From Actinoplanes sp. KI2 (GTDB taxonomy: Bacteria; Actinomycetota; Actinomycetes; Mycobacteriales; Micromonosporaceae): DNA of 64,000 nt. The first letter of the stretch is position 1; each line of letters begins with the position of its first letter. The notes under the pieces are model-generated. The model was given only the letters and a program-made list of their open reading frames with translations, ran no database searches and was not told where the DNA came from. A program made the position numbers and the translations under genes. Shown here in pieces: positions 1 through 64,000 of the stretch. Where the stretch lies: assembly GCF_025630775.1 (NCBI RefSeq), contig NZ_JAOSZE010000039.1:1-64000 (forward strand), read 5' to 3'.

Positions 1-1
1 G

Positions 2-2307
2 TTGGTGGGCCGCTTTAGCCGGGGTCGTCGGATGGTCAACGCGTACGGGCCAACCGAGACGACGGTGTGCGCGACGATGAGTGGCCCGTTGGCGGGTGAG
101 GTGGTGCCGCCGATCGGCGGCCCGGTCACTGATACCCGGGTGTTCGTGTTGGATGAGCGGTTGCGGCCGGTCGCGCCGGGGGTGACCGGTGAGTTGTATG
201 TCGCCGGGGCCGGGCTGGCGCGGGGTTATTTGGGCCGGCCGGGGTTGACTGCGCAGCGGTTCGTCGCGAACCCGCTCGAGGCCGGGCAGCGGATGTATCG
301 GACCGGGGATCTGGCCCGGTGGCTGCCGGGTGGGCAGTTGCAGTATCTGGGCCGGGTCGACACGCAGGTGAAGGTGCGTGGGTTCCGGATCGAGCTCGGC
401 GAGATCGAAGCGGCGCTGGCCGGGGTGGCCGAGCAGGTTGTGGTGATCGTGCGGGAGGACCGGCCCGGTGACAAGCGGCTGGTCGCCTACCTGGTCCCCG
501 CCGATGGCCAATCGGTGCCCAGCGTCGGCGAGTTGCGGGAGCTGCTCGGTGGGCGGCTGCCGGACTACATGATCCCGTCGGCGTTCGTCACCATGGCCGC
601 GATCCCGTTGATGCCCAACGGGAAGATCGACCACAAGGCCCTGCCGGCCCCCGGACACACCGGCAGCATCGGCCGGGCACCGACCGGACCCTACGAGCCG
701 GTCCTGTGCGATGCCTTCGCCGACATCCTCGACCTGCCCCACGTCGGCCCCGACGACAACTTCTTCGAACTGGGCGGGGACAGCATCCTGTCGATCCAGG
801 TGGTCAGCCGGGCCCGCAAGGCCGGCCTGACGATCTCGGCCCGTGACGTGTTCCAGCTGCGGACCCCGGCGGCCCTCGCGGCCGCGGCCCGGGTCGCCGT
901 GCTCGCGAACGCCGACCCGGACGCCGGAATCGGGGACCTGCCGGCGACGCCGATCATGCGATGGCTGCGGCAGTACGAGGGCGCCACCGACGGCTTCAAC
1001 CAGTCCATGACGGTACGCACGCCGGCCGTCCTCACCCAGCGGACGCTGACCGGCGCGGTGCAGGCGCTCGTCGATCACCACGACGCCCTGCGGATCGAGG
1101 TCGGTCCCGGCGGGACGCCCCGGGTGCGGCCGCGCGGCGCCGTACACGCGGCCGGCCTGATCCGCCGGGTCACCGACACCGGCCCCGGCGACGCCGAACG
1201 GCACGCCGAGGCGGCCCGCCGGGAACTCGACCCGGCCCGCGGCGAGGTGGCGCGATTCGTCTGGTACGACGCCGGAAGCGGCACGCCCGGCCGGTTGCTG
1301 ATCGTCGTGCACCACCTGGCGGTCGACGCCGTCTCCTGGCAGATCCTGCTGTCCGACCTGGCCGAGGCGTGGCAGTCGGTCGACGCCGGACGGCAGCCGA
1401 ACCTGCAGCCGGTCGGCACTTCGCTGCGCTCCTGGGCGACCAGGTTGCACGACGAGGCGCCGCGGCGCCGGGCCGAGCTGCCGGTGTGGCGCGAGATCGC
1501 GGCCACCGCGGACCCGCTGCTGACCGATCTTCCGTTCGACCCGGCCCGGGACACGGCGGCCACCGCCCGCGAGGTGACCGTCACGGTCAGCCCGGAGGTC
1601 ACCGAGCGGTTGCTGGCCCAGGTCGCGCAGAGCGCCACCGGCACCGTTCCGGACATCCTGCTGACCGCCCTGGCCACCGCGGTGTCCCGCCGGCGCGGCC
1701 CGGGCCCGGTGCTGATGGACGTCGAGGGGCACGGCCGCGAGGAGATCGCCGGGGACGCCGACACGTCGCGGACGGTCGGCTGGTTCACCGCGCTGTACCC
1801 CGTGCGGCTCGACCCCGGCGGACCGCAGACCCGGCCGCAGGACGCGCTCAAGGCGGTCCGGGCCCAGCTGCGCGCCCTGCCCGGCAACGGCATCGGCTAC
1901 GGCGTCCTGCGATACCTCGACGACCGTGCGGACCTCGCCGTCACGCCGCAGATCGGCTTCAACTACCTGGGCCGGGCCGGCGGCGACGGGCCGGAGACGG
2001 ACTGGTCGCCGGTGGACGGTCCGGCGCTGCCACCGCGGGATCCGCACATGCCGCTGACCCACAGTTTGGAGATCACCGCGATGGTGGAGCAGGCGACCGG
2101 CGGTCCCCGTCTGGTCGGCAGCTGGACCTGGCCGGCCGCGCTGCTGGCCGAGGACCGGGTGGCGGCGCTGGCCGCCGAGTGGTGCGCCGCCCTGGAACAG
2201 CTGGCGAGTGCCGACGGCGGGTTCGCCCTCACCCCGGCCGACGCCGGGCTGGCCGAGCTCACCCAGGACGAACTCGACGATCTCGAGGCCGAGCTGGGGG
2301 AGTGGGC

Positions 2308-2311
<4 letters not shown>
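2..2311 (+). CDS. NRPS, C-terminal part: A (partial) - T - E (5' end outside window)
   Basis: This is the end of a nonribosomal peptide synthetase whose start lies left of the window. The visible 769 residues begin late in an adenylation domain (NAYGPTETT core, then the YRTGDLARW and NGKIDHKAL motifs to about residue 215). A thiolation domain follows with its 4'-phosphopantetheine serine in LGGDSILS near residue 262, then an epimerisation domain at about 310-745 with [10 protein letters not shown] and the NYLGRAGG signature. GGDSI rather than GGHSL is typical of carriers that precede an E domain, so the module should hand on a D-configured residue. Only three specificity positions are visible (A322, V330, C331), too few to assign the amino acid. 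The acidic tail after the E domain ([13 protein letters not shown]) looks like a donor docking segment. The stop overlaps the next ATG by 4 bases, so the two NRPS genes are translationally coupled. Confidence 0.95.
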
Positions 2312-12441
<10,130 letters not shown>

Positions 12442-12443
12442 CG

Positions 12444-12461
12444 GGTCGCGGAAAAGCGACC
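12444..12461 (+). terminator. Small hairpin after the NRPS stop
   Basis: GGTCGC and GCGACC form a perfect 6-bp stem around a GGAAAA loop, starting 3 bases after the NRPS stop codon. A second mini-repeat (CCGG, five A, CCGG) follows at once. There is no U-tract. It may slow or partly end transcription before the separately transcribed thioesterase gene, but the stem is short. Confidence 0.3.
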
Positions 12462-12483
12462 GGAAAAACCGGGGATAGGGGCC

Positions 12484-12505
12484 CGATAAAACGGCCGCCT
12501 AATTT
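12484..12505 (+). promoter_or_regulatory. Possible promoter element shared with the A-T-TE gene
   Basis: The 109-base gap before the thioesterase gene is clearly more AT-rich than its surroundings. It contains CGATAA, two bases, CGGCCG, then GCCTAATTTGA, in which TAATTT could be a -10 element. A similar set (CGATAA directly followed by CGGCCG, then GCCTAGCTTTGA) lies upstream of the gene at 19218. No good -35 box is visible, so an activator-dependent promoter is possible. This rests on two sites only. Confidence 0.3.
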
Positions 12506-12550
12506 GATGCTCGGCACATTCAATTTCCCTGCGGTTAGGTGCATGCGGTC

Positions 12551-13327
12551 ATGTCGGGATTCGACAAACTCATCGCGGAATCACCGTTCGTCCGGCGGGC
12601 CCGGCGCAGCGGTCGCCGGTTCCGGCTCTTCTGTTTTCCGCACGCGGGCGCGGGCGCCGGCTATTTCGCGGAATGGCCGGCGCTGCTGCCGCCGGAGGTC
12701 GAGCTGGTCGCCGTGCAGCTGCCCGGCCGCGAGGACCGGCTCACCGAGCCGGCCTTCGACCGGGTGGACCGGACCGTCCGGACGGTCGCGGTCGCGCTGC
12801 GGCCGTACCTGCAGGGGTCGTTCGCCTTCTTCGGGCACAGCGGCGGCGCGCTGCTCGCCTTCGAGCTCGCCCGGCTGCTGCGCAAGCGCCGGCTGCGGCC
12901 GCAGCACCTGTTCCTCTCCGGACAGCCGGCGCCGGGCAGCCCGGCGCCGGTGGACCACATACACGCGCTGCCGGACGACCAGTTCCGGGACGCGCTGGCC
13001 CGGCTCGACGGGATGTCGGCCGACGTGACGGCGAACGAGCAGCTGATGCAGCTGCTGATGCCGACGCTGCGGGCCGACTTCGCGCTCTGGGAGAACTACG
13101 AGTACCAGCCGGAGCCGCCGCTGGACTCGGCGATCACGGCGCTCGGCGGCGACGCCGACGAGCGGGCCCCGGTCGCCTCGCTTGCCGCCTGGCAGGCACA
13201 CACCACCGGGCCGTGTGTCGTGCGGACGTTCCCGGGCGGCCACTTCTACCTCAACCAGGCGGCCGGCGAGATCGCCGGCGCGGTCGGCGCCGCGCTGCTC
13301 GGCCGCGAGTCGGCGCAGGCCGGATAG
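12551..13327 (+). CDS. Type II thioesterase (editing thioesterase)
   Basis: A 258-residue alpha/beta hydrolase of the external thioesterase family that clears mis-primed carrier domains in NRPS/PKS lines. The opening FRLFCFPHAGAGAGYF, the nucleophile motif GHSGGA (about residue 97) and a late GGHFYLN with the catalytic histidine all fit, as does the length. The chosen ATG has TTAGGTG about 9 bases upstream; a GTG four codons earlier is possible but would have no ribosome site. It sits in the same direction as the synthetases and 10 bases before the next gene. It acts in the cytosol on acyl-S-carrier intermediates. Confidence 0.93.
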   Translation: MSGFDKLIAESPFVRRARRSGRRFRLFCFPHAGAGAGYFAEWPALLPPEVELVAVQLPGREDRLTEPAFDRVDRTVRTVAVALRPYLQGSFAFFGHSGGALLAFELARLLRKRRLRPQHLFLSGQPAPGSPAPVDHIHALPDDQFRDALARLDGMSADVTANEQLMQLLMPTLRADFALWENYEYQPEPPLDSAITALGGDADERAPVASLAAWQAHTTGPCVVRTFPGGHFYLNQAAGEIAGAVGAALLGRESAQAG

Positions 13328-13337
13328 GAGCGCGACG

Positions 13338-16300
13338 ATGGCGCAGTCAGCGCAGGAGGACGTTCTCGCCCGGGTACGGGCGGCGGCGGAGGCCGTCGAC
13401 GGAGTGCACACGGCCGAGCCGATCGTGCGGCACGAGGTCCGCGCACACCGGCGCGCTTCCGTTTTGTCAGCTGCCGTTTTGTCGGCAGAGGAGGACCAGC
13501 CGCCGGAGGGCGCCGGATTCATCGCGTACGGCGGGGACCTGCCCGCCGAGCCGGGCGCCGCGGAGACCCTGCAGCAGGCGCTGCGGCTGGCCGCCGAGGC
13601 GCCGCCGGACCGGGGCACCGTCTACCTCACCGCGCGCGGGGAGAGCTACCAGTCGTACGGTGCCCTGCTGCGCGACGCCGAGCGGCTGCTGGGCGGCCTG
13701 CGCCGCACCGGCGTCGCGCCGGGCGACTCGGTGCTGTTCCAGTTCGCCGACAACCGGTCGTTCGTGACCGCGTTCTGGGCCTGCGTGCTCGGTGGCTTCC
13801 TGCCCACCCCGGTCGGCCCGGCCCCCGGCTACGACCGGGAGAACGCGGTGACCACGAAGCTGCGCAACGCGTGGGAGCTGCTGGACCGGCCGCTGGTGCT
13901 GACCGACGAGTCGCTGGCCGCGTCCGTGCGCAACCTGGCCACCCTGTGGGACGCCGACGACCTGCGGGTCGCCGACGTCGGGGAGCTCAGCGGCGGCGAG
14001 CCGGCCACCGACTGGTTCCCGGCCACCCCGGACACGCCGGTGGTGCATCTGCTCACCTCGGGCAGCACCGGCGTGCCCAAGTGCGTGCGGCACACCAGCC
14101 GCAGCATCCTGGCCCGCACCCGGGCGACCGCCGCGGCCAACGGCTTCGACGAGCACGAGGTGTCGCTCAACTGGATGCCGCTGGACCACGTCGGCGGCAT
14201 CGTCATGTACAACGTGCGCGACGTGGTGCTGCGCTGCCGGCACGTCAACGCGACGATCGGCGAGTTCCTGGCCGAGCCGTTGCGCTGGCTGGACTGGTCC
14301 GACCGGTACCGGGTCACCAACACCTGGGCGCCCAACTTCGCCTTCGCGCAGCTCAACGAGCGGCTGGCAGCCACCGAGGGCCGCTCGTGGGACCTCTCCA
14401 CGCTGCGGCACATCTGCAATGCCGGGGAGGCGGTGGTCAGCCGGACGGCCGAGCGCTTCCAGCGGTTGCTGGGCCCGCATCGCCTGCCGGCGGGCGCCAT
14501 GCGTCCGTGCTGGGGGATGTCCGAGACCAGCTCCGGGGTCACCTACTCGGTGCTGCCCGCCGACGACCCGCACGCCGGCCGCCTCTGGGTGGACAAGCAC
14601 TCGCTGAGCGGGGCGCTGCGGCTGGCCGAGCCCGGCGATCCGGAGGCCATCTGCTTCACCGAGGTCGGGCCGCCGATCCCCGGTGTCCGGCTGCGCATCG
14701 TCGACCACGAGGACCGCGTGCTGCCGGCGGACCGGGTCGGGCGGTTGCAGATCACCGGGCCGACGATCATGTCGGGCTATCACCGCAACGACGCCGCGAA
14801 CGCCGCCTCGTTCACCGAGGACGGCTGGTTCCGCACCGGCGACCTGGCCTTTCTGCACCAGGGCAGCCTCACGATCACCGGTCGCGAGAAGGACATGATC
14901 GTGATCAACGGGGCCAACCACCTGAGCTACGACATCGAGTCGATCGTCGAGCAGGTGCCGGGCACCGAGGTCACCTGGACCGCCGCGTGCGGCTGGGCCG
15001 GCCCCGGCAACCAGGCGGACCGGCTGGTGGTCTTCTTCGTGCCCACCGACGCGTCGGAGGTCGACGACACCATCGCCGCCATCCGGGCCCGGCTCGCCGA
15101 GCAGCTCGGGCTGCGCCCGCACCTGGTGGTGCCGGTCGAGCGGGCGGCCTTCCCGAAGACCGGCAGCGGCAAGATCCAGCGCGCCCAGCTGGTCGCCGAC
15201 CTGGAGCAGGGTCGGTTCGACGACTGGCTGACCACCGGGCAGAACGAGGAGATCGACGACGACGGCCTGCCGGCCTGGTTCTTCGAGCGGGTCTGGACGG
15301 AGTCGACCGACCGCCCGGACCGCCCCTTGCCGCCCGGGCCCTGGTTGGTGATCGGGGGCGAGGTGCCGGCGCAACGGCTGGCCGTCGACGTGATCGTGGC
15401 CGGGCCGGACGAGGACCTGCGGACCGTCCTGAGGGACCGGCGCCCGGGGCTCGTCCTGGACGCGCGTGGGCTCGCCGACCAGCCCGCCGACGGCCCGCTG
15501 CAGGTGGCCGACCTGATTCGAGAGCTGGCCGCGGAGCCCGACCGGCCGGAGCTGCTGGTGCTCACCCGGGGCGGTCTCTGGGCGCGGCCCGGCGACCGGC
15601 TCGACCCGGCCTGGCTGGCGCTGCCGGGCCTGATCCGTACCGCCGCCGCCGAGCAGGCGCTGCCGCTGGTCCGGCAGCTCGACCTGCCCGCCGGCGAACC
15701 GGCGGACTGGGCGGACATGGTGCTCGACGAGCTGCGCCGGCCGGCCGGCGAGGACCTGGTCGCCCGCCGCGCCGGGCAGCGTCTGGTGCCCCGGCTGGCC
15801 CCGGTGCCGCCGGCCGCGGCCGGCGCGGAATCCGCCGGGCTGGTGCCGGGCGGGCGCTACCTGATCACCGGCGGGCTGGGCGGCATCGCGTTCGCGCTCG
15901 CCGAGTATCTGCTGGCCGCGTACCAGGCCCGATTGCTGCTGGTGGGCCGCTCGGCGGTGGCCGGCGCCGCCGGCGAGCGGGCCGCGCGTCTCGAGGAGCT
16001 GCACGGTCTCGGCGCCGCCGGCGAGCGGGCCGCGCGTCTCGAGGAGCTGCGCGGTCTCGGCGACGTCGAGTACCGGGCGCTCGACGTGGCGGACGAGAAC
16101 GGGCTGCGCCGCGCGCTGACCGAGGCGGAACGCCGCTGGGGCGCCCCGCTGGACGGGGTGCTGCACCTGGCCGGCGCCGACGTGTCGGCCCAGTGGACCC
16201 GGCTGGAGCGGCACACCGTCGCCCGGGAGAGCCGGGCCGGCTATCTGGCCGCGTACCGGGCCAAGGTGGACGGCACGCTCAGCCTGGCCGCGCTGCTGCG

Positions 16301-17090
16301 GGACCGGCCGGAGACCCTGCTCGTGCTCTTCTCCTCGGTGAACGGCGACTTCGGCGGCAGCTCCTTCGCCGCCTACGCGTCGGCGAACAGCTTCCTGACC
16401 GGCTTCGCCGACCACTGGGGGCGCGAGCTCGGCCGCCCGGTGCGCTGCCTGGCCTGGAGCACCTGGACCGGGGTGGGGATGAACCGGGCCGCCCCGGCCG
16501 GCGCCGCGGCCGCCCGCGGCTTCCGCCCGATCGACGTGGAGCGTGGCCTCGCCTCGTTCGTGGCCGCGCTGCGCCGGCCGCGGCCGCACCTGCTGATCGG
16601 GCTGGACGGGCGCAACGAGCACATCGTGCGCGACCTGGCCCCGGGCGCGGCGCGGCCGGCCGAGCTGATCGTGGCGTACGCCGGAACCGCGCCCGAGGCG
16701 CAGGTGCGCCGGGCCGTCGCGGGGCACGCCCGGCAGCTGGGTGTGCCGGTGCACTGCCTGCGGTTCGCGGAGCTGCCGGCCGCCCCGGACGGCGGCACCG
16801 ACCGGGCGCGGGTGCTCGCCGAGGCGGCGCTGAGCGCCGAGCGCGGCGGCCGCCGCTACGTGGCGCCCGCCGGAGACCTGGAACGCCGGCTCGCCGCGCT
16901 GTGGGGCGAGGTGCTCGGCCGCGACGACGTGGGCCGCGACGACCGCTTCTTCGACCTGGGCGGCAGCTCGGTGCGGGCCGCGCAGCTGGTCGGCCGGATC
17001 AACGGTGTCCTCCCCGGTGAGCTGTCCCTGCACCACCTCTACGAGCACCCGACCGTCGGCGAGCTGGCCACGGTCCTGCAACGGCAGTGA
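13338..17090 (+). CDS. Adenylate-forming ligase - ketoreductase - acyl carrier protein
   Basis: A 1250-residue fusion. The N-terminal acyl/aminoacyl adenylating region (about 70-660) has [12 protein letters not shown] near 237, a GMSETSSG core and a late [12 protein letters not shown] with the catalytic lysine. A ketoreductase follows (about 840-1042) with the NADPH loop TGGLGGI and the Ser/Tyr/Asn set in FSSVNGDF and AAYASANSF. The carrier at the C-terminus has LGGSSVRA (serine near 1212). There is no ketosynthase, acyltransferase or condensation domain. The order ligase-KR-carrier resembles modules that activate a keto acid and reduce it to a hydroxy acid on the carrier, or a hydroxyacyl starter unit; the substrate is not known. 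The ATG has ATAGGAG 8 bases upstream. A 48-base tandem duplication lies between NADPH loop and active site. Confidence 0.9.
15963..16058 (+). repeat. Tandem 48-bp duplication inside the KR domain
   Basis: Two adjacent 48-base copies (15963-16010 and 16011-16058) differ at one base (CAC versus CGC codon). They encode two 16-residue units containing [10 protein letters not shown] followed by HGLG or RGLG. The frame is kept, so the protein gains one extra helical segment. The near identity suggests a recent slippage or duplication event. Confidence 0.92.
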
Positions 17091-17116
17091 ACGCACTCAT
17101 CGAGAGAGGAACCACC

Positions 17117-17329
17117 GTGACCAACCCGTTCGAGGACGCCGACGGCAACTTCCTGGCGCTGATCAACGACGAGGGGCAGTACTCGCTCTGGCCGACCTTC
17201 ATCGAGGTGCCGGGCGGCTGGAGCACCGCTTTCGGCCCGGCCGGGCGGGCGGAGTGCCTGGAGCACATCGAGTCGGCGTGGACCGACATGCGCCCGCGCA
17301 GCCTCGCGGACGCCATGGACCGCGGATAA
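17117..17329 (+). CDS. mbtH: MbtH-like protein
   Basis: A 70-residue MbtH-family chaperone that binds NRPS adenylation domains and is often needed for their activity. The family signature is complete: NPFED at the start, then [22 protein letters not shown] and TDMRPRSL. The GTG start is preceded by GAGAGAGGAA. In-frame codons ten positions upstream would give an atypical N-terminus, so they are not used. It lies between the ligase-KR-ACP gene and the exporter genes and probably serves the A domains of this cluster. Confidence 0.97.
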
Positions 17330-17334
17330 CCGGC

Positions 17335-18294
17335 ATGACGACGGGAATCCAGGTCGAAGGCCTGGTCAAACGCTACGGCGACCACACCGCGGTCGACGGC
17401 GTCGACCTCACGGTGCCGGCCGGAACGGTGCTCGGTCTGCTCGGACCGAACGGCGCGGGCAAGACCACCACGGTACGGATGCTGGCCACCCTGGTGAAGC
17501 CGGACGCCGGCCGGGCCACGGTGCTCGGCTACGACGTGGTCACCCAGGCGCAGCAGGTGCGCCAGCTGATCGGCCTGACCGGACAGTTCGCCGCGGTCGA
17601 CGCGGACCTCTCCGGCCGGGACAACCTCTACCTGATCGGGCGGCTGCTGGACATGCCGCGCCGCCGGGCCCGCGAGCGCGTCGACCGGATGCTCGAGCGC
17701 TTCGGCCTCACCGACGCCGCGACCAAGCTGGTCCGCGACTATTCCGGCGGCATGCGCCGGCGGCTGGATCTGGCCGCCTGCCTGCTGGGCTCGCCCCGGG
17801 TCATCTACCTCGACGAGCCGACCACCGGGCTGGACCCGCACAGCCGCAACGGGCTGTGGGCCACCGTGCGCGAGCTGGTCGCGGACGGGTCCACGGTGCT
17901 GCTCACCACCCAGTACATGGAGGAGGCCGAGGCCCTCGCCGACTCGCTGGTGGTGATGCGGAACGGCGGCATCATCGCCTCGGGCACCGTCGCCGAGCTC
18001 GCCGGCCGCGTCGGCGGCCGGACCCTGCTGCTCACCACGGCCTCGCCGGACGACGCGGGCGAGCTCGCCGCGGGGTTGCGCGCGCAGCTGCCGGGCCACC
18101 AGCCCGACCAGGACGGCGACCAGGTGCGGCTGCCGCTGGCGCACGACGAGGACCTGGCCGCGGCGCTGCAGGCGGTGGCCGCCGCCACGGTCACCGTGAC
18201 CGCCGTCGACACCCGGGTGCCGACCCTCGACGAAGTCTTCATCACGCTGACCGGCGCCGCCACCGACGCCGAACCGGAACGGAGCCAGGCATGA
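17335..18294 (+). CDS. ABC transporter ATP-binding protein, DrrA-like
   Basis: A 319-residue nucleotide-binding subunit of a DrrAB-type drug exporter. Walker A GPNGAGKTT, signature YSGGMRRRLDLA, Walker B VIYLDEPTTGLDP and a switch histidine region (LLTTQYMEEAE) are all present, followed by the C-terminal extension usual in this subfamily. It starts 5 bases after the mbtH stop and overlaps the permease gene by 4 bases. The context predicts export of, and self-resistance to, the peptide product. Confidence 0.95.
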   Translation: MTTGIQVEGLVKRYGDHTAVDGVDLTVPAGTVLGLLGPNGAGKTTTVRMLATLVKPDAGRATVLGYDVVTQAQQVRQLIGLTGQFAAVDADLSGRDNLYLIGRLLDMPRRRARERVDRMLERFGLTDAATKLVRDYSGGMRRRLDLAACLLGSPRVIYLDEPTTGLDPHSRNGLWATVRELVADGSTVLLTTQYMEEAEALADSLVVMRNGGIIASGTVAELAGRVGGRTLLLTTASPDDAGELAAGLRAQLPGHQPDQDGDQVRLPLAHDEDLAAALQAVAAATVTVTAVDTRVPTLDEVFITLTGAATDAEPERSQA

Positions 18295-19127
18295 GCGCGG
18301 TTGTGGCGGCAACGGAGAGCGCGGTCGTCGGCAAGCCGGCGGCGCCGGCCCTCAGCGGGCGGGTCGGCGTGCGGGCGACGCTGCGCCACTCGTTCGCGAT
18401 CGCGCGACGCAACCTGCTGCAGGTCCGCAACGATCCGGGGCAGCTCGTCGACTCGGCGCTGATGCCGATCGTCTTCACCCTCATTTTCCTGTACGTCTTC
18501 GGCGGCGCGATCTGGAACGGCCGCGAGGGCGACTATCGGCAGTATCTGCTGCCCGGCATCATGGTGCAGACCATCATGTTCGCCTCCCGGGCGACCGGTT
18601 TCACGCTCTCGATGGATTTCGGCACCGGGATCATGGACCGGTTCCGGTCCCTGCCGATCGCCCGCTCCGCGGTGCTCTCCGGCCGGATCATCGCCGACGT
18701 CGCGCGCCTGCTGCTCGGCCAGGTGATCATGCTGTCGTTCGCCCTGCTGGTCGGCTTCGAGGTGCGCACCTCGCCGCTGGTGGCGGCCGGGGGCGTGGCC
18801 CTGGTGCTGCTCTACGGCACCGCGTTGGCCTGGCTGTCCGCCGTCATCGGCCTGGTGCTGCGCAGCCCGAACACGGTGTCCTCGGCCGGTTTCCTGTGGA
18901 TGATCCCGCTGCAGTTCGGCAGTTCCATGCTCGTGCCGACCTCGACGATGCCCGGCTGGATGCGGACCTTCGCCGAGGTGAACCCGACCACCCAGGTGAC
19001 CGACGCGGCCCGCAACATGCTCATCGGCGGCCCGTGGACGGGTCACGCGACCAGCGCCCTGACCTGGAGCGTGGGCATTCTGGTGGTCGCCGTCCCACTG
19101 GCCGTGCACCGATACAACCGGCGCTGA
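18291..19127 (+). CDS. ABC-2 type permease, DrrB-like
   Basis: A 278-residue membrane protein with about six hydrophobic segments in the ABC-2 arrangement. The early LMPIVFTLIFLYVFGGAI, the central RFRSLPIARSAVLSGRI and the late EVNPTTQVTDAARNM are characteristic of DrrB-type permeases. The ATG overlaps the stop of the ATPase gene (ATGA). It would form the membrane channel of the exporter. A gap of 90 bases follows before the next synthetase gene. Confidence 0.94.
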   Translation: MSAVVAATESAVVGKPAAPALSGRVGVRATLRHSFAIARRNLLQVRNDPGQLVDSALMPIVFTLIFLYVFGGAIWNGREGDYRQYLLPGIMVQTIMFASRATGFTLSMDFGTGIMDRFRSLPIARSAVLSGRIIADVARLLLGQVIMLSFALLVGFEVRTSPLVAAGGVALVLLYGTALAWLSAVIGLVLRSPNTVSSAGFLWMIPLQFGSSMLVPTSTMPGWMRTFAEVNPTTQVTDAARNMLIGGPWTGHATSALTWSVGILVVAVPLAVHRYNRR

Positions 19128-19148
19128 CAAAGCATTTTGAAATTGCGC

Positions 19149-19181
19149 CGATAACGGCCGCGAAACGTCATCGCCTAGCTT
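19149..19181 (+). promoter_or_regulatory. Possible promoter element upstream of the A-T-TE gene
   Basis: In the AT-richer gap before the gene at 19218, CGATAA is directly followed by CGGCCG, and GCCTAGCTTTGA follows 13 bases later, with TAGCTT as a possible -10 element. The same words occur upstream of the thioesterase gene with about one helical turn less spacing. This could be a pathway-specific activator site plus promoter; two sites are thin evidence. Confidence 0.3.
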
Positions 19182-19217
19182 TGAGAAGCATCAGCGAATC
19201 TGCGGAGGAAATGTTCG

Positions 19218-22200
19218 ATGGCTACCCTGATGCCCACTGAACGGGAATCCCCCGCGGCTACCGTTCTGCCCCGGTGGAACGGAACCGGCCGGGCGGGCGC
19301 AACCGATGTCGCCGACATCGCGCTCGGCGTTCCCGCGGGTCCGGCCGAACTGCTGGCCGCCCACGCCAAGGTGCTCGCCGAGCTCAGCGGCGACCGGGAC
19401 GTGGTGACCGCGCTGGCGCTCGCGGGCCGGGCGCCGCGGTCGGTGTCGCTGCGGGTCGGCCGGGCGAGCTGGGCCGAGCTGGTCCGGCAGGCCGCCGCCG
19501 TGCTGGACGGCGAGGCAACCGCACCGGCGCCCGCGGAGACCGAGCTCGGCGAGGACCGGCCGGACCTGCCCGACGGCGTGGTGCTGCGGGTCTCGCCGAC
19601 CCCGTCCGGCCTGCGCCTGCGGTACCGCACCGACTGCTTCGACCGCGAGCACGGGGCCCGCGTGGCCGGCTACTACGCCACCGCCCTCGAACTGATCCAC
19701 GGCACGCCCGACGCGGATCACCGGCACCGGACGCTGTTGTCGGCCGCGGAGCTCGACCTGCAGATCAACGGGCTGGCCGGGCCGGAGCGGGCGCTCCCGG
19801 ACCGCCGCTGCCACGAGATCTTCGAGGACCGGGTCGCGCGTACGCCGGACGCGATCGCCGCGGTCCACGGTGACCGGTCGTGGACCTTCGCGGACCTCAA
19901 CCGCCGGGCCAACGCGATCGCCCGCGAGCTGATCGCGCAGGGACTGACCGCCGAGCAGACGGTCGCCGTGGTCACCGAGCGGAACCTGACCTGGATGGCC
20001 GGCGTGCTGGCGGTGTTCAAGGCCGGTGGCGCATACGTGCCGATCGAGCCCGGTTTCCCGGCGGACCGGATCGCCCGGACTCTCGCGCGTGCCGACTGCC
20101 GGCTCGCCCTCGCCGACCCGGCCGGCGCCGTCGCGCTGACCGCCCAGCCCGGGATACGGGTGATCCGCGCCGACCAGGTGTCGCCCGCCCCCGCCGACGA
20201 CCGCAACCTGGGCCTCGCGATCGCCGCCGACCGGCTCGCCTACATCTACTTCACCTCCGGCTCCACCGGCGAGCCGAAGGGCGCCATGTGTGAGCACGCC
20301 GGACTGGTCAACCACCTGTTCGCGAAGATCGATGACCTGTCGCTGGCCGAGGGCGAGGTCCTCGCGCAGACCGCGCCGCAGTGCTTCGACATCTCGCTCT
20401 GGCAGCTGCTCGCCGCGCCGCTGGCCGGTGGGACCACCCGGATCGTCGGCCAGGACGACATCCTCGACGTGAGCCGCTTCGTGCAGGTGGTGGCGGGCGG
20501 CGTCGACGTGGTGCAGCTCGTGCCCTCGTACCTCGAGGTGGTGTTGACCCACCTGGAGGAGAACGGCGGCGACCTGGGCCGGCTGCGCTGCGTGTCGGCG
20601 ACCGGCGAGGCGCTCAAGCACGAGCTGGTGGAGCGCTGGTTCCGCGCATTCCCGCAGATCACCCTGGTCAACGCGTACGGCCTGACGGAGACCTCGGACG
20701 ACACCAACCACGAGGTGATGCGGTCGGTTCCGGAGGGTGACCGGGTTCCGCTGGGGCCGGCGGTCAACAACGTACGGGTCTACGTCGTCGACGAGAATCT
20801 GGATCCGGTGCCGCTCGGCTCACCCGGCGAGATCGTCTTCTCCGGTGTCTGTGTCGGCCGCGGCTACATCAACGACTCCGAGCGCACCGCGGCGGTCTTC
20901 GGCACCGACCCGCACCGGCCGGGGGAGCGGCTCTATCGCTCCGGCGACTTCGGGCGCTGGCTGCCCGGCGGAAAGCTGGCCTTCCTCGGCCGGCGGGACG
21001 CGCAGGTCAAGATCCGTGGCTTCCGGATCGAACTCGGCGAGATCGAGAACACCCTGCTGCGGGCCGACGGCGTCCGCGACGGCGCGGTGGTCGTGGTGGA
21101 GCGCCCGGGCCGGGAGCGCGGCCTGGCCGCGTTCTACTCCGGACCCCGCGAGATACCGGCCGCCGAGCTGCGCGCGCACCTGTCCGCCGGTCTCCCCGGC
21201 TACATGGTTCCGGACCAGCTGACCTGGATGGCCACCCTGCCGCTGACCGGCAACGGCAAGATCGACAAGAAGGCGCTCGGGGCCGTCGCGGCGGCCGCGG
21301 CGGAGCCCGACGGCGCGGTGGCCGAGCCGGTCACCGAGACCGAGCGGCGGATCGCGGCGGTCTGGGCCCAGCTTCTCGGCCTGCCGCCCGAGCGGGTGGG
21401 CCGGTTCAGCCACTTCTTCGAGTCCGGCGGCACGTCGCTGTCCGCGGTCCGGATGGTGGTCAAGCTCGACCGGGCGGTGTCGCTCAAGGAGCTCACCCGG
21501 CATCCGGTGCTGGCCGATCTGGCCGCGGTCATCGACGGGCGGCGCCCGGACAGCACGGGTCTGCTGCAACCGCTGTCCGAGCCCGCGCAGCCGCGGGCCA
21601 CGCTGGTCTGCTTCCCGTACGCGGGCGGCAACGCGGTCAACTTCCAGCCGCTGGCCACCGCGCTGGAGGGCAGCGGCATCGCCGTGTACGCCGTCGAACT
21701 GCCCGGGCACGATCTCACCGCCGAGCCGGAGCCGTTCGTCTCCGCCGCGCAGGCGGCCAAGACCGCGGCCGCCGAGATCGTGCAGCGGTGCGCCGGTCCG
21801 GTGCTGCTCTGGGGACACTCCTCCGGTGCGGCCACCGCCGTGCTGGCCGGGCGCCTGCTCGAGGAGCAGGACGCCGACCTGCGCGCGGTGCTGGTCGGCG
21901 CCCAGCTGGTGGGCGACGAGGCCGAGCGGCGCCGGTTCCTCGCCACGCTGTCCGAGCTGGACGACCGGGAGATCACCGCACGGCTGAGCCGGGCCGGCGC
22001 GTACACCGAGCTGGGCGAGGTGGACGACGCCCGCGCCGCGCTGGTCGGCGCGGCCTATCGGCACGACGTGCGGGAGGCCACCGAGTTCTTCCTCGACGTG
22101 CTGACCGGCGCCCCGGTGCCCCGGCTCGGCGCGCCGCTGTTCCTCGTGCTCGCCGCCGACGACCCGGCAACCTCCGGCCACGAGGCCGACCTGCCCGCTT

Positions 22201-22343
22201 GGCGGCGGCTGGCCGGCCCGGTCCGGGTCCGGGTGCTTCCGGACGGCGGTCACTACTTCCCGCGTACCCGGGCGGACCGCGCGGCCGCCGAGGTACGCGC
22301 GGTCGCCCAGCTGTGCAACCAGGACAGGAGTGCGTGTTCATGA
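19218..22343 (+). CDS. Free-standing A-T-TE synthetase with vestigial C domain
   Basis: A 1041-residue protein. Residues about 20-185 resemble only the C-terminal half of a condensation domain (CFDREHGARV, then LLSAAELD) and lack the HHxxxDG active site. The adenylation domain (about 190-685) has FTSGSTGEPKG and a GNGKIDKKAL lysine motif; its specificity positions read D-I-W-Q-S-T-A-D-D, which I cannot assign. The carrier motif SGGTSLSA is near residue 736, and a thioesterase of the type II kind (GHSSGA) fills 793-1040. Such units often load one amino acid for modification on the carrier and then release it. The following oxygenase genes and the SbnBA pair suggest hydroxylation of the bound residue, or diaminopropionate as the substrate. 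GCGGAGGAA precedes the ATG. The stop overlaps the next gene by 4 bases. Confidence 0.9.
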   Translation: MATLMPTERESPAATVLPRWNGTGRAGATDVADIALGVPAGPAELLAAHAKVLAELSGDRDVVTALALAGRAPRSVSLRVGRASWAELVRQAAAVLDGEATAPAPAETELGEDRPDLPDGVVLRVSPTPSGLRLRYRTDCFDREHGARVAGYYATALELIHGTPDADHRHRTLLSAAELDLQINGLAGPERALPDRRCHEIFEDRVARTPDAIAAVHGDRSWTFADLNRRANAIARELIAQGLTAEQTVAVVTERNLTWMAGVLAVFKAGGAYVPIEPGFPADRIARTLARADCRLALADPAGAVALTAQPGIRVIRADQVSPAPADDRNLGLAIAADRLAYIYFTSGSTGEPKGAMCEHAGLVNHLFAKIDDLSLAEGEVLAQTAPQCFDISLWQLLAAPLAGGTTRIVGQDDILDVSRFVQVVAGGVDVVQLVPSYLEVVLTHLEENGGDLGRLRCVSATGEALKHELVERWFRAFPQITLVNAYGLTETSDDTNHEVMRSVPEGDRVPLGPAVNNVRVYVVDENLDPVPLGSPGEIVFSGVCVGRGYINDSERTAAVFGTDPHRPGERLYRSGDFGRWLPGGKLAFLGRRDAQVKIRGFRIELGEIENTLLRADGVRDGAVVVVERPGRERGLAAFYSGPREIPAAELRAHLSAGLPGYMVPDQLTWMATLPLTGNGKIDKKALGAVAAAAAEPDGAVAEPVTETERRIAAVWAQLLGLPPERVGRFSHFFESGGTSLSAVRMVVKLDRAVSLKELTRHPVLADLAAVIDGRRPDSTGLLQPLSEPAQPRATLVCFPYAGGNAVNFQPLATALEGSGIAVYAVELPGHDLTAEPEPFVSAAQAAKTAAAEIVQRCAGPVLLWGHSSGAATAVLAGRLLEEQDADLRAVLVGAQLVGDEAERRRFLATLSELDDREITARLSRAGAYTELGEVDDARAALVGAAYRHDVREATEFFLDVLTGAPVPRLGAPLFLVLAADDPATSGHEADLPAWRRLAGPVRVRVLPDGGHYFPRTRADRAAAEVRAVAQLCNQDRSACS

Positions 22344-23320
22344 CCACCAGCCCGGCGGGTATCGCCTGGACCCTCGACGACAGCCGTACGCCGGTCGTTC
22401 TGCACGCCGACGCGGTCGGCGATCCGGTCGCGTGGGTGGCGCGGCATCGGGCGGCGCTGCACCAGGCGGTCGACGACCACCGGGCCGTGCTGGTGCGCGG
22501 CCTGGGACTGCGGGATGCCGGTACGGCCGGCGCGGTGCACCGGGAGCTGGCCACGACGCTGATCACCGAGCGGGAGGCGTTCGCCACCCGGTGGACGTAC
22601 GAGCCCGGCGTCTACTCGTCCTCGAAGTGGCCGCCCAACCAGCCCATGTGCATGCACCACGAGCTCAGCTACGCCTTGGAGTTCCCGTCCCGGATGCAGT
22701 TCGCCTGCCTGAGCGCGCCGGCCTCGGGCGGCGAGACCGCGGTCGCCGACGCCGCCCGGGTGCTCACCGAACTGCCGGCCGACCTGGTCGACCGGTGCGA
22801 GCGCGACGGCTGGCTGCTGACCCGCAGCTACAACGACGAGATCGGGATCAGCTGGGCGGAGGCGTTCGGCACCACCGACAAGGCCGAGGTCGAGGCTTAC
22901 TGCGCGAGCAACGAGATCAGCCTGACCTGGACCGCCGGCAACGGGCTGCGCACCAGCCAGCGCCGTCCGGCGGTGGTCGTCGACCCGCGCAGCGGCGAGC
23001 GGCTCTGGTTCAACCAGATCGCCTTCCTCAACGAGTGGACGATGGCGCCCGAGGTGCGGGAGTACCTCAGCGACGTGTACGGCCGCGACGGGCTGCCGTT
23101 CAACACCAGCTTCGGCGACGGCGCCGAGATCACCGAGGACGTCGTCCAGGTGATCAACAAGACCTACGACAGCGTGACCCAGGCGCTGCCCTGGCGGGAC
23201 GGCGACCTGCTGCTCCTGGACAACCTGCGGATGGCGCACAGCCGGCCACCGTACGAGGGCGCCCGTGAGGTCCTGGTCGCGATGGCCGACCCGATCCGCC
23301 GTACCCAGCACCACCAATGA
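22340..23320 (+). CDS. Fe(II)/2-oxoglutarate oxygenase, TauD/SyrP-like
   Basis: A 326-residue cytosolic dioxygenase. The iron triad appears as HxE in MHHELSYALEF plus a distal histidine in RMAHSRPPYEGAREV, where the arginine would hold 2-oxoglutarate. The HxE form and the GGETAVAD segment fit SyrP-like enzymes that hydroxylate carrier-bound amino acids. It is translationally coupled to the A-T-TE gene (ATGA overlap), which makes an aminoacyl-S-carrier a likely substrate. The exact amino acid is unknown. The long upstream extension of the frame lies within the previous gene and is not used. Confidence 0.88.
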   Translation: MTTSPAGIAWTLDDSRTPVVLHADAVGDPVAWVARHRAALHQAVDDHRAVLVRGLGLRDAGTAGAVHRELATTLITEREAFATRWTYEPGVYSSSKWPPNQPMCMHHELSYALEFPSRMQFACLSAPASGGETAVADAARVLTELPADLVDRCERDGWLLTRSYNDEIGISWAEAFGTTDKAEVEAYCASNEISLTWTAGNGLRTSQRRPAVVVDPRSGERLWFNQIAFLNEWTMAPEVREYLSDVYGRDGLPFNTSFGDGAEITEDVVQVINKTYDSVTQALPWRDGDLLLLDNLRMAHSRPPYEGAREVLVAMADPIRRTQHHQ

Positions 23321-23334
23321 ATCGGAAGGCTTCG

Positions 23335-24360
23335 ATGTCACAGCAGAATCCGTCGTTCGCGGTCGTACCCGGCGCGCAGGTGGCCCGTTTCCTGGACGGC
23401 AACGAGAAGGCGGTCCAGGACCTCGTCGAGTCCGCGTACCGCATCCACGGCGCGGGGCAGACGGTCAACCCGCCCTCGTACTTCCTGCGCTTCCCGGACC
23501 GGCCCAGCGATCGCATCATCGCCCTGCCCGCCTCGATCGGCGGTGACGTGGGCGTGGACGGCATCAAGTGGATCTCCAGCGTGCCCGGCAACGTCGCGCA
23601 CGGCATCCCGCGGGCGTCCGCCGTGCTGGTCCTCAACGACCAGAAGACCGGCTACCCGTTCGCCTGCCTGGAGAGCTCGATCATCAGCGCCACCCGCACC
23701 GCGTCGTCCGCGGCGCTGGCCGCGGACCGGCTCACCCGCGACCGGGAGCGCCCGGCTCGCCTGGGCATCATCGGCGCCGGGCTGATCGCCCGCTACATCC
23801 ACACCCATCTGATCCGTACCGGATGGTCGTTCGACGAGGTCGGGATCTTCGACCTGTCCGGCGAGCACACGGCCGGCTTCCGCGGATACCTCGAGCGGTC
23901 CGGCGAGCGAGGTGCGGTCCGTACCCACGACGGTCCCGAGGAGCTGATCAGGTCGTCGGACCTGATCGTCTTCGCCACGGTCGCGGGCCGCCCGCACGTG
24001 ACCGACCCGGCCTGGTTCGCGCACAACCCGGTGGTGCTGCACGTCTCGCTGCGCGACCTGGCCCCGGAGGTCATCCTCGCGGCCACCAACGTCGTCGACG
24101 ACGTCGAGCACTGCCTCAAGGCCGAAACCTCGCCGCACCTGGCGGAGCGGCTGACCGGCAACCGCGACTTCGTCGACGGCACGCTCTTCGACGTCCTCAC
24201 CGGCCGGCTCAGTGTCCCGGCGAACCGGCCGGTCATCTTCTCCCCGTTCGGCCTCGGCGTCCTCGACCTCGCCGTCGGCGCCTACGTGTATGCCGAGGCG
24301 CGCAAGAGCGGCGAGCTGCGGACCGTGGACGACTTCTTCCACGACATGGGCCGCTACTGA
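23335..24360 (+). CDS. sbnB: SbnB-like N-(2-amino-2-carboxyethyl)-L-glutamate dehydrogenase
   Basis: A 341-residue member of the ornithine cyclodeaminase/mu-crystallin fold. In the SbnAB route, SbnB oxidatively cleaves the ACEGA intermediate to L-2,3-diaminopropionate plus 2-oxoglutarate using NAD+. Family marks include KWISSVPGN, the Rossmann motif GIIGAGLIARYIHTHL near residue 145 and FSPFGLGVLDLAV near the end. The ATG is preceded by CGGAAGG. An ATG six codons earlier overlaps the preceding stop and is the alternative start. The direct neighbour is the partner SbnA gene. Confidence 0.93.
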   Translation: MSQQNPSFAVVPGAQVARFLDGNEKAVQDLVESAYRIHGAGQTVNPPSYFLRFPDRPSDRIIALPASIGGDVGVDGIKWISSVPGNVAHGIPRASAVLVLNDQKTGYPFACLESSIISATRTASSAALAADRLTRDRERPARLGIIGAGLIARYIHTHLIRTGWSFDEVGIFDLSGEHTAGFRGYLERSGERGAVRTHDGPEELIRSSDLIVFATVAGRPHVTDPAWFAHNPVVLHVSLRDLAPEVILAATNVVDDVEHCLKAETSPHLAERLTGNRDFVDGTLFDVLTGRLSVPANRPVIFSPFGLGVLDLAVGAYVYAEARKSGELRTVDDFFHDMGRY

Positions 24361-24376
24361 CCCTGGAGGTTTCGCC

Positions 24377-25375
24377 TTGCCGATCATTTCCGCGCCACAC
24401 GAATACCACGAGGAAGACCTGTACGTGGACCTCGCCGGGGTCCTCGGCACGAGCCTCTACCTCAAGTGCGAGGGCCTCAACTTCGCCGGCTCGATCAAGC
24501 TCAAGACCGCCCGATCGCTGGTCGAGGCCGCCGAGGCCAGCGGCGTGCTGGGACCCGGCGGGATCATCGTCGAGTCGTCGTCCGGTAACCTCGGCGTGGC
24601 CCTGAGCATCATTGCGGCCAGCAAGGGCTACGGGTTCCTCTGCGTCACCGACCCGCGGTGCAACGACAGCACCCGGCAGCTGATGGCCGCGCTGGGCACC
24701 GAGGTGCACACGGTCCGCGAGCCGGCCGCCGACGGCGGCTACCTCGGCGCCCGGCTGCGGTACGTCGAACAGCTGTGCGCCCTGGACAGCCGGTACGTGT
24801 GGCTCAACCAGTACACCAGCCCGGCCAACGCCGACGCGCACTACCGGTGGACCGCGCCGGCGATCGCCGCCCGCTTCACCGACCTCGACGTGCTGTTCGT
24901 CGGCGCCGGCACCACGGGCACGCTGATGGGGTGCGCCCGCTACTTCAAGGAGCACCGGCCCGGCGTCACCGTGGTGGCCGTCGACGCCGTCGGCTCGGTC
25001 ACCTTCGGCGGCCCCGCGCTTCCGCGCATGATCCCGGGGCTCGGCGCCGGGGTACGGCCGCCGTTGCTCGACGCCTCGTACGTGGACGACGTGGTGCACG
25101 TCGACGAGGCGGACACCGTCAAGGCCTGCCATCGCCTGGCCCGCGGCGGATTCCTGTTCGGCGGCTCCACCGGCACGGTGATCAGCGGTGCGACCCGGTG
25201 GCTGGCGCAGGCCGGCGACGGCCGGGACATCGTCGCCGTGGCGATCGCGCCCGACCTGGGCGAGCGATATCTGGACTCGGTGTATTGCCCGGACTGGGTG
25301 GAGAAGACCTACGGCCCGGACATGCTCACCACCAACCTGGAGGAAAGCCCGTTGATCTCGATGAGTGTGGTGTGA
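24377..25375 (+). CDS. sbnA: SbnA-like 2,3-diaminopropionate biosynthesis PLP enzyme
   Basis: A 332-residue PLP enzyme of the cysteine synthase fold. SbnA condenses O-phospho-L-serine with L-glutamate to ACEGA, the substrate of SbnB. The PLP lysine lies in NFAGSIKLKTA, followed by the phosphate-binding/substrate loop ESSSGNLGVAL and the glycine-rich GAGTTGTLMG. The start is a TTG placed 7 bases after TGGAGG; no ATG or GTG in frame is better placed. The stop shares one base with the next ATG. Together with SbnB it predicts diaminopropionate as a precursor of the peptide. Confidence 0.92.
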   Translation: MPIISAPHEYHEEDLYVDLAGVLGTSLYLKCEGLNFAGSIKLKTARSLVEAAEASGVLGPGGIIVESSSGNLGVALSIIAASKGYGFLCVTDPRCNDSTRQLMAALGTEVHTVREPAADGGYLGARLRYVEQLCALDSRYVWLNQYTSPANADAHYRWTAPAIAARFTDLDVLFVGAGTTGTLMGCARYFKEHRPGVTVVAVDAVGSVTFGGPALPRMIPGLGAGVRPPLLDASYVDDVVHVDEADTVKACHRLARGGFLFGGSTGTVISGATRWLAQAGDGRDIVAVAIAPDLGERYLDSVYCPDWVEKTYGPDMLTTNLEESPLISMSVV

Positions 25376-26367
25376 TGACGACCCTGGTGGAGACCCGCGA
25401 CGACTCGATCGTGGTCCTGGACCGTGCGGCCGCCCAGATCGAGGCGGTCGCCCGTGACCTGGTGCGGACCATCAGCAGCTCGCGGCCGGCACGGCTGGAC
25501 TCGGCCGAGACGGTCGCCGCCGCCCGCGACGCCTGGGACCTGCTGCCGCTGGAGCTGCGCGGCCCGGTCCGCCGGTTCCGCCGGCATTCCGGCGTCGCTG
25601 GCCGGCTCGTGCTGCGTGGCCTGCCGATCGCCGAGCACCGGCTCGGCGACACCCCGATGGTGGCCGGCTCGGTGCAGCGTGAGGCGTCCGTTCCGGCCGC
25701 CCTGCTGCTGATGGTGGCCGCCGGGCTCGGCGATCCGGTGGCCTACCTGCCGGAGAAGTCCGGCGCGCTGGTCCAGGACGTCGTCCCGGTGCCCGGCCAG
25801 GAGGCGGTGCAGGGCAATACCGGCTCGATCATGCTGTCCTTCCACATCGAGAACGCGTTCCACGACCATCGGCCGGACTACGTGATGCTGCTGTGCCTGC
25901 GGGCCGACCACGAACGGGTGGCCGGCACCCGGACGGTGAGCATCCGCGAGGTGCTGCCGATGCTCGGCGCCGAAACCCGGGAGGCGCTGGCACGCCCGGA
26001 GTTCGAGACCGCGGCGCCGCCGTCGTTCGGCGCCGGCCAGGCCGCGACCGAGCCGCACGCCGTCCTGATGGGCGCGCCGGAGGACCCGGATCTGCTCATC
26101 GACTTCGCGGCGACCCGGCCACTCACCGAGCGGGCCGCCGCCGCGATCGGTGCGCTGGGGGAGGCGTTCGAGAGGGTGTCGGTGGTGGCCAACCTGGCGC
26201 CGGGTGATCTGGTCATCGTCGACAACCGGGTGACCGCGCACGGCCGTACCTCGTTCACCCCCCGCTACGACGGCCGGGACCGCTGGCTGCAGCGTACGTT
26301 CGTGGCCGCCAACCTGCGCCGGTCCCGCGATCGGCGGCCCGGCGACGGCTACGTCATCGCCTCCTGA
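25375..26367 (+). CDS. Fe(II)/2-oxoglutarate oxygenase, clavaminate synthase/VioC/AsnO-like
   Basis: A 330-residue oxygenase related to VioC (Arg) and AsnO (Asn) beta-hydroxylases. The iron ligands are HIE in SFHIENAFHDHRPDYV and a distal histidine in AHGRTSFTPRYDGRDRW, with the conserved WLQR end. VioC/AsnO enzymes hydroxylate a free amino acid at C3. Because the second module of the large NRPS has an Asn-like code, an asparagine 3-hydroxylase is a reasonable guess, but the substrate cannot be decided from the motif. Its start codon shares a base with the SbnA stop, and it is the last gene of the biosynthetic operon. Confidence 0.9.
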   Translation: MTTLVETRDDSIVVLDRAAAQIEAVARDLVRTISSSRPARLDSAETVAAARDAWDLLPLELRGPVRRFRRHSGVAGRLVLRGLPIAEHRLGDTPMVAGSVQREASVPAALLLMVAAGLGDPVAYLPEKSGALVQDVVPVPGQEAVQGNTGSIMLSFHIENAFHDHRPDYVMLLCLRADHERVAGTRTVSIREVLPMLGAETREALARPEFETAAPPSFGAGQAATEPHAVLMGAPEDPDLLIDFAATRPLTERAAAAIGALGEAFERVSVVANLAPGDLVIVDNRVTAHGRTSFTPRYDGRDRWLQRTFVAANLRRSRDRRPGDGYVIAS

Positions 26368-26379
26368 CCCTGGCCTCCA

Positions 26380-26397
26380 CGGCCGGGCGCCCGGCCG
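26380..26397. terminator. Perfect GC palindrome after the biosynthetic operon
   Basis: An 18-base perfect palindrome (CGGCCGGGC followed by its reverse complement) begins 12 bases after the last oxygenase stop and ends just before the regulator gene. It can fold into a short, very stable hairpin. No U-tract follows. It probably marks the end of the biosynthetic transcript, though an operator is also possible. Confidence 0.45.
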
Positions 26398-26411
26398 CCT
26401 CGTGCCATCAT

Positions 26412-27083
26412 GTGGGCGTGGAGGAGAACCGGCCGCTGCGCGTGGTCATCGCCGAAGACCTCGTGATCCTGCGGGACGGCATGGTGGAGCTGTTGACCAC
26501 GCGCGGCTGCGAGGTCGTCGCCACGACCGGCACGCCGGAGGGTCTGCACGAGGCGGTGCGCTCGCACAAGCCGGACGTGGCCATCGTGGACATCCGCATG
26601 CCGCCCACCTTCACCGACGAGGGCATCCGGGCCGCCGAGCGGCTCCGCGCCGATCACCCCGAGCTCGGCGTGCTGGTCTTCTCCCAGCACGCCGATTCGG
26701 CGTGGGCCGCCCGCCTGCTGGCCGGCGGCGCGCACGGCGTGGGATACCTGCTCAAGGAGCGGGTGGCGGCCGTCTCGCAGTTCGTCGACGCCCTGCACCG
26801 GGTCGCCTCCGGCGGCACCGCGCTCGATCCGGAGATCGTCAACAAGATGATGCGCGGCGGCCAGCGGCGACTCGACCGGCTGACCGGCCGGGAGCGGCAG
26901 GTGCTCGAGCTGATGGCGCAGGGCTACTCCAACAAGTCGATCGCGGCGCAGCTGGTCGTCACCGAGCGGGCGGTGGAGAAGCACGCCGCGGCCATCTTCA
27001 GCAAGTTCGATCTCCCGTCCACCGACGCGGACAACCGGCGGGTCAAGGCCGTCGTCACCTACCTCGTCGAGGTCGACGCCTAG
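26412..27083 (+). CDS. NarL/LuxR-family response regulator (orphan)
   Basis: A 223-residue two-domain regulator. The receiver domain has the acidic pocket VVIAEDLVILRDGM, the phosphoacceptor Asp in DVAIVDIRMPP and the lysine in YLLKERV. The C-terminal LuxR helix-turn-helix is LTGRERQVLELMAQGYSNKSIAAQL followed by ERAVEKHAAAIFSKF. No kinase gene is next to it. Two GTG codons (26412 and 26418) could start the protein and neither has a clear ribosome site, so a leaderless transcript is possible. Its place right behind the peptide cluster makes it a candidate pathway regulator. Confidence 0.9.
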   Translation: MGVEENRPLRVVIAEDLVILRDGMVELLTTRGCEVVATTGTPEGLHEAVRSHKPDVAIVDIRMPPTFTDEGIRAAERLRADHPELGVLVFSQHADSAWAARLLAGGAHGVGYLLKERVAAVSQFVDALHRVASGGTALDPEIVNKMMRGGQRRLDRLTGRERQVLELMAQGYSNKSIAAQLVVTERAVEKHAAAIFSKFDLPSTDADNRRVKAVVTYLVEVDA

Positions 27084-27117
27084 CGATCTTGGTGGACCTG
27101 TCCAATTACCTTGGATA

Positions 27118-27142
27118 CTCTGTCTAATGACATTAGACAGAG
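27118..27142. promoter_or_regulatory. 25-bp perfect operator palindrome (likely TetR site)
   Basis: CTCTGTCTAATG, one A at 27130, then the exact reverse complement CATTAGACAGAG. It lies 10 bases upstream of the SRPBCC gene start and is followed by GAGGGGA as ribosome site. The same transcript carries a TetR-family gene, so autorepression by that protein is the simplest reading. The AT-rich sequence before it (TTGGTG at 27089, GATACT at 27114) may be the promoter, with a longer than usual 19-base spacer. Confidence 0.8.
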
Positions 27143-27152
27143 GGGACCCGAC

Positions 27153-27593
27153 ATGCGACTCGTACTGCAAACCGAGATCAACATAGCGGCGCCGCCCGAA
27201 GACGCCTGGCGGCACCTCGTCGACCTGGCTGCATACCGTGCGTGGAACCCCTTCGTCACCGAGGCCGCCGGCAAGGTCGCCGTCGGCGAAAGGCTCACCA
27301 TCCGCGTCCAGGCGGGTGACCGGGCCTCCACCTTGCATCCCACGATCACCGTCGCGGACCCCGGGCGGGTGTTCGAATGGGTGGGCCACCTCGGCATGCC
27401 GGGCCTGTTCTCCGGACGTCACCGGTTCGAACTGACCCCGGACGGCACCGGGTGCCGGCTGGTGCACAGTGAGACGTTCCACGGTCTGCTCGTCCGTCCG
27501 TTGCGCCGTTCGCTCGAGACATCCACCCGTGCCGGATTCGAAGCGATGAACGACGCCCTCGCGCACCGGGTGCTCGTCCAGCGCGCGGCCTGA
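27153..27593 (+). CDS. SRPBCC (START-like) domain protein
   Basis: A 146-residue protein of the polyketide cyclase/START-like fold. It shows the usual start (LQTEINIAAPPEDAWRHLVDLAAYRAWNPFV), a central GRVFEWVGHLG and a long C-terminal helix ending near FEAMNDALAHRV. Such proteins bind small hydrophobic ligands; no catalytic role can be read. The ATG follows GAGGGGA. It is co-directional with the TetR gene 13 bases downstream and both sit behind the palindrome, so its expression is probably derepressed by a ligand of that TetR protein. Confidence 0.85.
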   Translation: MRLVLQTEINIAAPPEDAWRHLVDLAAYRAWNPFVTEAAGKVAVGERLTIRVQAGDRASTLHPTITVADPGRVFEWVGHLGMPGLFSGRHRFELTPDGTGCRLVHSETFHGLLVRPLRRSLETSTRAGFEAMNDALAHRVLVQRAA

Positions 27594-27606
27594 CGGCACT
27601 TGCCGA

Positions 27607-28290
27607 ATGGGACGCAAGGTGGGGCTCACGCGAGCCCAGGTCGTCGCCGCCGCGGCTGCTGTCGCCGACGGGCAGGGGCTGGCCGACGTCAGCCTCGCCA
27701 CGGTCGCCGCGACCCTCGGCGTACGTACCCCCTCGCTCTATGCGCACGTGGACGGGCTCATGGGGCTCCGGCGGGCCTTGGCCCAATGGGCCGGCGAGAG
27801 CCTCGCCGCGTACCTCGCCGCAGCCGCGGTGGGCGAGCCGAGCCCGGCCGCGTCACTGCGCGCGGTCGCACGGGCATACCGGGCGTTCGCACGTGGTCAT
27901 CCCGGCCTCTACGCGGCGCTGTACTCGACACCTTCCGTGGCAACCGATCCCGAGTGGGCGGCCTGGACCGCGGAACCCATACCGGTGATGATGGCCGTGC
28001 TCACCGAACTCGGCGCCACCACGGACCGGCAGGTCCACCTGATCCACACCCTGCGCGCGGTATTGCACGGCTTCGCGGATCTCGAGCACAGCCACGGCTT
28101 CGGGCCGACCGACCCGATCGACGCCGCCTTCGAGACAGCCCTCGATCTCGTAATCCGCGCACTGACCGGTGAGGAAGAGGTCCCGGCTGGGGGACTCAAT
28201 TCGTCTACGTCAAACTGCCGCCATTCCGTACCAGACCCGGAACCGATCGAAGGGCGACAACTCGGCGATCCACCCGGCAGCAGTCGATGA
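27607..28290 (+). CDS. TetR-family transcriptional repressor
   Basis: A 227-residue regulator. The N-terminal helix-turn-helix (SLATVAATLGVRTPSLYAHVDGL) matches the TetR family, and the C-terminal ligand domain resembles the TetR_C WHG type (LIHTLRAVLHGFADLE). The last 35 or so residues are Ser/Pro-rich and probably disordered. It is the second gene of the operon behind the 27118-27142 palindrome. It ends 30 bases from the convergent sensor kinase gene, with no clear terminator between them. Confidence 0.92.
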   Translation: MGRKVGLTRAQVVAAAAAVADGQGLADVSLATVAATLGVRTPSLYAHVDGLMGLRRALAQWAGESLAAYLAAAAVGEPSPAASLRAVARAYRAFARGHPGLYAALYSTPSVATDPEWAAWTAEPIPVMMAVLTELGATTDRQVHLIHTLRAVLHGFADLEHSHGFGPTDPIDAAFETALDLVIRALTGEEEVPAGGLNSSTSNCRHSVPDPEPIEGRQLGDPPGSSR

Positions 28291-28320
28291 CCTACCGGGC
28301 CCGCACCCCGTCCCAGCCGT

Positions 28321-29607
28321 TCAGATGCTGGTCGGCAGGGTGATCCGGGCCCGGGTGGGTCCGCCGGGCGGGCTGTCGACGTCCAGCGTGCCGTCCACGC
28401 CGGCGAGCCGTTCCCGCAGCCCGGCCAGGCCGGTGCCGGCGCCGACCCGGGCGCCGCCCCGGCCGTCGTCGGTCACGGTGATCAGCAGCCGGCCGTCCGC
28501 GGCCGACGCCTCGATCCGCACCCGGTCCGCCCCGCTGTGCTTGACCACGTTGGTGAGCAGCTCGACGACGCAGAAGTAGGCGATCCGCTCGATGCCGGCC
28601 TGCGCCCGCTCGGGCATCCGCACCGAGACCTCCACCGGCAGGGTCGCGTCCTCGCCGAGGGCGCGCAGCGCCGCGGGCAGGCCGTCCTGCAGGGCGGTGG
28701 GATCGATGCCGTGGATCAGCCGGCGCAGCTCGGCGATGGTGTGGTCGGTCTGCTCCCGGGCCCGGCCGATCAACTTCTGCGCCCGCTCGTCCTGCGGGCT
28801 CACCGAGTCGGCGACCAGCGCCAGTGTGATCGCGATCGCCACCAGCTGGGCCTGGGTGCCATCGTGCAGGTCCTGCTCGATCTGGCGCAGGCTGCGAGTG
28901 TGCTCGGCGACCATGTTGCTGCGGGCCTGGCGGAGGTCGGTCAGCTCCTGCTGGGCGCGGCCGGGCCCGAGCAGCGGCCGCGCCGCCCAGACGTTGAGCC
29001 GGGTCGTGCCGCGGACGGCCAGGGGCGTCGCGAGCAGGACGAGCAGGCCGGCCGGGATGGCCAGCGCGGTCAGCCAGTCCGGTGCCCGGCCGTCCGGCCG
29101 GGTCGCCAGCAGCCAGCCGCTCATCCCGATCATCAGGCCGCCCAGCGCCGGCAGGGCCAGCGCGGACAGCAGGCCGAGCACCGCGAGCGGGAAGCGGACC
29201 AGCAGGTATGCCACGCCCCGCCAGCCGGCCGTGTCGGCGAGACCGGCGCCGACCCAGCCGAGCACCCCGGGCGAGGCCGCCATCGGCGCCGGCGGCTCGA
29301 TCCGGACGCCCAGCAGCGCGCGGAGCAGCCCGCGATGCCAGCGCCCGGCGAAGCGCGCGGCGCGTACCTCGGCGGCCAGCACGGGCAGCCCGACGACGGT
29401 CAGCGCCAGCAGGCCACCGGCGTACGCGCCGAGCACCGCGAGGGCCAGACCGGCCAGCGCGACCGGGAAGCCGAGCAGCGCGAAGCCGATCTCGCCGGCC
29501 CGCAGCCGCGGCAGCCACCGGGCGGCGCTCCGGTTCCGGCTGCCGCCCGGACCACCCGCCGGGACCGAGGTCCCGGCGGGGGCCGGCGGGCCGGGAGGGC
29601 GGGTCAC
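28321..29607 (-). CDS. NarL-type sensor histidine kinase
   Basis: A 428-residue membrane kinase. The N-terminal half has about four to six hydrophobic segments of the putative sensor type found in actinobacterial kinases. The HisKA_3 phosphoacceptor histidine is in QIEQDLHDGTQAQLVAIA, and the HATPase domain carries ELLTNVVKHSGA and DDGRGG. The GTG start overlaps the permease stop (GTGA). Being in one operon with a MacB-like transporter, it probably senses an envelope or antibiotic signal. The likely partner is a NarL regulator; the one at 35971 is the better sequence type, but none is adjacent. Confidence 0.92.
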   Translation of the reverse strand: MTRPPGPPAPAGTSVPAGGPGGSRNRSAARWLPRLRAGEIGFALLGFPVALAGLALAVLGAYAGGLLALTVVGLPVLAAEVRAARFAGRWHRGLLRALLGVRIEPPAPMAASPGVLGWVGAGLADTAGWRGVAYLLVRFPLAVLGLLSALALPALGGLMIGMSGWLLATRPDGRAPDWLTALAIPAGLLVLLATPLAVRGTTRLNVWAARPLLGPGRAQQELTDLRQARSNMVAEHTRSLRQIEQDLHDGTQAQLVAIAITLALVADSVSPQDERAQKLIGRAREQTDHTIAELRRLIHGIDPTALQDGLPAALRALGEDATLPVEVSVRMPERAQAGIERIAYFCVVELLTNVVKHSGADRVRIEASAADGRLLITVTDDGRGGARVGAGTGLAGLRERLAGVDGTLDVDSPPGGPTRARITLPTSI

Positions 29608-30944
29608 GGCGCCGTCACGGTGGTGGCCGGATCGAGCCGGATGGTCCGCAGCCCGGCCACCATCTCGGTGGTCACCGCGAGGACCACCGCGCCGACGAGG
29701 ATCGGTGCGTAGCTGCCCATGGAGACGTACGGTATCGGGTCGTCGCTGAGCGACAGCGCGAACGCGATGCTGACCGGGGCGGCGATGGCGGTGCCGAGCA
29801 CGACCCCGGTCAGCGCGGTCAGCACCGACTCGGCCGCCAGCATCCGGACCAGTTGGCGCTTGGTGGCGCCGATCAGGGTCAGCAGCGCGTACTCCCGCTT
29901 GCGGGCCGCGGTCAGCGAGATCAGCGTGTTGAGCGTCGCCACCGTCCCGAAGAGAGCGAGCATCGCGACCTCCACGCCGCGCAGCCAGACGTCGTTGTCC
30001 GACACCGCGTCGGGCAGCGCGCCGGCCATCTGATGCCGGATCGTGCCGGTGACCGCCAGGAAGGTGGTCGACAGGCCGATCAGCAGGGCGATCGGCACCA
30101 CCGCGGAGGACAGCCGGTGGGCGTGCCCGCGCAGGTTGGCGGCGGCGAGCCAGCCGCCCGACTCGCGGCCGCGGGACCGGCGCAGCGGCAGGCCGAGCAG
30201 GGTGACGACGAGCCGGGCCAGCAGCGGCCCGAGCAGGGCCACGGCGATCATCAACGCCAGCGCGCCGAGCAGCGCGGCCTGCGCCGCCTCGTCCGGCTCC
30301 CGGCCGACCAGGAAGGCGCACAGCACGCCGACCCCGCCGATCACGATCAACCCGAGCAGCACCCGGAACCAGCCGATCCGGCTGGTCTCGGCGGCGGTCT
30401 CGGTCATCGCCGCGCTCGGCGTGCTGTGCGAGATCCGCCAGGTGGCGAAGACGCTGGCCAGCAGGCCGACCAGCGTCGTGGCGAAGGTGGCGATGAGCAG
30501 CGGCAGCGGGTTGCCCGGCACGGTGGCGCCGGCCGGCGCCAGCCCTCGATCGACCAGGGCCGCCAGGAAGACCCGCGCGGCGATCGCGCCGGCGACCCAG
30601 GCCGGTGGCGAGATCAGCAGGATCAGGCCGACCACCTGGAGGCGGATGAGCCGGCGCACCTGCCGCGGCGTGGCGGCGACGGTACGCAGCAGGGCGAGTT
30701 CCCGGTACTGCTGGCGGATCGCGAAGCCGAGCGTGGTGACCGCGACGAAGGTCGCCATGATCATCACGATCTCGCCGAACGCGCCACCGATCGCACCGAG
30801 GTCGGAATCGCCACCGGCGGAGGCCGCCGCGGCGATCATCGAGCCGAACATGGTGATCGCGGACACCGCCAGGAACAGCGCCGAGGCCAGTCCGGCGAAG
30901 GAGGCGGGCCGGGTGCGCAGCGCGCCGAAGGCCATCTTGATCAT
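29604..30944 (-). CDS. FtsX/MacB-like ABC transporter permease
   Basis: A 446-residue membrane protein with an N-terminal TM segment (FAGLASALFLAVSAITMFGSM), a first FtsX bundle (LGFAIRQQYRELALLRTVAATPRQVRRLI) and a second FtsX bundle near the C-terminus (TLNTLISLTAARKREYALLTLIGATKRQL). The two short RE(L/Y)ALL-x-GAT motifs are hallmarks of this permease family. It is flanked with 4-base overlaps by its ATPase gene and by the sensor kinase gene. It may export a peptide or act mechanically in the envelope. Confidence 0.93.
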   Translation of the reverse strand: MIKMAFGALRTRPASFAGLASALFLAVSAITMFGSMIAAAASAGGDSDLGAIGGAFGEIVMIMATFVAVTTLGFAIRQQYRELALLRTVAATPRQVRRLIRLQVVGLILLISPPAWVAGAIAARVFLAALVDRGLAPAGATVPGNPLPLLIATFATTLVGLLASVFATWRISHSTPSAAMTETAAETSRIGWFRVLLGLIVIGGVGVLCAFLVGREPDEAAQAALLGALALMIAVALLGPLLARLVVTLLGLPLRRSRGRESGGWLAAANLRGHAHRLSSAVVPIALLIGLSTTFLAVTGTIRHQMAGALPDAVSDNDVWLRGVEVAMLALFGTVATLNTLISLTAARKREYALLTLIGATKRQLVRMLAAESVLTALTGVVLGTAIAAPVSIAFALSLSDDPIPYVSMGSYAPILVGAVVLAVTTEMVAGLRTIRLDPATTVTAP

Positions 30945-31717
30945 GCCAGTTCACCCAGCTTCTCCGCGATCACCGCGGCCGACGGCTTGGTCAGGTCCTC
31001 CACGAGCTCGCCGTCGGTCATCATCAGCACCCGGTCGGCGAAGCTGGCGGCCAGCGGATCGTGGGTGACCATCACACAGGTCTGCCCGTGCCGCTCCACC
31101 CCCTCGCGCAGCAGCCAGAGGATCTCCCGGCCGGTGTTGCGGTCCAGCGCGCCCGTCGGCTCGTCGGCGAACAGCAGGTGCGGCCGGTTGTAGAGGGCGC
31201 GCGCGATCGCCACCCGCTGCTGCTGGCCGCCGGAGAGCCGGCCCGGCCGCTCCTTCTCGCAGCCACCGAGGCCGACCTGGACCAGCACCTTGCCGACCTG
31301 CGCCCGGTCGACCCGGCCACCCATCAGGCGGGTGGGCAGCACGACGTTCTCGGCCACCGTCATCGCCGGCATCAGGTTGTAGGCCTGGAAGACGAAGCCG
31401 ACCGTCGAGCGCCGCAACTGAGCCAGCTTGCGCTCGCGCAGCCGGGTGATGTCCGTCCCGCCCCAGTGGACGGTGCCCTGGGTGGGCCGGTCCATCCCGG
31501 CCACGCACTGCAGCAGGGTGGTCTTGCCGGACCCGGACGGGCCCATGACCGCGGTGAACGACCCGGGCGCGAAGGTGACGCTCACTCCCCGGATCGCGTG
31601 CACCCGGCCGGCGCCGCGTTTGAACTCGCGACGCAGATCCTCCACCCGGATCTCCCGGCCGGTGTCGCCGTTTTCCGAGTCGATGTCTTTCACCTGCTCA
31701 TTTCCAAGGAGTGACAT
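30941..31717 (-). CDS. ABC transporter ATPase, MacB/LolD-like
   Basis: A 258-residue ATPase with Walker A GPSGSGKTT, Q-loop FVFQAYNLMPAMT, signature LSGGQQQRVAIARAL, Walker B LLFADEPTGALD and switch TCVMVTHD. About 22 residues precede the conserved core. The ATG in MSLLGNEQ is preferred; the frame runs further upstream into a non-coding, divergent region. The stop overlaps the permease start. It pairs with the FtsX-like permease and the sensor kinase, a layout common for antimicrobial peptide sensing and efflux. Confidence 0.94.
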   Translation of the reverse strand: MSLLGNEQVKDIDSENGDTGREIRVEDLRREFKRGAGRVHAIRGVSVTFAPGSFTAVMGPSGSGKTTLLQCVAGMDRPTQGTVHWGGTDITRLRERKLAQLRRSTVGFVFQAYNLMPAMTVAENVVLPTRLMGGRVDRAQVGKVLVQVGLGGCEKERPGRLSGGQQQRVAIARALYNRPHLLFADEPTGALDRNTGREILWLLREGVERHGQTCVMVTHDPLAASFADRVLMMTDGELVEDLTKPSAAVIAEKLGELA

Positions 31718-31813
31718 GATTCCATTCTCGACGCGAGGGCCGCCCGTGACGATCGTGGTGGCCCCCGGATCGTTGGTTCGGATATCCACACCAGGCGGGC
31801 GAGGGGAGAGCAC

Positions 31814-32749
31814 ATGCCCGGGGACGGCATGGGGCCGTACCGGCTCGGCTGGGCGGCGGTCGCCCGGCTGCCGGTCTGGCCGGCGCGGGCGCTGTTCTTC
31901 CTCGTCGCCGAGGTCGTCCGGCGGCAGCGGGGGGCCGGCGTACGGCAGCTGCACGCCAACCTCGCCCAGGTCACCGGAGCCCCGCCGGACAGCGCCGAGG
32001 TCCGGCGGCTGGCGCGCCTCGGCGTGCACTCCTATCTGCGGTACTGGCGGGAGCTCTTCCAGCTGTCGCGGGTCCGGCCGCCGGTGATCTTCGAACGGCT
32101 CGATCGGCTGCCGGTCTCCGGCCGCGGCGCGATCCTGGCCCTGCCGCACAGCGGCAACTGGGACCTGGCCGGCGCCGCGCTCGCCGAGCTCGGGCACCCG
32201 ATCACCACGGTCGGCCAGCGGTTACGTCCGGAGGCGCTGTACCAGCGGTTCGTGGCGGCTCGGGCCGCCGTCGGCATCGAGGTGCTGCCGGTGGACGAGC
32301 CGCGGCGCACGGTGCCGGCCCTCGGCCGGCGGCTGGCCGAGGGCGGCGTGGTCTGCCTGCTCGCCGACCGGGACGTCACCGGGGCCGGGCTGCCGGTGCG
32401 GCTACTCGGCCGGGCCACCACCATGCCGGCCGGCCCGGCCCGGCTGGCCCTGTCCACCGGCGCCGCCCTGATCCCGGTCAGCCTCTGGTACAGCGGCCGT
32501 GACCTGCGCGTCCACCTGCACGAGGAGATCGCCGCACCGCCCGCCGCGGGCCGGCGTGCGCAGGCCACGGCCATGACCCAGGCGCTGGCCGACGTGTTCA
32601 CCGACGCCATCCGCCGGCATCCGCAGGACTGGCACGTCCTGCAGCCGGTGTGGCCGCCGGCGGTTCTCCACCCTGGAGGTGATCAACCAGAGCACGGCGA
32701 GCGTGCCGGCGAACGCCGGCAGCCAGAGCACCCGGTGCCCGACCCATGA
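31814..32749 (+). CDS. Lysophospholipid acyltransferase (LPLAT, HtrB/PIM acyltransferase-like)
   Basis: A 311-residue acyltransferase of the lipid A/phosphatidylinositol mannoside acyltransferase family. The catalytic HX4D motif is in LPHSGNWDLAG (H112, D117), followed by ADRDVTGAGLPVRLLGR and the late AIRRHPQDWHVLQP. In actinobacteria the usual role is acylation of a glycolipid at the inner membrane face. The ATG follows GCGAGGGGAGAG. The last 30 or so residues (Gly, Glu and Pro rich) run over the 3' part of the opposite-strand gene and look like extra sequence beyond the normal family end. Confidence 0.9.
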   Translation: MPGDGMGPYRLGWAAVARLPVWPARALFFLVAEVVRRQRGAGVRQLHANLAQVTGAPPDSAEVRRLARLGVHSYLRYWRELFQLSRVRPPVIFERLDRLPVSGRGAILALPHSGNWDLAGAALAELGHPITTVGQRLRPEALYQRFVAARAAVGIEVLPVDEPRRTVPALGRRLAEGGVVCLLADRDVTGAGLPVRLLGRATTMPAGPARLALSTGAALIPVSLWYSGRDLRVHLHEEIAAPPAAGRRAQATAMTQALADVFTDAIRRHPQDWHVLQPVWPPAVLHPGGDQPEHGERAGERRQPEHPVPDP

Positions 32750-33790
32750 CGGGTCGTCGGGCGCTTCCAGCAGGCCGGGCGGATCACCCCACCCGCGGCG
32801 ACCGGCGAAGGTGACGATCAGCAGCGCGCTCTGGTGCCACAGGAAGACCGTCATCGCGGCGAGGTTCAGCACCACCACGGCCGCCCACCAGCGAGGCAGC
32901 ATCGTCAGCGCGGTCAGCCGCGGCCACCACCGCAGCGCCAGTCCGATCTGCACCAGGGCCAGCATGACGGTCAGCAGCGACGGCGGGTTGAGGTTCGAGC
33001 GGTTCTCGCCCGGCACGCCGACCAGGGCGGCCGGATAGTGCGAGACGAGGATCAGCAGCGCCGCGCCCGCCAGGCCGGCGGCGGCGATCGCGGCGCCGGC
33101 TCGGGGACCCGGGCGCCGCCGGGCCGCGGAGACACCCATCGCGTACGGCGTCAGCCAGGCGAGGAGCACGTTGACGTACGCCGGCCAGCTCGGCAGGCCG
33201 GGCCAGAGTCGGTACCGGGCCAGGTCGACGAGGGCCACCGCGACCAGCGGGACGACCGCCACCCACGGGCCGTGCCGGCGCTCGGCGGCGACCAGCATCG
33301 GCGTGAGCGGCAGGAGGCCGACGAGCACGAGCACGAACCACAGCGGGCTCAGGGCCAGCTTGTCGACGGTGTGCCGGGTCCACGGGTCGACGCCGGCCAC
33401 CGACAGCGCGACGTGGACCAGCAACCAGACGCCGAGGAACACCGCCATCGGGGGCAGCAGCCGCCGGGCTCGGTCCAGCAGCCACCGGGGGGTCGAACGG
33501 CCGGCCGCTCGGGACCGGACCAGGCCGCGCGCGCCGGAGTACCCGGCCACGAAGAAGAACAGCCCGAGGGTCTGCAGCACCCAGCTGATCGGGGTCAGCC
33601 ACGGCATGGTGGTCAGCGGGCTGCGCTGGCGCAGGGCGCCGCCGGGCGCGGCCACCAGCGCGGTGACCAGCCAATGCCCGAGAACCACCCCGCACATGGC
33701 CAGCGCGCGCAGGGCGTCGACGGCCCGCTCCCGATGCGCCGGTGTCGCCGCCGACACCCGCCGGCTCCAGGCGGTCCCGGCGGCGGTCAC
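32402..33790 (-). CDS. Acyltransferase 3 (OafA-like) membrane protein with antisense tail
   Basis: A 462-residue protein with about ten membrane segments and the acyltransferase-3 opening RAVDALRALAMCGVVLGHWLV. The family-like part ends near LWLITSRVENRR (about residue 360). The remaining 100 residues are polar, Gly- and Arg-rich and are read entirely antisense to the LPLAT gene, because no stop codon occurs earlier. The GTG start overlaps the stop of the hydrolase gene (GTGA). It probably transfers an acyl group to a cell-surface carbohydrate or secreted molecule. Confidence 0.88.
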   Translation of the reverse strand: MTAAGTAWSRRVSAATPAHRERAVDALRALAMCGVVLGHWLVTALVAAPGGALRQRSPLTTMPWLTPISWVLQTLGLFFFVAGYSGARGLVRSRAAGRSTPRWLLDRARRLLPPMAVFLGVWLLVHVALSVAGVDPWTRHTVDKLALSPLWFVLVLVGLLPLTPMLVAAERRHGPWVAVVPLVAVALVDLARYRLWPGLPSWPAYVNVLLAWLTPYAMGVSAARRRPGPRAGAAIAAAGLAGAALLILVSHYPAALVGVPGENRSNLNPPSLLTVMLALVQIGLALRWWPRLTALTMLPRWWAAVVVLNLAAMTVFLWHQSALLIVTFAGRRGWGDPPGLLEAPDDPSWVGHRVLWLPAFAGTLAVLWLITSRVENRRRPHRLQDVPVLRMPADGVGEHVGQRLGHGRGLRTPARGGRCGDLLVQVDAQVTAAVPEADRDQGGAGGQGQPGRAGRHGGGPAE

Positions 33791-34833
33791 CGGCTCTCAC
33801 CGCCCAGCGCGATCTCGGCCATCGCCCGCAGCGAGGAGGTGCCCGGCACGAAGTACCCGTCGTGCCCCTCGACGTCCGCGCACGGCAGGGGCAGTGCCCC
33901 GAAGCCCGGCGCGACCGGCAGGATGCCGTGCCCGACGCCGAACAGGCGAAGCCCCGGCACCCGGCGCGTCCAGTCGTCCGGCGCGCTGCCCGCCCAGACG
34001 CGGGCGCCGGTGTGCAGGTCGGCTCGCTTGCCGACGCCCATGCCCGGGCTGCCGAGCGCCACGATGTCGGTGACCTGGTCGCTGAGCCGGCTCGCGGCCA
34101 GCCCGGCGACGGTCGAGCCGTAACTGTGTCCGATCAGGGTCACCCGCAGGCCGGGCCGGCCCAGGACGAGGCCGTCGACGAAGCGGATGAGCCGGATCGC
34201 GCCCTCGGCGGCCCGGTCCTCGCGCAGCGCGTCCCGTCGTACGCCCTCGGGTGGGTCGTAGCCCAGCCACGCCACCACCGCGACCGGGGTGCCGGGGTCG
34301 AGCCGCCGTGCCTGTTCGTACAGCCGGCGCGCCTGCCAGGACGGTGCCCGGCGCAACACTCCACCGTGTCCGGAGTCGAAGTCGGCGAGGTTGTCGTCCA
34401 CCCCGGGGATGAGCACGGTGACCCGGGCGGCCGTGCCCAGGTCGCCGAGGACCTCGGCGACCTGGCCGTCGCCGCGGGTGTCGAGCGCGAGGATCTGCCG
34501 GCCGGACCAGGCCGGGCGCTGCAACCGGTTGGCGGTGTACCGCAACCCGACCGGCGCTCCGTCCAGGTTTCCCACCAGCCGCGGAAACCGAATGGTCAGC
34601 CCGGTCGCGTCGGCCGGCGACAGCCCGGCGAAGTAGCTCGATATCTGCGCCGGCGTGGCCGTGGTGGGATCCGGCGGGCGCAGCCGGTCGGCGACCCAGG
34701 CGGACCGGTCGGCGGGTGGCGGGGCCGCCGTCGGCGCGGTCGGGCCGAACAGCCAGACGCTGGGCGCGGTCACGGCCGTCGCGGCGAGAACCGACGCCAC
34801 AATCCTGATGAGCCGTCGTCTCCGGATCGCCAT
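33787..34833 (-). CDS. Exported alpha/beta hydrolase (DUF1023-like)
   Basis: A 348-residue hydrolase with a basic N-terminus and one hydrophobic segment (IRIVASVLAATAVTAPSVWLF) that acts as signal peptide or anchor. The nucleophile elbow is GHSYGS near residue 237, followed by IVALGSPGMGV. The catalytic histidine is probably in DVEGHDGYFVPGTSS. This pattern fits the actinobacterial DUF1023 alpha/beta hydrolases. The ATG before AIRRRRLIR is preferred because it gives a proper signal peptide and follows GAAAGGGCGGAA. It forms an operon with the acyltransferase-3 gene. Confidence 0.9.
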   Translation of the reverse strand: MAIRRRRLIRIVASVLAATAVTAPSVWLFGPTAPTAAPPPADRSAWVADRLRPPDPTTATPAQISSYFAGLSPADATGLTIRFPRLVGNLDGAPVGLRYTANRLQRPAWSGRQILALDTRGDGQVAEVLGDLGTAARVTVLIPGVDDNLADFDSGHGGVLRRAPSWQARRLYEQARRLDPGTPVAVVAWLGYDPPEGVRRDALREDRAAEGAIRLIRFVDGLVLGRPGLRVTLIGHSYGSTVAGLAASRLSDQVTDIVALGSPGMGVGKRADLHTGARVWAGSAPDDWTRRVPGLRLFGVGHGILPVAPGFGALPLPCADVEGHDGYFVPGTSSLRAMAEIALGGESR

Positions 34834-35089
34834 TTCCGCCCTTTCGCCAGCCGGGTCGAGCGTGCCGAATGTAAGAGAAAAAAGGGCGTGCAGTCGTCCC
34901 TCCACAGCGGGAAACGCATGTAGTACCTGAGAGCTACGCGGCACCCGCGGGCAGCCACACGTAATGGCATTTCAGCAGCTCAGAGCCGCATTACCCGGAA
35001 TCAGAAAATGCTACTCGGGTGTGATTACACGCCGTTCTCCGGCACCTACATTCGAAGAGCCGAAACAGTTCCGGGATATCGGAGGCCAC
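34834..35089. other. Divergent intergenic region (256 bp)
   Basis: This gap separates the leftward hydrolase gene from the rightward methyltransferase-like gene and must hold promoters for both. It is AT-richer than average, with an A-rich run near 34874 and a small imperfect inverted repeat (GTAG near 34920, CTAC near 34934). No convincing -35/-10 pair could be picked by eye. Confidence 0.5.
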
Positions 35090-35818
35090 ATGCCCCACCC
35101 ACCGATCGAGCCGCGCGTCACGCCGACCGGCATCACGCTCTCGCACGTGGAGAGCCTCTACCGCAAGTACGAGAACGACCTGCGCCAGGTCCGTGCCGAG
35201 CAGCGCGCGGTGCGCCACCGCAATCCCACGCTGAAGGCGCAGCTCGACGACCTGGAGGCCGAGATCACCTACCTGCTGGTGCGGGACAACCGGCCGGAGG
35301 TGGCGGTGGAGATCGGGTCTCTGCACGGCTGGTCGACGAACTGGCTGCTGCGGGCACTGCGCGACAACGGAACCGGCCGGCTGTTCACCCACGACCTGAT
35401 CGACAACGCCCGCCGCAACGTCGCGCCCGAGCTGGCCGCCGGGCGGTGGACGTTCGTGCACGGGGACGCGCGGCAGACCCTGCGCGAGCACGGCCACGAC
35501 ATCGACTACCTGTTCATCGACGCCGCACACACCGCCAAGTTCGCCCGGTGGTTCGTCGGCGAGCTGTTCCCGACGGTCCGCTCCGGGGTGCCGGTCAGCG
35601 TCCACGACGTGTTCCACGGGCGCCGGCCGTGGCCGCTGAGCGAGGGGCGGGTCGTGCTGTCCTGGCTGGCGGAGCGGCACGCGGCGTACTTCACCGCGTC
35701 GCGGGCGGCGGCGCCGCCGGTCAACGAGGCGCTCACCGTGCTGAAGGCCGCCCTCGACCTGACCGAGCGGGTGCACGACGGCCGCGACGATCCGATGCTC
35801 TTCTTCCGGATGCCCTGA
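35090..35818 (+). CDS. Class I SAM methyltransferase-like protein (CmcI/Methyltransf_24 type)
   Basis: A 242-residue protein. A helical N-terminus is followed by the SAM-binding loop VAVEIGSLHGWSTNWLLRAL, the acidic THDLIDNA, and DIDYLFIDAAHTAKFARWF with the typical metal or SAM-binding aspartates. The fold matches class I methyltransferases of the CmcI/cephalosporin hydroxylase-like group. The substrate is unknown. The ATG lies 4 bases after CGGAGG. A very strong hairpin follows the stop, so it is probably monocistronic. Confidence 0.82.
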   Translation: MPHPPIEPRVTPTGITLSHVESLYRKYENDLRQVRAEQRAVRHRNPTLKAQLDDLEAEITYLLVRDNRPEVAVEIGSLHGWSTNWLLRALRDNGTGRLFTHDLIDNARRNVAPELAAGRWTFVHGDARQTLREHGHDIDYLFIDAAHTAKFARWFVGELFPTVRSGVPVSVHDVFHGRRPWPLSEGRVVLSWLAERHAAYFTASRAAAPPVNEALTVLKAALDLTERVHDGRDDPMLFFRMP

Positions 35819-35841
35819 TCGATTCTTCCGGCTGCCCCGAT

Positions 35842-35911
35842 CGGTCGTTCGCCCGGCGGAGCGCGCGCCGCACCCCCCGTGGCGGCGCGCGCTCCGTCCG
35901 GCGAGCGACCG
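35842..35911. terminator. Long stable hairpin between methyltransferase and regulator
   Basis: An inner perfect 14-bp stem (GGAGCGCGCGCCGC paired with GCGGCGCGCGCTCC) around a 10-base loop is extended outward by about 14 more pairs (starting CGGTCGTTCGCC, ending GGCGAGCGACCG) with two single-base bulges. The total is about 28 pairs. It begins 24 bases after the methyltransferase stop. No U-tract follows, which is common for actinobacterial terminators. Confidence 0.75.
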
Positions 35912-35935
35912 GCCACCACTCTCTACCATGAGGGG

Positions 35936-35974
35936 GTGAGCCCGACCCCTGCGTTCGCCCCGGCCGGCCGATGA
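35936..35974 (+). CDS. Possible 12-codon leader ORF coupled to the response regulator
   Basis: A GTG-initiated reading frame (AGGGG directly before it) encodes MSPTPAFAPAGR and ends in a TGA that overlaps the regulator ATG as ATGA. It could allow translational coupling because the regulator ATG has no clear ribosome site of its own. Equally it may be chance; it is short and has no recognisable similarity. Confidence 0.25.
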   Translation: MSPTPAFAPAGR

Positions 35975-36630
35975 CCATCTCGGTACTGGTGGCCGACGAC
36001 CAGACGATGTTGCGGGAGAGCTTCGCGGTGCTGCTCAGCGCTCAGCCCGACATGGAGGTGACCGGCGAGGCCAGCGACGGCGCCGAGGCGGTGCGGCTGG
36101 TCCTCGAGCTGCAGCCGCACATCGCGCTGATGGACATCCGCATGCCGATCATGGACGGCCTGGAGGCGACCCGCCGCATCGTCGCCGCCGGCGTGCGCAC
36201 CAAGGTGGTGGTGCTGACCACCTTCGACGAGGACGAGTACGTGCACGCCGCCATCCGGGCGGGCGCCGCCGGCTTCCTGCTCAAGGACTCCTCGGCGTAC
36301 CAGTTGGCGGACGCCATCCGCACCACGGTGTCCGGCGGCGCGGTGCTGGCGCCGTCGGTGACCCGGCGGCTGATGGACGACCTGGCCCGCAAGGCGGCGC
36401 CGGCCATCGCCCGGGACGGCCGGCTCAGCGTCCTGACCGAGCGGGAGATCGGTGTGCTGTGCCTGATCGCCCAGGGACTGTCCAACCTGGAGATAGCGGC
36501 CGAGCTGTTCATCGCGGAGCAGACGGTCAAGACGCACGTCAGCCGGATCCTAAAGAAACTCGGCCTGCGCGACCGCACCCAGGCGGTGGTGCTGGCGTAC
36601 GAGCTGGGTCTGGCCGTCCCGCGTCGCTGA
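35971..36630 (+). CDS. NarL/LuxR-family response regulator
   Basis: A 219-residue regulator. The receiver has VLVADDQTMLRESF, the phosphoacceptor Asp in IALMDIRMPIMDG and the lysine in GFLLKDSSAYQL. The LuxR domain has LTEREIGVLCLIAQGLSNLEIAAELFI and EQTVKTHVSRILKKLGLRDR. This is the standard partner type for HisKA_3 kinases such as the one at 28321-29607, although seven genes lie between them. It is transcribed alone, behind a strong hairpin. Confidence 0.92.
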   Translation: MTISVLVADDQTMLRESFAVLLSAQPDMEVTGEASDGAEAVRLVLELQPHIALMDIRMPIMDGLEATRRIVAAGVRTKVVVLTTFDEDEYVHAAIRAGAAGFLLKDSSAYQLADAIRTTVSGGAVLAPSVTRRLMDDLARKAAPAIARDGRLSVLTEREIGVLCLIAQGLSNLEIAAELFIAEQTVKTHVSRILKKLGLRDRTQAVVLAYELGLAVPRR

Positions 36631-36669
36631 CGGCGGCGCTTCGAGACCCGGCTCTACCGCACGCCGAGC

Positions 36670-36715
36670 GGCCCTGGCATCTCGCGCGCCCGGACGCGCC
36701 GGTGACACCAGGGCC
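36670..36715. terminator. Inverted repeat between convergent genes
   Basis: GGCCCTGG (36670-36677) and CCAGGGCC (36708-36715) are exact reverse complements around a GC-rich 30-base loop that can itself pair in part. It lies between the ends of two converging genes and could terminate both. The long loop keeps confidence low. Confidence 0.4.
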
Positions 36716-36725
36716 CGGTGGTCGC

Positions 36726-37361
36726 TCAGCCGGCGACCGGTTCCGCCTCCGCCTCGCGGTGGATGGCGGCTTCCATCTCCTCGAGCTGAGCCGACCAATA
36801 GGCGTTCAGCCGGCCGGCGAATGTGCTGCGATAGTCGGCGAGGTATCGGATCTTCTCGGCGAGCGAATTCTCCGGCGCGACGAAGAAGATCAGGTCGGGC
36901 GGGACGATGTGGCGAATTCCGAGAATGGGAATGGGGCTGGACAGCGGGCGGAAGTCCGGATTGTGGACTCCGACGCCTTCGTGGCCGGGCCAGAAATCGC
37001 CGACCATGAACCCGCTCGCCACGAACTCGGGTTTGATCCGGGTGTGCACCCGCTCGACCATCGCCTGCAGCTCGGGCTCCGGCAGCCCGTGCGGCGCCAT
37101 GAGCCGAGCCAGGTAGATGCGGTCCGCACCGAGCGACGGCGCGATCTCCAGCAGGCTCTCCCGCATGCGGCGGGCGAGGGCGACGAATGCGTCGTCTCCC
37201 TCGCGCGCGTCGAACGGCAACACCCGCAGGTGATCGTCGCGCTTCGCTTTCACCGTGTACGGGCAGACCACCCCCTCGCGGCCGAGGTCGGGATGCGGCC
37301 GGGTCAGGTATCGGGCGACCCAGTCCTCCACCTCGCGGACGGCTTCCTCCGCGGTCATCAT
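36726..37361 (-). CDS. Conserved hypothetical protein (DUF6875-like)
   Basis: A 211-residue soluble protein that I do not recognise functionally. It opens with VEDWVARYLTRPHPDLGREGVVCPYTVKAKRDD, which resembles actinobacterial DUF6875 proteins, and has DPF-like and VPPDLIFFVAPENS segments. No catalytic motif is apparent. The ATG is 8 bases after AAGGAG; a TTG one codon earlier is less likely. It lies 59 bases downstream of the Cdc48-like gene in the same direction, so it may be the last gene of the ubiquitin-like operon, although the gap could also hold its own promoter. Confidence 0.75.
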   Translation of the reverse strand: MMTAEEAVREVEDWVARYLTRPHPDLGREGVVCPYTVKAKRDDHLRVLPFDAREGDDAFVALARRMRESLLEIAPSLGADRIYLARLMAPHGLPEPELQAMVERVHTRIKPEFVASGFMVGDFWPGHEGVGVHNPDFRPLSSPIPILGIRHIVPPDLIFFVAPENSLAEKIRYLADYRSTFAGRLNAYWSAQLEEMEAAIHREAEAEPVAG

Positions 37362-37420
37362 CAATTGCTCTCCTTTATCCCGCAGTCCTGCGGAGGATAA
37401 ATTTCCGCGGTATCGGCCGA

Positions 37421-39499
37421 TTATCGGCGCCGGCGAATTCCGGCGAGCACGTCCTCGTCGGTGATCGGCTCGGCGTGCGCGAAATCGACCCGGCGCAGGG
37501 CGCCGAGACGCGCCTCGCGGGCGATCATCGCCACCTCGGCGGCGGAGCTTCCCTCGGTCATCGAGGCGTACGCCGGATACTGTCCCGCCAGTTCGTCCGC
37601 TCTCAGGTACATGGCGAACAGCTCGACCCGGCCCGCGTGATCGGGCAGCGGCACCTCGATGTGCAGCCCGAGCCGCCCCGGGCGCAGGATGGCCGGGTCG
37701 ATCGCGTCCGCGTTGTTGGTCGCCCCGATGATCGAGACCGGACCGAGGTCGACCAGACCGTCCATCTCGGCCAGCAGCTGGTTCACCACCCGGTCGCCGG
37801 CGCCGCCGTCGGTCGCGCCGCCGTTGCGCCGCCGGGCGACGGCCTCGATCTCGTCGAAGAAGATGACGCAGGGCGCCACCGATCGGGCCCGCTCGAACAG
37901 GTCACGGACCGCCTGCTCGGACTCGCCGAACCACTTGGTCAGCAGTTCCGGGCCACGGACCGCGATGAACCGGGCGCCGCATTCGTGCGCGACCGCCCGG
38001 GCGAGCAGCGTCTTGCCGGTTCCGGGCGGCCCGTACAGCAGAACGCCGCGCTCCATCCGCAGGCCGGCCTCGGCGAAGACCTGCGGCCGGGAGAGCGGCA
38101 GCACCAGGCGCTCGCTCAGCTCGGTGGCGGTGCGATCCAGGCCGGCGATGTCCGCGAACGTGGTCGCCGGGATCTCCGAGACCACGCTGCCGATGGCCGA
38201 CGGCGAGACCAGCGTCAACGCCTCCTCCCAGTCGTCGGGCTGAATCTGCAGCGGCGCCCGCGCCGTCGGGGTCGCCGACTCCAGTTCCTCGGCGGGGAAG
38301 GCGCGGCGAAGGGCGACCCGGCCGGCCTCGTCGCAGAGCGCCTCCAGGTCGGCGCCGACGAACCCGGCCGTCCGGCGAGCCAGATCGGCGGTCAGCTCGG
38401 TCCGCCGCGGCTCGCCGAACGACAGGGCCAGGTTGCGGTTGTGCACGGTCAGGATGGCGCGCCGGTCATCCTCGCTCGGCGCGGTGACCGCCACCTGGTG
38501 CCCGATCCGGCCGAGCCGCCGGATCGCCGGGTCGATGTGGTCGCGGCGGGTCGTGGTGGCGATGACGACCGGCCGGTCGGGCTCGTCGAGCACCTGCTGC
38601 AGGACGCTGAGCAGCGGGGAGACCGCGCCCGGCGCGGACCGGTCGCCGGCGATGTAGTCGAGGTCGTCCAGGATCACCAGGTGCGACGAGCCGGCCTCGG
38701 CGGCGAACGCGGCCCGCAGCTCCGCCTCGGCTTCCGGCGGCTGCTTGGCGGCCAGCGCCGAACCACTGAGCATGGTCGTCCGGGCGCCGCTGGCCGCCGC
38801 GACGGTGCGGGCGAGCAGCGTCTTGCCGGTGCCCGGCGGACCGTAGATCAGGACGCCGGACGGGGCGGTGACGCCGATGGCGGCCAGGTCGGTCCGGCGC
38901 CGCAGGGGCAGCTCGACCTCGCGGCGCAGGAGCGCGATGGCGTGGTCGAGGCCGCCGATGTCCTCGTACCGGAGGGCGCGGCCGGGCGCTCCGGGCGCCC
39001 GCCGCACGGTGATCTCCAGCCGATCGCTCATCGACGCCACCTCGACCGGTACGCCGCCGGCGCGCACCGACACGACCACGTACTCGCCTCGGCCCTCCGC
39101 ACCCAGCGGCTGGTAGAGGAACCGCAGGCCGGGATAGAGCAGGTAGTGCCCGTTCCGGAGGAACTCGGCGAGGCCGGCGCCCGCGTCCAGGTCGGGGCCG
39201 GTCCAGCTGTCCAGGCGCACCTCGACCGCGTCGGCCGGCGGGACCTGCTCGGCGTCGAGCCGGGCCACGTCCACCGGCTCGCCGTCGGCGACGCCGAGCG
39301 CGGCGACCTGCCAGCGGTCCAGCAGCACCCGTTCGGTGTGGGTCAGCCGGTTGGTGAGATCCCAGGCGAGGCGGCAGAAGATGGCCGCGTTCCGCGACGC
39401 GATCCGCACCCGGCTGCCGGCCGGCAGCCCGGGGATGCTGGCGAAACAGCTGCCGTAGATGGTGTCCGGCCCGGCGCTCTGCACGGTCGCGGTGCTCAC
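37421..39499 (-). CDS. Cdc48/VCP-like double AAA+ ATPase
   Basis: A 692-residue ATPase. An N-terminal region of about 175 residues is followed by D1 (Walker A GPPGTGKT at about 220-227, Walker B LVILDDLD near 275-281) and D2 (Walker A near 490, Walker B FFDEIEAVA near 548, GATNNADAIDPAILRPGRL). D1 has Asp where the catalytic Glu is usual, so D2 may be the main motor. Cdc48-type unfoldases extract or unfold ubiquitin-tagged proteins in eukaryotes and archaea-like systems. Here it sits last in the tightly coupled run with Ubl, E1-, E2- and JAMM-like genes, which suggests the same role. The GTG start overlaps the JAMM gene stop (GTGA). Confidence 0.93.
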   Translation of the reverse strand: MSTATVQSAGPDTIYGSCFASIPGLPAGSRVRIASRNAAIFCRLAWDLTNRLTHTERVLLDRWQVAALGVADGEPVDVARLDAEQVPPADAVEVRLDSWTGPDLDAGAGLAEFLRNGHYLLYPGLRFLYQPLGAEGRGEYVVVSVRAGGVPVEVASMSDRLEITVRRAPGAPGRALRYEDIGGLDHAIALLRREVELPLRRRTDLAAIGVTAPSGVLIYGPPGTGKTLLARTVAAASGARTTMLSGSALAAKQPPEAEAELRAAFAAEAGSSHLVILDDLDYIAGDRSAPGAVSPLLSVLQQVLDEPDRPVVIATTTRRDHIDPAIRRLGRIGHQVAVTAPSEDDRRAILTVHNRNLALSFGEPRRTELTADLARRTAGFVGADLEALCDEAGRVALRRAFPAEELESATPTARAPLQIQPDDWEEALTLVSPSAIGSVVSEIPATTFADIAGLDRTATELSERLVLPLSRPQVFAEAGLRMERGVLLYGPPGTGKTLLARAVAHECGARFIAVRGPELLTKWFGESEQAVRDLFERARSVAPCVIFFDEIEAVARRRNGGATDGGAGDRVVNQLLAEMDGLVDLGPVSIIGATNNADAIDPAILRPGRLGLHIEVPLPDHAGRVELFAMYLRADELAGQYPAYASMTEGSSAAEVAMIAREARLGALRRVDFAHAEPITDEDVLAGIRRRR

Positions 39500-40329
39500 C
39501 CCGCCTCCTCGGCCGCGGCCCCGGCTTCGGCCTCGACCGACGACTCCAGCGGCTCCGACGACTCCAGCGGCTCCGACGACTCCAGCGGCTCGGACGACTC
39601 CAGCGGCTCGGACGACTCCAGCGGCTCCGGCGGCTCCGGCGGGAGCCGGCTTCCCAGCAGGACGGGTTCCGGATCGGGCTCGGGCGGGCTCTGCGGCATC
39701 GGGAAGACGCTGTGCACGCCGCCGGCGCCGACAATCTCCCAGCAGCCGCCGTTGCCCTCCTGGTCGAGGGCCGCCGCGAGCAGCGCCGAATCCTTCCAGC
39801 CCACCGTGTCCGGCGGCGCCGGCTCCACCTCGGACACCCACTGCCGGTCGGCCGTCCGCGGCCCCGGCTCCGCCGGCGCGTCCCCGTCCGGCGCGGCCCA
39901 CCAGCCGATCCGATCGATCTCCGGGCCCGGGAGGTACGGGTCGATCACCACGGCAACCGCGGCCGGGTCGAGCCGCGTCCAGGAGGCGAAGGTGGTGACG
40001 TCGGTGGTCGACAGGTAGAGCCCGATCGCCGGATGCGTGTGGACCCACCCGACGATCCGATCGACCGGCCGCATGGCGTCGGCCGGCTCGACCGTGTCCG
40101 ACGCGTTGCGCAGGATCTCGATCGCGTTCACCGCGAACGCGCAATGGCTCGACGCGTACGCCAGCTGGGGTGGGAAGACCGCCAGCGAGACCTGAATCTT
40201 CGCATCGTCGCGGCGGCCGAGCAGCACGCCGCCCCGCTCCACCGGCACCGGTTGCCGGAGGAACTCGACCAGGGTCCGGGCGAGTCCGGGATCGAACTGG
40301 ACCGTCGGCTTCTCATCGCCGGGTTGCAC
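39496..40329 (-). CDS. JAMM/MPN-domain peptidase with EPLESS repeat tail
   Basis: A 277-residue protein. Residues about 10-140 form a JAB/MPN domain with a complete zinc peptidase set: Glu31 in VERGGVLLG, His97 and His99 in GWVHTHP, Ser107 and Asp110 in LYLSTTD (HxH then ten residues then D). Such enzymes remove or mature ubiquitin-like proteins. The C-terminal third contains five copies of EPLESS and an Ala/Glu-rich end and is likely disordered. A GTG start is used, giving a 17-base overlap with the upstream gene. It follows a second, membrane-bound JAMM gene. Confidence 0.9.
   Translation of the reverse strand: MQPGDEKPTVQFDPGLARTLVEFLRQPVPVERGGVLLGRRDDAKIQVSLAVFPPQLAYASSHCAFAVNAIEILRNASDTVEPADAMRPVDRIVGWVHTHPAIGLYLSTTDVTTFASWTRLDPAAVAVVIDPYLPGPEIDRIGWWAAPDGDAPAEPGPRTADRQWVSEVEPAPPDTVGWKDSALLAAALDQEGNGGCWEIVGAGGVHSVFPMPQSPPEPDPEPVLLGSRLPPEPPEPLESSEPLESSEPLESSEPLESSEPLESSVEAEAGAAAEEAG
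39542..39631 (-). repeat. Five 18-bp tandem repeats encoding EPLESS
   Basis: Five copies with an 18-base period begin at 39542, 39560, 39578, 39596 and 39614 on the + strand (GACTCCAGCGGCTC plus four variable bases). Copies differ mainly by C/G in one wobble position. They encode the acidic hexapeptide tail of the JAMM protein. Copy number could vary between strains. Confidence 0.9.
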
Positions 40330-41371
40330 GAGACAGCGCTCCCTTCGGTACGGCGTCGCCGAGCAGGATCATCGGGGGCTGGGCGCCCCCGGCGGCGTAC
40401 GCGCCGTTCAGCGCGGCCCGCAGCCGGGCGAGCGCGCCGCGGTCGACCAGCCCGGGGGTGGTGTTCATCGGCAGGATCTTCCGGCCGTCGCCGTTGAACA
40501 CGCCGATCGCCTCGGGCAGCGCGGTCCGGCTGATGTCGATGACGATCGGGGTGAAGCCCGGGTCGAGCGCCCGCCACTTCTGCGAGGTGGCGTGGTCGGT
40601 GCCGGAGAGGAACACGCCGAGTCGCGGATGCGTGTGCACCCAGGTGATGGCGATGGTGCCGGGCCGTATCCCGATGGACGGCCCGACCGCGTCGATCGCC
40701 TGGCGTACCCGATCGACCTCGGCCGACGGGAACTCGCAGGCCACGGCGTTGGCCAGGCGCTGCGCCGGGAACACCGCGCCGAACACCAGCACGGTCCGGT
40801 GGGTACGCACGAGCAGCGCGACGCCGCCCTGCTCGTACGCCCGTGGGTCGAGATGGCGCCGGGCCTCCCGCCAGAACCCTTCGTCCAGTGCGACGGCGAG
40901 CTCGGTCCGGCCGAGCCGGTGCTCCCAGCCCGGCCGCAGCAGCGGCGCGCCGGACCGGGCCGGCGTCACCCAGCGCCAGCGCCGGCGCGGTCCACGATGG
41001 ACGGACACCGCCAGCATCGGGCCGGCGGCGAGCGGTGGCAGCAGCAGCCAGGTGCCGATCGGCTGGCGGGCCAGCGTGAGGCTCATCGCGACGGTGATCA
41101 GCAGGAACGTCCCGAGCAGGCAGAGTGCCAGGCCCAGGCGCAGGGCGGCCGGGTCGGCCTCGGCCCAGCTGGTGGCGAGCACCGGCAGGCCGACGACGGC
41201 GAGGGCGACGGCGATCGAGAGGCCCCAGGCGGCGGCCTGCTGTCCGGCGGCGTCCCCCCGGCGGCCGGTCACCACGTACGTCGCGGCGAGCGCGAGGAAG
41301 TAGACGGACCAGATGAGGACGCCGACCGCTCTCGGCCAGGCTTGGTAGTAGCTATCTGGCTGGGCTGACAT
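40313..41371 (-). CDS. Membrane-anchored JAMM/MPN-domain peptidase
   Basis: A 352-residue protein with four predicted membrane segments (about 14-35, 47-68, 77-100, 106-124) followed by a cytosolic JAB/MPN domain. Its zinc peptidase residues are Glu180 (AYEQGGVALL), His246 and His248 (TWVHTHP), Ser256 and Asp259 (VFLSGTDH), with the same spacing as in the downstream soluble homologue. Placing a deconjugating enzyme at the membrane is unusual. GCGGAGAACC precedes the ATG; a second ATG four codons upstream is the alternative. It overlaps the E2-like gene before it by 20 bases. Confidence 0.9.
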   Translation of the reverse strand: MSAQPDSYYQAWPRAVGVLIWSVYFLALAATYVVTGRRGDAAGQQAAAWGLSIAVALAVVGLPVLATSWAEADPAALRLGLALCLLGTFLLITVAMSLTLARQPIGTWLLLPPLAAGPMLAVSVHRGPRRRWRWVTPARSGAPLLRPGWEHRLGRTELAVALDEGFWREARRHLDPRAYEQGGVALLVRTHRTVLVFGAVFPAQRLANAVACEFPSAEVDRVRQAIDAVGPSIGIRPGTIAITWVHTHPRLGVFLSGTDHATSQKWRALDPGFTPIVIDISRTALPEAIGVFNGDGRKILPMNTTPGLVDRGALARLRAALNGAYAAGGAQPPMILLGDAVPKGALSRATRR

Positions 41372-41822
41372 GGTTCTCCGCATTCAGGAGTTGCTTGGCG
41401 TATTCCAGGGCGTTGCCGAGCGTCCGATGGGACGGCGGCGCCTGCCGCCAACCGGCCGCGAAGGTGTTCCAGCAGAGGCTGGGCAGCCAGCTACCGGCCC
41501 AGGGGCAGTAGTTCTTGGCCGACGGCCAGATGTTGACGTGCCGGATGTCCCGATCGGCCGGTGTGCGCACCCACGCCGGTGGGATGGCCGCGCCCAGGTT
41601 CGAGACGTCGACGATCAGCAGGTACGGGCAGCGCGCGAGGCGGTCCGGATCCCGGCCGCCGCGGATGCCGGTGACGCTCAGGCGGATCGCCATCACCGGT
41701 CCGGTCGGTTCGGTGGTCCGCCCGGACCGTCGTGGCGGCGGTGTGACACCGCGGGCGATCACCCCGAGGTCGGGATAGCCGCTCGCGGCGAGTTGCTGCA
41801 CCGCGGCGTCGGTGACGCCCAT
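41352..41822 (-). CDS. E2 (UBC)-like protein 2
   Basis: A 156-residue protein that matches the prokaryotic E2 pattern. It has PPAWVRTP before HVNIW (H95, N97), then YCPW (C106), LPSLCWNT (C117, the likely catalytic cysteine), a conserved Trp (AAGW) and a C-terminal helix ending in LNAENHVSPAR, which parallels the PNPxDPA end of UBC folds. It would accept a ubiquitin-like protein as thioester from the E1-like enzyme. It lies 1 base downstream of its paralogue. The frame is open upstream, but that part belongs to the paralogue gene; the ATG before GVTDAAV is used. Confidence 0.78.
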   Translation of the reverse strand: MGVTDAAVQQLAASGYPDLGVIARGVTPPPRRSGRTTEPTGPVMAIRLSVTGIRGGRDPDRLARCPYLLIVDVSNLGAAIPPAWVRTPADRDIRHVNIWPSAKNYCPWAGSWLPSLCWNTFAAGWRQAPPSHRTLGNALEYAKQLLNAENHVSPAR

Positions 41823-41823
41823 C

Positions 41824-42249
41824 TCATCGGGCCGGGCTCTGCGGATAGACGTCGGCGAGCACCTGACGCACCGCCTCGAGGAGATTGGCCAGCCGCCGTT
41901 CCGAGGTAGCCGCGCCACGCCACGCCGCAGGCGTGGTACCCCAGCAGAGCGTGGGCAGCCGCGTGTTGGTGAACGGGCAGACCTCCCGGGCCCGGTAGAT
42001 GTTCCGGTGCACGATCTGCGAATCCTGCGGAGACGAGATCCAGATCGGCGGCAACCCGGTCTCCAAGCTGCGCACGGAGGCCAGGATCCGGTACGAGACC
42101 GGGCGGCGGTCGTGGAGGCTGCCGCCGGAGATGCCGCCGATGATCACCGCGATGGCGGTGATGTCGCTGCCGCTGGTCGCCAGCGGCTGGAGGCTGGGGA
42201 ACATGCCGGTCGCCCGGCGGAAATCGTTACTGCTGATCGGAATGGACAT
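41824..42249 (-). CDS. E2 (UBC)-like protein 1
   Basis: A 141-residue paralogue of the following gene. It shows LPPIWISSP, HRNIY (H81, N83), VCPF (C91), LPTLCWGT (C102, likely catalytic cysteine), AAW and the C-terminal helix ending VLADVYPQSPAR. Both E2-like proteins keep the two cysteines eleven residues apart. The two may form a pair, one active and one regulatory, or serve two targets. It overlaps the E1-like gene by 23 bases. E2 assignment comes from motif order, not from an alignment. Confidence 0.78.
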   Translation of the reverse strand: MSIPISSNDFRRATGMFPSLQPLATSGSDITAIAVIIGGISGGSLHDRRPVSYRILASVRSLETGLPPIWISSPQDSQIVHRNIYRAREVCPFTNTRLPTLCWGTTPAAWRGAATSERRLANLLEAVRQVLADVYPQSPAR

Positions 42250-43939
42250 GGCTGCTCAGCTCCTCGGTGGGCGCGGCCTCTAGCAGGTGGGCGGGGCATT
42301 CCCCGGGGTCGCGGTCGGTCGCGCGGTAGCCGGCCAGGACTCCGTCGATCCCGTTCCAGGCGTGGAAGCGCGCCACCGCGGCGGCGTTGCCGGTGAGCTC
42401 GGCGATCAGCGTCGCGGCCTGGACCCCGCCGACGATTGCCGCGCCGGTGGCGATCGACGGCACCGGGACCGGACCGGTGACGTCCGTGCAGGAGAGCCGG
42501 ACCGGGTCGAGCGCCACCGATCGGCCCAGCCAGCAGACGACGCATCGGCCGTTGTCCTTCGGATCGCACACGTGCACCCGGCCGACGAAGCCGTCGACGG
42601 CGCCGTTCACCCAGGCGATGCCGAGCCGCTCGGTCAGGCAGTTGAGCACCCAGCGGGTCTGCTGGTTGTCCGGGCAGGACAGCACCGCGTCGGCGGATCG
42701 CAGCGCCGAGCCGAGCCGGTCGATCCGGCGCCGCTGCTCCGCGACGGCCGGGTCCACGTCGAGCAGCACCTCGCTACCGAGCAGCTGGTCACGCCCGTGC
42801 ACGTCGATGACGGTCTGGATCCCGGTCAGCCGGATCGCCGGATTGATCGCGGTGAGCCGCTCGGCGGCCCGCTGCGCCTTGGGTTTGCCGATGTCGGCGC
42901 GGGTGTAGAGCACCTGCCGGTTGAGGTTGTGCCGTTCGACCTCGCCGTCCATGTCGACGACGCACAGGTCGAGCTCGTCGGCGGGCGTCGCGGCCAGGGC
43001 GGCGCCGGCCCAGCTGCCGAGGGCGCCGGCGCCGACCATCACCACCCGCGAGGCCGGCAGGCGATCGGGTACGGCGACGTCCGGTCCCGCGAACGGCGAC
43101 CAGCTCAGCGTGGGCACGGGCCGGGCCGGCAGCCGGTTCGGCCGGACGGTGACGCCGGCCGTGGTGGCGTGTGCCGGCAGGCTGACCACCACCGTGTCGT
43201 CGTCGACGATCATCGTGATGCGAGCGTCCACCGGATCGCCGTCGCGGAGGATCCGGAATCCGGCGGCGACGGCCGGGCCGGTGGCGACGCTCAGCACCGA
43301 GCCCAGATCGGGTGCGTCCAGCCCGGTGGCCGCCGCGAGCCGGCCGATTCCCGGCTGGCGCAGCCACAACCGCTCCTCCGTCCAGCCGGACAGCACCGCG
43401 GGGCCGCTGACCAGCGCGCCCAGCCCGCCGAGCACGGCCTGGGCGAGCAGCCCCCCGCAGACGCACGCCAGGGCCGGGGTGAGCACGTTGGGCGTGGCCG
43501 GACCGTCCGGCACCGGCTCGGGCCCGATCGTCAGGGCGGTGGTGCCCACCCCGCCCCAGATGTCCACCGCGCCCCGGGCGGCGATCCCGGCGGACTCCCC
43601 GGCCGCCGGGACGGCCACGGTCAGCGCCCGGTGCACCGGCGCACTGCCCACGGTGATGTTCACCGCCGGGTCGAGATCGTGCACCCGGCGGACGAGCATG
43701 GCGCCGAGCGGCTCGCCGACGTCGTCCGGCCGCAGCAGAAACTGCCCGGCCACGTCGGCCGGGGTGGCCGGGCGGCCGCAGTCCCGCAGGTGGACGGCGC
43801 CGTGCCGGGTCGCGACGCCCAGCATCGCCAGGCACTGCAGCAGATAGGTCAGGGCGGGCCCGGTGCCGGCCACCTCGACGGTCGCGTCGGCCAGCACGTC
43901 CTGGGCGACAAGCGCCTGCTGTCGTGCGTACCTGTCCAT
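42227..43939 (-). CDS. E1-like adenylating enzyme (ThiF/MoeB/UBA family), double Rossmann
   Basis: A 570-residue protein that starts with DRYARQQALV, the RYxRQ opening typical of E1 enzymes. An N-terminal pseudo-Rossmann unit (VEVAGTGPALTYLLQCL) lacks a proper nucleotide loop. The C-terminal ThiF domain (from about 298) has VVMVGAGALGSWAGAAL, the aspartates in VVDMDGEV, HNLNRQ with its arginine, and SCPDNQQTR. A CxxC pair lies in NGRCVVCW near 465. The probable catalytic cysteine is in RLSCTDVTGPVPVPSIATG near 483. It would adenylate the C-terminal glycine of the Ubl encoded 2 bases upstream and pass it to the E2-like proteins. Confidence 0.9.
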   Translation of the reverse strand: MDRYARQQALVAQDVLADATVEVAGTGPALTYLLQCLAMLGVATRHGAVHLRDCGRPATPADVAGQFLLRPDDVGEPLGAMLVRRVHDLDPAVNITVGSAPVHRALTVAVPAAGESAGIAARGAVDIWGGVGTTALTIGPEPVPDGPATPNVLTPALACVCGGLLAQAVLGGLGALVSGPAVLSGWTEERLWLRQPGIGRLAAATGLDAPDLGSVLSVATGPAVAAGFRILRDGDPVDARITMIVDDDTVVVSLPAHATTAGVTVRPNRLPARPVPTLSWSPFAGPDVAVPDRLPASRVVMVGAGALGSWAGAALAATPADELDLCVVDMDGEVERHNLNRQVLYTRADIGKPKAQRAAERLTAINPAIRLTGIQTVIDVHGRDQLLGSEVLLDVDPAVAEQRRRIDRLGSALRSADAVLSCPDNQQTRWVLNCLTERLGIAWVNGAVDGFVGRVHVCDPKDNGRCVVCWLGRSVALDPVRLSCTDVTGPVPVPSIATGAAIVGGVQAATLIAELTGNAAAVARFHAWNGIDGVLAGYRATDRDPGECPAHLLEAAPTEELSSHVHSDQQ

Positions 43940-43941
43940 GG

Positions 43942-44190
43942 TCAGCGCAGCCCGGCGGAACCGCCGCGGACCTCGTCGCCGGGGAGGCCGACCGACAGCG
44001 TCAGCCCGGCGAAGTCGGTGGCCTCGCGGTTGTCGACGACCTGGCCGTCCTTGTCCCGCACACTGAACGGATTGCCGGCCGCGATGAGGCCGCTGGCCTC
44101 CACCGCCTGCTGCACGGTCTGTCCGGGCTGGACCTCGACCGGCTGGTTGTTGCCGTCCAAGGCGTTGCGGAAGTTCACTACCGTCGTCAT
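43942..44190 (-). CDS. Ubiquitin-like protein with RGG and C-terminal tail
   Basis: An 82-residue small protein whose alternating strand pattern (TTVVNFRNA, QPVEVQPGQTVQQAVEASGL, FSVRDKDGQVVD, GLTLSVGLPG) fits a beta-grasp fold. It ends GDEVRGG followed by SAGLR. The RGG at 75-77 matches the end of mature ubiquitin-like modifiers, and the last five residues would have to be cut off, a job for the JAMM peptidases in the same operon. It lies 4 bases overlapped with the radical SAM gene and 2 bases before the E1-like gene. The fold is inferred from pattern and context. Confidence 0.82.
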   Translation of the reverse strand: MTTVVNFRNALDGNNQPVEVQPGQTVQQAVEASGLIAAGNPFSVRDKDGQVVDNREATDFAGLTLSVGLPGDEVRGGSAGLR

Positions 44191-44909
44191 CTGGTCTCTC
44201 CGTCGTCCGGCGAATCGGCGCCCTCGCGCCGCCTACCGTGTCCTGACGGACGGGGACGCCAGGTGACCGTCTCGGGCGGCAGCCCGCGGCGGCGCATCTC
44301 GCGATCCAGCCGGGGCAGGGTTCCGCGCAGCGGCACGCCGACCAGCCACACGCCGTGCTCGTCCGCGCGCAGCTGCAGCGGCGGCTGCTCCGGTTCCAGG
44401 GCGAGGTAGGGCGCATAGCGGCGGCGGCCCAGCTCGGACTGCAGGACCATCTGCTGGTTCGCCGAGCCGCGCCAGACCAGCCGGGTCGGCCGGTCGGCCT
44501 CGTACCGCCCGGTGACCAGGACGTCCGCGTAGGAGGCGGCGAGCCGCTGCGCCGGGTCGAGCTCGTCGAGGGTGTAGCCGGTGAACATCAGGATGTCCGG
44601 CTCGCCGGGCCGGCCGGCGCGGACCTGATCGGCCGCGTCGAGGAAGGCGGCGAGCGGGCCGGGCTGGGCCAGCGGCTCGCCGCCGCTGATGGTCAGGCCG
44701 GCGGCGCCCCGGCCGAGGGCGGCGCGCCACCGCTCGGCCAGAGCGTCCACCGGCATCGCGGCGCCGCCGTCCGGCTCCCAGGTGTCCAGCGACATGCATC
44801 CCTTGCAGGCCAGCGGACAGCCCTGCACCCAGACACCGAGTCGCAGGCCGGGGCCGAGCGCGCTGACCGGGAAGTGGGTACGCGCGACCCGGAGCGTCTC
44901 GCCGGTCAC
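44187..44909 (-). CDS. Radical SAM protein (NrdG-like)
   Basis: A 240-residue enzyme with the 4Fe-4S radical SAM motif CPLACKGC (C31, C35, C38) directly after LRLGVWVQG, then LTISGGEPLAQPGPL and ILMFTGYTLDEL, as in NrdG-type activating or small radical SAM proteins. It could introduce a radical modification on a protein in this operon, for example the Ubl encoded next to it, but there is no direct evidence. The C-terminal 60 residues are Arg-rich. The GTG start overlaps the stop of the upstream membrane protein (GTGA); its stop overlaps the Ubl start (ATGA). Confidence 0.9.
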   Translation of the reverse strand: MTGETLRVARTHFPVSALGPGLRLGVWVQGCPLACKGCMSLDTWEPDGGAAMPVDALAERWRAALGRGAAGLTISGGEPLAQPGPLAAFLDAADQVRAGRPGEPDILMFTGYTLDELDPAQRLAASYADVLVTGRYEADRPTRLVWRGSANQQMVLQSELGRRRYAPYLALEPEQPPLQLRADEHGVWLVGVPLRGTLPRLDREMRRRGLPPETVTWRPRPSGHGRRREGADSPDDGETR

Positions 44910-46105
44910 CGCCGGACCTGCAAACCCCGTCGATGCTGGACCGCCTCGGTGAAGGCGGGATCGCCCACGGTCCGGGCGAGCGCGGCGAAGTAGGCGTCCT
45001 CGGCCGCGGCGTACGCCTCGCGGATGGCCCGCTCCTGAACCTCCGGGTCGCCGCCGGCCGGGCCGTCCGGACCGGGCGGCGAGAGGTACGCCGGGTTCAG
45101 CCGGGTGGCCGTCGCCCGCATCAGCAGGTCGAACCGGTTGCGGTGGGCGCGGTTGCGGACGTACGCCTCCTGGAACGGGTGCCGCCGGGCGAGCCCGAGC
45201 ATGAACGACATCGCGCCGACCAGGAGCATCAGCGCCACGAACATTCCGATCACGGTCAGCGGCGTCACGGTGATCTGCTCGGGCCGGCCGAGGTGCTGCT
45301 CCAGCACGCGGCCGCGGAGCAGACCGAGCACTACGGCCACGAACAGCCAGCTCGCCACCAGCACGGCCGCCGCGTACCAGCCGCGTCGCTCGCCGCCGGT
45401 GGCGTTCCGGCTGCGCAGCAGCGTGCCGGAGAGGAACGGGCCGAGCACGATCACGCCCGACGTCAGCAGCGCCATCCAGCGGGTCAGGGTGGCCTGCGAC
45501 GGCTCCGCGCCGAGGAAATGGTCGAACACGGCGAACTGCACGATCGTCTCGGCGGCGAGGAGTACACCGAGGATCAGCACCCGCCAGATCAGCCGCAGCG
45601 GGACGGTCTCGCCCTCCCACGGCGTGCGGTCGCCCTCGTGCGGCTGCTCGACCGGGTCGAGCAGGCCGTCCAGGTCGGCGGCGGCCCGGGCCTCGGCGGC
45701 CGCCTCCTGGGTGGCCAGCCCGGCCATCCGCGCCCGGGCGTCGTCCATCCGGGCCTGTGACTCGTCCCGGCGGGCCTGGGCCGCCGCGATCCGCTCCTGG
45801 GTGTGCTGCTGGGCGGCGCGCAGCGAGGCGAGCGCCCCGTCCCGGCGGCTGCGCAGCTCGCGTACGTAATCGGGGTCGAAGTCCTCGGACGGCGGGTCGT
45901 CCGGCCCGCCGAAGGACCAGGGGTCGTACATCGTGGCTTCGGCGTCCGCGACGCCCCGGCGCTCCGCCTCGGCGGTCAGCTCGGCCGCGGAGATCCGCGG
46001 GTCGACCTGGGGGCGGGGCAGCGGGGCGGACTGGGCCATGCGTAAGCCGCCGGCGATGGCCCACAACGACCACCACCGTTCGATCAGGCGCTGGAAGAAG
46101 GCCAT
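44906..46105 (-). CDS. Four-TM membrane protein with coiled coil
   Basis: A 399-residue protein of unknown function. An acidic, Asp/Pro-rich N-terminal part is followed by a predicted coiled coil (about 90-160, rich in Ala, Arg and Gln). Four membrane segments follow (WRVLILGVLLAAETIVQF, a second near GVIVLGPFLSGTLL, WYAAAVLVASWLFVAVVLGLL and VIGMFVALMLLVGAMSFML), then a charged cytosolic tail. The ATG before AFFQRLIERWW is chosen. It overlaps the FHA gene by 22 bases. It may anchor the complex at the membrane together with the kinase and the membrane JAMM protein. Confidence 0.8.
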   Translation of the reverse strand: MAFFQRLIERWWSLWAIAGGLRMAQSAPLPRPQVDPRISAAELTAEAERRGVADAEATMYDPWSFGGPDDPPSEDFDPDYVRELRSRRDGALASLRAAQQHTQERIAAAQARRDESQARMDDARARMAGLATQEAAAEARAAADLDGLLDPVEQPHEGDRTPWEGETVPLRLIWRVLILGVLLAAETIVQFAVFDHFLGAEPSQATLTRWMALLTSGVIVLGPFLSGTLLRSRNATGGERRGWYAAAVLVASWLFVAVVLGLLRGRVLEQHLGRPEQITVTPLTVIGMFVALMLLVGAMSFMLGLARRHPFQEAYVRNRAHRNRFDLLMRATATRLNPAYLSPPGPDGPAGGDPEVQERAIREAYAAAEDAYFAALARTVGDPAFTEAVQHRRGLQVRR

Positions 46106-46683
46106 GGTCTCGGGTCCTGACGGGAGAGGTCGACGACGGTTCCCTCGGCGTGCAACGCGAAGCGGATCCGGGCGTCCGGGCGCAGCAACCGGCGCTCGGA
46201 GGCGGGGATCTCGACGCCGTCGAGGAAGGTGCCGTTCGGGGTGGGCACGGGTTCGATCCAGGCGCGGCCGTTCGGCTCGGTCCCGATCACCGCGTGGTGG
46301 CGGGACACGTTCGGGTACGACCGGAAGAGCGCGGCGTGCGGGCCGAGCCGGCCCAGCTCGACGCGGGCGTCCCGGCCGAGCTCGACCTGACCGGCCGGGA
46401 AGCGGACGACCAGCGCGGGCGGCGTCAGCGATCGGCGGCAGTCCGGGTTCAGGCATTCCGTGTTGCCCGGGTGGGCCACCGGCGTGCCGCAGTTCCAGCA
46501 GACCGAGCGGTCGACGACCGGCTGCGGCGAGGGCTCGGGGTGCGGCGAAGGCTCGGGGTGCGGCGAAGGCTCGGGCATCGCCTCCGCCGGATAGGGCTCC
46601 AGGGGACGGACGTGATCCGGGCAGAGCCCGAGGTCGTCGTCGAAGAGCCGGCCGGGGCCGCAGCGGGGGCAGACCTGGCTCAC
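46084..46683 (-). CDS. Zinc-ribbon and FHA-domain protein
   Basis: A 199-residue adaptor. The N-terminus has two zinc-ribbon-like clusters (CPRCG with LCPDH, and CWNCG with CLNPDC) joined by a linker with three PEPSPH-type repeats. The C-terminal half is an FHA domain with LGRLG, SYPNVSRHHAVI and the NGTFLDG loop that binds phosphothreonine peptides. It probably reads phosphorylation by the Ser/Thr kinase encoded in the same operon. The GTG start overlaps the stop of the ClpB-like gene (GTGA). Confidence 0.9.
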   Translation of the reverse strand: MSQVCPRCGPGRLFDDDLGLCPDHVRPLEPYPAEAMPEPSPHPEPSPHPEPSPQPVVDRSVCWNCGTPVAHPGNTECLNPDCRRSLTPPALVVRFPAGQVELGRDARVELGRLGPHAALFRSYPNVSRHHAVIGTEPNGRAWIEPVPTPNGTFLDGVEIPASERRLLRPDARIRFALHAEGTVVDLSRQDPRPWPSSSA

Positions 46684-48671
46684 AACGCCCGCCCGGCCGC
46701 GGTCACCCGCGCCTCGATCCTCGGCCCGGCGGTGGCGGTGCCGGGATACGCCGCAGTGATCTCCACGGTCGAGCCCGGCGGGGCGTCCAGGTCGAAGAGC
46801 TTGCGGGCGAGCGGGTTGATGAGGTTGCTCTCCAGCAGGTTGCCGATGCCCCGGCCGCCGTTCGGCGTGTCGATCGTGCACGCCGCCCGGAGCTGGTCGC
46901 GGGCCTGGTCGGTGAGGCTGAGCGACATCTGCAGCTCGCGTTCGACGGTCCGGACGATGTTGGTCAGCTGCAGCCGGAAGATCTGGTCGGCCGAGTCCCG
47001 GTCGATGAAGTTGAAGACGACGATGTTGTCGCCCAGCCGGTTGAGCAGCTCGGGACGCTCCAGCGTGACGGTGAAGTGCTCCCGTACGGCGGCCTTCACC
47101 GTCGCCTCCAGATCAGGGTAGGGCATGCCCGGTTGGACCTGCTGGACCCGTTCTCCGGTGGTCTTGTCGGTGGTGATGATGCCGAGGTTCGACGTGAAGA
47201 TCAGGACACATTCGGAGAAGTACGTGGTGATGCCCTGCCCGTCGGTGAGCCGGCCGTCCTCGAGGATCTGCAGGAACTTGTCCAGTACCGACTTGTTGGC
47301 CTTCTCGATCTCGTCGAAGAGCACGACCTGGAACGGGTTGCGCCGGACCGCCCCGGTCAGCTCGCCGCCGGCCTCGAAGCCCACGTAGCCGGGCGGCGCG
47401 CCGGTGAGCCGTTCGGCCGCGTGGTCCGCGGCGAACTCGCTCATGTCGAACCGCAGGTAGGCGTTGACGTCGCCGAACAGCAATTCGGCGATCTGCTTCG
47501 CCATCTCGGTCTTGCCGACGCCGGTGGGCCCGGCGAAGAACAGCACGCCCCGGGGCCGGGAAACGGTGCTGGTGGCCTGGGCGCCGGAGAGGCCGAGGGC
47601 GGCGCGCTTGAGGATGTCCAGGGTCTTGCCGGTGGCCCGGGGCTGGCCGATGATCCGGTTGGCGATCACCCGTTCGCCGTCGGTGATGTGCTTCTTCACG
47701 CTGTCGTGCCGCCACGGGTTGTCGGTGACCCCGAACTTGTAGGCGCGGACCGCGTCGGGGATCTGACCGGCGCCGAGCCCGCGGTCCCGGGACAGCCGGA
47801 CCACCTCGGTCATCGCCCGCAGCGTCATGCCCTCGGTGAGCTTCGCGAACTCGGCCGCGGGGGCGGCGCCGCCCGGGTTCCGGGCCGGTGGCAGCATCGG
47901 CACCACCACCTCGGCCAGCCGTTCCCGCTCGCCGAGCGTCGGCATGCCCACCGCGATCGTACGGATCGGCTCCGCCCCGGAGGTCAGCCAGGCCGGCAGG
48001 TCGCGCTCGCCCTCGGTCAGCCAGATGATCGGGTTGTACCGCTCGCCCGGCACCTGCCCGGTCTCGAACGGCTCGGCGGTGAAGGCCAGCTTCTGGCAGT
48101 ACAGGAAGAAGTCGCGCTCCGCCGGGTCGAGCTGGCCGGGCACCCGGGTGATCCGGGCGGCGTAGTCGATGACGACGGCGGCCCGCACCGGCGGCCGGAC
48201 CGTCGGGTCGCGTTTCGCCGGCGCGGCGGCCTGGTGCCGGGGGCCGGGCTGCCGGGGATCGGGCGTGGGCTCACCCGGGCCCGGCCCGGCGGTGCCGCCC
48301 TCCGGCGGCGGCTGCTCGGCGACGCCGACGACCTTCGCGAGGTGGACGCGGAGCCGTTCCAGCGACGGCCGCCGCCCGATGACCCGGTTGCCGAGCAGCC
48401 GCTGGGCCGCTTCGATCGGCACCGGCTGCGGCGGAAAGACGGTGACGCCGTCGACCGGGTCGTAGCAGACCAGGCAGCTGTATCCGCGCGGGGCGAGCGC
48501 CGCCCAGAGCAGCGGCAGCATCGCCACCGGCCGGGCCGGCCGGCCCGGCGGCTCCATCAGAAACAGGTCACGCAGGTTGCCGTGCAGCACGAACTGGGAA
48601 TGCACGGCGAGCGTGCCGGCCAGCTCGTTGACGAACGCCGGGAAGCCGGGCAGCAGCGGCGCGGTGGTCAT
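46680..48671 (-). CDS. ClpB/ClpA-like AAA+ ATPase with degenerate first half
   Basis: A 663-residue protein. The C-terminal half is a Clp-type AAA_2 domain with Walker A GPTGVGKTE near 380, Walker B VVLFDEIEKA near 452, GAPPGYVGFEAGG pore loop and the ClpB D2-small region. The N-terminal half looks like an AAA unit that has lost its P-loop (HSQFVLHGNLRDLF, PIIWLTEGERDLP). It lacks the usual ClpB N-domain and M-domain. It may disassemble or remodel a complex made by its neighbours. It is coupled by 4-base overlaps on both sides. Confidence 0.9.
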   Translation of the reverse strand: MTTAPLLPGFPAFVNELAGTLAVHSQFVLHGNLRDLFLMEPPGRPARPVAMLPLLWAALAPRGYSCLVCYDPVDGVTVFPPQPVPIEAAQRLLGNRVIGRRPSLERLRVHLAKVVGVAEQPPPEGGTAGPGPGEPTPDPRQPGPRHQAAAPAKRDPTVRPPVRAAVVIDYAARITRVPGQLDPAERDFFLYCQKLAFTAEPFETGQVPGERYNPIIWLTEGERDLPAWLTSGAEPIRTIAVGMPTLGERERLAEVVVPMLPPARNPGGAAPAAEFAKLTEGMTLRAMTEVVRLSRDRGLGAGQIPDAVRAYKFGVTDNPWRHDSVKKHITDGERVIANRIIGQPRATGKTLDILKRAALGLSGAQATSTVSRPRGVLFFAGPTGVGKTEMAKQIAELLFGDVNAYLRFDMSEFAADHAAERLTGAPPGYVGFEAGGELTGAVRRNPFQVVLFDEIEKANKSVLDKFLQILEDGRLTDGQGITTYFSECVLIFTSNLGIITTDKTTGERVQQVQPGMPYPDLEATVKAAVREHFTVTLERPELLNRLGDNIVVFNFIDRDSADQIFRLQLTNIVRTVERELQMSLSLTDQARDQLRAACTIDTPNGGRGIGNLLESNLINPLARKLFDLDAPPGSTVEITAAYPGTATAGPRIEARVTAAGRAL

Positions 48672-49939
48672 CGGGCCTCCCGCGCTCGCGGCCGCGCGAT
48701 CGGCGTCTCCGGAGTGGTCCGGCCCCGGCGCTGCGGCACGTGCCCGTGGTCGATGACCACCTCGGCATCCAGGCGGTCGGCCAGCTCGGCCAGGTCGGCG
48801 TTGAAGCCGTCGCAGCGGTCACGGTCGCGCATGGCCGCCTCGTCGCCGTCGACGTCCTGGTCGCGGACGACCCGGCCGTGCACCACGTTGTGCTCGTCGA
48901 TCCAGACCTCGGCGGAATGCTCGCCCTGCCAGTCGGTACGGGTCAGATGCAGGTCGGACGTGCCGTCCACGGTGTAGCCCTGATCGGCCAGGCACTGGCT
49001 GACCGTCTCCCGGACCAGGTTCGCGCGGACCACGCCCTCCGCCCACCGGACCGCCCCGGCGCCCTCGCGCAGCAGCTCGGGCGTGAGGTCGGCGTCGCCG
49101 GCGACGACCGCGCGGAGTTTCGCGGCGGTCCCGGTGTACGGCGCCGGCGGCGGGGTGCGGACCACGACCGGTTCCTCCAGCACGCCGGTGAGCTGGGCGG
49201 CGAGGCGCCGGCGGGCTGCACGCCCGTTCACGTCGGCGACCTTCATCTGCAGCTGGCGGGCGAACATCGTGCCGGCGCCGGCCGTCCGCGCCCGGGCCGC
49301 CGCCTCGAGCGCCTCGAACCGCTCGTTCTCGTTCACGTCCGCGTCGAGCGTCCGCAGGATCGCGTCGACGTCCGGGCCGCGGCCGGCGGGGCGGGCGACC
49401 GCGGGCGCGGGCCCGGGCCGGCGGTTCCGCAGCGCGTCCTGCAGCCGGCTCAGCGCGGCCGCGGTGTCCGGCAGCGCCGAGACGGTCCGGGGCAGGGAAG
49501 CGGCCAGCCGTTCCCGCTCGGTCGCGGCGCCCGCGGTGGCGAGCGCGTCGTTGGCCGCTACCAGCAGGACCCGGGCCCGCGCGGCCCACTCGACCGCCTG
49601 CTGCTCGGTGCACCCGTCGAGATTCAGCGGCGCGGGCACCGCGACCACCACGCCGGTCCGGCTGGCCCGCTCGGCCAGCAGGCGGATCCGCGCGTTCACC
49701 TCGACGACCTCGGCCGCGATGTGCGGCCAGCGCAGCGCCGCGATCTCCGCCTGGCTCTGGCGTTCGGCCTCGTTCTCGAGTCTCTGCCCCACCTCGCCCA
49801 GCGCGCGCAGCGCCGCCTCGGCCGCCTGGTTCACGGCCCAGACGGTCAGCGCGGCCGCGGCCGCCGCCGTGAGCACCACGACCGCACCGGCAGCCAGCAC
49901 GGCGGCCATCGGCAGGACCACAATTCCACCAGCACTCAT
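48668..49939 (-). CDS. Membrane-anchored coiled-coil protein, unknown function
   Basis: A 423-residue protein that I do not recognise. One long hydrophobic N-terminal segment (AAVLAAGAVVVLTAAAAAALTVWAV) is followed by helical, Ala/Arg/Glu-rich sequence with coiled-coil character to about 280, then a globular C-terminal part with QCLADQGYTVDG and VWIDEHNVVHGRVV. The ATG is preceded by GGTGAGGAGG at a short distance. It is the first gene after a 41-base gap that carries the GTCCGTCAG motif, so an internal promoter may start here. Confidence 0.75.
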   Translation of the reverse strand: MSAGGIVVLPMAAVLAAGAVVVLTAAAAAALTVWAVNQAAEAALRALGEVGQRLENEAERQSQAEIAALRWPHIAAEVVEVNARIRLLAERASRTGVVVAVPAPLNLDGCTEQQAVEWAARARVLLVAANDALATAGAATERERLAASLPRTVSALPDTAAALSRLQDALRNRRPGPAPAVARPAGRGPDVDAILRTLDADVNENERFEALEAAARARTAGAGTMFARQLQMKVADVNGRAARRRLAAQLTGVLEEPVVVRTPPPAPYTGTAAKLRAVVAGDADLTPELLREGAGAVRWAEGVVRANLVRETVSQCLADQGYTVDGTSDLHLTRTDWQGEHSAEVWIDEHNVVHGRVVRDQDVDGDEAAMRDRDRCDGFNADLAELADRLDAEVVIDHGHVPQRRGRTTPETPIARPRAREAR

Positions 49940-49958
49940 CGTTCCTCCTCACCGGACA

Positions 49959-49967
49959 CTGACGGAC
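49959..49967 (-). promoter_or_regulatory. GTCCGTCAG motif in the intra-operon gap
   Basis: On the - strand GTCCGTCAG lies 19 bases before the ATG of the gene at 49939, in the only sizeable gap (41 bases) inside the long operon. The same 9-mer is found upstream of the CHAT genes and at the operon's upstream end. It may mark an internal promoter or operator. Confidence 0.45.
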
Positions 49968-49980
49968 AAGCCGCCGTCGG

Positions 49981-52227
49981 TCAGGCTCCGCGGGCCGCCA
50001 GCAGCTCGCGTGCGCCCCGATCGGCCTCGGCCCGCTCGTGCTCCTGGTCGGTGTGCCAGTGCAGGTAGCGGGGGACGGTCGAGGCCACGATCCCGAGGCC
50101 GGCGAGCAGCGGGGTGATCATCGGCTGGTACGCGGTCAGCACGGCGGCCAGGCCCAGCACCCCGAGCAGCACGCCGACGGCGATCCGGCGGCCGGTGAGC
50201 GACCGGGCGGCCCGGCCCAGCGCGGTGAACCCGGCGCCCAGCGTCGAGTAGCGCGGATGGAACCGGCCGCCGATCTCCCAGGCCAGCACGGCCTCGGCGG
50301 TGAGCGCGGCCAGGCCGGCGAACATGGTGGCGACCCAGGCGTTCAGCACGGCGCCGTCCGAGGCGAGGGCGACGCTGTCGCTCACCGCGATGAGGACCCC
50401 GCACAGGGCGATCATCAGGAACACCCCGGCGACCGCCCAGGAGAGCGCTACCGGCCGGTTCTGCCGGCGCGACCACTCCCGGAACCGGCGGTTGCGGTTC
50501 AGCCAGGCGCGGCGCCGGGCGGCGGCCAGCTGCTCCTCGGCGCGTTCCTCGGCGTAGTCGCGGACCTGGTAGGCGAGCCACGGTCCGTCCGGCTGCTCGA
50601 CCAGGCGGGCGAACCACGGCAGCCGGAACCGGCGCGCCTCCGCCGCCCGCTCCCGCCGGATCTCGGCGCGCGTGTTGTCGTCCGCCACCGTCGCCCACAG
50701 GCTCAACGCCAGCGCGCGGGCGCGCGCCCGCGCGCGGTCCGCGGCGGCCTCGTGGGTGCCTTCCAGCGCGGCGCGTGCGCCCGGGTCCTCGATCTCTCGC
50801 GCGGCCTCCTGCCACCGCTGCCGGCGGCGCCGCCACTGCCGGTCGACCTCGTCGAGACCGTCGCCGCCGGTGAGGCCTCCGCCGGCCCCGCCGGTGGCGA
50901 GCAGCGGCAGCAGGCGGAACCGCCACAGCTCGTGCACGATCGCGGGCGAGTTGCCGTCGTTCGTGAACGCGCCCAGGGCGATCGCCGGCAGCGTGGCCCG
51001 GACCACGTTCACGCCGCGGTAGATCGGCGGAAGCATCGGCGCCATCGACCGGAGCAGGCGCAGCAGGCGCACGTTCGCGGGCTCCGCGGGGTCGTCGGTG
51101 TATGCCGGATCCGGCGGGAACTGCTCCCGCCACGCGGTCAGGGCACGCAGCGGTTCCGGGTCGTCGCCGAACAGCAGCCGTACGGTGTGCTCCCAGTTCG
51201 CCGTCATGGCCAGGGCGAGCAGCACCCGGTTGCGGTACTCGGTGTCGGCGTACGGGTAGGGGTGCTCGGCCGCGATCTCGGTCTCCGCCGCGCCGGCCGG
51301 AGCCGGGTACGCGATCGGCACCGCCGGGGAGTCGCCGTCCAGCCATGCGGTCACCTGCTCGCCACCCCAGCGTTCGTTGAGGTTCTGGGCGAGCAGGCCC
51401 TGGCACAGCAGCCGCAGGCGCGGGTCCACGACCACCTCGGTGCTGACCGGCCGGGCGGCGATCTCGACCCGGACCAGCACGTCGTCCAGGCCGTCGAGGA
51501 ACGGCTCCCCGGTGGCCAGTTCGAGAACGCTGATCCCCAGCGACCACCAGTCGAAGGCGGGCGACACCAGCTGTCCGCTGACGTACTCGGGCGGCAGGTA
51601 TCGCACCGTCCCGGAGGCGTCGGTCACCGACTGCCCGAACGGCGCGTACACGCTGATGCCGAAGTCGATCAGCGCGATCTCGAGCGGCGCGAGGCGGCGC
51701 ACCAGGACGTTCGCCGGCTTGACGTCCCGGTGCACGATCCCGTTGGCGTGCATCTCGCCCAGCGCGTCGGCGAGCTGCCGGACCACCCCGGTCAGCGCCT
51801 CCGCGGTGAACCGGGCCGGGTCGCTGCGCCGCAGCTCCGTCAGACTCCCGCCGGCCAGGTGCTCCAGCACCTCGTAACCGCGGCCGTCCGCCGTGCCGAC
51901 CTCGGCGACCGTCACGGCGTACCGGCTCTGCTTGCTCTCCAGGAACGTCCGCACCGCGGTTTCCGGGCCCGGGCCCCGGTAGAGCTTCAGCACCCGCTCG
52001 GCGCCGCTGGCCCGCTCCTCGACGAGGCACACGTCCGCCTCGGCACCGGCCCGGTCGAGCCGGCGCAGCACGACGAAGCGCGCGTCGAGGGCCGGCGGCA
52101 GCCCTTCCGGGACCGCGGGCCTGGTGCGGCCCGGGTCCAGCCGGGTGATGTCGCCGTCGTCGAGCCGGTGCCGGCCCGGGTCGAGCTCGGTGACGGGCGC
52201 GTCGGCATCGGGTGCCGGATGCGTCAT
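49981..52227 (-). CDS. Membrane Ser/Thr protein kinase
   Basis: A 748-residue kinase. The catalytic domain (about 45-300) has the VAIK-type lysine in ERVLKLYRG, HRDVKPANVL near 160, IDFGIS and the GTVRYLPPEY activation end, so it looks active. The glycine loop is poorly formed (LDRAGAEADV). A long helical region follows, then about four membrane segments near 590-720 (SWAVAGVFLMIALCGVLIA and others) and a cytosolic tail. It lacks the PASTA repeats of PknB. It probably phosphorylates partners read by the FHA protein of the operon. Confidence 0.92.
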   Translation of the reverse strand: MTHPAPDADAPVTELDPGRHRLDDGDITRLDPGRTRPAVPEGLPPALDARFVVLRRLDRAGAEADVCLVEERASGAERVLKLYRGPGPETAVRTFLESKQSRYAVTVAEVGTADGRGYEVLEHLAGGSLTELRRSDPARFTAEALTGVVRQLADALGEMHANGIVHRDVKPANVLVRRLAPLEIALIDFGISVYAPFGQSVTDASGTVRYLPPEYVSGQLVSPAFDWWSLGISVLELATGEPFLDGLDDVLVRVEIAARPVSTEVVVDPRLRLLCQGLLAQNLNERWGGEQVTAWLDGDSPAVPIAYPAPAGAAETEIAAEHPYPYADTEYRNRVLLALAMTANWEHTVRLLFGDDPEPLRALTAWREQFPPDPAYTDDPAEPANVRLLRLLRSMAPMLPPIYRGVNVVRATLPAIALGAFTNDGNSPAIVHELWRFRLLPLLATGGAGGGLTGGDGLDEVDRQWRRRRQRWQEAAREIEDPGARAALEGTHEAAADRARARARALALSLWATVADDNTRAEIRRERAAEARRFRLPWFARLVEQPDGPWLAYQVRDYAEERAEEQLAAARRRAWLNRNRRFREWSRRQNRPVALSWAVAGVFLMIALCGVLIAVSDSVALASDGAVLNAWVATMFAGLAALTAEAVLAWEIGGRFHPRYSTLGAGFTALGRAARSLTGRRIAVGVLLGVLGLAAVLTAYQPMITPLLAGLGIVASTVPRYLHWHTDQEHERAEADRGARELLAARGA

Positions 52228-52234
52228 CGCGGGA

Positions 52235-53416
52235 TCAACCGTCGCAGGACAGCTTGACCACGACCGAGCGGTTGCGGACCGCGGCGCCGGGGATGAGCGT
52301 GCCCGCGGCCGTCGTGTCCCGCACGCGTCCCGGGTAGTGCTCGCCGGCGCCACTGGCGCTGATCCGCGACTGTGCCACCCCCAGATCGATCAGGACGTCC
52401 TTGACCGCGTCGGCGCGGCGCTCGGACAGCCGCTGGTTGGACGCGTCGCTGCCCTCGCTGGAGGTGGTGCCGACGAGCTGGACCCGTTGCGAATGCCCGG
52501 CCATCCGTTTCGCCAGCTGCGCCAGGGTGGTCCGGGCGCCCTTCGGGTCACGGAAGTCCGCGGTGTTGAGCGTGAACCCCACCGGGCTGCTGTCGGTGAG
52601 CACGGTGGTGCCGCACTCGGGGAAGACCGGCTGCTTCGGCAGCGCGACCACGGTGACCGGCACGTCGGTCGGGACCGACGTGCGGCTCGTCGCCGACTTC
52701 AGCGGGTTCACGCAGTCCGCGCCGGCCTTGTCGGCGATCGTCGTCCAGAGGTCGGTGATCTGCTTGTGGAGGTTCTCCGGCAGGGCCGGCTGCGGGTCGG
52801 CGGTGTCGCCGAGACCGACCAGCACGACGGAACGTTTGGTCAGGTCAGGCATCAGCTTCTGGGCGTCGAGGAAGTCGACGACCTCCTTCGGGTCCGCCGT
52901 GAACATCTCCGAGTTGGTGAAGCTCAGCGGCCCGGTGGTCGGGATCCCCGAGTCGATCAGCACGATGGTGCCGCCCTCCGGCGTGCTCCGGGCGGCCACG
53001 GTCAGGGCGGTGAGCACGTCCGCCTGCGGCCGCTTGGGCTTCAGGGTCTGCACGTACCCGTCGGCCTGGTTCAGGAAGCTCTGCAGGTCTCGCTCGCGGA
53101 TCGTCGAGTTGTTGCCGTTGGTCCGGAAGGCGGCGGTCAGGCCCACCGTCGGCTGCCCGTCCACCCGGACGACCTGGACCTTTTTGGAGCTCTTGGCGGC
53201 CTCCCGGATCAGGCCCTTGACCTCGTCGGGCAGGCCGGGCGCCGGGCTGTTCGCGCGGGCGCCGACCACCAGCGTGATGGCCTGGCCCTGGTGGGCCGCG
53301 GCCGGGCAGTCGATCGACACCGGCTCCGGCGGGAAGGCGCCACCGCTGTCGCAGCTGACGAACGAGCCCGCGGCCATCGTGGATGCGGCCAGCAGGCCGC
53401 GGATCCGGTACTTCAC
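52235..53416 (-). CDS. Exported protein with C-terminal OmpA domain
   Basis: A 393-residue protein with a signal sequence (YRIRGLLAASTMAAGSFVSC) whose cysteine could be lipidated, although phenylalanine three residues before it is not ideal for a lipobox. A central region (LVVGARANSP, IVLIDSGIPTTG) resembles a von Willebrand-like or Rossmann fold. The C-terminal OmpA peptidoglycan-binding domain has LVGTTSSEGSDASNQRLSERRA. It would sit outside the membrane and contact the cell wall. The GTG start follows GGAGGAG. It lies directly before the kinase gene, so it may be the kinase's extracellular partner. Confidence 0.88.
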   Translation of the reverse strand: MKYRIRGLLAASTMAAGSFVSCDSGGAFPPEPVSIDCPAAAHQGQAITLVVGARANSPAPGLPDEVKGLIREAAKSSKKVQVVRVDGQPTVGLTAAFRTNGNNSTIRERDLQSFLNQADGYVQTLKPKRPQADVLTALTVAARSTPEGGTIVLIDSGIPTTGPLSFTNSEMFTADPKEVVDFLDAQKLMPDLTKRSVVLVGLGDTADPQPALPENLHKQITDLWTTIADKAGADCVNPLKSATSRTSVPTDVPVTVVALPKQPVFPECGTTVLTDSSPVGFTLNTADFRDPKGARTTLAQLAKRMAGHSQRVQLVGTTSSEGSDASNQRLSERRADAVKDVLIDLGVAQSRISASGAGEHYPGRVRDTTAAGTLIPGAAVRNRSVVVKLSCDG

Positions 53417-54288
53417 GGTGTCTCCTCCGGTCGGTCCGTTCTGGGTTGACGTTGATGCGGTGGTCGCGGCGGGTACGCGGGCGGGAGCGGGATCGGCACG
53501 GTCGGGTCGTCCCACCCGGTCCGGCCGACCGCCCGGGCCGCGTTCCGGTTCTGCGCGAAGATCAGCTCCGCGTCCGCCCGGAGCCGGTTGGCGGTCGCCT
53601 CGAACTGCCGATCCACCTCCGCCATCGCGACTTCGCGGCGCCGGCGCGCCCGGCTGATCGCCAGCCACACCTGTTCGGCCTGCGAGAACTCCCAGTGCGT
53701 GTCGGCGTGCTTAGTGGCCGCCGTGGTCCGCTTGGTGGCGGCCCGGCCGAACTGCCGGGCGGCCGGCTCCTGCCGGAAGTAGCCGGCCAGGCTCGCCACC
53801 ACCCCGGTCGCGATGTACAGCACGAGGAAGAGCAGCGCGGACAGGTACAGCGGCGTGCTCGACCCGCCGGTGCCCAGGTCGTCGGTGACGGTGCCGCTGT
53901 CGGTGGTGAACGTGGAGGCGCCGCCCGGCTCCAGGACCAGCCGCACGACGAACGCGACCACGCCGAGCATCGCCCAGGTGCCGCCGAGCACCAGCGCCAG
54001 CGTCTTCGAGCCGGTGATGTTCCGCGGGTTGATCGTGGCCCGCGCCTGGAGCCCGGCGTAGTGGGCCAGGGTCAGCGCGACCGAGGCGAACCCGGCGACC
54101 GCGATCGTCACCATCAGCGGCGGGACGTTCAGCACCAGGATCAGCACCTGGTAGAAGGTCACCACGTCGACACCCCCGGCGGCCAGCAGGACCAGCCAGA
54201 ACAGGCCGTGCGTCCAGGACCGCCCGGCGATCTGCGAGAGGTCGCCGTGGATGATGCCGCGCGGTGGCCGGTCGGTGGGCTCGATCAT
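53413..54288 (-). CDS. Four-TM membrane protein with coiled-coil tail
   Basis: A 291-residue protein of unknown function. Four membrane segments occupy about 25-175 (LFWLVLLAAGGVDVVTFY, VTIAVAGFASVALTLAHYAGL, LALVLGGTWAMLGVVAFVV, LYLSALLFLVLYIATGVVASL). A charged helical part follows (REVAMAEVDRQFEATANRL) and a Pro-rich end. It overlaps genes on both sides by 4 bases. It probably belongs to the same membrane assembly as the kinase and the OmpA-domain protein. Confidence 0.8.
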   Translation of the reverse strand: MIEPTDRPPRGIIHGDLSQIAGRSWTHGLFWLVLLAAGGVDVVTFYQVLILVLNVPPLMVTIAVAGFASVALTLAHYAGLQARATINPRNITGSKTLALVLGGTWAMLGVVAFVVRLVLEPGGASTFTTDSGTVTDDLGTGGSSTPLYLSALLFLVLYIATGVVASLAGYFRQEPAARQFGRAATKRTTAATKHADTHWEFSQAEQVWLAISRARRRREVAMAEVDRQFEATANRLRADAELIFAQNRNAARAVGRTGWDDPTVPIPLPPAYPPRPPHQRQPRTDRPEETP

Positions 54289-54746
54289 GGCCGGGGCTCC
54301 CTCGGCGGGTCGGTCTCACGGGGGTCGTAGATCGGGGTCTCCGGATCGCTCAGCTGGTCGAGCGCGTTGGTCACCGCGGCATCCATGTGGGACAGGTTGC
54401 TGCGGGTGTTGTGTGCCATCGTGCGGGCCCGGTCCAGATACGGCCGGACCATGACCTCCAGCCGGTCGAGCCGGTCCATGTACCCGTCGTGCCGGGCGTG
54501 CAGGCCGGCCTTGAGCTCGTCGATGGAGTGCCGGATGTAGTCGTCCACGGCCTGCCGGAACCGGACGTCGTCGAGGTCGGGCGCGTGACCGCCGATGCGG
54601 GTGCGCAGGCCGTCGGTGATCGAGGTGAGATCGATGGTGTACTCGACCGGTTCCCGGGCCAGTTGTTCGAGCTCGGCCATCGCCTGCCGCAGCGGGCGGG
54701 GCATGCGCGGCCGGCGGTTCCACTGTGGAATCAGCGGGATCCTCAT
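54285..54746 (-). CDS. Small helical protein, unknown function
   Basis: A 153-residue, mostly helical protein with no recognised domain. The N-terminus is Pro- and Arg-rich (IPLIPQWNRRPRMPRPLR) and the middle has a long helix with coiled-coil potential (YIRHSIDELKAGLHARHDGYMDRLDRLEVM). GAGGAG precedes the ATG by 8 bases. It overlaps the next gene by 4 bases. Its role may be structural. Confidence 0.75.
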   Translation of the reverse strand: MRIPLIPQWNRRPRMPRPLRQAMAELEQLAREPVEYTIDLTSITDGLRTRIGGHAPDLDDVRFRQAVDDYIRHSIDELKAGLHARHDGYMDRLDRLEVMVRPYLDRARTMAHNTRSNLSHMDAAVTNALDQLSDPETPIYDPRETDPPREPRP

Positions 54747-54750
54747 CGCG

Positions 54751-55470
54751 TCACTCCTCGGTGGGGGCGGGCAGGGTGATGACGCCGTCCTGGCAGGTCG
54801 CGTCGACCCACCGGGGAAGCGCCAGGGAGACGACCGGCAGCGCCGTCGAGAGGTTGCGGCCCTCCGGATGGGTCTGCACGACCGCATCCCAGTACGACGC
54901 GATCCGCAGGACGTAGTAGTCGGCCAGGCGGCGGGCCCGGGCCTGGGCCAGGGCGAACTCCTGGTCGATCCGGGCGGTCGCCGTGGTGATCGCCTGGCGG
55001 CGGCCCCGCGCCGCCGCCTCGCACCGGGCCAGTTCCGCGCGGGCGGCGGCGATCCGCTGTTCGCGCATCGCGGCGCGGCGACCGTGCAGCACCGGCGTTC
55101 CGGCGAGCGGGAGCTCCTGGTAGTTCCGCGGCTGCAGCTCGGACTCGGTCAGTTCGGCCTGCTTCGCGGCGAGGTCGGCTCGGGCCTGCTCGATCAACTC
55201 CAGGTCCGTGTCGAGGGCGCCGCGCAGCCGGGCGATCTCGTCCCGGATCTCGGTGATCCGGTCGAGGAAGAGCCGGTGCTGCTCGTTGATCCGGTACCTC
55301 CCCGCGTGGCTCAGCTCGTCCTGGTACGGGGTGCTGATCCGGGCCTCGGCCTCGAGCTGCTCGGTCAGCGTGGTGAACGGCGGGATGCGCTTGCGCCCGT
55401 CCCGCCGGCCACGCCGGGTGTCGGTCTTGCGATCGCGGGTGGCATAGGGAATCGGCTCCGGAACGGTCAT
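54751..55470 (-). CDS. Coiled-coil protein, unknown function
   Basis: A 239-residue soluble protein. A basic N-terminus (DRKTDTRRGRRDGRKR) leads into a long coiled coil (about 45-190: ITEIRDEIARLRGALDTDLE, then EQRIAAARAELARCEAA) and a short globular end (YYVLRIASYWDAVVQTHPEG). No catalytic motif is seen. It starts inside the stop of the upstream gene (ATGA) and ends 4 bases before the next start. It may be a scaffold of the complex. Confidence 0.75.
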   Translation of the reverse strand: MTVPEPIPYATRDRKTDTRRGRRDGRKRIPPFTTLTEQLEAEARISTPYQDELSHAGRYRINEQHRLFLDRITEIRDEIARLRGALDTDLELIEQARADLAAKQAELTESELQPRNYQELPLAGTPVLHGRRAAMREQRIAAARAELARCEAAARGRRQAITTATARIDQEFALAQARARRLADYYVLRIASYWDAVVQTHPEGRNLSTALPVVSLALPRWVDATCQDGVITLPAPTEE

Positions 55471-56294
55471 GCCGGCGTACCACCCTTCTCCGGGGCGCAT
55501 CGTGTTCGCGCGTCGGCCAGCCAGCCGAGCAGGTCCGCCTCGTGCCCGGCGGCGATCTCGCGGAGCGACAACGACTGACGCCGTACGTCGCGCCGGGTGG
55601 CCTCGCCGGGCACGCCGCTCTCCGGCACCGGGGTGTCGGTGTGTGCCAGCCGGTGCACGGCCGACACCAGACGGCCCTTGGCGGCCAGCGCCTCGCTCTC
55701 CTGCCGCCCGGTGTCCGCCTCCCGCAGCGAGTCGGCGACCCGGGCGCGGGTCCTGGCGTCGCCGGCCCCCAGCGCCACCGCGACCAGCACGACCGCGTTG
55801 GCCTGCCGGATCCGGTCGGTGAGGGTGGTGAGCATCGCCTCGTAGACCTCGCGCAGCTCCGGCGAGTCCTCCAGGCCGGGCACCGGCCCGAGGGCCGATC
55901 CGCGTACCGGCGGTGTCGCCTCGGCGGCGCCCCGGCGCTGGGCGATGGCCCGCAGGTCGTCGACGGCGGCGGCGATGCGGTCGACCGGCCGGTCGGCGGC
56001 CGGTGCTCCCGGCTTGGCCGGACCCCCGAGGACGTACGGGCGGATCTCCTCGTCCACCCGGGCGGCCAGCCGATGCTGGTCGACCAGGGCGACGGCGAGT
56101 CCGCGCTGCATCCGGGCGGTGGCGCTCGGCCCGGCGGACAGGTGCCCGGCCATGCCCTCGAGCGCCTCGGCGATGACCTGCCGCTGCTGCCGCCGGTGCC
56201 GCCGGACCGCCAGGAACGAGGCCGCCATGATCAGGATCGTGATCCCGATCAGCGCGGCGGCGGTCTCCGGCACCGCAAATGGCCAACTGATCAC
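55467..56294 (-). CDS. Single-pass membrane protein, first gene of the Ubl operon
   Basis: A 275-residue protein with an N-terminal membrane segment (AAALIGITILIMAASFLAV) and a long helical cytosolic part. No known domain is visible. The GTG start follows GAAGGAC and gives the membrane segment near the N-terminus. Upstream codons in this frame fall in a region with a hairpin and the GTCCGTCAG motif and are not used. It is the most upstream gene of the long leftward run down to 37421, so its upstream region should hold the main promoter. Confidence 0.75.
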   Translation of the reverse strand: MISWPFAVPETAAALIGITILIMAASFLAVRRHRRQQRQVIAEALEGMAGHLSAGPSATARMQRGLAVALVDQHRLAARVDEEIRPYVLGGPAKPGAPAADRPVDRIAAAVDDLRAIAQRRGAAEATPPVRGSALGPVPGLEDSPELREVYEAMLTTLTDRIRQANAVVLVAVALGAGDARTRARVADSLREADTGRQESEALAAKGRLVSAVHRLAHTDTPVPESGVPGEATRRDVRRQSLSLREIAAGHEADLLGWLADARTRCAPEKGGTPA

Positions 56295-56323
56295 GCCGCG
56301 TCCTTCGAAACTCCGTAGTGTCG

Positions 56324-56348
56324 CCGTCCGTCCTTTTCTGACGGACGG
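56324..56348. promoter_or_regulatory. Hairpin carrying the GTCCGTCAG motif upstream of the Ubl operon
   Basis: CCGTCCGTC (56324-56332) and GACGGACGG (56340-56348) form a perfect 9-bp inverted repeat with a 7-base spacer. The right half overlaps the shared 9-mer (CTGACGGAC on the + strand, 56338-56346). It lies about 43 bases before the first gene of the operon and may be an operator. Confidence 0.5.
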
Positions 56349-56443
56349 GAGAGCCCGTCCCCCGGACCGGGGGAACCTGGTCGCCGTCACCGTGCCGACC
56401 GAGGGCGACGACCAGCGCACCCTGGACATCGCCCGAGCCGGCT

Positions 56444-57211
56444 TCAGGGAAGCTGTGCCATCGCCGCGTCGAGCTGGGCCCGCAGTGCGTCCACGGTGGG
56501 ATCGCCGGCCGGCAGCCGGTCGAGCGCCGCCCGCATCCGCGTGGTCGCGGCCGTGGCGGCGGCCACGTCCCGCCGCTGAAGGGCGGTCATCATCTCGCCC
56601 ATGATCTCCATGAGCTCGATCGCCGGATGGTGCGCGGGACCGAACCGCTGATCGGCCTTCATCGCGGCCACCTGCGCGGGAATGTCCGGCATCAGGCTCA
56701 GGTCCTGCCGGTCGGCGGCGATCCGCACCATCAGCCCGTTGCGCAGACCCGGCCAGAGCGCGGCGTACGAGGTGTCCCGCGGCGGTGACATCGCGTCCAG
56801 CTCGGCCAGCGCGGCCGCCGGGTCGGTGCCCGGCTCGTCGGCGAGCGCGCCGGCCGCGTACGCCATCGCCCGCAGGCCGGCGAGCGCGCCCGGATCATCC
56901 GGGTCGTCCTCGGCGTCGGCCAGCATGCGGATCACCCGGGCCGCGCCGACGTGCTGCCCGATCAGCGTCGCCTCGATGACCCGCAGCGCCAGGAAGCGGG
57001 CCGCCACCGACCGGTCGGCGGTCGAGCCGGTGGCCGATTCCAGGTCGGCGAGCGCGTTCCGGAGCGTCTGCGGCTGGTGGTCGAACTGGTAGCCGCGCCC
57101 GTACGCCACCGCCCGGCCGAGCAGGTCCCGTTCGGACGTCAGGCGGGTGATCACCGTCGGCAGCCGCTCGGCCGGCATCTGGATGAGAACGCTCAGCACG
57201 TGGTTGGTCAT
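56444..57211 (-). CDS. Helical-repeat (TPR-like) protein without protease domain
   Basis: A 255-residue all-helical protein. Its pattern of Ala/Leu-rich helix pairs, with RAVAYGRGYQFDHQPQTLRNALADLE near the N-terminus, resembles the helical part of the CHAT protein encoded divergently (WRFARCWMHVTRYDQDHAAADLSAALADF). It lacks any CHAT domain. It could compete with or regulate the CHAT protein. The ATG is 8 bases downstream of GTCCGTCAG and has no separate ribosome site other than AGGAC inside that spacer. Confidence 0.78.
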   Translation of the reverse strand: MTNHVLSVLIQMPAERLPTVITRLTSERDLLGRAVAYGRGYQFDHQPQTLRNALADLESATGSTADRSVAARFLALRVIEATLIGQHVGAARVIRMLADAEDDPDDPGALAGLRAMAYAAGALADEPGTDPAAALAELDAMSPPRDTSYAALWPGLRNGLMVRIAADRQDLSLMPDIPAQVAAMKADQRFGPAHHPAIELMEIMGEMMTALQRRDVAAATAATTRMRAALDRLPAGDPTVDALRAQLDAAMAQLP

Positions 57212-57213
57212 GC

Positions 57214-57272
57214 CGTCCTCTGACGGACGTGTCCGTCAGAGGACGTGTCCGTCAGAGGACGCGTCCGTCAGT
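57214..57272. promoter_or_regulatory. Operator-like array between divergent genes
   Basis: The 68-base gap is almost filled by repeats. CGTCCTCTGACGGAC (57214-57228) and GTCCGTCAGAGGACG (57231-57245) form a perfect 15-bp inverted repeat around GT. A 16-base unit beginning GTGTCCGTCAGAG is repeated exactly (57229-57244, 57245-57260) and then partly (57261-57272). GTCCGTCAG thus occurs once leftward and three times rightward, each outer copy exactly 8 bases from a start codon. It probably controls both divergent genes. Confidence 0.75.
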
Positions 57273-57279
57273 AGCTGCC

Positions 57280-60084
57280 ATGACCGATCTCGAGGCGATG
57301 CTCGACCGTACGTCCGCGGCGATCACCCGGGTGGGCGCGCCGGACGACGCCGCCTGGCGGTTCGCGCGCTGCTGGATGCACGTGACCCGGTACGACCAGG
57401 ACCACGCGGCGGCCGACCTGTCGGCCGCGCTCGCCGATTTCGACGGCCTGCCGACCGGGTTCCCGGGGCGGCCGAAGATGGCGTCGATACTGGTCACCGC
57501 CATGATCCGGGCGCAGCTGTCGGGTGACCCGCGGGCCGTGGCGCTGACCGCGGTGGCGAACGACGACCCCCGGCCGCTCGCCGACTGGCCGGCCACCGCG
57601 GCCGCGGTCCGCGCCCGCGCACTGCTGGAGTCGTCGATGCACGGCGGTCCCGGCTTCAACATCCGGGCCGCGGTGCACGAGGTCGAGGGTCTCGCCGCGA
57701 CCGCGGCCGGCGTGCGCCCGCAACAGGACCTGGTGGAGATCGCCCGGATCGGGCTGACCATGCATCGCGACTTCGCCGAGGCCAGTCCCAGCGAAGTGAG
57801 CAGGATGCCCGGGCGGATCCGCGAGCTGCTGACCATGCTGGAAGGCAGCGGTGCGGCCGACACCACGACGATCCGGATCAAGGGTACGGCCATGGCCGGG
57901 GTGGCCGAGGCGTACGCCGCGGCGGTGCGGGGCGACTTCACCGCGGTGGCGCCCGAGATGCGCAAGGCACAGGAGATCATCGGAGGGCTGCCGCCGGGCG
58001 ACCCCGCCCACCAGGAGATGGCCGACCTCGTCGAGAACTTCGCTTCGGTCCTGGACCTGAACGACTCCGTCACCACCGCGGTCCCGTCGCCGAACGCGAA
58101 CGGGAACCTGGCCTCGCTGCGCGACCGGGCCGCGGCGCCGGGGTTGGCGCCGGCCGAACGAGCCACCCGGCTGCACAGTCTCGGCTTCGCCGAGATGGGC
58201 TACGGGCTCGACTCGGACGCCATGCTCGACTCGGCCGTCGAGCATCTGCGCGAGGCGGTCGTCCTGGCCGGGGAGGACGACCCTCGCCAGGCCTTCTACA
58301 CCTCCGCGCTGGGGACCGCCCTGCTGCGCCGGGTGGAGATGCTGGCCGGCCGCGCCGACCTGACCGAGGCGATCCAGCTGCTGGAGAAGGCGCGGACGAT
58401 GGCCGGCTCGGAGTTGCACGGGCACTGGACCAACCTGAGCAACCCGCTGGCGCACGCCTACCGTCTCGCCGGGCAGCGGGCGCGGTGCCGCGAGGTGGCC
58501 CTGTCCGGCCTGCGGGGTCACGCGTGGAACGTGCTGCTCCAGTCGGACACCGCGGCCGTCCAGGTGGCGGCCCGGAACGCGGCCGGCGACGCCATGGACG
58601 TCGCGTCGTGGTGCATCCAGGACAACGATCCCGAGTCGGCGGCGATGGCCCTGGACGCCGGCCGGGCCCTGATCCTGTACGCCGCCACCGAGACCCGGGA
58701 CCTGGCCGCCCGCATGATCGACGAGGGCCGGCCGGACCTGGCGCAGCGGTGGCTCGCCGCCCCGGCCGACGCCGCCGAGGTCTCCGGTGAGCTGCGACGC
58801 GAGATGATCAGCGTGATCGCCCACATCCCGCTCGACGCGGCCGGCACCGCCCAGGTGCCGCTGGACGCCGGTTCGGCGCGCCTGCTGGCGCCGCCCGACC
58901 TCAACGAGGTCCGGGCCGCGCTCACCTCCCTCGGCGTCGACGCCCTGGTCTACCTGATGCCCGGCCGGGACCGCTCCGGCGCGGCGGTGATCGTGCCGGC
59001 CGCGGAACCGCCGACCTGGCTGCCGCTGCCGCAGCTGACCCGCGGCTGGGGAGCCGCCTTCGACGCCTTCCTCACCGCGGCCACCCGGACGAGTCGCCGG
59101 CGAGACGTGGACGCGGCGTATCCCGCCGACGCACAGGTCGATGCCGGCCCCCTGGAGGATCTGTGCGAACGGGCCTGGACCGCGGCGATCGGCCCGGTCC
59201 TCACCCGCCTCCCGGACGCCTCCCGGATCGTGTTGATCCCGATGGGGGAGCTGGTCCGGATCCCCTGGCACGCCGCCCGCCGGACGGTCGACGGCCGGTG
59301 GCGCTATGCGATCGAGGACGCGACCTTCTCGTACGCCCCGTCGGCCCGCCTGCTCTGCGACCTGGCCTGGCGAGGCGCACCGCCGCCCGCGGAACGATGC
59401 CTGATCGTCGCCGACCCGGACACCGCCGGCGCCGCCGTCGAGCTGAGCTCGGCCCGGGCCGAGGCGTGGGCGATCCGCGAGGCCTTCTACCCGGCGGCCC
59501 GCTACGTCGGCCGGGTCCCCGACGGCTCGACCGGTCCGGACGGCGCCGGCACCCGCAACGACGTGCTGAGCTGGCTGACCGATCCCGGCGAGGCGGGCGC
59601 CCTGCTGCACCTGGCGTGTCACGGCATGGTCGAGCCCGGCACGGACACCGCGGACACGTCCTACCTGCTGCTGTCCGGCGGCGAACGGCTGTCGGCCGAG
59701 GAGGTGGTGTCGTCGGCGGCCCGGGTCGGCCGCCCGATCGCCCTGGCGGTGCTGGGTGCGTGCAGCAGCGGGGTCTGCGGCCGCGGCGACGACGAGGCAT
59801 TCAGCCTGAGCACGACGTTGCTGGCCAACAACGTGGCGGCGGTGGTGGGCACCCAGTGGAGCGTGCCCGACGCGGCGACCTCGGTGCTGATGTTCATGTT
59901 CCACCACTACCTGCGGCGGGAGGGCCTGCCACCGGCCGAGGCCCTGCGCCGGGCCCAGCTGTGGATGATCACCCCCGACCATCAGCCACCCGCCACGATG
60001 CCCGCCCAGCTTCGGTCGCTGACCGCCCGGTCAGACCCGGCGGCACCCACCGAGTGGGCGGCGTTCCTCCATTTCGGCCGTTAG
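57280..60084 (+). CDS. CHAT-domain (caspase-like) protease with helical repeats
   Basis: A 934-residue protein. About 550 residues of helical, TPR-like repeats precede a C-terminal CHAT domain of the caspase-HetF type. The catalytic pair is His in LLHLACHGMVE (about 781) and Cys in LAVLGACSSGVC (about 827), with the usual VGTQWSVPD and LHFGR end. CHAT proteins are cysteine peptidases linked to conflict and cell-death pathways. The ATG lies 8 bases after the last GTCCGTCAG copy and has no Shine-Dalgarno, so the transcript may be leaderless. A GTG 17 codons upstream is unlikely because it lies in the repeat array. Confidence 0.92.
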   Translation: MTDLEAMLDRTSAAITRVGAPDDAAWRFARCWMHVTRYDQDHAAADLSAALADFDGLPTGFPGRPKMASILVTAMIRAQLSGDPRAVALTAVANDDPRPLADWPATAAAVRARALLESSMHGGPGFNIRAAVHEVEGLAATAAGVRPQQDLVEIARIGLTMHRDFAEASPSEVSRMPGRIRELLTMLEGSGAADTTTIRIKGTAMAGVAEAYAAAVRGDFTAVAPEMRKAQEIIGGLPPGDPAHQEMADLVENFASVLDLNDSVTTAVPSPNANGNLASLRDRAAAPGLAPAERATRLHSLGFAEMGYGLDSDAMLDSAVEHLREAVVLAGEDDPRQAFYTSALGTALLRRVEMLAGRADLTEAIQLLEKARTMAGSELHGHWTNLSNPLAHAYRLAGQRARCREVALSGLRGHAWNVLLQSDTAAVQVAARNAAGDAMDVASWCIQDNDPESAAMALDAGRALILYAATETRDLAARMIDEGRPDLAQRWLAAPADAAEVSGELRREMISVIAHIPLDAAGTAQVPLDAGSARLLAPPDLNEVRAALTSLGVDALVYLMPGRDRSGAAVIVPAAEPPTWLPLPQLTRGWGAAFDAFLTAATRTSRRRDVDAAYPADAQVDAGPLEDLCERAWTAAIGPVLTRLPDASRIVLIPMGELVRIPWHAARRTVDGRWRYAIEDATFSYAPSARLLCDLAWRGAPPPAERCLIVADPDTAGAAVELSSARAEAWAIREAFYPAARYVGRVPDGSTGPDGAGTRNDVLSWLTDPGEAGALLHLACHGMVEPGTDTADTSYLLLSGGERLSAEEVVSSAARVGRPIALAVLGACSSGVCGRGDDEAFSLSTTLLANNVAAVVGTQWSVPDAATSVLMFMFHHYLRREGLPPAEALRRAQLWMITPDHQPPATMPAQLRSLTARSDPAAPTEWAAFLHFGR

Positions 60085-60100
60085 TGCCGAGCCCCGGCCG

Positions 60101-63100
60101 TTACCAGCCGAGGTGGACGAAGCCGGCCCAGGCGTCGAGGGAGCTCCGGTCGCGCATCGACCGCTGGGTCGCCCGCAGGGCCTCGTGCGGGCGCGCGGCG
60201 CGGCCGGTCAGGTTGTCGTGGAAGGCGACCATCAGGCGGGCCGTCTCGCGGTCGGGTACCGGCCACAGCGAGCCGATCGCGGTGGTGGCGCCGGCCACGA
60301 GGAAGGCCGTGGACAGGGTGACGGCCTCGTCGTAGGCGCGCCCGGCCCGGTGGGTCGTGCACGCCGCCAGCGACACCAGGCCCGGCGACCGGCCGTCCGG
60401 GCGGGCCGCGGCGGCCCGGATGATCTCCTCGGCCGAGAGCCGGGACCCGTCGGCCAGCAGCAGGTAGGACGAGGCGGGGCCGTCGGCGCGGACCACGCCG
60501 TGGCAGGCCAGATGGAGGACGGTGGCGGGCGGTGTGCCGGTCGCGGCCAGCCAGGCGAGCACGTCGTCCGGGGTGCCGCGGCCCGTGGCGGTGACCGCCG
60601 GACCGTCCGGCCGGCCGCAGTAACGGCCGGCGGCGTAGTGCGTGCGGAAGATCGTGCTGGCCTCGGCGCCCGCGTGCGGCAGCGCCTGCCCGGGGTCGCC
60701 GGTGTCCGGGTTGCCGATCACCAGGCCCACGCCGCCGTACGCGGGGGCGGTGCGCCGGGCGACCTCGACGAGCAGGCGGGCCGACGCGATGTACGAGAAC
60801 GCGGCCTCGTCGATCGCCCAGCGACCGTCGCCGTGCGTCGCGTGCCACGGCACGGTGGCCAGGGCGCCGCCGGGCACGAGCACGAGATGCGGCGTCCCGG
60901 AGTGGCCGAGCCGCCAGCGGTCGAGCAGCGGGCGGATCGCGGCGTCCCAGCCCGTACGGCACACGTCGGTGAGGGTGCGGCCGACCGTGGAACGGTCCGG
61001 CGCCGGGCCCAGGTCCCGGGTGCCGACCGCCTGCTGGACGGCCGAGGCGAGGGCCCAGTCGCCGGTGAGCGCCGGCAGGTCGAGGGCGTGGACGTGGCCG
61101 CCGGGCTCGACGACGAGGGCCAGGCCGGCCGCATCGTCCGCACCGGGGCAGAGGTACACCAGCGCGTCGGCGCCCACGGCGGTCAGCGCGTCGCCCAATT
61201 CCGACAGCGACGGTGGTTCGAGGAGCCTCGACTGGCCGCCGAGCACGCCGAGCGCCCGGAAGCGGGCGTCGCTAGGCATCGCCGGGGCGGCCGAGCGCCA
61301 GCCGGCGCCGTCCCCGGCCGGCAGCGGATCGGCGTTCCACCGGCGGGCGAGGTCGGACTCGCCCGCCCGGCGCAGCAGCTCCGGAACGGTGGCGGCCACC
61401 GTGGCCGCGTGCAGGACCAGTCCACGGCCGGTCTCCAGGGCCGACCAGGCACCGGCCGGGTCGCCGGCGCGCAGCGCGGTCCGGGCCACCCCGAGCGCGT
61501 CGGCGGCGCTCTGCCGGGCGGCGGTCATCGCGTCCTGGGTGCCGGATTGCAGCAGCACCTGCCAGGCTCGGGCGCGCAGGGCGGCCCGGCCGGTCTCGGC
61601 CGCGGCGGCCGGGTCGCCGGTCGCGTCCAGCGCGGCGGCGAGGACCAGCCCGGCCTCGGCCGCGCCCCGCTGCCCCGGTTGCCCGGCGGCGAGGTCGCGG
61701 GCCTCGCGCAGCGCCCGGACGGCCCGGTCGAGGTCGCCCGGTCGGGGTTCGCGCCGGTGCAGTTCGAACAGCGCCGTGCCGTATCCGGTGAGGTAACGGC
61801 CGCGGAGCAGGTCACTGGCCGGCTCGCGGACGGCGGCGCCGATGACATCGGTGCCCTCGCGGACCAGCCCCAGGTCGTTAGACGCCCGGCCGGCCAGCAG
61901 CAGCAGGCCGCCTACGCTCCACCGCATCAGGCCGGTGAACGGGGCGTTCGCCGGCACCGCGGCCCTCAGCTCGCGTGCGTAGCGGACCGCGTTGTCCCAG
62001 TCCTCCCGCCGTCCGGTGAGCTGAGCCCGCATCGCATGGCCGGCGGCGAGACTCCGCAGGGCCTGGACCCGCCGCGGATCGTCCGGCAGCGCCGCGGACA
62101 CCACACCGGTCAGCAGCTCCAGGGTGTCGTCCGCGGGCGCCTCGCCGCTGACCTCGCACCACAATGTCTGCGCCTGGGCCAGGTTGAGGGCCAGCTCGTG
62201 GTGGTGGGGATCGTCGGCCGCCTCGCCGCGTGCGTCGGTCAGCAGCTCGAGGGACCAGCGGAGATCGGCGAGGTCGCCGCGGATCTCGTAGCGCAGCAGC
62301 AGCGCGGTGGCCACGGCGGCGGCGATCGCGACCCGGTTCATGTCGTCCGGGCTGGTTGCCCGCAACGCCTCGGACGCCTGGGTGATCGCGTTGTCGACGG
62401 CCGAGAGGCTGCCGCCGGTGTAGTAGGCGCGCGCGGCGGCCGCCGTGGCCAGCTGCGCGGTGGCGACCGTCCGCACCTTGGGCGACGTGCCGGGGCTCGC
62501 GACGACCTGCTCGAGCAGCGTGATGCCGCGCTCGGTGGCCGCCGGGTCGGCCGTCCCCGCCTCCGCGCGGGAGATCAGTTGGTACGCCAGGTGATAGCGC
62601 ACCTCGGCCTGCTCCGGCGAGCCGTTGGGCAGCCGGCCGAGCGCCTCGGCGGCGAAGGTCTCCGCCTCGGCGCCGTCCCGGCGCAGGCCGGAGCGGCGGG
62701 CCCGCTCGGCCAGCACCCGGGCCAGCTGCACGTCGACGGAGCGCCGCAGCGCCGGGTTGACCTGCGGGCCGACGTCGGCAAGGTCGGCCAGGACCGGGTC
62801 GAGGTCGGCCATCCGATCGCGGGTGATCGCCGCGAGGTCGAGCCGGGCCGTCGCGCGTATCACCCGGGCCTCGGCCCGCAGGCCGGGCTCGGCGAGGGGA
62901 TGCGCGATCAGACGGCCGGCCGCCTGGGCCGCGGCGCGCAGATCGGCGGCGGTGCGCCGGCTGTCCACGGCCGCGCGGCGCAGATGGGCCATCATCACCA
63001 GGTAGTGCCACTGCGGCTGGATGCTCGGCACGATCGAGCCGAGCTCGACCGTGTCCGCCAGGGCGACGACGAAATCCAGATCGGCCGGCTCGGCCGCCGT

Positions 63101-63775
63101 CCCGGAATTGATCACCACATCGGCGTACGACAGCGCCAGCATCGGATAGTTCGAGCCTTCCGCCCATCCCGCGCGGAGGCTCGCCAGCGCCCGCTGGTGG
63201 TCGGCGAGCTCGCCGCCGGCCCGGAACCGCTCCTCGTGGAGCGAGCCGAGCCGCAGCCAGAGGGAGGGCCGGTCGGGCCAGCCGACGTCGAACAGGGTCG
63301 CCAGGGCCCGCTCGGCGGCGGCGAAGTCGTCGGCCCGATGCTCCCGCGTGTACCGCCCGAGGTGTCCGTTGGCGAGCGAGTTCATCAGGATGGCCCACTC
63401 CCGCTCGCCGGGGTGCACGCGGTCGATTCCGGCGGCCCCGACGTCGATCGCGCGGTCCAGGTCGCCGTCGGCGTCGCGGGTCTGCAACGCCTCGGCGAGC
63501 AGCTGACTCACCGCGGTCCGCAGCTCGGGCTGGTCGTCCGCCCGCAGCCCGGCCAGTGCCCGGTCACCGGCGCGTACCACCCGATCGAGGTCGTCCGGCG
63601 CCGATCGGCGGCCGGGATCGAAGGCGGCCTGGGCATGGCGGAGCCACCGCAGCCACGCGCGCACGTACCAGGTGAACGGATCGTCGTCCAGCGTGTCGAC
63701 CCGGGCGATGCCCCGGTCGATCAGCTCGGGCGGCGTCTCCATGTCGTAGTCGAGGAACTCCTCGGGGTCGTCCAC
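60101..63775 (-). CDS. Large CHAT-domain protease with TPR-like repeats
   Basis: A 1224-residue protein. About 800 residues of helical repeats (many Ala/Leu/Arg-rich pairs such as AEARVIRATARLDLAAITRD) are followed by a CHAT domain with His in VLHLACHGVV near 1093 and Cys in VSLAACTTHRAG near 1138, then AIGSLWPVPD and GFVHLGW. It is a paralogue of the convergent CHAT gene; their ends are 16 bases apart. The GTG start lies 9 bases after a GTCCGTCAG copy and lacks a ribosome site. The repeats probably sense a partner that switches on the protease. Confidence 0.92.
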   Translation of the reverse strand: MDDPEEFLDYDMETPPELIDRGIARVDTLDDDPFTWYVRAWLRWLRHAQAAFDPGRRSAPDDLDRVVRAGDRALAGLRADDQPELRTAVSQLLAEALQTRDADGDLDRAIDVGAAGIDRVHPGEREWAILMNSLANGHLGRYTREHRADDFAAAERALATLFDVGWPDRPSLWLRLGSLHEERFRAGGELADHQRALASLRAGWAEGSNYPMLALSYADVVINSGTAAEPADLDFVVALADTVELGSIVPSIQPQWHYLVMMAHLRRAAVDSRRTAADLRAAAQAAGRLIAHPLAEPGLRAEARVIRATARLDLAAITRDRMADLDPVLADLADVGPQVNPALRRSVDVQLARVLAERARRSGLRRDGAEAETFAAEALGRLPNGSPEQAEVRYHLAYQLISRAEAGTADPAATERGITLLEQVVASPGTSPKVRTVATAQLATAAAARAYYTGGSLSAVDNAITQASEALRATSPDDMNRVAIAAAVATALLLRYEIRGDLADLRWSLELLTDARGEAADDPHHHELALNLAQAQTLWCEVSGEAPADDTLELLTGVVSAALPDDPRRVQALRSLAAGHAMRAQLTGRREDWDNAVRYARELRAAVPANAPFTGLMRWSVGGLLLLAGRASNDLGLVREGTDVIGAAVREPASDLLRGRYLTGYGTALFELHRREPRPGDLDRAVRALREARDLAAGQPGQRGAAEAGLVLAAALDATGDPAAAAETGRAALRARAWQVLLQSGTQDAMTAARQSAADALGVARTALRAGDPAGAWSALETGRGLVLHAATVAATVPELLRRAGESDLARRWNADPLPAGDGAGWRSAAPAMPSDARFRALGVLGGQSRLLEPPSLSELGDALTAVGADALVYLCPGADDAAGLALVVEPGGHVHALDLPALTGDWALASAVQQAVGTRDLGPAPDRSTVGRTLTDVCRTGWDAAIRPLLDRWRLGHSGTPHLVLVPGGALATVPWHATHGDGRWAIDEAAFSYIASARLLVEVARRTAPAYGGVGLVIGNPDTGDPGQALPHAGAEASTIFRTHYAAGRYCGRPDGPAVTATGRGTPDDVLAWLAATGTPPATVLHLACHGVVRADGPASSYLLLADGSRLSAEEIIRAAAARPDGRSPGLVSLAACTTHRAGRAYDEAVTLSTAFLVAGATTAIGSLWPVPDRETARLMVAFHDNLTGRAARPHEALRATQRSMRDRSSLDAWAGFVHLGW

Positions 63776-63784
63776 ATCATGGGT

Positions 63785-63793
63785 CTGACGGAC
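63785..63793 (-). promoter_or_regulatory. GTCCGTCAG motif upstream of the large CHAT gene
   Basis: On the - strand the 9-mer ends 9 bases before the GTG start. This matches the 8-base spacing seen at both genes flanking 57214-57272. A related CGTCAGTCCGG lies at 63831 near the rightward gene. Confidence 0.5.
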
Positions 63794-63893
63794 AGGGCCA
63801 TTCCGTCCGGGTGCGGGCGGCGGGTAGCTTCGTCAGTCCGGTACGGGGGTAGCCGGGAGCCGGGCCCGTGGAACTCAACGCGATGGTGGTCGG

Positions 63894-64000
63894 GTGCCCC
63901 AGGAAACGGCGTTCATCGGCCGTACGGATCAGTTGGCACTGCTCGGGCAGCGGCTGGAGCAGGCCCGGGAGGGACAGGCCGGTACCGTCCTGATCGGCGG
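63894..64000 (+). CDS. Start of an AAA/STAND-type ATPase gene (3' end outside window)
   Basis: From a GTG at 63894 the frame reads MPQETAFIGRTDQLALLGQ and continues AREGQAGTVLIG to the window edge. FIGRxxQLxxLxxxLxxAxxGxxGTVLIxG is the opening of large ATPase regulators (LAL, AfsR or STAND type) just before the P-loop. 35 complete codons are visible, so the class stays open. It is divergent from the large CHAT gene and could be its sensor partner. Confidence 0.65.
   Translation, partial: MPQETAFIGRTDQLALLGQRLEQAREGQAGTVLIG

Follow-up and report, generated by a model that had tools for sequence, protein, structure and literature searches.

A seven-gene locus of Actinoplanes sp. KI2 that looks able to tag, untag and unfold proteins with a ubiquitin-like modifier

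Seven adjacent genes on the minus strand of an actinobacterial contig, read from the genes alone, look able by their anatomy to serve as a set for tagging proteins with a ubiquitin-like protein (Ubl), for removing the tag and for unfolding what has been tagged, much like the ubiquitin system of human cells. They lie at positions 37421-44190 of the window, by which is meant the whole stretch of 64,000 nucleotides analysed. It is probable that they constitute a dedicated bacterial module for Ubl conjugation and processing, in which a JAMM peptidase would mature the Ubl, an E1 would pass it by way of E2 proteins to targets, JAMM peptidases would strip it and a Cdc48-like ATPase would unfold the targets, with coupling to a module upstream. 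The same set is found in a few related bacteria. Its members are:

43942..44190, minus strand: Ubl, 82 aa, one beta-grasp domain, end ...GG-SAGLR, single lysine K47
42227..43939, minus strand: E1, an adenylating enzyme; ThiF domain at the C-terminus, with Cys484 as predicted acceptor, and a degenerate ThiF-like half at the N-terminus
41824..42249, minus strand: E2a, UBC-fold protein with H81-x-N83, C91 and C102
41352..41822, minus strand: E2b, paralogue of E2a with C106 and C117
40313..41371, minus strand: JAMM2, predicted N-terminal membrane segments followed by a JAMM domain (HTHPRLGVFLSGTD)
39496..40329, minus strand: JAMM1, JAMM peptidase (HTHPAIGLYLSTTD) with an EPLESS-repeat tail and without a hydrophobic segment
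37421..39499, minus strand: Cdc48-like ATPase, N-region of ~180 aa and two AAA domains

The coordinates and strand of all seven reading frames in a first-pass annotation were confirmed, and its junction range of -23 to +2 bases was recovered on recomputation (Ubl-E1 +2, E1-E2a -23, E2a-E2b +1, E2b-JAMM2 -20, JAMM2-JAMM1 -17, JAMM1-Cdc48 -4), these values depending on the start codons selected. Its identification of the seven parts has backing from paralogy, predicted folds, motifs or family models (for the fold of E2b, from homology only), and the gene content of the operon is in keeping with its suggestion that proteins would be tagged here and afterwards unfolded or stripped. Comparison of the window with genomes G034 and G007 gave dN/dS values of 0.07-0.49 over the seven genes, with all 14 core comparisons below 0.5; because of these values and the same order in other genomes, the core frames are more than chance. 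The packed minus-strand row continues upstream to about 57211 and holds 19 genes in total, with a maximum gap of 41 bases and the core seven as its terminal genes. The range of 37421-46105 originally assigned to the set contains the core seven, but also spans the radical SAM and membrane coiled-coil genes, which belong to another module. The upstream genes are:

44187..44909, minus strand: radical SAM protein, NrdG-like (Fer4_12 1.4e-30)
44906..46105, minus strand: membrane coiled-coil protein with four hydrophobic segments
46084..46680, minus strand: protein with zinc-ribbon-like Cys motifs (by eye from the sequence) and FHA (1.1e-9)
46680..48671, minus strand: ClpB-like AAA protein (AAA_2 1.3e-45, ClpB_D2-small 1.5e-7)
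48668..49939, minus strand: protein with an N-terminal hydrophobic segment and a long polar region, no Pfam family
49981..52227, minus strand: protein kinase with predicted membrane segments (Pkinase 1.9e-29)
52235..53422, minus strand: OmpA-like domain protein (OmpA 1.1e-14)
53413..57211, minus strand: M1-M4 and u1, five small genes at the head of the row, no family over cut-off

The core seven are a separable module, joined in the window to this kinase/FHA/ClpB/radical-SAM module, since two of the six genomes found carry them without the window's upstream neighbours. The upstream half (kinase, ClpB-like AAA, FHA, radical SAM) is in turn partly present without the core seven in two other genomes, and u1 has a match in G034 only. 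In the window the upstream module is probably coupled to the core and supplies sensing or an effector. The first-pass annotation had overlooked the separability of the two.

For the Ubl, an AF2 model (pLDDT 81.1) and the closest PDB structure, 8tyx_A, whose title is that of a bacterial Ubl-deubiquitinase complex, agree on the beta-grasp fold that had been proposed. No name over cut-off was obtained for it from Pfam, NCBIfam or PADLOC, its Pfam matches all being sub-threshold (Ub-RnfH in 13 of 15 Ubls). Gly-Gly is kept in 16/16 Ubls and is followed by a tail of 0-12 residues; as 14 of the 16 have such a tail, trimming would be needed, and a JAMM peptidase would cut the Ubl precursor back to its Gly-Gly end. 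K47 is the sole lysine ahead of Gly-Gly in all 16 and is placed by the AF2 model directly behind the third strand, which we take to be about the position of K48 in ubiquitin.

Both JAMM proteins of the window carry the E + HxH(x7)SxxD signature, which is complete in 5/5 JAMM2 and 4/4 JAMM1 orthologues scanned. JAMM1 matches Prok-JAB of Pfam over the cut-off (1.5e-6). JAMM2 of the window has no JAB-family Pfam match, but is similar to JAMM1 (2e-19) and finds its best solved relatives in RPN11 and CSN5 (E from 0.003); two to five hydrophobic segments occur in each of the five JAMM2 orthologues scanned. Removal of the Ubl tag would fall to JAMM2, at the membrane, and to JAMM1.

The two P-loops of the Cdc48-like ATPase are intact (Walker A GPPGTGKT at 220 and 490), with Walker B sequences of LDDLD in D1 and FFDEIE in D2. 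The protein matches Pfam AAA in two stretches (3e-69), and its best NCBIfam model is TIGR01243 CDC48, at 444 bits and under the cut-off of 803 (FtsH 309); its N-region, scanned alone, matched no Pfam family. Examined with proteasome docking in mind, its C-terminus is IRRRR, and the GQYL end of host Mpa is absent. A second Cdc48 homologue is encoded in the host on C120 (39% over 521 aa), so that the window ATPase is an extra paralogue. It would unfold tagged targets or extract them from complexes, and could also have a role apart from Ubl conjugates. The host genome carries Dop, Mpa and 20S proteasome genes as well, so two tagging systems may coexist in one cell. From its position, K47 may be the residue through which the two E2s assemble chains, and in its fullest form this idea would make the locus a self-contained bacterial counterpart of ubiquitin and p97, with K47-chained membrane targets extracted by the Cdc48-like ATPase, stripped by the membrane JAMM and perhaps delivered to the host 20S proteasome; we regard that extended scheme as rather unlikely.

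Neither E2a nor E2b received a name from Pfam, NCBIfam or PADLOC, and a UBC or Prok-E2 model matched none of the 56 E2-family members (E <=0.1). The UBC fold expected of both was nevertheless found for E2a by AF2 modeling, with two of five models poor, and for E2b by homology to E2a only (BLASTP 2e-24, 39% identity). Foldseek with E2a gave no match at E<=0.001 and unrelated chains among the top rows; the Vps23 UEV domain came first (E 0.10, probability 0.77) and RWD domains fourth, tenth and eleventh, an order that would suit E2-like proteins acting as non-catalytic binders of the UEV/RWD kind, with the E1 or spontaneous chemistry providing what little conjugation exists. That explanation is improbable: because the Foldseek result was weak, VIA-align was applied to its list and placed catalytic E2s first; the His, the Asn and both Cys are present in 56/56 E2-family rows; and all genomes with a match carry two E2s (5/5 in the family, and G1385). 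A PDB sequence search with the E2 and Ubl profiles returned EgtB (0.099) and beta-lactamase inhibitory protein II (1.5e-4, a short repeat), which were rejected as chance-like. The cysteines singled out in the first reading, C102 and C117, do occupy equivalent, conserved positions, but each protein has a further conserved Cys 11 residues earlier (C91, C106), and either pair may be the catalytic one. No RING family appears among the Pfam matches listed for 20 proteins of the window, all but one encoded on this strand (E <=1 for one set and E <=0.1 for the other; for the ATPase, the best 25 of 52 families), in agreement with the first reading that no RING-type E3 is visible. As members of a conjugation module, E2a and E2b would put the Ubl on target proteins without such an E3, probably at or near the membrane.

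The E1 matches ThiF of Pfam at 8.9e-41, while its N-terminal half scanned alone reaches only 0.0015, under the cut-off. GAGALG, R341, K354, D424, C466/C469 and C484 are invariant in 5/5 orthologues; the last of these, numbered from the ATG at 43939, is the residue previously given as C483. The enzyme would adenylate the Ubl, load it onto Cys484 and hand it over to E2a and E2b. By sequence its best PDB relatives are ThiF and MoeB, with ATG7 next. ATG7 is an E1 that works with two E2s, ATG3 and ATG10, and the two E2s per E1 here, together with a JAMM2 predicted to be membrane-anchored, would accommodate an ATG8-like use in which the Ubl is joined to a membrane lipid or protein and recycled by the membrane JAMM. 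We consider this quite improbable, since no lipid-specific feature was found, ThiF relatives outscore ATG7 and a Cdc48 ATPase is better suited to protein targets. Very improbable is a sulfur-carrier pathway, with the Ubl as ThiS/MoaD-like carrier, thiocarboxylate made by the E1 and a JAMM for maturation only: the leading PDB relatives and the ThiS/MoaD-E1-JAB operons described in the available part of PMC1779556 favor it, but two UBC-type proteins with an invariant Cys, two JAMMs, an unfoldase and a degenerate N-terminal E1 half do not, and no rhodanese or sulfur-metabolism family exceeds the cut-off among the Pfam matches listed for the 19 row proteins.

The system is rare, occurring in 5 of 354 genomes of the family. 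Core order is retained in 6/6 loci as far as contigs reach, and the ATPase is present in all five loci whose contigs extend to it. A scan of genome contigs with E2a confirmed one locus, in Actinoplanes italicus, from 110 candidate stretches; it is insensitive, having overlooked genomes found by the other genome search. Samples were searched at three levels, the class with E1 (394), the order with the E2 profile (200) and the phylum with a wider E2 profile (396); they returned the window's own genome only, an absence that is approximate because few candidates were scored per genome (3, 20 and 9, respectively, in the rows shown). Plasmids (E1 query), phages (E2b query) and viral contigs (E1 alignment) gave no match.

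Among known systems, the FtsH-ternary (MoxR-vWA) systems for tri-ligase Ubl conjugation, with actinobacteria among their hosts, resemble the locus in having Ubl, E1, E2, JAB and a double-AAA ATPase, and also include caspase-like proteins (PMC7159879, in part). In the available text their Ubl is fused to E2, a RING-type E3 is present, and their ATPase is of double FtsH type with a first AAA domain that is without P-loop and Walker B, whereas the window has a separate Ubl, two separate E2s, no RING among the matches listed and both P-loops intact. No vWA family was seen in Pfam among the 19 row proteins, and the MoxR and vWA gene pair of FtsH-ternary systems was not found, bpMoxR matching the two AAA proteins of the row under its cut-off only (9.4e-6, 0.026); in G362 the core adjoins divergent MoxR-like, vWA and CHAT genes. 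The anti-phage Bil system (BilABCD) likewise combines a Ubl, an E1 with an inactive N-terminal half, an E2 and a JAMM that trims the Ubl precursor (PMC11354881, in the part available), and shares with the window the degenerate E1 half; a bacterial Ubl-deubiquitinase complex also gave, by its title, the closest structure to the window Ubl. BilA, as described there, has two consecutive Ubl domains, in contrast to the single domain of the window Ubl, and the window adds a second E2, H-x-N in both, a second JAMM and the Cdc48-like ATPase. PADLOC (E <=0.01) listed BilD for the window proteins (3.3e-4) and did not list BilA, BilB or BilC, within whichever Bil models it carries. The window system departs from Bil in the tested number of Ubl domains and from the published FtsH-ternary system in the features tested; any defence role for it would be conjectural.

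Operon types 6a-6e of Iyer (2006) also group E1-like, E2-like, JAB and Ubl genes; no type in the available text of PMC1779556 was found to have any of three features of the window, its pair of separate E2s, its predicted membrane JAMM and its Cdc48-like ATPase, and "AAA" has 0 occurrences in its main text. Type II CBASS E1-E2 (Cap2) and 6A-MBL, compared by family models only, share the E1 adenylation domain (best in PADLOC with "E1-E2" models, 8.2e-10; NCBIfam 6A-MBL cap2_3 1.2e-8, and 1.9e-4 for JAMM1), but these matches span ~70-150 residues without an E2 match, and E1, E2 and JAMM of the window are separate proteins. Cpa, an actinobacterial Cdc48-like protein, has in common with the window ATPase an N-region and two AAA domains, the first less conserved, and no penultimate C-terminal tyrosine (PMC6017811, in part), whereas the latter is additional to the host's C120 homologue. 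In the available portions of PMC1779556, PMC7159879 and PMC11354881 no dedicated Cdc48-like unfoldase was found for bacterial Ubl systems, nor did a literature search of partial texts find an account of this seven-gene set.

If the function of the seven-gene set is as proposed, it would be a complete bacterial set for tagging, untagging and unfolding in seven genes, a dedicated Cdc48-like unfoldase included, and would offer a small, cloneable model for how ubiquitin-like tags and Cdc48 came together and for whether two E2s suffice without a RING-type E3.

The window row combines two separable modules, of which the second recurs only in part, because the core occurs without the upstream genes in two genomes and the partial reverse is seen in two others. 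As the first-pass annotation held, the seven core genes (listed below with the adjoining CHAT genes) are co-directional, and recomputed spacing bore out junctions of -23 to +2 bases (+2, -23, +1, -20, -17 and -4 from Ubl to ATPase). Its proposal of one coupled operon stood as regards the tight packing, but the core proved to be the 3' part of a 19-gene row, since 12 further same-strand genes continue upstream to 57211 (gaps of -22 to +41 bases; row gaps depend on the start codons picked by the analyst). Gene spacing suggests that the row may form a single transcript.

Core genes in transcription order, and CHAT genes beside the row
44190-43942, minus strand, Ubl, first core gene
43939-42227, minus strand, E1, second core gene
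42249-41824, minus strand, E2a, third core gene
41822-41352, minus strand, E2b, fourth core gene
41371-40313, minus strand, JAMM2, fifth core gene
40329-39496, minus strand, JAMM1, sixth core gene
39499-37421, minus strand, Cdc48-like ATPase, last core gene
57229-60084, plus strand, large CHAT-domain protein, adjoining the row and divergent from it
60101-63775, minus strand, large CHAT-domain protein, second of the two beside the row

The seven-gene order is kept in 6/6 loci, to the extent that contigs allow: the core is complete in the window's genome (G000), G034, G007 and G362, the G1385 contig ends within JAMM1, and the G115 core, with a partial ATPase, is spread across two contigs assumed to be neighbours. 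Kinase, OmpA-like, ClpB-like AAA, FHA, membrane and radical SAM genes precede the core in G000, G034, G007 and G115. No upstream-module match was found within about 27 kb upstream of the G362 core (stretches L020 and L021), whose divergent neighbours are a MoxR-like AAA, a vWA (CoxE-like) and two CHAT genes (L021:4502-12534), and upstream-module genes are absent from the 1.4 kb of G1385 contig upstream of its core. A reverse search with the ClpB-like AAA matched 5/5 genomes, and the two best and longest matches, in G028 and G010 from the window's own genus, marked the loci examined further. These loci (L056-L059) hold kinase, ClpB-like AAA, FHA, radical SAM and CHAT matches, although in G028 it is the opposite strand that carries radical SAM and the membrane gene; in about 29-30 kb each, Ubl, E1, E2, JAMM and Cdc48 were not found, and the OmpA-like and small M1-M4 genes had no match. 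A CHAT gene diverges from the row and the small gene u1 heads it in G000 and G034; neither was matched at the corresponding place in G007.

The Ubl had no Pfam match above cut-off. Its Gly-Gly is present in 15/15 aligned sequences and in G1385 (16/16), followed by 0-12 residues (2 of 16 lack a tail) and preceded by a single lysine, always within VRDK[DN]G, in all 16. E1 matched ThiF above the Pfam cut-off, and its nucleotide positions, zinc-type positions and Cys484 (numbered from the ATG at 43939) are unchanged in 5/5 aligned orthologues, the G1385 E1 lying outside the alignment. The N-terminal half is likely, not certainly, a degenerate E1 half, because in isolation it matches ThiF at 0.0015, under the cut-off.

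Neither E2 had a Pfam match above cut-off, and E2b is 39% identical to E2a across 114 residues (BLASTP, 2e-24). H81, N83, C91 and C102 (E2a numbering) are invariant in 15/15 E2a rows, 14/14 mixed E2 rows and 56/56 wide rows, the wide set being 52 of 66 database matches plus 4 locus sequences; of the 14 omitted, one is from the window and 13 are close E2a rows, and the E2a alignment contains them all. Both E2s (41352-42249) carry a C-terminal S-x-A-R tail, with Ser138 and Arg141 in 56/56 and Ala in 53/56. In the predicted E2a structure, strands 84-90 and 97-101 may pair as a hairpin which, if that pairing holds, would place C102 near H81/N83; the C91-N83 spacing is closer to the classical E2 spacing of Cys from Asn. 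As the candidate catalytic cysteine, we lean toward C102 over C91.

JAMM1 matched Prok-JAB and JAB above Pfam cut-off. JAMM2 had no Pfam match above cut-off; it is 37% identical to JAMM1 across 127 residues (2e-19), has RPN11 and CSN5 as relatives among solved structures (E from 0.003), and its G362 orthologue matched JAB at 1.4e-4, slightly below cut-off. The JAMM signature was present in 5/5 JAMM2 and 4/4 JAMM1 sequences scanned, and a simple hydropathy scan gave 2-5 hydrophobic segments in each of 5/5 JAMM2 orthologues. An EPLESS repeat run close to the JAMM1 C-terminus (39500-39640) is missing from the G034, G007 and G362 orthologues. Elsewhere the host genome gives another, far stronger Prok-JAB match (6.3e-29; G000:C125:6813-7157).

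The ATPase matched AAA above the Pfam cut-off in two stretches, and its top NCBIfam model was CDC48, at 444 bits against a cut-off of 803. The host genome has an additional Cdc48 homologue (504 bits, under cut-off), and 20S proteasome alpha and beta, Mpa and Dop, each above NCBIfam cut-off. For the core genes dN/dS was 0.07-0.49 between the window and G034 and G007, lowest for Ubl/G034 and highest for JAMM2/G007.

E2a relatives occurred in 3/100 related genomes, every one of the same genus; E1 relatives occurred in 5/354 genomes of the family, and E2 relatives in the identical five, each with both E2s. The class (1/394), order (1/200) and phylum (1/396) samples matched the window's own genome alone, and in a different genus within the class 1/194 genomes had a match. 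E2-family database proteins are also labelled Streptomyces, Dactylosporangium, Phytohabitans and Allorhizocola. The window genome is flagged as 7% contaminated, yet a 7.2-Mb contig of G034 carries this row too, its proteins 65-99% identical to those of the window.

By the features tested, plain membership of Bil is ruled out, as is that of the FtsH-ternary class as described. The neighbourhood of the G362 core is reminiscent of published MoxR-vWA conflict systems, and the predicted seven-gene system would operate like a ubiquitin cascade.
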